Source of the DNA: Myxococcota bacterium
GTDB taxonomy: Bacteria; Myxococcota; B64-G9
NCBI GenBank assembly: GCA_022710975.1
Contig: JAKLGA010000026.1
Span: forward strand, 1 to 36,033
DNA length: 36,033 nucleotides
Direction: 5' to 3'
This document shows positions 1-36,033 of this stretch, in pieces. The notes beneath the pieces are model-generated. The model worked only from the letters and a program-made list of their open reading frames with translations. It did not search any database and had not been told where the DNA came from. The translations under genes and the position numbers were made by a program. The first letter of the stretch is position 1. The number at the start of each line of letters is the position of its first letter.

Positions 1-21
1 CGACTGTGTTATCTTCTTCAT
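1..21 (-). CDS. Start of an unidentified minus-strand gene (partial, runs off the window)
   Basis: Only seven codons are visible on the minus strand, reading M-K-K-I-T-Q-S from an ATG at 19-21. The start is supported by an AAAGGAG ribosome-binding site seven bases upstream of the ATG (complement of about 29-35). A Met-Lys-Lys beginning suits a signal peptide, but nothing more can be said about the product. It follows the BtuG-like gene on the same strand after about 100 bp that can fold strongly, so it may be a further gene of the cobalamin operon or be separately controlled. The call rests on the ribosome-binding site and start codon alone. Confidence 0.4.
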
Positions 22-22
22 C

Positions 23-109
23 GACCGGCTCCTTTCGCGTGTGGCTCTGCGCACACGGTTCTCTCCGATCCGCGAGCGTAATCCACGTGCTCGCGAAACG
101 GAGCCGGTC
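23..109 (-). promoter_or_regulatory. Structured leader that can mask the ribosome-binding site of the next gene
   Basis: Positions 23-39 and 92-109 form an imperfect inverted repeat: ten pairs (GACCGGCTCC with GGAGCCGGTC), one bulged base at 99, then seven pairs (TTTCGCG with CGCGAAA). The 52 bp loop holds two smaller hairpins, CGTGTG/CACACG (38-57) and GCGAGC/GCTCGC (72-94), which compete with the inner end of the long stem. In the minus-strand RNA the AAAGGAG ribosome-binding site of the gene starting at 21 lies inside the 3' arm, so the stem would hide it. No T-tract follows on the minus strand, which argues against a simple terminator. It could also be a mobile repeat element or belong to no known RNA class. 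Confidence 0.5.
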
Positions 110-121
110 ATTCCATTTTGA

Positions 122-1216
122 CTAGGGTACGAAGCACAGGCCCAGGGGCGGCAGGCCGGTGGAGATGGGTCCGGCGGTCAGCTCCCCGTCGTCGACAGTC
201 GAGAAGACGCGCACCCCGGGGGCCTCGCGGGTACGGTCGGCCACCCACAGCTCCGCGCCGTCGGGGGACAGCTCGAGCGCCGCGTGCGCGTAGCTGTCCG
301 CGGCCAGCAGCTCCGCGCGCACCTCGCCCGCCAGCGGGTCGAAGCGCACCACCCGGGTGGTGGCCTCCGTGCCCACCCCGCCTGTGGCCACCACGGCGTA
401 CCCGCGGTCCGGGCCGAGCAGCACGGCGTCCACCACGTCCCCGCCGAGCGCCGCCTCGCCGATGGCCAGCCCGGCCGGGCGGGGATCCTCGGGATCGATG
501 AGCTCCAGCCCGCCATCCAGCGCGCCGAACGTCCCGGCCTCGGCCACCACCAGCCGCCCGGCGGCCGGGCAGTGGCGCAGGCGGGCGAAGGGGTTCGCGG
601 CGCTCAGCTGCACCTCGGCCACGCGCGCGCCGCTGGCGGCGTCCAGCACGAGGAGCAGGCTCGGCGGGCCCGGCTGGAAGTCCTCCAGCCGCTGCAGCGT
701 CACGAACACCCGCCCGTCCACGACCAGCGCCGAGGCCGCCTCCGGGGAGCCGTCCCCATCGGCCCAGGGCGTGAGGTCCACGCCATCGAGGCGGGCTCCG
801 TCCCGCGGGTCCACCACCAGCACCTCGGGCCGGGCGTACAGCGGCAGGTAGGCCCGGCCCGGCGAGGCCACGGCCAGGTCCTGCGGGTTGGTGCCCGCGC
901 CGGTGGAGAACTCGAGCGCCACCTCCCAGCCAGCCAGGGGATCGAGCCGCTCGACCGCGTCCGCGCCCAGGCGCGAGATCAGGTAGGGCGCGCCGCTGGC
1001 CGGATCGGTGCGGCAGGCGGCGTCCGGGTGGATGGCCCGGATGTCCCGCACCGCGCGGCGATCGCGCCGGCCCACGGTGGCGTAGGAGCCGGTCTGGTAG
1101 TCGCTGGTCACCACCAGGACCTGGTCGAAGCGGTTGTCCACCGGCCCCTCGGCCGGCCCGCCCCCGCAACCCGGGAGCAGGCCCAACGCCAGGCCGACGG
1201 CCAGGCGGCGGATCAT
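122..1216 (-). CDS. BtuG-like beta-propeller surface lipoprotein
   Basis: A 364-residue lipoprotein: signal sequence with lipobox L14-P-G-C17, followed by a chain with the rhythm of a YVTN/YncE-type beta-propeller. Repeated units read like 'ALVVDGRVFVTL', 'LLVLDAASGARVAEV', 'AALELSPDGAELWVADR'. In Bacteroidetes, BtuG is a seven-bladed propeller lipoprotein that binds cobalamin and caps the outer-membrane transporter BtuB. Here the gene is last in an operon behind a cobalamin riboswitch and a TonB receptor, and it overlaps the receptor by four bases (ATGA, 1213-1216), so a BtuG-like role in B12 capture is inferred. The start at 1216 was chosen for the overlap and the lipobox; the longer open frame upstream has no signal sequence. 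A generic propeller lipoprotein remains possible. Confidence 0.75.
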   Translation of the reverse strand: MIRRLAVGLALGLLPGCGGGPAEGPVDNRFDQVLVVTSDYQTGSYATVGRRDRRAVRDIRAIHPDAACRTDPASGAPYLISRLGADAVERLDPLAGWEVALEFSTGAGTNPQDLAVASPGRAYLPLYARPEVLVVDPRDGARLDGVDLTPWADGDGSPEAASALVVDGRVFVTLQRLEDFQPGPPSLLLVLDAASGARVAEVQLSAANPFARLRHCPAAGRLVVAEAGTFGALDGGLELIDPEDPRPAGLAIGEAALGGDVVDAVLLGPDRGYAVVATGGVGTEATTRVVRFDPLAGEVRAELLAADSYAHAALELSPDGAELWVADRTREAPGVRVFSTVDDGELTAGPISTGLPPLGLCFVP

Positions 1217-3327
1217 GGCACGCCCTCCTCCCCTCCGCCCAGGCGCACGTGCAGGGTGGCCAGCACGCTGCGGCCCGGCAGGGGGAACGACTCGAAGTCC
1301 CGGAGCGGTCGCAGGCGGCCGTCCGCGTCGCGCAGGCTGATGGTGTCGAGCAGGTTCTGCACCTCGAGGGTCAAGCTGAGCCCCTCCCGCGGCCGGGTGA
1401 GCCGCAGCCCGGCCGACACGAGCAGGCGCGCCAGGGCGTCCTCCTTCAGGTTGGCCGCGTCCAGCGCGTTCAGGCCCGCGTAGTCCAGCTCCGCCCACAG
1501 GGCGGCGCCCCAGCGGGGCTCGGCCACCCGCCCCTCGAGCCGCAGGTAGGCCTCGTGGGCCGGGCGGCCCGGCAGCCGCTTGCCGTCCAGGTAGGGAGCC
1601 GCGGAGCGGCTGCGCGCGAACAGGTAGGTGTAGTTGGCGGCCAGGTCGAGGTGGTCCCAGAGCTCGAGCCGCAGGCTGGCCTCCAGCCCGAGGATGTCCG
1701 CGCCGTCCAGGTTCTCGGGCCGCAGGCTGGCCTGCGAGTTCTGCACCAGCGCGATCAGCTCGTCCGCCCAGGTGCCGAAGACGTCGAGCTCCAGGCGCGC
1801 GGCGCGGACCAGGCCGTCCCCGCGGTAGCCCCAGGCGGCCCCGAGATCGGCGTTCACCCCCCGCTCGGGCACCAGGGACGGGTTGCCGACCATGCTGCCC
1901 TGGTCGCCGAACAGCTCGGTCAGATCCGGCAGGCGCACGTAGCGCCCGGCGTTCGCGCGCAGGGCGACGCCCCCGCCCAGCTCCCAGCGCGCGCCGAGGG
2001 CGGCCTGCCAGTCGGGCTCGGTCGTGGAGGCAGGCGAGGCCGTCCCCAGGCCCGGGGCCAGCGGCCCGCCCCGCCAGGTGGCGCGCAGCAGCCCCAGCCG
2101 CGCGGAGGGCACCAGCCTAAGATCGTTGAGCGGCCGCCACTCGTGCTCCAGGCCGAGCTGGGCGCGCCAGCGGGTCTTGGGCGAGAACTCCGCGCCTGAC
2201 AGCAGCTCGCGGCCCTCGAGCTGCTCCCAGCGCGCGTCCAGCCTGGCGCTGGTCGCGTGGCCGGGGGCCGGCGTCCACAGCCCGTGCGCCCCGAGATCCA
2301 CGGCCTGGGTGGTCGAACGGGTGCGCTGGCGGCCCAGGCCGATCTCCCCGTGGGGCGGGCGCGTGTCGTCGAAGTCGCTGGTGAGCAGCAGGTGGGAGGC
2401 CTCCAGCCCCACCAGCAGCTCCTCGCCCACGGGGCGCAACCCGCGCAGGCCGAGCGCGTTCCGCGCGCTGGTGAGCCTGGCCGCGTGGGTGGGCAGGCTG
2501 TCGATGCCCGGCACGCCCTGGCGCCGAGCGTGCAGGGACTCGAGCAGGGTCAGCCGCCAGGCGCCGGGCTGCGCGTCGAGCTTGAGAAGGACCTCGCCGC
2601 CGCGGTGGGCGTTGTTGGCCCGGCGCTCGACGCGGTCGTCCGCGCTCTCGAACAGGGTGCCGTTCCGGTTCAGGTACTCGAAGTCCCCGCTGGAGGAGGT
2701 GAGCGAGCCCAGCGCCAGCGCGCGCAGCCCCGGCCAGGCGCCGGACACCAGGCCGAACAGGCGCAGCGTGTCGAAGGAGCCGGCCGTCAACGCCAGCTCC
2801 GCCGACGTGCCCTGCACCGCGCGCGTGCGCAGCTCGATGGCCCCGCCCAGGCCGGCCGTGGGCAGGCGCACGGGGGTCTGTCCCCGGTGCACCACCAGCG
2901 TCCCGAGGATGTCCAGCGACAGCTCTCCGAGATCCACCGCCGACAGCCCGCCCGCGTTGAGCAGCAGCCCATCCAGGTAGACGGGCACCTGCGCGGCGCT
3001 CGAGCCGCGGATGCTGGCCAGGCCGAAGGAGCCCAGGCCGCCCAGCCGGCGCACCTGGACGCCCACCGCCCGGGACAGCACCTCCTCCACCGTGGCCAGG
3101 CGGCGCGCCTCGCCCGCCACCTCCACCACCTCGGCGCACCCCACGGCCGGGGCCTCGACGGGCTCGCGCGAACCCCGCACGACCACGATCTCATCCGGCT
3201 CTTCTTCCGGCTCAGCCTCGGAGCGGTCCCTGCAGTCTGTGCAGTCCCCTGGGTCCCCTGCCTGCGCCGCAGCGCTGGCCAGCAGCGACAGCAGGCCCCC
3301 CACCAGCCATGCCGGCGAGAGCTTCAC
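1213..3327 (-). CDS. btuB: TonB-dependent outer-membrane receptor, probable cobalamin transporter
   Basis: A 704-residue outer-membrane receptor. It has an N-terminal signal peptide (residues about 1-22), an acidic stretch, a TonB-box-like EIVVVRG at 46-52, a plug domain with '[15 protein letters not shown]', '[16 protein letters not shown]' and '[11 protein letters not shown]', then a long barrel ending with the family-typical 'LEVQNLLDT' and '[10 protein letters not shown]'. The substrate is inferred from the cobalamin riboswitch heading the operon and the BtuG-like neighbour. The GTG start at 3327 overlaps the upstream stop as GTGA (3324-3327), indicating translational coupling; the open frame continues far upstream but without sense. 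Odd point: the mature N-terminus has a C-x-x-C cluster (DCTDC) before the TonB box and a further Cys just after it. The barrel does not end in an aromatic residue but in a short Gly/Glu-rich tail. Confidence 0.9.
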
Positions 3328-4307
3328 GATCCCTCGCCGAGCGCGGCCACCGCGTCCAGGTCGAAGCCGGCGCTGCCCGTGGTCGGGTACGGATCGTAGA
3401 TCGGCTGGCCGAACGAGTCTCGCTGCCGCCCGTCGCCAGGCACGTCCTCGATGCGCACGTAGCGCACCGCCCCGAGGTCGAGCCGGCCGTCCAGGACCTC
3501 GGGCCGCGTGGCCAGCTCGCCCAGGTCGAAGGGGGTGCCGAAACCCGCGCGGTACTTGCCGGCCAGCCCGCCCAGGTCGCGGGTGTCCATGCGTTCGTAG
3601 GCGCCCACCGGCGCGTCCGCCAGGGTGGCGCAATCGAAACGCGCGAAGGTCCGTCCGTCGGAGCTGACCGCCACCCGGGCGAGCTCGAGGAAGCCATCGT
3701 CCAGCCCGTTCTCGAAGACCGCGAGCTCCGGGCCGGTCCCGTCGGCCAGCGGCGGCTCGAGCTCCAGGGTGATGCGCCCGCCCTCTCCCAGGCTGACCAC
3801 CCCGGTGGCCAGCCCCTCGGCCGGGCCGAGCGCGCGCGCGGGCTCGCGCCAGGTCGCCTCGACCCCGTCGCCGAAGCTCACCGACACCACCCCGCGGGCC
3901 CAGCCGCGCACCCTCGGGTCGTCGAGCGCCACGGCCGTCGAGCCCGGCTCGCCGGCCGGCGGGGGGTAGCCCGCCTGGACCTGGTAGGTGAAGGCGAAGC
4001 CCGGGGGCGCGGCGCAGTCGAGGCCCAGCGCCCGGGCGAACGCCCGCACCGGCCGGGGCAGATCCTGGTCGGGCAGGACGAGCTCGCGCCCCGGCCACCA
4101 GGCCGTCGGGGCCGCCGCCTGGGCGTCCGGGCTCCAGCCCACCTCGAGCTTCGCGCCCTCGGGCGCGAAGCGCAGCCTCGCCCCGGCGTGGACCGTTCCC
4201 AGCGTGGGCGCCTGGGGGGGCGCGCTGCACAGATCCAGGCCGGCCGCGCCTGGACCGCAACCGAGCAGGTGCAGGCAGCCGAGCGTCGCGAGCAGGGGTG
4301 GCCGCAT
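3324..4307 (-). CDS. Surface lipoprotein of the cobalamin operon, unnamed family
   Basis: A 327-residue lipoprotein with lipobox L14-L-G-C17. The start at 4307 has a strong AGGAGG ribosome-binding site seven bases upstream. The middle (about residues 168-224) reads '[16 protein letters not shown]', '[13 protein letters not shown]' and '[16 protein letters not shown]'. The C-terminus contains 'RYVRIEDV' and '[11 protein letters not shown]'. I recognise this pattern from proteins annotated only as 'cell surface protein', but I cannot name a characterised member. As first gene of the riboswitch operon it is expected to be an exported partner in B12 acquisition. BtuH of Bacteroidetes, another riboswitch-associated cobalamin-binding surface protein, is a functional comparison only; I see no evidence of homology. 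Its stop overlaps the receptor start by four bases. Confidence 0.8.
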
Positions 4308-4338
4308 GGTCCTTCCTCCTTGCCTCGAGGAGAAGGCA
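4308..4338 (-). promoter_or_regulatory. Expression platform of the cobalamin riboswitch: two competing hairpins over the ribosome-binding site
   Basis: Between aptamer and start codon the minus-strand RNA can form two exclusive hairpins. In the first, CCTTCTCCT (complement of 4328-4336) pairs with the Shine-Dalgarno stretch AGGAGGAAGG (complement of 4311-4320) with a single bulge, hiding the ribosome-binding site. In the second, TGCCT (complement of 4334-4338) pairs with AGGCA (complement of 4321-4325), consuming part of the anti-Shine-Dalgarno strand and freeing the site. This implies control of translation rather than of termination. The pairing is seen directly; which state is ligand-bound is inferred from other cobalamin riboswitches, where ligand normally turns expression off. 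Confidence 0.65.
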
Positions 4339-4356
4339 CGAGCTGGTTCGGGGCGC

Positions 4357-4502
4357 GGCAGGTCTTCCGGCTCGCGGATCGTCCTACTCCCGGCGCCTTC
4401 CCACCCCGGCTCCCGGCCGGGGCAGTGGCACGACTTCACCGGTTTCGTCCCCGCTTACGGCGGCGGGACCGCGTCGGCTTTGCACCGACTTCCCTGGCAC
4501 CG
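4357..4502 (-). ncRNA. Cobalamin riboswitch aptamer
   Basis: Read on the minus strand, the segment carries the conserved blocks of the cobalamin riboswitch in order: GTGCCAGGGAAG, then CGGTGCAAAGCCG, then CCCGCC and GTAAGCGGGGACGA, then the B12-box core GCCACTG, then GGGAAGGC, then GGAGTAGGACGATCCGCG, closing with GAGCCGGAAGACCTGCC. The 5' GTGCC and 3' end frame the aptamer. It sits about 50 nt upstream of the lipoprotein that begins the TonB receptor operon, which is where a BtuB-type riboswitch is expected. A possible promoter further upstream (TTTACT, 18 bp, TACGCT, about 4520-4550 on the minus strand) is weak. Confidence 0.95.
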
Positions 4503-4605
4503 CGCCCTCGCAGCCGGCAGCGTACGCCGCGGAGCGCCGGCGAGTAAAGCGCAAAAAGCGGATCGAGGACGGCCCGCTTTTCCCGAGGAAAATCCAGGGC
4601 CCCTG

Positions 4606-4614
4606 TGGTAGGAT
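4606..4614 (+). promoter_or_regulatory. Possible extended -10 promoter for the kinase gene
   Basis: TGG-TAGGAT (4606-4614) matches an extended -10 element, with the hexamer agreeing with TATAAT at four of six positions. No convincing -35 hexamer lies 16-18 bp upstream, which extended -10 promoters can tolerate. It is the best plus-strand candidate in the region divergent from the cobalamin operon and lies 83 bp before the chosen kinase start. An in-frame ATG at 4613 overlaps it and is therefore unlikely to be the start. Confidence 0.3.
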
Positions 4615-4696
4615 GCCCCGCGATGTCTCCCTGCCCCGGCGAGACCTCGCGGGATCCAGCGTCCATTCTGCCGGGGCCGAGGTGCTTGGCAGACCC

Positions 4697-7198
4697 ATGG
4701 CGGCGCACGCAGACGAGCTGCCCCGTGAGTTCGGCAAGTACCACCTGATCGAGCGCATCGCCACGGGTGGCATGGCCGAGCTGTACCTGGCCAAGCTGTA
4801 CGGCGCCGGCGGGTTCGAGAAGGACCTCGCCATCAAGAAGGTGCTGCCCCACCTGGCCCAGGATCAGGCCTTCGTCCAGATGTTCATGGACGAGGCCATG
4901 ATCACCGTGACCCTCAACCACGGCAACATCGTCCAGGTGATCGACTTCGGAGAGCTCGAGGGCGAGTACTTCCTGGTCATGGAGTTCATCGACGGGGTCG
5001 ATCTGCAGCTGCTGATCAAGCGCGGGGCCGAGTCCTACGACCCCATCCCGGTCGGGCTGTCCGTGTACGTCGCCGAGCAGATCTGCCGTGGGCTGCACTA
5101 CGCCCACGAGAAGCTGGGCCCGGACGGGAACACGCTGCAGATCGTGCACCGCGACGTGAGCCCGCAGAACGTGCTGCTGTCCTTCGAGGGCCAGGTCAAG
5201 CTGGTGGACTTCGGCATCGCCCGCGCGGCCAGCCGCATCAGCTCCACCCAGGCGGGCGTGGTCAAGGGGAAGCTGGCCTACATGAGCCCGGAGCAGCTCA
5301 CCGGCCAGGTGGTGGACAGGCGCTCGGACGTGTTCGCCGCGGGCATCATCCTGTACGAGATGCTCACCAACCACCGGCCGTTCGAGGGGGCCACACCCCA
5401 CGAGACCATGGCGCTCATCTCGCGCGGCAAGTACCAGGAGCCCCAGAAGCTCAACCGGCACGTGCCGCGCAAGCTGGCCAAGCTGGTCGCCAAGGCGCTG
5501 GAGACCAACCCGAAGAAGCGATTCCCGACCGCCGGCGCGCTGGCCAACGAGCTGTCGGCGTTCCTGCACTCCGAAGGCAACCCGCCCGAGTCCTCGACCC
5601 TGGCGGCCTTCATCCACCAGCGCTGCCCGGACTCCAGGCCGCGCGCCCTGGTGCCCACGCCCAACCGCTTCCTGCGGCGCGAGCTCACCCCGCCGCTGGG
5701 GACGGGGCGCCTGCCCGTGTCGGAACCGGACCGGCCCGCACCAGCCGCCGCGGTCAGGGAGCCCACGCCCGCCCCGCCGGCCGTGGCCACGCCCGCGCTG
5801 TCCTTCAAGCCGGCCAGCCCGCGCGCCGCGCCACCCCCGGCCGACGCCACCGACAGCAGCGCGGTGGTGGTGGCCGACGAGGCGGTGGCCTTCGGGGTGC
5901 TCGGGCTGCCCGACGACTACGCGGTGGCCAAGCGCGCGGCCGAGGCCCGGCGCACCGAGCCCGAGTTGCCCCGCAGCGAACCGCCCGAGGAGGTCTTCGA
6001 CGACCGGCCCACCGATCCCAAGGGGGCCCGGCGCTCCACCGCGCCCGGCCTGCCTCAGCTCTCCCCCGCCGCGCCGGCGCAGGCCGTGGGTGGACGGCCG
6101 GTCGATCCGGAGCTGCTCGCGGCCCCCACCCGGATTCTCGAGCCGGGCGGCGGCCAGGTCTCCCCGCGACCGGCGACGTCCGCGCCCGTCGCGGGGGAGT
6201 TCCAGGTGCCGGATCTGTCCCACCGCACCGACCAGGAGCTGCTGCAGGCGCCCACGGTGATCAAGGGCGAGCCGCCCGCGCCCGACCTGCTGGACGCGCA
6301 GACGCGCATCCGGGAGGCCGCTCCGGCGACCCCGGACACCCCCTCCGGGCCCGAGGTGTCGGACCAGATGCGGGCCTGGATGGAGCGTGGACCGGAGCGG
6401 GAGCCAGACTTCGAGGACGAGGCCCCGGACCAGCGCCCGCGCTCCTCCGGCCGCGGGCCGGGCCTGGCCATCGCGCTGGTCCTGATCCTCGTCCTGGCCG
6501 CCCTGGCGGTCTACGTGTTCCTGGTGTGGAAGCCCTTCGGGCCCAGGCCCGCCCCGGACGCGGGGCAGGGAGTCACGGAAATCGCCATCCAGGGGGGGCT
6601 GGACGCAGGCTCGGCGGTCCCTGGCCCGGCCGGAGCGGGCCTCGAGGTGGCGGTCGACGCCGGTCTCGAGCTGGTCGCGGCGGATGCGGGCAGCGAGGTC
6701 GCGGCGGACCCAGGCCCTGCGGTGCCCGGCGCCGCCGATGCCGGCGCCGCGGCCGGGGTCGAGCCCGCCGCGGACGGCGGCACGGCGGTGGCCATGGCAC
6801 CCGATGCCGGGGTGCAGGCGCCCCCGACGGGCGCCGACGCCGCCGCGAAGCCACCGAAGCCCGTGGCACCGAAGCCCGCGCCACCGAAGCCCGCGCCACC
6901 GAAGCCCGCGCCACCGAAGCCCGCGCTACCTAAGCCCGCGCCACCGAAGCCCGCGCCTCCGAAGCCCGCGGTGGCCGCGGCGAAAGGCACGGGCACGCTG
7001 CGCATCAACAGCGAGCCATTCGCCATGGTCTACCTGGGCGCCAAGCGCCTCGGCCCCACGCCCCAGATGGACGTCAAGCTGCCCGCGGGCAGCCACGTGC
7101 TCACCCTCAAGAACGAGGCCCTGGGCATCACCAAGAAGGTCCGGGTGCGGATCGAGCCGGACAAGGTGCACACGGTCTTCGTGGAGCTGGCCAAGTAG
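4697..7198 (+). CDS. Transmembrane Ser/Thr protein kinase with PEGA domain
   Basis: An 833-residue eukaryotic-type kinase. The catalytic domain covers about residues 12-285: glycine loop IATGGMAELY (21-30), lysine K47 in AIKK, catalytic loop H151-R-D153 followed by VSPQN, DFG at 171-173, and MSPEQ with SDVFAAGIILYEM. All key catalytic residues are present, so it should be active. A long Pro/Ala-rich linker follows, with two similar segments (around 'PELLAAPTRI' and 'QELLQAPTVI'). Next come one membrane span at about 589-611, an exported Ala/Asp-rich stretch, a PPKPA repeat and a C-terminal PEGA domain (about 764-833). PEGA domains bind surface components, so a sensor of envelope state is inferred. 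The start is uncertain: the ATG at 4697 lies close to the conserved domain, with only a weak GAGGTG upstream; GTG at 4682 is in frame. Confidence 0.95.
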   Translation: MAAHADELPREFGKYHLIERIATGGMAELYLAKLYGAGGFEKDLAIKKVLPHLAQDQAFVQMFMDEAMITVTLNHGNIVQVIDFGELEGEYFLVMEFIDGVDLQLLIKRGAESYDPIPVGLSVYVAEQICRGLHYAHEKLGPDGNTLQIVHRDVSPQNVLLSFEGQVKLVDFGIARAASRISSTQAGVVKGKLAYMSPEQLTGQVVDRRSDVFAAGIILYEMLTNHRPFEGATPHETMALISRGKYQEPQKLNRHVPRKLAKLVAKALETNPKKRFPTAGALANELSAFLHSEGNPPESSTLAAFIHQRCPDSRPRALVPTPNRFLRRELTPPLGTGRLPVSEPDRPAPAAAVREPTPAPPAVATPALSFKPASPRAAPPPADATDSSAVVVADEAVAFGVLGLPDDYAVAKRAAEARRTEPELPRSEPPEEVFDDRPTDPKGARRSTAPGLPQLSPAAPAQAVGGRPVDPELLAAPTRILEPGGGQVSPRPATSAPVAGEFQVPDLSHRTDQELLQAPTVIKGEPPAPDLLDAQTRIREAAPATPDTPSGPEVSDQMRAWMERGPEREPDFEDEAPDQRPRSSGRGPGLAIALVLILVLAALAVYVFLVWKPFGPRPAPDAGQGVTEIAIQGGLDAGSAVPGPAGAGLEVAVDAGLELVAADAGSEVAADPGPAVPGAADAGAAAGVEPAADGGTAVAMAPDAGVQAPPTGADAAAKPPKPVAPKPAPPKPAPPKPAPPKPALPKPAPPKPAPPKPAVAAAKGTGTLRINSEPFAMVYLGAKRLGPTPQMDVKLPAGSHVLTLKNEALGITKKVRVRIEPDKVHTVFVELAK
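6851..6970 (+). repeat. 15 bp tandem repeat coding for PPKPA units in the kinase
   Basis: Eight copies of a 15 bp unit (core ACCGAAGCCCGCGCC, one copy with TAAG in place of GAAG) encode a Pro/Lys/Ala spacer between the membrane span and the PEGA domain. Such stretches are typically extended and may cross the periplasm or peptidoglycan layer. The near-perfect DNA repeat could change in length by slippage without a frameshift. Confidence 0.85.
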
Positions 7199-7218
7199 CC
7201 GGCGGGCTGACGGGGCGC

Positions 7219-10152
7219 TCAGGGCGGCAGGCAGGCCGAGCCGACCGTGCCGCCCACCAGATCGATCACCAGGTTGCAGGTGCGGTCGGGCAGCACACAC
7301 TCCGGCTCGAGCAGCAGCAGGCAGTCCTCGCGGCAGTGGTAGGCGAAGTCTGCCCAGGAGAAGGCGCAGGTGAAGCCGTGGGCGCAGTCCTGGGTGGTCG
7401 CGCAGGTGTCGCCGTCCCAGCCGCCCGCGGCGCCCTCGGCGATCACCTTGTGGCTCACGTCGTCCGTGTTGCCGTCCGGGTCGCTGACCTCCAGCCGGAT
7501 ACGGAAGATGCCCCCGTAGACGAAGCGGTGGCTGGCCGTCTTGGCCTGGCTCCAGGGCGTGTCGTACACCCCGTCGTCCTCCCAGTCCCACTGCACCTCG
7601 AGCAGGTCGAGCGGCTGGTTGGGATCCGTGGTCAGCGAGGCGTCCACGGCGAAGGTGGTGAAGGCGTAGTCCCCGGAGGCGGGGGACACGCTGAACTCGG
7701 CCACCGGCACTCCGCGCATGGCGCAGCGGAAGCCCACGTCCAGGTGGCCGCTGGCGGGATCGCGCGAGGCGCGGTTGGCCGTGCGCAGCGCCTCCGGCAG
7801 GCTGTTGAAGGCGCCGCCGCGCACGACCCGGTTGGTGCCCTCCGCGGGTCCATAGGGGTCGGTCAGCAGCGCGTCCTGCTCCCCGTAGTAGGTGCTCGAG
7901 TAGTAGTCGTAGCACCACTCCCACACGTTGCCGGCCAGGTCCAGGGCGCCCTCGGGCGTGGCGCCGCCGGGTCGGGAGCCCACCTCGGCCGTGGCGTTGC
8001 CGCCGGCCTGGCAGCCGGAGTAGTTGGCCCGCGCGCAGTCCGGCGCGCCGTCGCCCCAGGGGTAGGTGCGGTCCGCCAGCGCATCGCCCCGGGCGGCCCG
8101 CTCCCAGCGCGCCTCGCTCGGCAGCGACTTGCCCACCCAGCCACAGAAGTCGGAGGCCTGCTGCCAGCTCACGTACACCACGGGGTGGTCGGCCCTGGCC
8201 GGATCCCCGTAGGCCGTGGTGTCGCTGGGCAGGCTGCACCACCCGGCCTGCACGCAGGCCTGGTACTGAGCGTTGGTCACCTCGGTGCGATCGAGGTAGT
8301 AGGTGGGCACCACCACCTGCTTCATGGGCGTCTCGTCGCTCTCGCCCACCCCGGCCGGGCTGCCGCGGTTGAAGCTGGTGCCCGGCAGGCGCACCATCTC
8401 GCTGCCGGCGATGACGCACCGATTCTGGTCGCAGGCGAAGCCGACCCCGCAGTCCGCGTCCTCCAGGCACTCGACGCAGGAGCCGTGCGGGCCGAGGTCG
8501 GGCTCGCACACCATGCCCTCGGGGCAGTCGCGATCCGCGGTGCAGCCCGGGGTGCAGGCCTGCTCCAGGCAGATCGTGCCGGCCGGGCAGTGGTCGCTGC
8601 GGGTGCACTGCACGCACACGCCCTGAGCCGGGTCGCAGGCCGGGTTGGGCGGGCTGCAGTCGGCGTCCGCGTCGCAGAAGAACTGGCACAGGCCGGCCGC
8701 ACAGCGCTCCGTCGCCAGGCAGTCCTCGTCGCCCAGGCACTCCACGCACGTCCCCTGGGCGCCCAGGTCGGTGTCGCACAGCAACCCGGCCGGGCAGTCC
8801 CGGGAGTCCCGGCACCCCATCACGCAGGCGTGGTCCACGCACAGCGTGCCCAGCGGGCAGTGATCCAGGCTCAGGCAGTCGACGCAGGTGCTCTCGGCCA
8901 CCAGGCAGTGGCCGGTGTCGCAGTCCTCGTCGGCGCGGCAGCCGGCCACACAGGCGTCCGCCTGGCAGATGCTGCCGTCCGCGCAGTGCTCGTCGGCGGT
9001 GCAGGCCACGCACTGGTGGCTGGTCAGGTTGCAGTGCAGGGGCGCGCAGTGGGCCTCCGCCGTGCAGTAGGGCACGCACAGGTGGTCCTGGCAGGTCTGG
9101 CCGGCCGGGCAGTCCCCGGGCACGGCGCACTCGATGCAGGTGCCGTCCGGGCCCAGGTCGGTGTCACAGGTCTGGCCGTCCGGGCAGTCGCGGTTCGAGC
9201 GGCAGCCCACCAGGCAGGCGCCCTGCACGCAGATCTGGCCGATCTCGCACTCCCCGTCCGACTGGCAGCGGGGCGGGTCGGCGCACACGAAGCCCGAGCA
9301 GATCTGCCCGCCCTGGCAGTCCTCGGCAGCCAGGCAGGCCACGCAGGTGCCGCTGGTCGGCTCGCAGCGCGGCAGGGGCGCCTGGCAGTCGCCGTCCGAG
9401 CCGCAGCCGACCGGCGTGCACTGGCCGGCCTGGTCGCACACCTCGCCGGTGGCGCAGGTGCCGCACGAGCCCTGGCAGCCGTCGGGCCCGCAGTCCTTGC
9501 CCGAGCAGTCCGGGGTGCACTGGCAGTTGCCCGCGCACACGCCGTCCGCGGTGCAGGTGCAGCCGGCCTCGCAGATCCCGCAGCTCGCCCCGCACACCGG
9601 GTCCGGCCCGCACTCCCGGACACCGCACTCGGGCGTGCAGGCCACGCAGCCGCCAGCCTGGTCGCACACCTCGCCGGTCCCGCACTGGCCGCAGGAGCCG
9701 CCGCAGCCATCGTCGCCGCAGTCCTTGCCCGCGCAGTCGGGAGCGCAGGTCTCGCACCGCCCGAGCGCGCTGCACTCCTCTCCGGCCGGACACTGGCCGC
9801 ACGATCCGAGGCAGCCGTCCCCGCCGCACTCCCTGCCTGCGCAGTCCGGTAGACACCCCACGCAGCGCCCGATGCCGGTGTCGCATACCGGAGTCGGCTC
9901 GACGCAGTCCCCGTCATCGTCGCAGGCCATCGGCACGGCGCAGCGGTGGTCGATGCACTCCTGGCCGCTCGGGCAGTCGCCCGAGCTGACGCACTGGTAC
10001 GCCTCGCAGTGCTCCGCCAGGCAGATGGACCCCGCCGGGCAGTCGCCGTCCGTGTCGCACACCAGCCCCGGCCGGCTCTTGGTGTCACAGCCCGTGAGTC
10101 CGAGCCAGCCCAGGCACAGCAACCACAGCGTCGAGAGGCAGAGGCGCTTCAT
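7219..10152 (-). CDS. Cys-rich lipoprotein with FGE-sulfatase-like and PKD-like domains
   Basis: A 977-residue lipoprotein (lipobox L19-T-G-C22; AAGGAG ribosome-binding site seven bases before the ATG). Residues about 30-580 are a Cys-rich array: four units of the type C-x-P-D/E-C-x(3)-x-C-G-x-D/P-x-C-x-G/A-S-C-G-x-C, and many knot-like units such as 'DCPAGQTCQDHLC'. Residues about 586-815 form a formylglycine-generating-enzyme-type fold: 'TYYLDRTEVTNAQYQACV', 'PVVYVSWQQASDFCGW', 'LPSEARWERAARG', 'YPWGD', 'LAGNVWEW', 'VVRGGAF' and 'GFRCA'. A PKD-like beta domain follows (about 817-905), then another Cys-rich tail. The last FGE motif ends GFRCA with no second nearby cysteine, so FGE catalysis is doubtful; the fold may be a binding scaffold. 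It follows the multi-PEGA gene by 21 bp, so an operon is likely. Its stop lies 20 bp from the convergent kinase stop. Confidence 0.9.
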   Translation of the reverse strand: MKRLCLSTLWLLCLGWLGLTGCDTKSRPGLVCDTDGDCPAGSICLAEHCEAYQCVSSGDCPSGQECIDHRCAVPMACDDDGDCVEPTPVCDTGIGRCVGCLPDCAGRECGGDGCLGSCGQCPAGEECSALGRCETCAPDCAGKDCGDDGCGGSCGQCGTGEVCDQAGGCVACTPECGVRECGPDPVCGASCGICEAGCTCTADGVCAGNCQCTPDCSGKDCGPDGCQGSCGTCATGEVCDQAGQCTPVGCGSDGDCQAPLPRCEPTSGTCVACLAAEDCQGGQICSGFVCADPPRCQSDGECEIGQICVQGACLVGCRSNRDCPDGQTCDTDLGPDGTCIECAVPGDCPAGQTCQDHLCVPYCTAEAHCAPLHCNLTSHQCVACTADEHCADGSICQADACVAGCRADEDCDTGHCLVAESTCVDCLSLDHCPLGTLCVDHACVMGCRDSRDCPAGLLCDTDLGAQGTCVECLGDEDCLATERCAAGLCQFFCDADADCSPPNPACDPAQGVCVQCTRSDHCPAGTICLEQACTPGCTADRDCPEGMVCEPDLGPHGSCVECLEDADCGVGFACDQNRCVIAGSEMVRLPGTSFNRGSPAGVGESDETPMKQVVVPTYYLDRTEVTNAQYQACVQAGWCSLPSDTTAYGDPARADHPVVYVSWQQASDFCGWVGKSLPSEARWERAARGDALADRTYPWGDGAPDCARANYSGCQAGGNATAEVGSRPGGATPEGALDLAGNVWEWCYDYYSSTYYGEQDALLTDPYGPAEGTNRVVRGGAFNSLPEALRTANRASRDPASGHLDVGFRCAMRGVPVAEFSVSPASGDYAFTTFAVDASLTTDPNQPLDLLEVQWDWEDDGVYDTPWSQAKTASHRFVYGGIFRIRLEVSDPDGNTDDVSHKVIAEGAAGGWDGDTCATTQDCAHGFTCAFSWADFAYHCREDCLLLLEPECVLPDRTCNLVIDLVGGTVGSACLPP

Positions 10153-10173
10153 TCTCCAGCTCCTTGCGCGGGC

Positions 10174-11973
10174 TCAAAAACGCAGCGTGTACCCCAGCCA
10201 GGCTCCGCCGGGCAGGGGCGCCAGCCTCGGTCCCTCGTCGGAGGGCCCCGAGCGATCCACCTGGGGATCGGGCTCCAGCAACCAGAACGCCACCGCCGCC
10301 CCTGCCAGCCCCAGGCCGACGCCGAAGCAAGCCCAGCCCGCGGTGAGCTGGGTCGCGGCGTCCTCGTCGAGCTGCAGGTACCGGCGCTCCAGGTCCGGGC
10401 TGGGGTTGTCCAGGAAGTCCTGGTAGGCCTCATCTCCGTCGCTCTGGGTCTCGACGCCGATGCCGAACATGACGAAGGAGGCGATCAGGCTGGCCGCGCC
10501 GAGGCCGGTGGAGGTCCAGAAGGCCACCCGCTGCCAGCTCACCGGTGCCGCCTGGCGGGCCGTGACCTCGGTGTCGGCCTCCTCCGGCTTGGTCTCCGGG
10601 GTGGCCTTGACCACCTCCGCGGCCTCCTTGGCGGGCTCGGCCTTGGGCTCGGCTTTGGGCTCGGCCTTGGGCTCGGCCTTGGGCTCGGCCTTGGGCTCGG
10701 CCTTGGGCTCGGCCTTGGGCTCGGCCTTGGGCTCGGCCTTGGGTTCGGCCTTGGGCTCGGCCTTGGGCTTCGCCGCCACCGAAGCGGCCGCGGCAGGCGG
10801 GGTCTTGTAGATGGACTTGTCCGGTTCCTTCAGGTTCACCTCGGCGGTCGAGATCTGGCCCTCGATCACCTCGATGCGCCCGACCAGGGGAGGCTGCCCG
10901 GGAGCCTCGGCCACCACCACGTGCAGGCCCACCGGCACGTCCCGCAAGGACACCGGCGCCTTGCCGCGCTTGACCCCGTCCACCTGGATCTCGGCCGCGA
11001 AGGGCACGCTGTCGATCAGCAAGCCGCCCGTGCGCACGGGCAGCACCAGGCGAAGCTCCCGGCGCTCACCCACCTTGAACACCACGCGGGCCTCGCTGCT
11101 GCCCCGGGAACCGTCCGGGGCCTCCACCCGCACCAGGTGCTCCCCGGCCGCGGCCTTGACGACCGCGGGCGTGGTCCCGGCCGGCCGGCCGTCCAGCAGG
11201 ATGCGGCCCCGAGGCGGAACGCTGTCCACCTTCAGGCTGCCGTGGTCCGGCTTCAGCGCGGCCACCACCTTCTCGGTCTCGCCTGGGCGGATGGTCAGCG
11301 CGAGCTCGAAGGGTCTGTAGAGCTCCCGGGTCACCCGCAGGGTGTGGGGGCCCAGGGGGACCCGGTTCAGGACGGTCGGCGCGGGACCCAGCGCGTCCCC
11401 GTCCAGGAACACCAGGCCATCGGGCTCTGGGGTGCTCTCCACCTCGAGCCGACCGAACTCGGGTTGCAGTCGGAGCATTACCTGGGCCTTCTTGCCAGGC
11501 GCCACGGCGATGGCCTTCTCGGCGGGCCTGTGGTCGGCCAGGCTGACCCGCACGCTGCGCAGCCCCTTGGCCACCTGGGCGCTGCTCCAGGGCGACTTGC
11601 CCACCTTCACCCCGTCCAGCTCGATGGCTGCGCCGGGCGGCTCGGTGGTCACCGAGAGCTCGCCGGCCGAGGGCGTGAGCCCGAGGCCCACCTTGACCAC
11701 GTCTCCGGCCTTGACCTCCACACTCTTCTGCGAGCCCTCGTGGAGCGCCTTGCGCACCTCGAGCTGGTGGCGGCCGCAGGTGATGTCCTTCAAGGTGGCC
11801 GGGGTGACGAGGTTGGTCGGCCGGCCGTCGAGCCAGATTTCCGCCCCCGCGGCGCCCTCGCTCTCCACCGCGATCCAGCCTGTGCATGGGGGCTCGGCCC
11901 CGGCGATGCCGCCGGACCAGGCCAGGGTCAGGACCAGCGCCACCGCCATCGACAGCACCCTCGCTGCTGGCAT
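10174..11973 (-). CDS. Exported multi-PEGA protein with AEPK repeat and two C-terminal membrane spans
   Basis: A 599-residue protein with a signal peptide (cleavage after AGA, about residue 25), then five PEGA-type modules of about 70 residues. Module starts include 'GELSVTTEPPGAAIELDG', 'GSLKVDSVPPRGRILLDG' and 'GGLLIDSVPFAAEIQVDG'. An 11-unit AEPK spacer (about 404-447) follows, then two hydrophobic segments (about 481-505 and 543-565) separated by an acidic loop. PEGA proteins are envelope-associated; tethering by the C-terminal pair while the PEGA array reaches out is my inference. The ATG at 11973 was chosen for the GGAGGA upstream and the signal peptide; the 71-codon upstream extension runs across the likely promoter. 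It is the first gene of a unit with the Cys-rich/FGE-like lipoprotein 21 bp downstream. Confidence 0.85.
   Translation of the reverse strand: MPAARVLSMAVALVLTLAWSGGIAGAEPPCTGWIAVESEGAAGAEIWLDGRPTNLVTPATLKDITCGRHQLEVRKALHEGSQKSVEVKAGDVVKVGLGLTPSAGELSVTTEPPGAAIELDGVKVGKSPWSSAQVAKGLRSVRVSLADHRPAEKAIAVAPGKKAQVMLRLQPEFGRLEVESTPEPDGLVFLDGDALGPAPTVLNRVPLGPHTLRVTRELYRPFELALTIRPGETEKVVAALKPDHGSLKVDSVPPRGRILLDGRPAGTTPAVVKAAAGEHLVRVEAPDGSRGSSEARVVFKVGERRELRLVLPVRTGGLLIDSVPFAAEIQVDGVKRGKAPVSLRDVPVGLHVVVAEAPGQPPLVGRIEVIEGQISTAEVNLKEPDKSIYKTPPAAAASVAAKPKAEPKAEPKAEPKAEPKAEPKAEPKAEPKAEPKAEPKAEPKAEPAKEAAEVVKATPETKPEEADTEVTARQAAPVSWQRVAFWTSTGLGAASLIASFVMFGIGVETQSDGDEAYQDFLDNPSPDLERRYLQLDEDAATQLTAGWACFGVGLGLAGAAVAFWLLEPDPQVDRSGPSDEGPRLAPLPGGAWLGYTLRF
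10633..10764 (-). repeat. 12 bp tandem repeat, 11 units, coding (AEPK)n
   Basis: Eleven consecutive copies of a 12 bp unit (plus-strand reading GGGCTCGGCCTT), nearly perfect; the second copy has CTTT and the tenth GTTC. It encodes alternating AEPK, a charged and probably extended spacer between the PEGA modules and the membrane segments. The DNA-level perfection suggests recent expansion or slippage; every unit change keeps the reading frame. Confidence 0.95.
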
Positions 11974-12042
11974 CTCTCCGCTCTCCTCCCGGCCAGCGCC
12001 CCGCGGATCGGGATCCCGCTGGCCCCGGGTCGTGTTTCCAAT

Positions 12043-12061
12043 CCGCCCGAAGAACGGGCGG
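12043..12061 (-). promoter_or_regulatory. Stem-loop at the predicted transcript start of the PEGA gene
   Basis: Perfect 7 bp inverted repeat CCGCCCG/CGGGCGG around an AAGAA loop. It lies directly downstream of the minus-strand -10 hexamer at 12066-12071, so it would form the very 5' end of the transcript. It could stabilise the RNA or act as an operator dyad. It is not a terminator of any gene here, because both neighbouring genes start, not end, in this region. Confidence 0.4.
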
Positions 12062-12065
12062 AGGC

Positions 12066-12095
12066 ATTCTCGCGCTGGGCCCGCGGAGGTGTCAA
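12066..12095 (-). promoter_or_regulatory. Sigma-70-type promoter for the PEGA operon
   Basis: On the minus strand a perfect TTGACA (12090-12095) is followed after 18 bp by GAGAAT (12066-12071), which agrees with TATAAT at four of six positions. Transcription would begin near 12059, giving a leader of about 86 nt before the ATG at 11973. It is back-to-back with the sigma-54 promoter that serves the plus-strand genes. Confidence 0.55.
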
Positions 12096-12281
12096 CCGCA
12101 CTGACTGCCCTGAAGAGACGGAGGTGGCCCCGAACTTCCGGGGCGCGCGCGCCCGGTTGTGATTGGTCTTCACAGGTGTTCCCCACCGCCCCGCTGGCGC
12201 CGGCCGCCGGGAGATCGATGGCGCGGCCGCATCAGCTACCTCCCCGAGGCTTTCCGGGGCCCTAGGCGCCGCGACCAGGCG

Positions 12282-12298
12282 CTGGCACATGGGTTGCA
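12282..12298 (+). promoter_or_regulatory. Sigma-54 (-24/-12) promoter
   Basis: CTGGCAC-ATGGG-TTGCA matches the RpoN consensus TGGCAC-N5-TTGCA exactly at the invariant GG and GC positions with correct spacing. It lies on the plus strand about 105 bp before the start of the exported barrel protein at 12403, with no gene in between. Transcription would need an activator ATPase binding upstream; the 12100-12280 stretch contains a CCCCG/CGGGG inverted repeat near 12242-12259 that could be part of an activator site, though this is not established. Confidence 0.75.
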
Positions 12299-12402
12299 CG
12301 ACTCCCGGCGGAGCAAGCCGCGCGCCCGGGGCGAGAGGCGGGGACACCCGCAGGGTCACCCGTCTGCCCAGGTCCGCGGCGCAAACCAAGGAGGCGTGGG
12401 CC

Positions 12403-13506
12403 ATGAGAGCATCCTTCCTCGGGTGGACCAGCGCAGCGCTTGCCCTGCTCGCCGCCCCGGCGTGGGCCGAGGAGAGCAGCGTGTGCGTGGAGGTGGAGGT
12501 GGTCGGGCCGGCGACGGAGGAGGGCCCAGCGGTGCTGAAGCTCCTGGAGTCCGCGGCGCCGGGCCACAAGGTCCAGCTCGAGGACGCGCCCCTGGCCCCG
12601 CTGCTGCCCATCGGCCAGGATCCGGTCGGCTACCTGAAGCGGCTGCTCGAGCACTACGTGACCCACGCCAGCGGCTGGCAGGCCGTGCAGACGGGTTGCC
12701 AGGAGCACCTGCGGGTCGAGCTGTACCCGCTGGCCGAGGGCTGGACGGCCTTCGCGCGCTTCACCAAGACCGGCCGGGAGGAGCGCGTGGACCAGCTCTT
12801 CCCGGACGAGCTATCGCAGTTCGCCGAGCGCGCGGTGGCGGCCCTGCTCGAGGATCATCCCATCTCGGGCACCATCCTGCGCGACACCGTGCTGCGCTCC
12901 GACTCGGAGCGCTCGTTCCAGCGCGTGCGCGGCACCCACCACTACTCGCTCAACGTCGGCACCCAGCTCCGCGGCGGGCAGTTCGACACGCTGGTCTCGG
13001 GCGGCGGCACCGAGAACCAGGTCCGCCTGATGTATCCCGTGGTGCTGTCCACCGGCTACCGCGGCAAGTTCGAGAGCTGGTGCGTCGAGGCCCAGCTCCA
13101 AGGCCTGGTCGGCACCAGCCAGGAGGCGGCCATCTCCAACGCGGGGGGCGGTCACGTCGACTTCAGCGGCGGCCTGGGGCTGCAGCTCCACTTCGCGCAC
13201 TACTTCAACCCGCGCGGCCTGGATTCCTTCTACCTCGGGGCCGGCAGCACCTTCGAGCTGCTGTGGTTCTCGGTCATCCGGCCCGCCGGCGACCGCCACG
13301 CGGACGACCGCAGCACGCTGCTCGGCGGCGGCCTGGACGTGGACGTGGTCTTCGGCTGGGAGTTCATGCGCGCCTCCAGCGTGCAGTTCTACCTGCAGGG
13401 CGAGCTGGTCCTGCCGGCCTTCGCCCTGGACACCGGGGACGACTACGGGGGTGAGATCCACACCTGGTACCCGGGCCTGGCGCTCAAGCTGGGCGTCGTG
13501 TTCTGA
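12403..13506 (+). CDS. Exported protein with predicted C-terminal beta-barrel (paralogue 1)
   Basis: A 367-residue protein with signal peptide (cleavage after AWA, residue 22) and AAGGAGG eight bases before the ATG, which sets the start. The N-terminal half (about 23-165) is a compact exported domain with 'VCVEVEVVG' and 'CQEHLRVELYPL'. The C-terminal half has alternating hydrophobic strands such as 'SLNVGTQLRGGQFDTLVSGGG' and 'VQFYLQGELVLPAF', ending 'LALKLGVVF' with a terminal Phe, as expected for an outer-membrane barrel. I do not recognise a named family. It resembles the next gene over its whole length and is 31 bp from it, so the pair looks like a duplication within one operon behind the sigma-54 promoter. 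Confidence 0.8.
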   Translation: MRASFLGWTSAALALLAAPAWAEESSVCVEVEVVGPATEEGPAVLKLLESAAPGHKVQLEDAPLAPLLPIGQDPVGYLKRLLEHYVTHASGWQAVQTGCQEHLRVELYPLAEGWTAFARFTKTGREERVDQLFPDELSQFAERAVAALLEDHPISGTILRDTVLRSDSERSFQRVRGTHHYSLNVGTQLRGGQFDTLVSGGGTENQVRLMYPVVLSTGYRGKFESWCVEAQLQGLVGTSQEAAISNAGGGHVDFSGGLGLQLHFAHYFNPRGLDSFYLGAGSTFELLWFSVIRPAGDRHADDRSTLLGGGLDVDVVFGWEFMRASSVQFYLQGELVLPAFALDTGDDYGGEIHTWYPGLALKLGVVF

Positions 13507-13537
13507 GCCCTATCTCTTCGCGAGCCGGGAGGAAGCC

Positions 13538-14467
13538 GTGCGCGTCACCGTCCTCACCCTCCTCGGCGTGCTGCTTGGCCTGGCCGGGCAAGCCCGGGCC
13601 CAGGTGCCGCTGTGCCTGGAGGTCGAGCGCCCCGAGGAGGACGCGGCCCTGCGGGACTTCCCGCGCCTGGTGACCGAGGCGCTGGCCCACCACAAGAGCC
13701 ACGCCGTGGTGAGCGAGGGTTGCCGGGCCCACCTGCGGGTCGAGCTCTTCCGGGTCGAGGGCGTGCTGCACCTAACGGCCCGCACCGACCAGCAGGTGCC
13801 GGTGCGCTACGAGATCCAAGAGCCGGAGGATCTCCCCGGGCGCCTGGCCGACGCGCTCTCCCTGGTGCTGCACAACGAGCCGGCCTACCTGGCCGAGGAC
13901 GTCGAGCACCTCTCGGCCGTCGAGCGCCTGAGCCGCAGCATCGGCCAGGGTGGACGCAACACCTGGCGCGTGGAGATGTTCGAGGTGCTCACCCGCTCCC
14001 CCGGCCTGGCCTTCGCCACCGGCGGGGCCATCGGCATGACCCGCGGCTCGGGCCACTGGCAGATCCTGGCGCGGGCCTACGGGGCCGGGAGCGCGGAGCG
14101 GGCCCGGGGCGAGACACGCGTGCTGCGCGGCCTGGCCGGGGCGGACGTGGGGCTCGCCTGGGAGTCCCACGCGCGCGAGGACTGGACCTTCTACGCCGGC
14201 GTGAGCCTGGGCCTGCAGTTCCTGCGCTTCGAGGGGCTCCTCGAGCAGGGCGCGGGCGAGACCAGCATGGAGTCGGTCAATCAGGTCACCGGCGCGCTCG
14301 GCCTGCGGGTGGGCATGCGCTTCTTCCGCACCCACGACTTCGACTGCGACGTATTCGCCATGGGCTACCTGCCCGTCACCGCCACCGACGACAAGGACGT
14401 GCTCCTGTGGGGCGAGGGCGGGCTGTACACCCCCTCCCTGCAGCTCGGGCTGGGCGTGGGCTTCTGA
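13538..14467 (+). CDS. Exported protein with predicted C-terminal beta-barrel (paralogue 2)
   Basis: A 309-residue protein starting at GTG 13538, supported by GGGAGGA just upstream and a signal peptide cleaved after ARA (residue 21). Like its neighbour it begins with a mature 'LCLEVE', has a 'CRAHLRVELFRV' block (compare 'CQEHLRVELYPL' upstream), and ends in a predicted barrel with a terminal Phe ('LQLGLGVGF'). The shared blocks occur in the same order, so I call them paralogues although overall identity is low. Function is unknown; a two-component outer-membrane assembly or regulated porin-like pair is possible. The stop lies within a perfect palindrome shared with the stop of the convergent pbpC. 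Confidence 0.8.
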   Translation: MRVTVLTLLGVLLGLAGQARAQVPLCLEVERPEEDAALRDFPRLVTEALAHHKSHAVVSEGCRAHLRVELFRVEGVLHLTARTDQQVPVRYEIQEPEDLPGRLADALSLVLHNEPAYLAEDVEHLSAVERLSRSIGQGGRNTWRVEMFEVLTRSPGLAFATGGAIGMTRGSGHWQILARAYGAGSAERARGETRVLRGLAGADVGLAWESHAREDWTFYAGVSLGLQFLRFEGLLEQGAGETSMESVNQVTGALGLRVGMRFFRTHDFDCDVFAMGYLPVTATDDKDVLLWGEGGLYTPSLQLGLGVGF

Positions 14468-14478
14468 GCCGGGCTCAG
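14464..14478. terminator. Palindrome containing both convergent stop codons
   Basis: CTGAGCC-G-GGCTCAG is a perfect 15 bp dyad that spans the stop of the plus-strand barrel gene (14465-14467) and the stop of pbpC (14475-14477). The two genes end seven bases apart, so if any bidirectional terminator exists it must be here. There is no T-tract on either side, so the terminator role is uncertain. Confidence 0.3.
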
Positions 14479-16856
14479 CGGCGCACCTCGATGTGCACCG
14501 GCGCGCTCACCTCCCCGCGCCGGAGCAGCGCGGCGCGGATGGTGTGCGCGCCGGGTTGGAGCCGCCAGCGCGTCTCGTGGGGGAAGTCCACCCGGGCCAC
14601 CGGCAGCCCGTCGACCAGCCACACCACCGACTCCTCGCTGGGCTCGACCCGGGCCGAGAGCAGCAAGGTGGCGAACTCCGCGGGCGTCTCGGGATCCCAC
14701 TGGTAGCGCGCCCCATCGCGGGGCTCCTCCACCACGACCCTCGGGGCAGACGGCTGCGGGGGGGACGCGCACAGCGGGCTCAGCCGGGTGGGGGCCACCT
14801 CCAGCCGCGCGGCCCGGGCCCAGCGCGTGTAGCGCTCGGGCAGGTCCAGCAGCGCCCGCCGCTCCACCACGCCGGGCGGGCAGGCCGGCGTGGCCCGCAG
14901 GCCGTTGCGGCGGTCCAGCGGCACCCGCCTGTGGTAGGCGCACGGCTCGAGCGGCTCGCTGCCCGGGGCGAAGTGCTCGGTCCGCCGGTGGGGGCAGTCC
15001 GGGCCGGCCAGCCGGCCCGACAGCGCGCAGACGGTCCGGCCCACCCAGCCCTCGGGCGGCGGGAAGGAGTCGGCCACGGCGCGGTGGGGCCGCAGCGCGG
15101 GCATCAGCCGGTCGAGGATGTCGTGCAGCGGGCGGGCCGCGCCGTCCAGGCCGCCCACCCGGTTCATGCGACGCCAGTCGTGGTTGCCCACCCACACGCC
15201 GACCAGCAGGCGGTCGCTGTAGGCCACCGCCCAGGCGTCCCGGTAGCCCTGGCTGGTGCCGGTCTTGATCGCCACCGCGTAGTCGTAGTCGAGCGCGCTG
15301 CCCTCGGAGAAGCTGGGCTGGCGCGCGCCTGGATCGGCCAGGATGTGGGTCACCAGCTGGGCCGTGCCCGCGCCGAGCAGCCGGCGCGGCTCCGGGGGCC
15401 GCTCGTCCAGGAAGAAGCGCGGCGGGAGCGCGCGACCCTGGTTGGCCAGCACCCCGTACAGACCCACCAGCTCCTCCAGGCTCAGGTGCAGGTTGCCCAG
15501 CGCCAGGCCCAGGCCGTAGCGCTCGGGCTCGAAGCTCACCCCGCCCACCCCGGCCTCCGCCAGGAAGGTGAGCATGGGCTCCACGCCGACCTGGGCCAGC
15601 ATCTGCAGGGCCGGGATGTTGCGGGAGTTGCCCAGGGCCGAGCGCAGCAGCAGCGGGCCGAGGAAGGTGTGTGAGATGTTCTCGGGGCGGTACGGCACCC
15701 CGGAGCGCCGCTCGAACTCCACTCGCACGTCGGCCAGCTCGGTGGCCGCGGTGGCCTGACCGCGATCGATGGCCAGGGCGTAGACGAAGGGCTTCAGCGC
15801 CGAGCCCGGCGGCCGGCGCGTGCGGGCGAAGTCGATCGAGCCGCGCGCCTCGCGATCGAAGTAGTCCAGCGAGCCGACGTAGGCCAGCACCTCGCCCGTG
15901 TCCCGATCCAGCACCAGCGCCGCCGCGTTGCCCGCCCCGCGCGGGCGCAGGCGGGCCAGGTGGGCCTCCAGGGCCGCGACCACCTGGCGTTGCAGGTCGA
16001 GATCCAGGCTGGCCCGCTGCACGAAGGCCTGCCGCCCGGCCGCCAGCTCGGCCCAGCGCAGGGCGGCGTGCAGGGCCGCCGGGCACCTGGCCGGGCGCGG
16101 CGTCAGGCGGAGGTCGCTCGCCAGGGCCTGGCGGAGCTCCTCGGCCGGCAGCAGACCGCGTCCGGCCAGCGCGCGCAGGATGCGCCGCGCGCGCCGCAGG
16201 CTTCGCCGCAGCCCGTCCGGAGAGTAGGGGTCCATGCGCCCGGGCGCCTGGGGCAGCCCCGCCAGGAAGGCCGCCTGCAGCCAGGACAGATCCTCGACCG
16301 GCTTGTCGAAGTAGTAGCGCGCCGCCCGCGCCACCCCGTGCACCCGGTTGCCGTAGGGCGCCACGGTCAGGTAGTGGCGCAGCACCCGCTCGTGGCCGTG
16401 ATCGCGGACGAGCAGCAGCGCCTCGGCCGCCTCGCGGGCCTTGCGCCACAAGGTGCGCTCTCCGGGCGAGCGCATGCGCGCCACCTGCATGGCGATGGTC
16501 GAGGCGCCCGAGATGATCCGGGCGTGGCGGACGTTCTGCTGCAGCGCCCGCAGGAGGGAGGGCAGGTACACCCCCGGGTGCTCGAAGAAGCGCCGGTCCT
16601 CGGTCTCCAGGGTGGCCACCACCACGCGCTCCGGCAGCGTGCGCGGCGGGGGCCAGAAGCCGAGCAGGTCATCCTCGCCCGGCACCTCGGTCAGGAACTC
16701 TCCGCGCCGGTCCACCACCAGGCATGAGGGCGCGGGCAACGGCAGGTCGCGCCGCAGCGACAGGGCGAAGGCCAGCACCGCCGCCGCCGCGACCACGGCC
16801 CCGCCGGTGGCGAGCACCACCAGCCGCGCCGTGCGCCTGTCCAGGCCCGCGCCCAC
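14475..16856 (-). CDS. pbpC: Penicillin-binding protein 1C (bifunctional peptidoglycan synthase)
   Basis: A 793-residue class A penicillin-binding protein; E. coli PbpC is similar in size. An N-terminal membrane anchor is followed by a GT51 glycosyltransferase domain with E86-D-R-R-F-F-E-H93 and 'GASTIAMQVARM'. The transpeptidase domain has S352-A-L-K355, a serine-x-asparagine motif in 'GNSRNIPA' and K531-T-G-T. The C-terminal part carries the Cys-containing region and the beta domain found in PBP1C ('VVWLVDGLPVAR'). All catalytic residues are present. The GTG at 16856 is preceded by GGGAGGGG and lies 17 bp after the macroglobulin stop; upstream extension has no supporting signal. Pairing of PBP1C with a bacterial alpha-2-macroglobulin is a known arrangement, thought to combine protease trapping with repair of the cell wall. 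Confidence 0.95.
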   Translation of the reverse strand: MGAGLDRRTARLVVLATGGAVVAAAAVLAFALSLRRDLPLPAPSCLVVDRRGEFLTEVPGEDDLLGFWPPPRTLPERVVVATLETEDRRFFEHPGVYLPSLLRALQQNVRHARIISGASTIAMQVARMRSPGERTLWRKAREAAEALLLVRDHGHERVLRHYLTVAPYGNRVHGVARAARYYFDKPVEDLSWLQAAFLAGLPQAPGRMDPYSPDGLRRSLRRARRILRALAGRGLLPAEELRQALASDLRLTPRPARCPAALHAALRWAELAAGRQAFVQRASLDLDLQRQVVAALEAHLARLRPRGAGNAAALVLDRDTGEVLAYVGSLDYFDREARGSIDFARTRRPPGSALKPFVYALAIDRGQATAATELADVRVEFERRSGVPYRPENISHTFLGPLLLRSALGNSRNIPALQMLAQVGVEPMLTFLAEAGVGGVSFEPERYGLGLALGNLHLSLEELVGLYGVLANQGRALPPRFFLDERPPEPRRLLGAGTAQLVTHILADPGARQPSFSEGSALDYDYAVAIKTGTSQGYRDAWAVAYSDRLLVGVWVGNHDWRRMNRVGGLDGAARPLHDILDRLMPALRPHRAVADSFPPPEGWVGRTVCALSGRLAGPDCPHRRTEHFAPGSEPLEPCAYHRRVPLDRRNGLRATPACPPGVVERRALLDLPERYTRWARAARLEVAPTRLSPLCASPPQPSAPRVVVEEPRDGARYQWDPETPAEFATLLLSARVEPSEESVVWLVDGLPVARVDFPHETRWRLQPGAHTIRAALLRRGEVSAPVHIEVRR

Positions 16857-16873
16857 CCGACCCCTCCCGCGCC

Positions 16874-19800
16874 TCAGGGCGCTGCCTCCTGGCCGTCCTC
16901 TGCCGCGGGCGCCGCGCCGGCCGGCGCGGGCCCGATCTCCAGCCGCAGGCCCGCCCCGCGGCCGCGCAGCTCGGGGTGGTACATCTGCTCCGCCCACGGG
17001 GCCGGGTGCACGAACGAGCCCTCGGTGGTGGCCCGGGCGCGGGAGTAGAAGGCGTGGCTGCCCTTGGGCAGGTGCACGAAGTAGTAGCGCACCTCCTGAT
17101 CGAGTCTCTGGACGTAGTCAGGCCGCAGGCTGTCGGCCCGTGAGGGGCGGGCCTCGGCCGGGGCCGTCTTCAGCTCGGGGTTGAGCGGTTCGAGCCCGGC
17201 GGCGAACGGCACCACCAGGGCCACGTGGTACAGATCGCGCTCGCTGACCAGGCCGGTCTCCAGCTCGAGGATGTCGCCCACGCGCACGGAGCGCTTCTCG
17301 CCGGGCTTGTCCTCGAAGCGGGTGGGCTCGGCCCCGTCGGCGTGCAGGACCGTGGCGCCGCGGGTCACCAGGAAGCCCTGGCGCAGGGGCTCGGCCCGAT
17401 CGCCCGGGGTCTCGGGCAGGTAGCGGGCGCGCACCCGCACGCCCAGCTCGCCCCGGCCGGTGACGCCGAGCTCCACCGGCTTGTCGCCCTTCAGGCTGCG
17501 GCGCGCCACACGCGTGGCCGCGTCCAGCCTGAGCTCGCCGTCGCCGGCGATGGACACCACGGCCTGGCTCGGCGCGGCCTGGGCGCGATCCATGTAGGCC
17601 AGCAGCGCCAGGATGGAGCGCCAGTTGTCGTGCGTGCTGCCGAAGCCGCCCGAGGCCGAGGCGGCCGCGAGCAGCGCGTCGCGCAGCAGCGCCAGACGCT
17701 CGTGGGTCGGGTCGAGGCGCACCAGGCCCTCGAACACGCCCGCCAGGGTCGAGGTCGGGCTGCCCAGGTAGGCCCCGCCCCACTGCGTGCGGCGGGAGTT
17801 CAGCCCGCCGTAGACCGGCTTGCCCTGGACCAGCTTGAACACCACCGCCTTCCACAGGTCGTCCTTCAGCGCCGCCAGGTTCGTGCGGAAGAGCTCCGGA
17901 CGCTTGGCCATGGCCAGGCTGAGATCGGCCAGGCTGGCGGCGTCGAGGCTGCCCCGGTGCTGGTACAGCTCGAGCAGGTAGTGCTCGTCCATCTCGCCGA
18001 CCGCGGTCAGCGCCCGCAGGGCGGCGCTCTGCTGGTTGAAGCGGTAGTCGGGATCCAGGCCAGGGAAGTCCGAGCGCAGCACGCGCTTGAGCGCGTCGAC
18101 GGACCGCACCCACAGCTTGTCGTCGCTCTTCTGCCCCAGGCTCCGGGCCAGGAACATGAACTCCACCGCCTGGGCGGTCAGGTCCGGGTCGCCCGCCCCG
18201 CCCGGCCAGAAGGAGAAGAAGCCCTGGTCGTTCTGGTGGAGCGCCAGCTCCTCGGCCAGGCGGGCGACGTGCGGGCCGACCTGCAGCGCGTAGTGCTCGT
18301 TGAGCCCCAGGCGCTTGAGGGTCGCGCCCACCACCATCTGCGGGATGAGCCGCGACAGACGCTGCTCCAGGCAGCCGTGGGGGTAGCCCTCCAGGTAGTC
18401 CAGCCCGGCCATCACCTCCAGCACACCGGGCTCGCTGGAGACGAGCACCTCCTGCTCCAGGGTGCCGGGCCTGGCCTTCTCCGGCAGCGGCCGGGCCGGG
18501 ACCGGGCCGGCGCCCACCCGGGCGATGTAGGCGGACTCCTCCACGCCCCGGTCGGGCAGCACCGGGATCTCCACCTGGAAGGCGTCCCCCACCCCGTCGG
18601 ACAGGCGGGTGATGTCCATCTTGACCTGCAGCCTGTCGCCGTGCACCGCGTCGCGGGAGGCGGCCACCACCTCGGTGCGGTGGCTGTCGGCGCGGTTCTC
18701 GCGCAGCTCCACCCGCTGTTTGAAGGGCTGGGCGCGTGCCCCGCCCTCGATGGCGATGGTCACCAGGGCCGGGCCCGCCTTGCCCTCCACCAGCCGGCCC
18801 AGGCCGCCGGCCAGGAAGCGATCGCCCTCGCGCACGAAACGCGGGAGCTGGGGCTGGACGAGCACCGGCAGGCGCACCTTGAGCCGCGCCTCGCGCACGC
18901 CGAACCGGCCCAGCCCCGAGGCCGCCACCGCGCGCACCTTGAAGTTGGTCAGATCGTCCGACAGGGCCACCGGCACCTTGAGGCGTCCGCTGGGCCCCAC
19001 CGTGAGGGTGGCCTGGTAGTAGGGCACGGTCTGGAAGTTCTTGCGCACCCGGTGGCGGCTGCGCAGGCGCTCCGCGTCACCCTCGCCCCCGTCGCCGGCC
19101 GGCTCCTCGCGCAGCTCCAGCCGGCCCACCACCCGGTTGCGGCTGTCGCGCAGGCCGACCGTGCGGGCGTTGGGGTAGATGAGCTCGGTGAGCGGATCCA
19201 GGCTGGCCTCGTCGGCCAGCGCCAGCACCGCCTCGTCCACCAGCCACAGGGTCACCTCCCCCGAGAGCGGACGCTTGCGCTCGTCCCGCAGCCCGAGCTC
19301 GATCTCCACCGTCGCCCCGGGCCGGGCCGTCTCCGGCACCTTGAGCTCCACCTGCACCTGGTGGGCCACCGGCTCCACCTTGAGCTCCAGCGAGGCGCCC
19401 AGCGTCTCGGGCCGGTAGCGCGCGTCGCCCTCGGCGCCGCCGTCCCCCAGCCGCCCGCGCATCAGCAGCACGTGCAGCGGCAGGTTGGGCGCCATGTGCT
19501 CGCCGACGCGCACCGGGTGGACGGCCTTGCCGCCCTCCACCTGGAGCCACTCGTGGCGCACCCCGGCCGGGTCCTCGAGGATGACCAGCGCCTGGGCGCG
19601 CTGGAACGGGCTCTTGAGCACGAGCTGGGCCACCTCCCCCGGGCGGTAACGCTCCTTGTCGGTGCCCAGCTCGAACACCCCCTGGCTGGGCTTCTCCCAG
19701 GCCAGCGCCTGGGTGCCGCCCACGAACACGTCGGCCTCCAGGCTCTGCACCCGACCCAGCCGATCGCGCGCCACCAGCTCCACCAGGTACACGCCGGCCT

Positions 19801-22699
19801 GCTCGAGCTTGAGCGCCTGGACCACGGGCTGCGGGCCGGTGGTGAGCTCCAGCTCCTGCAGCAGCTTGTCCTCCTGCTCGGTCACGTAGGCGGCCTGGCC
19901 GGTGGAGAAGTCGGTCTCCCGCAGGTGGCTGTGCCAGGCGCGCCGGGACAGCCGCAGCTTGACCTTCTGGCCGGCCAGCGGCTTGTCGTCCACCCCGATG
20001 GCCACCACCTCGGGCTTGAGCTGGCCGGGATCCTTCAGGTAGCGCGTGAGCTTCATGCCCACCACGAAGGGCGGCAGGGCCCGGACCTCGTGCACCGCGC
20101 TGACGATCTGGTTGTCCGCCCCGGTCACGGTGGCCTCGAAGCGGTACAGGCGCGGCGAGCCGTCCAGGTCGAGCGCGGGGTTGACCTGCATGGGATCGCT
20201 GCCGTTCTCCCCGAGCTCGCGCTGCTCGCGGATGGTCTCGGGCGGGCGGGCCTGGCCCTCGCGGGAGAACTGCAGCGAGGAGGCGAACAGGTAGCCGTCC
20301 ATGCCCTTGGGCACGTGGTAGAGCGGCTGGCGGGTGACGGTCCAGTCGATCGGCTGGCCGGACACCGAACCGCCGGCGTAGTAGCGCGCCAGGGCCTTGA
20401 CCTGGAAGGGCTGATCGTTGGGCACCCGGTTGGGCCCCACCATCTGCACCTCGAAGGTGGGGATGCGGTAGGCCTCCACCTTGAAGGAGCGGGTGGCCAG
20501 CACGTCGTTCGAGGCCTTGAGCAGCAGGCTGGCCGTGTACTCGCCCGTGGGCGCGTCGGCCTCCTCGAACACCAGGTCGAAGCCCCGCAGGGGCGAGAAC
20601 TTCACCGGCCTGAGCCACTGCTTGCCGCCCGGGGCCTGGATGCGCACGGCGAAGCCGTCCTCGGCGCCCGGGTCGCGGTACTGACCCTGGACCTTCCGGC
20701 GCGCGAAGCCCTTCAGGTACACCTTCTCGCCGGGCCGGTAGATGGGGCGCTCGCTGAACAGGAAGCCCACCAGGCGATCGTTGGGGGGCGCGGGCGGATC
20801 CTGGGTGATCCACTGCAGCCACGAGCCCCAGAACGACCAGTGGTTGTTGGCGAAGTGGGGGGGCGGATCGCGCGGGTCGATCACCAGCACGTCCTCGCCG
20901 CTCTTGACCCACACCCGCCGCACCTGGCGCCAGGGGGCCTGGCGGGCGAGCACCGCGCGCCCCTCGGCGTCGGTCGCCAGGCGCACCAGCTCCTCCCGGG
21001 GCGGCTGGCGCCGCTGGCCGGCCTGGGTCGGCGGCGGGGGCTCGCGCACCACCTCGAGCAGCACCTCGGCCCCGCGCACCGGGCGGGCCTCGTCGAGGCT
21101 GCGCACGTAGAACACCACCCGCTCGCGCTCCTCCACGCTGGTCAGGCTGAGGTTGGTCACCTGCACCCGGACGTAGGAGCGCTCGGGCGGGCCCTGCAGC
21201 CGCCGCAGGCCCACCAGGTAGTGGCCCGGCCGGCGCGCGCCGACCGCCGCGTCCAGCAGCGGGCCCACGTCCAGCCCGAAGTGCGCCGCGGCGCCCCGAT
21301 CGGCCAGCGGCAGATCCACCACCCGCGACACCAGCGGAGAGCCCAGCAACCGCACGTGCTGGACGAGCGTACCCGCGTCCACCGTGCCGAAGTCCCAGAC
21401 ATCGCGAGCGGGCTCCTCGCCCGGGAAGGGCGGGGGCGCCTCCTCGGCCACGGTCACCGGGGAGGCGGGGAAGGGCCACAGGCCATCGTGCAGCGGATCG
21501 ATCCGGTAGATGCGCAGGTCGGCGCGCGGCTCGCCGTAGCCGGCCAGCGGGATCATGCGCGGGCCCTGGGCCTCCAGGATGGCCGAGCCCTGCTCCCAGC
21601 GCACGTAGGGCTGGCGCCAGCCGAGGTAGAAGAAGGCCTCCACCTCGCCCGGGTCCTGCAGGCCGCGGCCGGCGTCGTCGACCAGGGGCGCGGGCCTCAG
21701 GCTCAGGCGGTAGATGAGGTCGGGCACGAACTTGCCCTTGAGCACCACCCGCTTGCCGAACACCTCGTGGCGCAGCCCCTCCACGGCCGGCTCGAAGCGC
21801 ACCAGCTTCTTCAGCGCCGACAGGCCCAGCTCGCCCACCGGGGCGGAGAACACGAGCTGGGGCGTCTCGCCACCCGAGCCGCAGGCCAGCGCCATGTCCC
21901 GGGGGGCCTTGGCGCTGCCGCGCAGCGGGAGCTGGGCGCCGCCGCACTGGATGGCGCTCAGGTGGAAGGGCAGGCGGGTCGCCAGCCGGCCGGTCCACAG
22001 GACCTTGTCCTCCTCGCCCAGCGCCAGGCTGACCTGGACCAGCAGCAGCTTGCCCTCGGGCACCTCCTGGTCGAGCGTCACGGCGTAGGCGGCCGGCTCG
22101 CGGTGGTTCTGGCGGGGCAGCAGGGCCAGGCTGAAGGCCTCCACCACCCGGCGGGGCGAGTCGGCCAGGCCGGGCTGGTCACGCACCTCCAGCCGCAGCA
22201 TCTTCTTCAGCGCCGCGAGCTCCAGCGGGGCCGGGAAGGTGAGCGTCAGGCTGCGGAAGGGCAGCAGCTCGTCGCTGTCCGCCGGCGGGGTCATGGCGCT
22301 GGGGGCGGACATCATGGTGGTCAGCACCTGGCTCTGCCCGCCCGCCTTGACCAGGAAGCGGGCCAGGGCCGGCCACGGTTCGGCCGGGCGGAACTGGAGG
22401 GTGCGCCGGTCGAGCCAGGACCAGGCGCCGGGCCAGGCGGGCTGGATGGAGAGCCGCGCGGCGCCGTCGTCGGCCGGCCCGCGGCCGGGGCCGCGGTCGT
22501 CGGGGAAGTACACGGTGATCGGGTCGAAGCCCCGCAGGTAGCGCTCCGGCAACACGCTCACCCCACGCGCCTGCGGCCGCTGGCCGAGATCGCCCGGCTG
22601 GTAGGGAGCCGGCGCCTCGGCCGGTTGCGCCCAGGCCGCCCCGCACGCGAGCAGGAGCCCGACGGTCCACACGCCCACACCACCTCGCACGGCGTTCAT
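16874..22699 (-). CDS. Bacterial alpha-2-macroglobulin with intact thioester
   Basis: A 1941-residue exported protein (E. coli YfhM is about 1650). The signal sequence could be cut after AWA (residue 24) or lipidated at C19 (LLAC). The order of parts fits the family: N-terminal macroglobulin-like domains, a 'YRPGEKVYLKGFARR' domain near residue 650, the A2M domain with 'LTNFKVRAVAASG' near 1240, the thioester C1443-L-E-Q1446 in 'GYPHGCLEQ', and a receptor-like end with 'FYSRARATTEGSF' and 'AEQMYHPELRGRG'. The intact CxEQ implies covalent trapping of attacking proteases after bait cleavage. The start overlaps the stop of the upstream giant gene (ATGA, 22696-22699), and pbpC follows by 17 bp, so all three should be made together. 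Confidence 0.95.
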   Translation of the reverse strand: MNAVRGGVGVWTVGLLLACGAAWAQPAEAPAPYQPGDLGQRPQARGVSVLPERYLRGFDPITVYFPDDRGPGRGPADDGAARLSIQPAWPGAWSWLDRRTLQFRPAEPWPALARFLVKAGGQSQVLTTMMSAPSAMTPPADSDELLPFRSLTLTFPAPLELAALKKMLRLEVRDQPGLADSPRRVVEAFSLALLPRQNHREPAAYAVTLDQEVPEGKLLLVQVSLALGEEDKVLWTGRLATRLPFHLSAIQCGGAQLPLRGSAKAPRDMALACGSGGETPQLVFSAPVGELGLSALKKLVRFEPAVEGLRHEVFGKRVVLKGKFVPDLIYRLSLRPAPLVDDAGRGLQDPGEVEAFFYLGWRQPYVRWEQGSAILEAQGPRMIPLAGYGEPRADLRIYRIDPLHDGLWPFPASPVTVAEEAPPPFPGEEPARDVWDFGTVDAGTLVQHVRLLGSPLVSRVVDLPLADRGAAAHFGLDVGPLLDAAVGARRPGHYLVGLRRLQGPPERSYVRVQVTNLSLTSVEERERVVFYVRSLDEARPVRGAEVLLEVVREPPPPTQAGQRRQPPREELVRLATDAEGRAVLARQAPWRQVRRVWVKSGEDVLVIDPRDPPPHFANNHWSFWGSWLQWITQDPPAPPNDRLVGFLFSERPIYRPGEKVYLKGFARRKVQGQYRDPGAEDGFAVRIQAPGGKQWLRPVKFSPLRGFDLVFEEADAPTGEYTASLLLKASNDVLATRSFKVEAYRIPTFEVQMVGPNRVPNDQPFQVKALARYYAGGSVSGQPIDWTVTRQPLYHVPKGMDGYLFASSLQFSREGQARPPETIREQRELGENGSDPMQVNPALDLDGSPRLYRFEATVTGADNQIVSAVHEVRALPPFVVGMKLTRYLKDPGQLKPEVVAIGVDDKPLAGQKVKLRLSRRAWHSHLRETDFSTGQAAYVTEQEDKLLQELELTTGPQPVVQALKLEQAGVYLVELVARDRLGRVQSLEADVFVGGTQALAWEKPSQGVFELGTDKERYRPGEVAQLVLKSPFQRAQALVILEDPAGVRHEWLQVEGGKAVHPVRVGEHMAPNLPLHVLLMRGRLGDGGAEGDARYRPETLGASLELKVEPVAHQVQVELKVPETARPGATVEIELGLRDERKRPLSGEVTLWLVDEAVLALADEASLDPLTELIYPNARTVGLRDSRNRVVGRLELREEPAGDGGEGDAERLRSRHRVRKNFQTVPYYQATLTVGPSGRLKVPVALSDDLTNFKVRAVAASGLGRFGVREARLKVRLPVLVQPQLPRFVREGDRFLAGGLGRLVEGKAGPALVTIAIEGGARAQPFKQRVELRENRADSHRTEVVAASRDAVHGDRLQVKMDITRLSDGVGDAFQVEIPVLPDRGVEESAYIARVGAGPVPARPLPEKARPGTLEQEVLVSSEPGVLEVMAGLDYLEGYPHGCLEQRLSRLIPQMVVGATLKRLGLNEHYALQVGPHVARLAEELALHQNDQGFFSFWPGGAGDPDLTAQAVEFMFLARSLGQKSDDKLWVRSVDALKRVLRSDFPGLDPDYRFNQQSAALRALTAVGEMDEHYLLELYQHRGSLDAASLADLSLAMAKRPELFRTNLAALKDDLWKAVVFKLVQGKPVYGGLNSRRTQWGGAYLGSPTSTLAGVFEGLVRLDPTHERLALLRDALLAAASASGGFGSTHDNWRSILALLAYMDRAQAAPSQAVVSIAGDGELRLDAATRVARRSLKGDKPVELGVTGRGELGVRVRARYLPETPGDRAEPLRQGFLVTRGATVLHADGAEPTRFEDKPGEKRSVRVGDILELETGLVSERDLYHVALVVPFAAGLEPLNPELKTAPAEARPSRADSLRPDYVQRLDQEVRYYFVHLPKGSHAFYSRARATTEGSFVHPAPWAEQMYHPELRGRGAGLRLEIGPAPAGAAPAAEDGQEAAP

Positions 22700-25600
22700 C
22701 GTTCGCCTCCCGACGGCTGGAAACCGATACGCTGGAAGAAGTCACGCAGGTAGGCCTCGGGCACCTCGCTGCGCCCGCCGGCCAGGCCCAGCAGCACGGG
22801 CCGGAAGCGGGCCGGCCGCAGCGTCTCGGAGGTGCGCACGACCAGCAGGTACGAGCCCGCCCCGAGCTTCAGGAACTGCTGGCAGCCCTCCCCCACCAGG
22901 CGCTGGGCCTGGTCGAGCACGCTGCACTCCAGGACGTCCGCGTCCGCCCGCAGGCCCAGGCCCACCTCGCCGTCCGAGCGCAGCTCGAAGCGGTACAGGC
23001 GGGCCTCGCCCGGTGCCACCCAGTCCTCCTGGCCGATGCCCTCGCGGAGCTCGAGCGGCGCCTCGAAGGTCCAGCTCAACCCGCCGGCCAGCGGACGCCC
23101 GGCGAAGGCCCGCACCGACACCCGCCAGGTCCCGGCCGGCAACAGCCGGTGCAGGTCGCAGCCCTGGCCGGCCCCCTCCACCACCTCCAGGCCCCCCGGG
23201 CCGGACAGGGCGCACACCCCGGACTCGGCCCGCACCCGCACCACCGCGGGCCGGTCGAGCTGCAGGCTGCGCTCGACGCCCGCGCCGCCGAGCGCCACGA
23301 CCGCGCCCGGGGGCAGCGCGGAGGCCGGCCCGGGCCCGGGCGTCATGCCGAACCGGGCCGCGGGGATGCGCGCCGGAGCCGCCAGCACCACCTGCAGCGG
23401 GCCGGCCCCGTGCACCAGCCGGAGCATGCCGCCCTGGCCCGCCGGCAGCTCCAGCCCGCAACCCGCCAGCCGCCGCCCGTCGTCGAGCGTAAGCCGGCAG
23501 TGCTCCACCCCGGCCACCTCCAGCCGGCGCGCGACCGGCTCGGACACCACCCGCGCCAGCAGCTCGCCCGGCGCCCCGGGCCAGCGCTCCAGGAGCTCGC
23601 CCAGCTCGGCCCGGGTCTCGGGCCGCTCGAGCGCCAGCAGGCGCACCCGGGCCTGGCGGGCGGCGTCGGAGACGAGCCACAGCTCCCCGCCCTGGCCGGC
23701 CAGCGCGCAGCGCGCCAGGCGGCCGTCCGGCGGGCACACGTCCACGGCCCGGCCGGACGCGTCGGTCAGCACCGCCCAGCCGTCCGCGGGCAGGGTGAGC
23801 TCGAGCCGGAAACCGCCGCCGGGCAGCCTGAAGCGCGCGGTCGGACCGGACCACAGCAGCCGGCGCTCACCGGGCGCGAGCTCCAGCGGCTGGAGCTCGG
23901 CCGGCACCGCCCGCCGCGCGAGCACCGCCGGTCGGGTCGAGGCGCTGTCCAGCCACAGGGAGGCGAGCGTCTCCTGGCGCGGACCGCTGGCGGCGAAGCA
24001 GGCCGGGCCCTCCGCCCGCGCCACGCCGCCGCCCAGGCGGCAGGCGGGCGGCCAGGGCTCGCCCGGGGGCGAGCGCAGCTCGAGCAGGTGCAGGCTGGGG
24101 GCCGCGCTGCGCTGGCGCTGCAGCCTGGGGCGGGCCGGGCCGTCCAGGCCCAGGCGGAGCTCCTCGCGCGCCCCGAGGGCGGCGATCACCTCGTCCAGCG
24201 ACAGGTCCAGGCGGGCCTCCGGGCCGGTGGTCGAGAAGAGCACCTCGCCGGGCTCGAAGGAGGCCTCCGGGCCGCAGAACTCGAGCGGTCCGCTGCGACC
24301 CACCGGCAGGCACCACACCTTCTCCGCGGTGCGGTACAGCCCCGCGGCCGGGATGCTCACCCGGCCCGCGCGGCCCGCGGCCACCCGCCCGGTGGTCGCC
24401 TCCACCGGCCGCTCCACCAGCTTCAGCTGCGCGTCCGCCGACCAGCGCCGGTTCCAGAGCTTCAGGGTGTGCCGGCGCCCCTGCGCGTTCAGCAGGAACC
24501 CGCACACCCGCACGTCGAGCTGGCGCCCGAGCTCACGCCCGGCCTCGTCCTCCAGGCTGCAGGAGAAGGCCAGCCTGGAGCGCAGGCCGACCTCCAGCAC
24601 CGCGGCGCTGGCCGGGGGCGGCAGGCCGAGCTCGAGCACGTGCCCCTCGGGTTTCAGCACCAGCCCGTCCCGGGGCGTCTCCACGGGGCGCACCGGCAGG
24701 GTGTCCACGCTCACCCGGGTGACGCCCGCGCGACCGTTCTCGGCCTCCAGATCCAGGCGGTAGTCGCCCGGCTCGAGCGGCACGGCCACCAGGCAGTTCC
24801 AGTCCGCGGCCACCTCGCTGCCCTCGGCCACCAGCCGCCCCTGGCCGTCCAGCAGGCGGCAGCGCACGTCCGCCTGGCCCTCGGTCTTCAGGCGCACCAC
24901 CCCGCGGGCCGGCACCCGCAATGCGACCCGCCCGGGCACCGGCAGCTCCATGCCCAGGCCCGGGGCCAGCGCCTGCGTGCGCAGCTCGAGCTCGTAGCGG
25001 ATGCCCACGTCGCCGCGGGCGTGCTCGCTCACCAGGCGGTAGGATCCGGCCGCCAGGCGCAGCGCCTTGCCCTGCAGCGGCGGCGGACCCCCGGGCGGCG
25101 GCTGCACGAAGCGCGGCCGCTCCCGGTAGCCCTCGCCCTCGCCTTCGCCCTCGTACCCGTCCTCGCCTTCACCCTCCCCGTACCCGTCGCCCTCCGGGTC
25201 GCCCTCGCCCTCTCCGTCGCCCGGCTCCTCGCCCTGCCCGGGCTGGGCGCCCAGCTCCTGGGGCGGGATCAGCTCGACCACCTCGTCCGGCTTCCCGGCC
25301 GCCACCCGGAACAGGCGGGCCTGCATCCCGGCCGTCAACCGCAGGCCGAGCTCGAGCTCGGCCGCGAGCTCGAAGCGGAACTCGTCCTTGCCGTCCTCTC
25401 CCAGGTCGCAGGTGTAGGGGACGTTCGGCCGGATGGCGTGGGCGGCGTTCCCGGACAGCACCAGCGGGGGCCGGATCGGCTCCAAATACGTGCGGCGCAT
25501 GCTCTCCACGGTGAGCGGGAGCTGCATCCAGCGCAGCTCTCCGGGCGCGAGCTCCTCCTGGAGCTGGCAGGGCGACGGCACCGGGCGGAGCGGCCAGCCC

Positions 25601-27993
25601 TCGCGGTCCTCGAGCCGGCACTGCAGCCCAGCGCCCTGGGCGCTGGTGCCGAGCTGGTAGCGGCCGGCGGTCTTGACCGTCAGGCGCTGGACCACCAGCT
25701 CGTCGGCCTCGGCGCGGAAGAAGCTCTCGCCCTCGCCGGTCACCCCGAGCTTCTCCTGCACCGGCCGGGCGCGCACCTCGAGCCCGGCCCGCCCCCGGCT
25801 GGCGCCCAGGGCGGTGGCGGTCAACAGGTAGCGGCCGGGGCGGAGGTAGCTGGCCACCAGGCAGTTGCGGCCGCGGCCCGAGCCCTCGTCCGCGAACAGC
25901 CCGGCGAAGACGGGGGTGCGCACCCGGCAGGCGGTGGCCAGCAGCCCCTGCGTGCTCACGTGGTACAGGCCCGGCTGGTCCACCTGGAACACGGCCGAGT
26001 GGGACTGGCCGCGCTCGAAGTCGAAGAACAGGACCTGACCCGGGGTGAGGGCCGGCAGCGGCCGGGTCCGCGGCTCCACGCTCGCCAGGGCGGTCCGCGC
26101 GGGCGGTGGTATCGCGCGCAGCACCACCACGCCCAGCGGCTCGCCGCCGCGGTTCTCCAGCCACAGCTCGTCCCGGCCCGTCGGGGCCGGCAGGCGGCAG
26201 GCGCCGCCGCGAGCCTCGGCGCGGGCGCCGCTCGCCAGGCCGCAGGCGAAACCCGCCCCGCCCACCGAGCGCACCTCGAGCGCCGCGCGCAGGTCGAGCG
26301 GCAGGCGCAGGCTCTCTCCGGCCTCCAGGGTCAGGGGCAGCGGGCGGGCGAGATCGAGCGGCAGGTGCCGCAGCTGCAGGCCGCGCGCGCCGGCCTGGCC
26401 GCCGCGCGAGAACACCAGCCGGTAGCGGCCCTTGGCCTCCAGCGAGACCTTCGGCAGCCGGCACCCGCTCTTGGTGGTGAGCGCGCCGCCGCCCCCCGCG
26501 CCGAAGCCGAGCAGGGCCGTGCTGGCGTCGTTGGGGGTGAGGCTGAGCCGCTCGATGCCCGGCTGGCCCTCGTACAGGCGGAGCTCGTAGCGCCCCGCGG
26601 AGAGGGGCGGCTGCAGCCGGCAGGCCTTGTCGGTCACGTCCTCCGAGGAGGCCAGGCGCTTGCGCTCCACGCCCTCGAAGCGGAACAGCTCGCAGCGCGT
26701 CTCCAGCCCGCCGAGGGTGCGGATGTCCAGCACCGACGCCTTGTCGAGCTCGAACCACACGCTGGAGGCGTGCCCGTCGTGGTTGAAGGCGCGCTCGAAG
26801 CGCCGCCCGGGGGCCAGCCGCAGGAAGTCGGCCTCCCGGATGGGCCGCCGCACCAGGTGGGTGGACTCCAGCAGGCAGCCCAGCGGAGGGGCGTCCGGAT
26901 CCAGGGGCACGTCGTCGATCGCCACCAGGTAGTCCCCCGCGGCCGGCGCCTCGAAGGCGAGCTGCTGCGAGAGGTCGGTGTACAGATCGTCCGCCAGCAG
27001 CCCGCCGTCCACGGTCCCGGCCCAGCGCAGCAGGCCGGACGTGCCCGGCGCGCCGTGCAGCACCAGCGCGTGGGCGCCGTCGGCCAGGGAGCGGGCCTGG
27101 CACATGGGCACCACCGCCTTGGGCAGCACGCTGCACGCGGCCTGGGAGCGGAGCTGGCTGAAACGAGCCTCGCCCTGCCCCAGCGCCCACACCTCCAGCC
27201 CCACCGGGTGCTCCGGCGCCCGCTCGAGCGCCAGGAAGGCGGCCAGCGCCCCGCGCGGCGTCTCGAGGGCCAGCTGCCCGGTCGCGGGCAGCACGAAGGA
27301 CAGGGCGCGCTCGGCCGGGGCCGGGGGGAAGCCGTGGGTCACCTGCAGGGCGTTCGACTCCTGGCCCTCGGTCCAGCGCCGCTCCGCGGTGCCGTACACC
27401 GTGAGCCGGTAGTCCCCGGCCTCCAGCACCCCCTGGACCAGCCAGGCGTGCAGCGGCTGGCCGGGCCGCAGCGACGCCTCCCGCGCCTCGGCGGCCAGCT
27501 CCTCGATCCACTCCCCGTCGCGCCACACCCGCACCAGGCCGGCCGTGCGGCCCGTGACGCGCAGCGCGACCGGGGCCCGGGCCGGCAGGCGCAGCCAGTA
27601 GGAGACCTGCTGGCCCGGCTGGAGCTCGCGCTCGTCCACCTGGCCGGGGGCGAGCGCCACGGGCCGCGGCGAGATCTCGGCGAACGGCCGCGCGACCAGG
27701 GCCACCTGGCCCTTGGCCCGCTCCGGCGAGTGGAGCCGCACCCGGTACACGCCCGCGTCGAGGAACAGGTCCAGCTCGCAGTTCTCCTGGCCGGACTGCC
27801 CGGCCTGGGCGAACGGCCCGCGCAGGTGGTCGACCACCACGCAGGCGGTGCCCGAGTCCGAGCGGGCCGAAAGGTGCAGCATGCCGGCCTGGTCGAGCCG
27901 CAGGGTGGCCACCTGCTGCCCCTGGGCGGGCACCTGGGCGGGCTCCACGCTGACCTGCAGGGCCAAGAGGACCAGGAGTTGGGCTGCGAGCAT
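22696..27993 (-). CDS. Giant exported protein of Cys-pair beta modules, coupled to alpha-2-macroglobulin
   Basis: A 1765-residue protein I do not recognise as a named family. The start at 27993 has GGAGG four bases upstream; the N-terminus is hydrophobic (MLAAQLLVLLALQ) but lacks the usual positive charge. The rest is almost all beta, built of repeated units that resemble bacterial pre-peptidase (PPC) type domains. In most units a cysteine begins a strand (C-x-[LV]), a second cysteine follows 9-24 residues later, then often L/P-x-x-G-x-[YW]-R-[LV]. I count about 14 such pairs, for example 'CRLLDGQGRLV' to 'WNCLVAVPLEPGDYRLDL', and 'CRLTLDDGRRLAGC'. A Gly/Glu-rich acidic spacer interrupts the array near residues 920-955. 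No protease or other enzyme motif is visible. It precedes the macroglobulin with a four-base overlap, so a structural or ligand-binding partner in the same envelope process is inferred. Confidence 0.85.
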   Translation of the reverse strand: MLAAQLLVLLALQVSVEPAQVPAQGQQVATLRLDQAGMLHLSARSDSGTACVVVDHLRGPFAQAGQSGQENCELDLFLDAGVYRVRLHSPERAKGQVALVARPFAEISPRPVALAPGQVDERELQPGQQVSYWLRLPARAPVALRVTGRTAGLVRVWRDGEWIEELAAEAREASLRPGQPLHAWLVQGVLEAGDYRLTVYGTAERRWTEGQESNALQVTHGFPPAPAERALSFVLPATGQLALETPRGALAAFLALERAPEHPVGLEVWALGQGEARFSQLRSQAACSVLPKAVVPMCQARSLADGAHALVLHGAPGTSGLLRWAGTVDGGLLADDLYTDLSQQLAFEAPAAGDYLVAIDDVPLDPDAPPLGCLLESTHLVRRPIREADFLRLAPGRRFERAFNHDGHASSVWFELDKASVLDIRTLGGLETRCELFRFEGVERKRLASSEDVTDKACRLQPPLSAGRYELRLYEGQPGIERLSLTPNDASTALLGFGAGGGGALTTKSGCRLPKVSLEAKGRYRLVFSRGGQAGARGLQLRHLPLDLARPLPLTLEAGESLRLPLDLRAALEVRSVGGAGFACGLASGARAEARGGACRLPAPTGRDELWLENRGGEPLGVVVLRAIPPPARTALASVEPRTRPLPALTPGQVLFFDFERGQSHSAVFQVDQPGLYHVSTQGLLATACRVRTPVFAGLFADEGSGRGRNCLVASYLRPGRYLLTATALGASRGRAGLEVRARPVQEKLGVTGEGESFFRAEADELVVQRLTVKTAGRYQLGTSAQGAGLQCRLEDREGWPLRPVPSPCQLQEELAPGELRWMQLPLTVESMRRTYLEPIRPPLVLSGNAAHAIRPNVPYTCDLGEDGKDEFRFELAAELELGLRLTAGMQARLFRVAAGKPDEVVELIPPQELGAQPGQGEEPGDGEGEGDPEGDGYGEGEGEDGYEGEGEGEGYRERPRFVQPPPGGPPPLQGKALRLAAGSYRLVSEHARGDVGIRYELELRTQALAPGLGMELPVPGRVALRVPARGVVRLKTEGQADVRCRLLDGQGRLVAEGSEVAADWNCLVAVPLEPGDYRLDLEAENGRAGVTRVSVDTLPVRPVETPRDGLVLKPEGHVLELGLPPPASAAVLEVGLRSRLAFSCSLEDEAGRELGRQLDVRVCGFLLNAQGRRHTLKLWNRRWSADAQLKLVERPVEATTGRVAAGRAGRVSIPAAGLYRTAEKVWCLPVGRSGPLEFCGPEASFEPGEVLFSTTGPEARLDLSLDEVIAALGAREELRLGLDGPARPRLQRQRSAAPSLHLLELRSPPGEPWPPACRLGGGVARAEGPACFAASGPRQETLASLWLDSASTRPAVLARRAVPAELQPLELAPGERRLLWSGPTARFRLPGGGFRLELTLPADGWAVLTDASGRAVDVCPPDGRLARCALAGQGGELWLVSDAARQARVRLLALERPETRAELGELLERWPGAPGELLARVVSEPVARRLEVAGVEHCRLTLDDGRRLAGCGLELPAGQGGMLRLVHGAGPLQVVLAAPARIPAARFGMTPGPGPASALPPGAVVALGGAGVERSLQLDRPAVVRVRAESGVCALSGPGGLEVVEGAGQGCDLHRLLPAGTWRVSVRAFAGRPLAGGLSWTFEAPLELREGIGQEDWVAPGEARLYRFELRSDGEVGLGLRADADVLECSVLDQAQRLVGEGCQQFLKLGAGSYLLVVRTSETLRPARFRPVLLGLAGGRSEVPEAYLRDFFQRIGFQPSGGER

Positions 27994-28055
27994 GACGCCT
28001 CCAGGGGGTGGGTCGCGCTCCTCCCGGGAGCGCGGTCGGGTGATCGGCCGACCCT

Positions 28056-28085
28056 ATCCTATCGAACCAGGGGTACTGGGCTCAA
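28056..28085 (-). promoter_or_regulatory. Sigma-70-type promoter for the giant protein/macroglobulin/pbpC operon
   Basis: On the minus strand TTGAGC (28080-28085) and TAGGAT (28056-28061) are 18 bp apart, each agreeing with consensus at four of six positions. It lies 63 bp before the ATG at 27993. The remaining part of the 255 bp gap between this operon and the nitroreductase gene (27994-28248) shows nothing else I can support. Confidence 0.5.
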
Positions 28086-28248
28086 CCGGCACCGGCTGCC
28101 CGACGTGCAAGCCGGATGCCACGGTGGGGGGGGACGGGATCCCTCGGAAACCGGCCCTGGCCGGCTCGGCGCCCGTGGCGCGCCGGACGCGGCCGCGTGG
28201 CCTCGGGGCCACGGGCGCCCATCCGCGGCCGGGATGTCCCAGGGCGAG

Positions 28249-29106
28249 CTAGGCCCAGGTGGCCACGTACTCGTGGCCGGACCAGCCCGGCGCGCTGCCG
28301 GCCTGGTCCTGCCAGCGCCCGGCCAGCCCCTGCTCCGCGGCCACCAGCCCGAAGTGGCACATGGCGATCCCCATGTCGATGCGCTGCAGGTCCACCCCCG
28401 GCAACAGGCCATAGCCGGGGTTGCGCACCAGGAACAGGTGGCACCGGCTGCGGTCCCGCTCGAGCCACATCCGCCAGGGTTGCTTGTTCGAGGCCGAGGG
28501 CGCCAGGCGCACGGCCTCCAGCGGCTCGCGCAGCGGGCCGGCCTCCAGCTCGGTGCAGGGGTCATCCGGGGCCCCCTCCACGCACAGCTCCGCGAAAGGC
28601 TTGCGGTTGTCCGAGTTGGCGAAGAAGCGCAGGGCCCGCTCCAGGAAGCGCTTATGATCGGCGGCCAGGCCCACCGGGCTGGCGGCGGGCACCACCTCGT
28701 CCGGCCGGGTGCCCAGCGCCCGGCCGAAGGCCCCGCGCTGGAAGGTCCCCCCCAGCCAGCAGGTCCCCAGCCCGAGATCCGTGGCCAGCAGCACCGCCCA
28801 CTCGAACACGTAGCCGAAGTCCTCCATGGAGCGGGCCGAGGCGCCCACCGCGCCGGTCAGGTAGTCCCGGGCGCCGCGGATGACCCCATAGGTGCCGAGC
28901 TTCTCCACCCCCTTGCGGGTCGGGTCGAAGGCCTGCAGCAGGCCGAGGCGCACCGGGCTGCCGAAGGGGGGCGCGGGGGGCGCGACCAGGCCCGCACGCA
29001 GGCGCTGGGCCAGCCCCTCCTCCAGCGGCTGCTCCTGGTAGGTGCGCACCGAGTACCGGGCCCGGATCAGCTCGCTCGCCGCTCGCCCGAACACCTGCCG
29101 CGCCAT
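28249..29106 (-). CDS. Nitroreductase-family protein (TM1586-like)
   Basis: A 285-residue cytoplasmic protein with no signal peptide. The N-terminal half carries 'RARYSVRTYQEQPL', the FMN-binding start typical of nitroreductases; the middle has 'FEWAVLLATDLGLGTCWLGGTF'; the C-terminal half has 'VRLAPSASNKQPWRMWLERD' and ends with 'MGIAMCHFGLVAAEQG'. This arrangement, with the SASNKQPW block late in the chain, matches the single-chain TM1586-type nitroreductases rather than classical dimeric enzymes. The likely role is flavin-dependent reduction of an unknown substrate. GGGAGGTGAGG precedes the ATG at 29106. It stands alone, divergent from the MORN gene, and has no clear functional link to its neighbours. 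Confidence 0.85.
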   Translation of the reverse strand: MARQVFGRAASELIRARYSVRTYQEQPLEEGLAQRLRAGLVAPPAPPFGSPVRLGLLQAFDPTRKGVEKLGTYGVIRGARDYLTGAVGASARSMEDFGYVFEWAVLLATDLGLGTCWLGGTFQRGAFGRALGTRPDEVVPAASPVGLAADHKRFLERALRFFANSDNRKPFAELCVEGAPDDPCTELEAGPLREPLEAVRLAPSASNKQPWRMWLERDRSRCHLFLVRNPGYGLLPGVDLQRIDMGIAMCHFGLVAAEQGLAGRWQDQAGSAPGWSGHEYVATWA

Positions 29107-29164
29107 GGCCTCACCTCCCTGCGGAGCCCGCCCGGCCTCCCGGCAGGCCCGATCCGCTCGGCCG

Positions 29165-29193
29165 ACTGTCGCACTTCACGGGGGGTCGATCAA
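29165..29193 (-). promoter_or_regulatory. Weak promoter for the nitroreductase gene with overlapping dyad
   Basis: On the minus strand TTGATC (29188-29193) and GACAGT (29165-29170) are 17 bp apart; the -10 agrees with consensus at only three positions. The -35 lies within an imperfect palindrome GGGGTCGATCAACCCC (29182-29197), which looks like an operator and is shared with the divergent MORN gene. Confidence 0.3.
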
Positions 29194-29211
29194 CCCCGGC
29201 CGGCGGGATCG

Positions 29212-29240
29212 TGGACGCCGCGCCTGGCTTTCGTTATCAT
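29212..29240 (+). promoter_or_regulatory. Sigma-70-type promoter for the MORN gene
   Basis: TGGACG (29212-29217) and TATCAT (29235-29240) are separated by 17 bp and match consensus at four and five of six positions. Transcription would start near 29247, leaving a leader of only about 14 nt that just holds the GGGGAG ribosome-binding site (29247-29252). This supports the ATG at 29261 over the one at 29255, which would be only two bases from that site. Confidence 0.5.
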
Positions 29241-29260
29241 CGGTGCGGGGAGACATGCAC

Positions 29261-30718
29261 ATGCGAACCGGAGCCATCATCTTCGCCTGGACGCTCGGCC
29301 TGTTCGGCGCCTGGGCCACGCCCGCCGCGGGCCAGACCTGCGACACCAACCCCGGCCTGGCCGGCTGGTCCCGCCTGGAGGGCGAGTGCAAGGACGGCCT
29401 GCTGGAGGGCAAGGGCAAGGCCAGCCTGCCCAAGGAGGGGGTGTACCAGGGGGACTTCGTCAACGGCGTGCCCCAGGGCCAGGGCACCCTCACCTACCCG
29501 GACGGGAGCTCCTACACCGGCGGGTGGTTCGAGGGCCAGCGCCACGGCAAGGGCAAGAGCGTCACCGCCACCGGCACCGTGTACGAGGGGGACTTCGAGA
29601 AGAACGGACGCAGCGGCCAGGGCACCATGACCACCAAGCACGGCTTCAAGTACGTGGGCTCCTGGAAGAAGGACCTCCGCGACGGCCCCGGAGTCGAGGA
29701 GCTGGAGGACGGCAGCCGCTTCGAGGGCTCCTGGCAGAAGGGCCGCCGGAGCGGCCAGGGCACCTTCAAGGGCAAGGACGGCTCGAGCTACACGGGTGGC
29801 TGGGCCGAGGACCAGCGCGACGGCAAGGGGGTCGAGGTCCGGACGGACGGCACTCGTTACGAGGGCGGCTTCCAGGCGGACAAGCGCTCCGGGCAGGGCG
29901 TCGAGACGCAGCCCGACGGCACCCGCTACGAGGGCGGCTGGGACAAGGGCCTGCGGCACGGCCCGGGCACCGAGAAGCGCGCCGACGGCTCCAGCTACAC
30001 CGGCGGCTGGAAGGAAGGCCGGCGCCATGGCCGGGGGGTGCAGAAGCTGGCCGACGGCAGCACCTACGACGGCTTCTTCGACAACGACGTCCGCAGCGGC
30101 CAGGGCACCGAGACCCTGGCCGACGGCACGACCTACGTCGGCGGGTGGAAGGCCGGGCAGCGCGACGGCCAGGGTCGGGAGGCGCGCAAGGGCGCCTTCG
30201 AGTACACCGGCGACTTCGCCCGCGGCCAGCGCGAGGGCAAGGGCACGCTGTCGCTCCCGGACGGCACGCGCTACGAGGGCGACTGGCTCGGCGGCAAGAC
30301 CCACGGCCACGGCAAGCTGGCCACCAAGGACCGCACCTACGACGGCGAGTGGCGCAAGGGCAAGATGCACGGGCTGGGCACGCTGGTGTTCACCGACGGC
30401 ACCAAGTACGTGGGCGAGTTCCAGGACGGGCGGCGCGAGGGCCGCGGCAAGGAGACCCGCAAGGACGGCTCCTGGTACGAGGGCACCTGGCGGGCGGACA
30501 AGAAGCACGGCCGGGGCACCGGGCACTTCGCCAACGGGGCCCAGTACGTGGGCGAGTGGCGCGAGGGCTTCGCCCACGGGGTGGGCCAGCTCACCCTGAA
30601 GAACGGCGAGAAGAGGGCCGGCAAGTTCCGCGGGGGGAAGTTCGCGGGCGACGGCAAGACCGTCGAGGCAGACACCTCCGGCGAGGGCGCCCCGGACGAG
30701 CCCGAGGGAGCCCCCTGA
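29261..30718 (+). CDS. Exported MORN-repeat protein
   Basis: A 485-residue protein with a signal peptide (cleavage near AAG, residue 22-23) followed by about 18 consecutive MORN repeats of 23 residues that fill nearly the whole chain. Typical units are 'RYEGGWDKGLRHGPGTEK' and 'TYVGGWKAGQRDGQGREA'. One unit near the end of the array is 22 residues long, and the last unit is degenerate (KRAGKFRGGKFAGDG). MORN arrays form long beta sheets that bind lipid or protein, mostly inside cells; here the signal peptide indicates the periplasm or cell surface. No enzyme domain is attached. It is two bases from the next gene, so the two are co-transcribed and probably co-translated. Confidence 0.92.
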   Translation: MRTGAIIFAWTLGLFGAWATPAAGQTCDTNPGLAGWSRLEGECKDGLLEGKGKASLPKEGVYQGDFVNGVPQGQGTLTYPDGSSYTGGWFEGQRHGKGKSVTATGTVYEGDFEKNGRSGQGTMTTKHGFKYVGSWKKDLRDGPGVEELEDGSRFEGSWQKGRRSGQGTFKGKDGSSYTGGWAEDQRDGKGVEVRTDGTRYEGGFQADKRSGQGVETQPDGTRYEGGWDKGLRHGPGTEKRADGSSYTGGWKEGRRHGRGVQKLADGSTYDGFFDNDVRSGQGTETLADGTTYVGGWKAGQRDGQGREARKGAFEYTGDFARGQREGKGTLSLPDGTRYEGDWLGGKTHGHGKLATKDRTYDGEWRKGKMHGLGTLVFTDGTKYVGEFQDGRREGRGKETRKDGSWYEGTWRADKKHGRGTGHFANGAQYVGEWREGFAHGVGQLTLKNGEKRAGKFRGGKFAGDGKTVEADTSGEGAPDEPEGAP

Positions 30719-30720
30719 TC

Positions 30721-31611
30721 ATGAACCGCACCCTCCCCCTCCTGTTGCTGGCCCTGGCGCTGCCGGCGGCCTGCGTCCACGCCCAGAAGCCTGTGCGCTT
30801 CGACGGACCGGCTGCCCTGGCCCTGGAGGTCCTGTCCCAGGAGCTCGAGGGGCTGGGGCTGCAGACGGCCGAGATGGACGAGCGCGACGCCGTGCTGAGG
30901 ACGCGCTGGCTGGACACGGGCTTCCGCTACGGCTTCGTCGACGAGCGGGAGGCCACGATCTTCCGCCGCTACACCCTGGTCCTCCAGCGGCGGCCGGCGG
31001 ACACCGCCCTGACGCTGCGGGCCGAGGTGGCCACCTGCCCACGCGGCGCGGCGGCCTTCGGCGGCGTGGAGCTGCCGGCCTCCTGCCAGCCGATGGAGGG
31101 GGTGCTCGAGGACCACCAGCAGGAGCTCGAGCGGCTCGGCCTGGAGCTGCAGCAGGCCCTGGCACGGCTGCGGCCCAGCCCCGAGGCGGCCGGGCAGCCG
31201 CCTGCCGTGGTGGTGGTGATCGTCTTCCGGGCCGCCGAGGGACTGCTCGGCAGCGGGGAGCGGGAGCGGCTGGAAGAGGTCCTGGCGGCCAAGCTGACCG
31301 AGACCGGGCGCTTCCGGGTGATCCCGGCCGAGACGGTCAAGGCCGCCCTGACCGAGCAGCAGCGGGAGAGCTACCGGCAGTCCCACGACACCGCCAGCCA
31401 GATCGAGCTGGGCCGGGCCGTGGCGGCGCAGAAGCTGCTGCAGGTCCAGCTGCAGCCAGCCGGCGCGGGCTGCCGGCTGCTGGGAACGCTCTACGACGCG
31501 GCCGAGATGGTCAGCGAGCAGGCCGTCAGCGCCGACTGCGCCTGCCAGCCCGCGGCCATCCCCGCGGGCCTGGACGCGCTGGTCCGGGCCCTGGTGGACA
31601 AGCTGCGCTGA
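30721..31611 (+). CDS. Exported protein with C-terminal CsgG/FlgO-like domain
   Basis: A 296-residue protein with signal peptide (cleavage after VHA, residue 21; the C at 18 lacks a proper lipobox). The N-terminal domain (about 23-150), with 'DAVLRTRWLDTGFRYGF', is not recognised. The C-terminal domain (about 160-296) reads 'VVVVIVFRAAEGLL', 'LTETGRFRVIPAETVKAAL' and 'SQIELGRAVAAQKLLQVQL', the pattern of CsgG/FlgO/TolB-N-like domains common in Myxococcota. The same domain, including the 'ESYR..D.A..QIE.GR' block, occurs in the convergent neighbour at 31649-32713. The ATG follows the MORN stop by two bases. Role unknown; an envelope partner of the MORN protein is inferred from coupling. Confidence 0.8.
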   Translation: MNRTLPLLLLALALPAACVHAQKPVRFDGPAALALEVLSQELEGLGLQTAEMDERDAVLRTRWLDTGFRYGFVDEREATIFRRYTLVLQRRPADTALTLRAEVATCPRGAAAFGGVELPASCQPMEGVLEDHQQELERLGLELQQALARLRPSPEAAGQPPAVVVVIVFRAAEGLLGSGERERLEEVLAAKLTETGRFRVIPAETVKAALTEQQRESYRQSHDTASQIELGRAVAAQKLLQVQLQPAGAGCRLLGTLYDAAEMVSEQAVSADCACQPAAIPAGLDALVRALVDKLR

Positions 31612-31624
31612 GGCGGCGCCTCAC

Positions 31625-31641
31625 GGGGGGCTTCGCCCCCC
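31625..31641. terminator. Hairpin between convergent genes
   Basis: GGGGGGC-TTC-GCCCCCC is a perfect 7 bp hairpin placed between the stop at 31611 and the convergent stop at 31649. No T-tract follows in either direction, but the very stable stem at this position fits a bidirectional terminator in a GC-rich genome. Confidence 0.55.
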
Positions 31642-31648
31642 GCCCCTC

Positions 31649-32713
31649 CTAGCGTTCCACCGACTGGGTCCAGACGATGGGGATGCTGACGAAGGCCGCC
31701 CAGGGGTTGTCCGGGCCGTCCCACTCGGCCAGCAGCAGCATGGCCGAGACCTCGAGCCCGACAGCCAGCGAGTCGATGAGCTGCCACTGGTAGCGCGCGA
31801 CCAAGGACAGGTACCCGCCCCGCGTGTCGTGGGTGCTGGACGCGTCCTGCCGGTAGCCGTTCTGCCAGTACCCCAGCCCCAGTCCGAAGCGCAGCAGGTG
31901 ATCGCCGTCGTCCGCGAGGCTCCACGGGAAGGCCAGCCGGGTGCCGACCTGGAAGTAGTAGTCGTCGGAGCTCGTGAGCCCGCCGCCCAGCTCGAGCGCG
32001 GTCCAGTGCAGGTAGTGGGTGCGCCAGGTGACCGCCTCCAGCACCCCGCCGAAGGCGTAGTACGGGTGGCTGCTGCCACCGGTCTGCAGCCTGAGGCCCA
32101 GCCACTCCATGCGATCGCGCTGGCGGAGCAGGTGCCGGGCCTCTGCGGCGGTCTCGGCCGTGGGGGCGGGCGGCGGCTCGGCCGTGGGGGCGGGCGCCGG
32201 CGCGGGCGTTGGTTCGGCCTTCGGCGCGGGCGCGGCGCCGGCCAGCTCGGCGACCAGGCCGTCGATGGCCCGGGCCACCCCCGCCTCGTCGCAGGGGCAG
32301 GGCGCGGTCGCCGCGCGCTCGGCCGCGGCCGCCTTCAGGTCGTAGAGCGTGGCCGTCAGCGTGCAGCCGTCCCCCAGGCGCAGCAGCAGGCTGGCCAGCG
32401 AGCGGCTGGCGGCCAGCTCCCGGCCGATCTCGATCTGGCAGGAGGCGTCGTAGCAGGGGCGGTAGCTCTCGACTTTGGCCTCGAGCAGCCGCGCCCGGAC
32501 CTGGGCGCGCGGCACCACCCGGTGGGCGCCCCCGGCGGCCAGCCGGGTGGCCAGGTAGTCGGTCAGCCTGTCCAGGGCCTCGGCCGGCAGCTCGACCCCC
32601 TTGGCCTCGAGATCGAACACGGCCACCACCGGGGCCTGGCTCTCCTCGGCGCTCGCCGCGGTGGCGAAGCCCAGCAGGACGATCAGGACCATGGACAGGC
32701 GCTCGCGCGACAT
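31649..32713 (-). CDS. CsgG/FlgO-like domain protein with Pro/Ala linker and C-terminal beta-barrel
   Basis: A 354-residue exported protein: signal peptide cleaved after ASA (residue 22), an N-terminal domain (about 27-165) with 'VVAVFDLEAKGVELPAEA', 'GGAHRVVPRAQVRARLLE' and 'CYDASCQIEIGRELAASRSL', a Pro/Ala linker, then a barrel-like region rich in alternating aromatic and Gly residues ('TALELGGGLTSSDDYYFQVG', 'LLRFGLGLGYWQNGYR'). The N-terminal domain is homologous to the C-terminal domain of the plus-strand neighbour at 30721. The barrel would place it in the outer membrane. GAGGTGGAG precedes the ATG at 32713. It lies 122 bp downstream of the caspase-like lipoprotein gene, with a dyad in between, so it may be separately controlled. 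Confidence 0.8.
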   Translation of the reverse strand: MSRERLSMVLIVLLGFATAASAEESQAPVVAVFDLEAKGVELPAEALDRLTDYLATRLAAGGAHRVVPRAQVRARLLEAKVESYRPCYDASCQIEIGRELAASRSLASLLLRLGDGCTLTATLYDLKAAAAERAATAPCPCDEAGVARAIDGLVAELAGAAPAPKAEPTPAPAPAPTAEPPPAPTAETAAEARHLLRQRDRMEWLGLRLQTGGSSHPYYAFGGVLEAVTWRTHYLHWTALELGGGLTSSDDYYFQVGTRLAFPWSLADDGDHLLRFGLGLGYWQNGYRQDASSTHDTRGGYLSLVARYQWQLIDSLAVGLEVSAMLLLAEWDGPDNPWAAFVSIPIVWTQSVER

Positions 32714-32734
32714 GGCTCCACCTCGGGGGAAGGA

Positions 32735-32758
32735 CGTAGATATCCGCATGGATCTACG
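32735..32758. promoter_or_regulatory. Operator-like dyad or leader hairpin
   Basis: CGTAGAT-N10-ATCTACG is a perfect 7 bp inverted repeat located 22-45 bp upstream of the start at 32713. It is the only AT-rich dyad in the 122 bp gap and could be a regulator site or a 5' hairpin in the transcript. Confidence 0.4.
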
Positions 32759-32812
32759 ACAGGGAGGCGAAGGAAATTCACCAGGCCCGGCCCACAGGAG
32801 GGGGGTTCGCCA

Positions 32813-32825
32813 GGGGCTGCGCCCC
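32813..32825 (-). terminator. Possible terminator hairpin after the caspase-like gene
   Basis: GGGGC-TGC-GCCCC lies 10 bp past the stop of the minus-strand gene ending at 32836. The stem is short (5 bp) with no T-tract. A wider pairing of the surrounding G and C runs is also possible. Confidence 0.25.
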
Positions 32826-32835
32826 CGGGCCCCCG

Positions 32836-35052
32836 CTACTGGAGCACGACGGTGATCGACCAGCCCTCGATGGCGCCGGTGTCGGCCGCGGCCTGGTCCA
32901 CCACCACCAGCCGCCACTCGCCCTCGGCGGCCAGGCCGGCGAACTCGGCCGGGGCGTAGTCGCGCTCCAGGCCCTGCGTGCCGCCGCCCTCCCTGGACTG
33001 CAGCGTCGCGGTGCTCCCGGCGTGCTCGAGGCGCACCACCAGGTCGCCGACGTAGGTGTGGCTGATGCGCGCGTGCACCAGCACCTCGGCCACCGTGCCG
33101 GCGCCGGTCAGGGTCACCGCGCTCGAGGCTCCGGCCGGGTCGTTGTCGGGGATCATCACCTGGGCGTCGCTCTGCCCGGTCAGGCTGCCGGCGGCCTCCC
33201 CTCCCTCGGTCAGCTCCAGGCTCCAGGACACGAGGCTGCCCGCGTCGTAGGCCGCGAGATCGGCCACCTCGAGCGTCCATTCCCCGGCGGCCGCCGCGCC
33301 GGCGAAGGCCGGCGCCGAGAACGTGGTGCGCAGGTCGTCGGTCCCGCCGCCGGTGCGGTCGTGGAGCACCTGGGTGACACCGCCGTGGGTCAGGCGGACC
33401 TGGAGATCGCCGATGTAGCCGTGGCGGATGTCGACGCTCACGGCGGCCTTGGTGACCGCGAAGGCGTCCGGGACCTGCAGGGTGCGCCGGATGCCGGCGG
33501 CCTGGCCGTCGGGGATGGCGGTCTCGCCGCTGTCGTCCGAGTAGGCGTGCTGCAGCGAGGTGCCCCCGCCCGACTGGCAGTGGGACGGCCCGTCCGGGTT
33601 GAAGCAGTTCGCCCGCACCCCGCTCACTCCGTAGATCTCGGCGTGGAACTCGGCCGGGTCGTAGTAGCGCGCCCGGCGATCGGCCGAGTCGTTCATGTAG
33701 ACCACCAGCTGGTTCCAGCTGAACTTGGACACGGACTGGCCCTGCATCAGCTTGCTGGCGGCCAGGAAGATGTTCTTGTACAGCAGCCAGGCGGTCTCCT
33801 GGGAGCCGGTGATGCCGGGCTCGGTGTTGTTGACCACGTCGGCAAAGCGCATGCCGTCCGGATCGCTGGCCGAGGTCTTCCGGGAGAAGACCTGCTTGGT
33901 GTAGTAGGCGTACGACCAGCAGGCGTCCATGAGGATGATCTGGTAGGTGTCCACCGGGTAGGAGTCCGGCTGATCGAGCACGGTCAGCGAGCCGTAGAAG
34001 GCGTGGCCGTTGTAGTACACGATCTCGTTCTCCAGCAGCGCCGACTTGAAGAGCTGGTTGACCTCCTCGCGCGGCCGGTGATCCTTGAGCGCCTCGGGGG
34101 TGTAGAAGTCGACCACCACCTCGAGCCCGCCCGGGTAGGTCTTGGTCAGCCTGTGTCCGAAGTTGTTGTCGAAGGTCTGGACGACCCGGAAGCCCTCGCT
34201 GGTGAAGTTGCCCTTGAACTTGTTGTAGCCGATCCAGCCCCAGTCGCTGCTGGTGAGATCGCCGTGGGTGATCTGGCCGAACAGCACCACCATGGAGATC
34301 TTCTTGTCCTGGGTGAGCAGATCGTACTCGGGGTAGACGTTGGGGGTGTCCAGCGAGGACAGGATCTCGTACTGGGTCGCGGCCAGGTCCACCCCGGCCA
34401 CGAGCGGGCAGCCCGGCTTGAGCGGGTCGAAGTAGTAGAAGTAGTTGTCGGCGTTGAGCTCGCTCGGATCCAGCGCGGCCCCGTCCGGGTCGGTGGCGCA
34501 GGCCGCCCCGCCCTGGGTGAACACCGTGCCAGGCTTGGCCGGGAACTGGAAGTCGACCCGCTTGCCGACCAAGTCGGCCGGGGTGAGGCCCTTGTCCGCC
34601 AGATCCTTCAGCTTGACCAGCGACTCGATCGAGGTGGTGTAGTCCAGCCAGATGCCGCCGGCGACCACCCGCACGTCGCGCACCGAGCTCTCGCCGTGCT
34701 CGAGGTTGAGGTCGAGCTTCTCGGACTTCAGCGGGTTGCGGGCGTACTTGAGCTGGGGCGTGGTGTACTCCTCGAGCTGCCAGCGGGAGGGCGCGCGCAG
34801 GGACGCGGCCAGGGCGTCGATCTCGGGCTGGCCCAGGCCGGTCGTGTCGATGAACACGCTCGAGGTGATCCTGGCCTCCATCTCGGCCGCCTTGTTGCTG
34901 ACGTAGCCGGTGTCCTCCTTGCCGTCCACGAAGGTCTCGTAGTCCAGCGGCTCGAACACGTTCTGCCCGCCGTCCCCGCACTGGGGCAGGACCAGGAGGC
35001 CGAGGACCAGCACGCACGCCAGGGCCAGACGCACCAACTTCAGATTCCGCAT
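32836..35052 (-). CDS. Exported lipoprotein with caspase-like (clan CD) His/Cys dyad and two P-domains
   Basis: A 738-residue exported protein, probably lipidated at the C of 'VLPQCGDGG' although Q before the Cys is unusual. Residues about 170-480 hold a caspase/gingipain-like core: a strand ending in histidine, 'ENEIVYYNGHAFYG' (H350), and 28 residues later a hydrophobic strand ending in Asp-Ala-Cys, 'YQIILMDACWSYAYY' (C378). This His then DAC order is the clan CD signature. The C-terminus holds two proprotein-convertase P-domains (about 509-614 and 631-738): both contain 'Y[IV]GDL' followed by [VQ]VRL, and 'EGWSITV' or its equivalent near the end. P-domains usually follow subtilisins or other secreted proteases, so a surface protease is inferred. 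A caspase fold is not proven without alignment. The start at 35052 has GAGGTG upstream and a good promoter. Confidence 0.8.
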   Translation of the reverse strand: MRNLKLVRLALACVLVLGLLVLPQCGDGGQNVFEPLDYETFVDGKEDTGYVSNKAAEMEARITSSVFIDTTGLGQPEIDALAASLRAPSRWQLEEYTTPQLKYARNPLKSEKLDLNLEHGESSVRDVRVVAGGIWLDYTTSIESLVKLKDLADKGLTPADLVGKRVDFQFPAKPGTVFTQGGAACATDPDGAALDPSELNADNYFYYFDPLKPGCPLVAGVDLAATQYEILSSLDTPNVYPEYDLLTQDKKISMVVLFGQITHGDLTSSDWGWIGYNKFKGNFTSEGFRVVQTFDNNFGHRLTKTYPGGLEVVVDFYTPEALKDHRPREEVNQLFKSALLENEIVYYNGHAFYGSLTVLDQPDSYPVDTYQIILMDACWSYAYYTKQVFSRKTSASDPDGMRFADVVNNTEPGITGSQETAWLLYKNIFLAASKLMQGQSVSKFSWNQLVVYMNDSADRRARYYDPAEFHAEIYGVSGVRANCFNPDGPSHCQSGGGTSLQHAYSDDSGETAIPDGQAAGIRRTLQVPDAFAVTKAAVSVDIRHGYIGDLQVRLTHGGVTQVLHDRTGGGTDDLRTTFSAPAFAGAAAAGEWTLEVADLAAYDAGSLVSWSLELTEGGEAAGSLTGQSDAQVMIPDNDPAGASSAVTLTGAGTVAEVLVHARISHTYVGDLVVRLEHAGSTATLQSREGGGTQGLERDYAPAEFAGLAAEGEWRLVVVDQAAADTGAIEGWSITVVLQ

Positions 35053-35090
35053 CGCGACACCTCGTTCAGGAGTTCTTCAAGTCCGGCGAG

Positions 35091-35119
35091 AGGATACCCC
35101 CGTCCGGCCCCGCGGTCAA
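35091..35119 (-). promoter_or_regulatory. Sigma-70-type promoter for the caspase-like lipoprotein gene
   Basis: On the minus strand TTGACC (35114-35119) and TATCCT (35091-35096) are separated by exactly 17 bp, matching consensus at five and four of six positions. Transcription would start near 35084, giving a leader of about 32 nt. No equally good promoter is seen for the divergent radical SAM gene. Confidence 0.65.
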
Positions 35120-35167
35120 AGGGGGTCCGCCCTGGCACCGCGATCCCGGGTGTGCGAGGATGCCGCC

Positions 35168-35914
35168 ATGATCGTCCGCGAGATCCAGGCCAGGAGCATC
35201 CTGTCGAGGTCCAAGATCTACGACTACGTGGTGAACCCCTACGTGGGTTGCCGGCACGGCTGCAGCTACTGCTACGCCCGCTTCATGAAGCGCTTCACCG
35301 GGCACAGGGAGGCCTGGGGCGAGTTCGTGGACGCCAAGATCAACGCCGCGGACCTGCTCCGCAGGGAGCTCACCCGCAAGCAGCCCGGCCGAGTCTGGGT
35401 CAGCGGGGTGTGCGACGCCTACCAGCCGCTGGAGAAGAGGTACCGCCTGACCCGCCAGTGCCTGGAGCTGCTGTTCCAGCACGGGTGGCCGGTGACGGTC
35501 CAGACGCGCTCGCCGCTGGTGCTGCGGGACCTGGATCTCCTGCGGGCCGCCCAGGATCTGGAGGTGGGGCTCAGCGTGACCACGGCGGAGGACAGGTTCC
35601 GGCGCCTCTTCGAGCGCTGCGCCCCGCCCATCCCGGCGCGGCTCGAGGCGCTGGCGGAGCTGCACGCCGCGGGGGTGCGGACCTTCGCCATGATCGCGCC
35701 CCTGCTGCCCGGGGCCGAGGGGCTGGCGGAGGCGCTGCGCGGCAAGGTCGACAGGGTGCTCATCGACCGGATGAACTACGCCCACGCGAACGCGCTCTAC
35801 CGCCGGCACCAGCTCGAGCGCGAGCTGAGCCCGGGCTGGTTCGAGCAGACGGCCCGGCGGTTGAGCGCCGCCTTCGGGCGCCAGGGCGTGGAGTGCCAGC
35901 TCGTCTTCTATTGA
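35168..35914 (+). CDS. SPL-family radical SAM protein
   Basis: A 248-residue cytoplasmic protein with the radical SAM cluster motif C28-x3-C32-x2-C35 in 'YVGCRHGCSYCYARF'. Downstream motifs are those of the spore-photoproduct-lyase-like family: 'VWVSGVCDAYQPLEKRYRLTR', 'VTVQTRSPLVLRDLDLL', 'VGLSVTTAED' and 'RMNYAHAN'. Members are widespread in non-sporulating bacteria and mostly of unknown function, so DNA-lesion repair should not be assumed. The ATG at 35168 is preceded by GAGG and chosen over one at 35150 because the conserved region begins just after it. It has no obvious link to its neighbours. Confidence 0.92.
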   Translation: MIVREIQARSILSRSKIYDYVVNPYVGCRHGCSYCYARFMKRFTGHREAWGEFVDAKINAADLLRRELTRKQPGRVWVSGVCDAYQPLEKRYRLTRQCLELLFQHGWPVTVQTRSPLVLRDLDLLRAAQDLEVGLSVTTAEDRFRRLFERCAPPIPARLEALAELHAAGVRTFAMIAPLLPGAEGLAEALRGKVDRVLIDRMNYAHANALYRRHQLERELSPGWFEQTARRLSAAFGRQGVECQLVFY

Positions 35915-35917
35915 CTC

Positions 35918-35946
35918 TTGCGACCATCGTCTAACGACCATGTAGT
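35918..35946 (+). promoter_or_regulatory. Possible promoter with a CGACCAT direct repeat
   Basis: TTGCGA (35918-35923) and TGTAGT (35941-35946) are 17 bp apart, each with about four of six consensus matches. CGACCAT occurs at 35921-35927 and again at 35935-35941, a 14 bp period within the spacer, which could be regulator half-sites. It lies between the radical SAM stop and the next plus-strand start. Confidence 0.3.
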
Positions 35947-35957
35947 CTGAGGCCTGA

Positions 35958-36033
35958 ATGGCGGAACGCGCTTCGAATCATCTCCGCCTGCGTTCCCTCG
36001 AGGGCCTCATGGACCCGTTCCTCGAGGTGCCCG
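35958..36033 (+). CDS. Start of an unidentified plus-strand gene (partial)
   Basis: An open frame begins at ATG 35958 with GAGG six bases upstream and continues to the window end (25 codons, MAERASNHLRLRS... with LEGLMDPFLEVP). No signal peptide is visible, so a cytoplasmic protein is likely. Too little is present to assign a family. It starts 43 bp after the radical SAM gene and could be transcribed with it or from the weak promoter just upstream. Confidence 0.45.
   Translation, partial: MAERASNHLRLRSLEGLMDPFLEVP

Follow-up and report, generated by a model that had tools for sequence, protein, structure and literature searches.

Closest described systems and the operon in the window

Bacterial alpha-2-macroglobulins (A2Ms) resemble the complement/A2M proteins of innate immunity. 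In the Type I locus (YfhM/ECAM-PbpC, SaA2M), a bait-region A2M, which carries the CxEQ motif in most members, is followed by pbpC, and the A2M and PBP1C have been proposed to act in a trap-and-repair manner (PMC4498604). The Type II Mag operon of Pseudomonas aeruginosa (MagABCDEF) comprises six genes, with neither PBP1C nor a PPC array, and encodes a lipobox-free A2M, MagD, together with operon partners of 26-60 kDa on which it depends, including MagB, a protein with a transmembrane helix that localises and stabilises MagD (PMC5764988). MagD belongs to a periplasmic defence and is protective against wall-degrading T6SS effectors (PMC12663445).

The window, a stretch of 36,033 nucleotides from a Myxococcota bacterium, contained an operon encoding a giant protein of 1765 residues (hereafter, the giant), an A2M, and a PBP1C in this order, all on the minus strand (Table 1). 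The giant open reading frame was found where the earlier note, which left the strand unstated, had placed it; an SD-like CTGGAGG precedes its ATG, and the four-base coupling claimed for it with the A2M gene is an exact ATGA overlap. The A2M matched PF07703 and PF00207, with GCLEQ at residues 1442-1446, and the PBP1C scored just under the cut-off of TIGR02073 (E 1e-146, 490.3 bits against 494.2).

The window therefore has the Type I features of an A2M with a bait region and CxEQ (GCLEQ) and an adjacent pbpC. It differs from the Type I locus in that the giant comes first and that the A2M orthologues are predicted not to be lipoproteins; the A2M is only about 25-32% identical to canonical myxobacterial ones, aligning mostly from residue ~640. 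An A2M subfamily whose members mostly lack a lipobox, together with an operon partner, is reminiscent of the Mag operon, whereas the thioester-less A2M and six-gene mag operon that define Type II were not found in the window, where a thioester motif and PBP1C are present. No published description of the giant was found in the literature searched, and it is a real, conserved, and apparently undescribed member of a type of system already known. A gene for a TM1586-type nitroreductase (28249-29106, minus strand) lies upstream of the operon.

Table 1. Features of the giant-A2M-PBP1C operon and of the giant protein in the window
Feature	Positions	Strand	Residues and description	Basis
PBP1C	14475-16856	minus	Transglycosylase, transpeptidase, and BiPBP_C; likely GTG start at 16856, 17 nt past the A2M stop	
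A2M	16874-22699	minus	1941 aa; GCLEQ thioester motif, bait-region domain, MG domains; overlaps the giant by 4 bp	
Giant, very probably a PPC array; first operon gene	22696-27993	minus	1765 aa; ATG at 27993, stop at 22696-22698	
Predicted N-terminal export signal	27947-27993	minus	~1-16; no lipobox	Sequence; like hydrophobic N-termini in orthologues
Module 1	27683-27912	minus	28-104; C51-C72	hhalign group, AF2
Module 2	27329-27681	minus	105-222; no Cys, still homologous	hhalign, AF2
Module 3	27005-27312	minus	228-330; C287-C298	AF2, conserved Cys
Module 4	26357-27003	minus	331-546; C373/C511 (probable pair) around inserted module 5	Cys conservation, DSSP
Module 5	26519-26811	minus	395-492; C434-C458; inserted in module 4	Cys alignment
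Module 6	26105-26346	minus	550-630; C584-C599	AF2, Cys conservation
Module 7	25760-26031	minus	655-745; C689-C711; region matching PPC proteins	Family HMM, hhalign, Cys alignment
Module 8	25469-25731	minus	755-842; C792-C809	hhalign, Cys alignment
Module 9	24980-25461	minus	845-1005; no Cys	Sequence
Acidic Gly/Glu-rich insertion splitting module 9	25079-25281	minus	~905-972; short in several relatives	
Module 10	24689-24966	minus	1010-1102; C1045-C1067; region matching PPC proteins	Family HMM, hhalign, Cys alignment
Modules 11-17	22781-24672	minus	1108-1738; C1145-1164, C1228-1240, C1318-1332, C1420-1429, C1499-1512, C1594-1612, C1690-1704	AF2, conservation; hhalign for 11, 16, 17
C-terminal helix	22727-22761	minus	~1745-1756, VPEAYLRDFFQRI; outside the modules	AF2 helix, moderately conserved

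Co-inheritance of the giant, A2M, and PBP1C

Relatives of the giant were recovered by an alignment-based scan of genome contigs, a scan with the single window sequence having found none. The loci were gathered by the giant alone, and neighbouring genes were not a selection criterion. As the claim of a conserved A2M/PBP1C neighbourhood had anticipated, the next gene was an A2M of this subfamily in every testable contig, that is, in all 84 loci that continue for 1 kb or more downstream of the giant (some genomes were reached twice via two collections, and 67 of the A2Ms are distinct), and homologues lacking the A2M association were not found. PBP1C was also present in 70 of the 73 loci with at least 7.5 kb downstream; the others were L039, a fuller copy of which (L064) has PBP1C further on, and L079 and L081, in which the giant and A2M are present and PBP1C is not directly behind them. 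In locus L059 (3134-8352), the giant is split across two frames, possibly through a frameshift in a metagenome assembly.

Among 117 sampled Myxococcota genomes, all 17 with a close A2M (at least about 860 bits) carry the giant, and the giant-free genomes have only distant A2Ms (about 25-32%). The same four genomes among 385 Alphaproteobacteria hold both the giant and the close A2M. The giant and A2M trees have 43 of 47 splits in common, with a distance correlation of r=0.991, and Rhizobium plasmids bear the whole trio, annotated as 'LprI family' or 'hypothetical'. At the level of sequence comparison, these results show that the operon is inherited as one unit, and the three products in all likelihood form a three-part functional unit. 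Neutral adjacency by hitchhiking, which we rejected as having almost no probability, is contradicted by the reciprocal exclusivity of the giant and the A2M subfamily and by the persistence of the association in two phyla, on plasmids of Rhizobium, and following what appears to be a transfer into Alphaproteobacteria.

Thioester motifs and signal peptides of the linked A2Ms

The thioester motif is intact in most giant-linked A2Ms, unlike in Type II Mag. Some giant-linked A2Ms differ from the Type I locus in having lost the thioester Cys, which is replaced by Ser in Rhizobium (GSTEQ in L037, L038, and other Rhizobium loci) and by Asn or Gly elsewhere. A lipobox-like match was found in only 8 of the 67 giant-linked A2Ms, and in most of these it lies near the beginning of the signal peptide and is followed by an AxA-type site; by contrast, giant-free A2M-PBP1C pairs had a lipobox in 18 of 21 cases by pattern and in 21 of 21 by eye. 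The Fisher p of 6e-10 for this contrast overstates independence, as it mainly compares two A2M clades rather than many events. The N-terminus of the window A2M, LLLACGAAWAQ, fits a lipobox and an AxA site alike, and nearly all of its orthologues have no lipobox. Judged from their N-termini, giant-linked A2M orthologues are thus shown to have predicted ordinary cleaved signal peptides, and giant-free PBP1C-linked A2Ms to be predicted lipoproteins. The window genome contains six A2M genes, and its second A2M-PBP1C pair (L147, 7788-16282, G000:C5), which is included in the lipobox count, has a canonical lipoprotein A2M and no giant.

The position of the giant as the overlapping first gene, and the need of MagD for MagB and MagE for its stability (PMC5764988), would also fit a folding or assembly factor for the large A2M that is not part of the working trap. 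We consider this very improbable, because canonical A2Ms exist without a giant and a chaperone built of non-catalytic modules and weighing about 190 kDa would be extravagant.

Modular architecture of the giant

AF2 models of the giant, run on two halves cut inside module 9, reached pLDDT 90.0 with pTM 0.81 and pLDDT 87.6 with pTM 0.68, and consisted of nearly all strand in tandem beta-sandwiches. The earlier note had described about 14 disulfide-type modules. The repeated beta modules were recovered, and their number is better given as about 16-17, 15 with a Cys pair and two without. Thirty of the 31 Cys fall into 15 pairs, comprising 14 short-range pairs and the presumed long-range pair C373/C511. 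Greedy pairing at 9-24 residues gave 14 Cys pairs, against 5.4 on average, and never more than 12, when the Cys were placed at random 20,000 times. DSSP on the AF2 models agreed with the claimed C-x-[LV] at the start of a strand and placed the second Cys at the strand that follows.

Module profiles were made from an alignment of 84 sequences (83 deduplicated homologues and the window giant), and 15 modules were compared by hhalign. Nine of these (1, 2, 5, 7, 8, 10, 11, 16, and 17) joined at >80% probability, whereas none of 255 controls (105 reversed-module and 150 A2M-window comparisons) exceeded 50%. Similarity between modules is thus as low as had been claimed, and it is not detectable across all of them, since modules 3, 6, and 12-15 joined no hhalign group. 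Whenever two homologous modules that both carry Cys were aligned, their Cys coincided, and the pairs are intramodular, at equivalent sites of homologous modules, also in line with the earlier note. Cys alone do not account for the module matches, as profiles built only from Cys-free sequences still grouped six modules. C434 and C458 of module 5 align with the Cys of modules 1, 7, 8, 10, and 16, fixing them as a module pair, which leaves C373 and C511 as the probable bracketing pair.

Relationship to PPC domains

No Pfam, NCBIfam, or PADLOC family reached its cut-off on the window giant, which bears out its description as unrecognised. A Pfam TrAA12 match was set aside as low-complexity, covering the acidic linker 915-955; the family profile, searched against PDB sequences, yielded no more than weak matches to epimerases, and reading the giant as an anti-phage system was dropped, there being no PADLOC match. 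PF04151 likewise did not exceed the Pfam cut-off in the window giant, and it is missing from the families reported for 18 homologues.

The PPC-like nature claimed for the modules was borne out by structure and by profile. Foldseek matched giant modules to PPC/collagen-binding domains (5sv5, TMt 0.74, rmsd 3.6; 1nqj, TMt 0.75, rmsd 3.0), and both halves matched the 5iku tandem; ColG s3a-s3b was among the matched domains. The giant family HMM matched L106-L110, of which L106, L107, and L108 pass PF04151 and L110 falls just below its cut-off; the link runs via modules 7 and 10. The free-standing Myxococcota PPC proteins L108-L110 have the same C...NC positions as the giant modules, and the PPC proteins L105-L107 and L112 have no Cys there. 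Foldseek matches to complement C3/C5, A2M, CUB, SIDT1, botulinum HA70, and Cry were regarded as a general resemblance between beta-sandwich arrays and were not taken as homology, their TM over the whole chain being very low. The giant is therefore very probably a PPC array, with a fold in common with PF04151 and clostridial collagen-binding domains. PPC domains are usually found in few copies at the ends of secreted enzymes, whereas the giant has about 16-17 per chain, most below Pfam detection, and is tied to an A2M.

PPC and collagen-binding domains of secreted enzymes bind matrix polymers, adhesins are typically long tandem beta-sandwich arrays, and disulfide stapling fits exposed proteins. 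The giant could accordingly be a surface or matrix adhesin, or a structural rod at or outside the outer membrane, guarded by the A2M or presenting prey or host polymers. This is improbable, since neither a sorting signal nor a beta-barrel or anchor domain was seen among the families of the 18 homologues, the giant is tied to an enzyme working at the inner membrane and wall, PBP1C, and its length is strongly conserved among relatives (about 1700-1900 aa), unlike adhesins of variable repeat number. A partner of the A2M inside the envelope remains the preferred reading.

Cysteine pairs and LprI domains across relatives

Nearly all covered Cys pairs were present in 41 homologues besides the window giant, all from Myxococcota where the origin is known, whereas the other 42 homologues had no Cys pair or one at most. 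In L119 and L139, Phe stands in place of both Cys of the pair 1594/1612, the region of the pair 584/599 is lost in L142, and one-sided losses were also seen (L064, L055). With canonical A2Ms as the root, the A2M tree placed the Cys-rich group in a single clade (SH-aLRT 100), sister to the rest. The Cys-poor sister clade, consisting of Alphaproteobacteria and a few Myxococcota, keeps the module fold and the operon. Its Cys-poor Myxococcota (L051, L079, and L081) sit at the base of the alphaproteobacterial branch, which suggests that the operon may have been transferred from Myxococcota to Alphaproteobacteria. The label 'disulfide-type' thus holds for one clade and fails as a definition of the family, which is better defined by the array and the operon. 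With disulfides in nearly all of their modules, the giants of the Myxococcota clade would form a stiffer rod that resists proteases. The family provides a clean natural experiment on disulfide gain or loss over a whole multidomain protein.

An LprI-type N-terminus was identified in 21 giant homologues, and Pfam LprI (PF07007, LprI/DUF1311) in seven of the 18 scanned. It is the N-terminal domain of many alphaproteobacterial giants, and is absent from the window giant, from all examined Myxococcota relatives, and from some alphaproteobacterial giants. An immunity role against lysozyme-like T6SS effectors has been proposed for LprI/DUF1311 proteins (PMC12135965); however, ScwA, a salmonella LprI-domain protein, conferred no lysozyme resistance (PMC7933661), and an LprI domain is thus no proof of anti-lysozyme activity.

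The LprI fusion with its proposed immunity function, together with the guarding of MagD against wall hydrolases (PMC12663445), could mean that the giant is itself an inhibitor, its PPC modules (and LprI, in giants that carry it) binding and blocking incoming wall hydrolases or lysozyme beside the A2M without contact. We regard this as unlikely: LprI has the patchy distribution given above, no giant module matched a known lysozyme inhibitor family, and the close one-to-one inheritance of the giant with just one A2M subfamily suggests a direct partnership. Within such a partnership, the LprI domain of many alphaproteobacterial giants may help to shield against peptidoglycan hydrolases or to control them.

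Proposed role of the giant

Neither a transmembrane segment nor a lipobox was seen in the giant sequence, and the protein is presumably periplasmic; its C-terminal helix is a possible docking motif. We lean slightly towards the reading, taken whole with its mechanism, that an exported PPC-type jelly-roll array is the dedicated partner of one A2M subfamily in a three-gene operon. Along its length, the rod would bind the A2M and possibly also PBP1C or the wall, and it would hold the un-lipidated A2M trap at the envelope in place of a lipid anchor, a role comparable to that of MagB towards MagD. The A2M may capture intruding proteases or hydrolases, while PBP1C would patch the wall. Whether the giant has a scaffold or positioning role in an A2M-PBP1C envelope-defence operon is evenly poised. 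Rather more tentatively, the locus might represent a third, undescribed A2M-immunity architecture, in which the lipid anchor of the trap gives way to a giant PPC rod, stapled by disulfides, that brings the trap and the wall synthase together in one envelope complex. Such an architecture would have passed between Myxococcota and Alphaproteobacteria and acquired LprI in one branch, and its 15 disulfides would have been gained or lost nearly wholesale between two sister clades.

The giant has the look of a third component hitherto missing from an envelope-defence system already known in bacteria. As an obligate partner of 1750-1900 aa co-inherited over two phyla, it offers a concrete, testable component for the periplasmic organisation of thioester-containing, PBP1C-linked A2Ms.

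Other genes in the window

The window also contained genes encoding a TonB-dependent receptor of 1015 aa (1213-4260, minus strand), a Ser/Thr kinase with one PEGA domain (4298-7198, plus strand), a 977-aa protein with an FGE-sulfatase (sulfatase-modifying factor) domain and a weak PKD match (7219-10152, minus strand), a 670-aa protein with several PEGA-domain matches (10174-12186, minus strand), and a 738-aa protein with proprotein convertase P-domain matches (32836-35052, minus strand).
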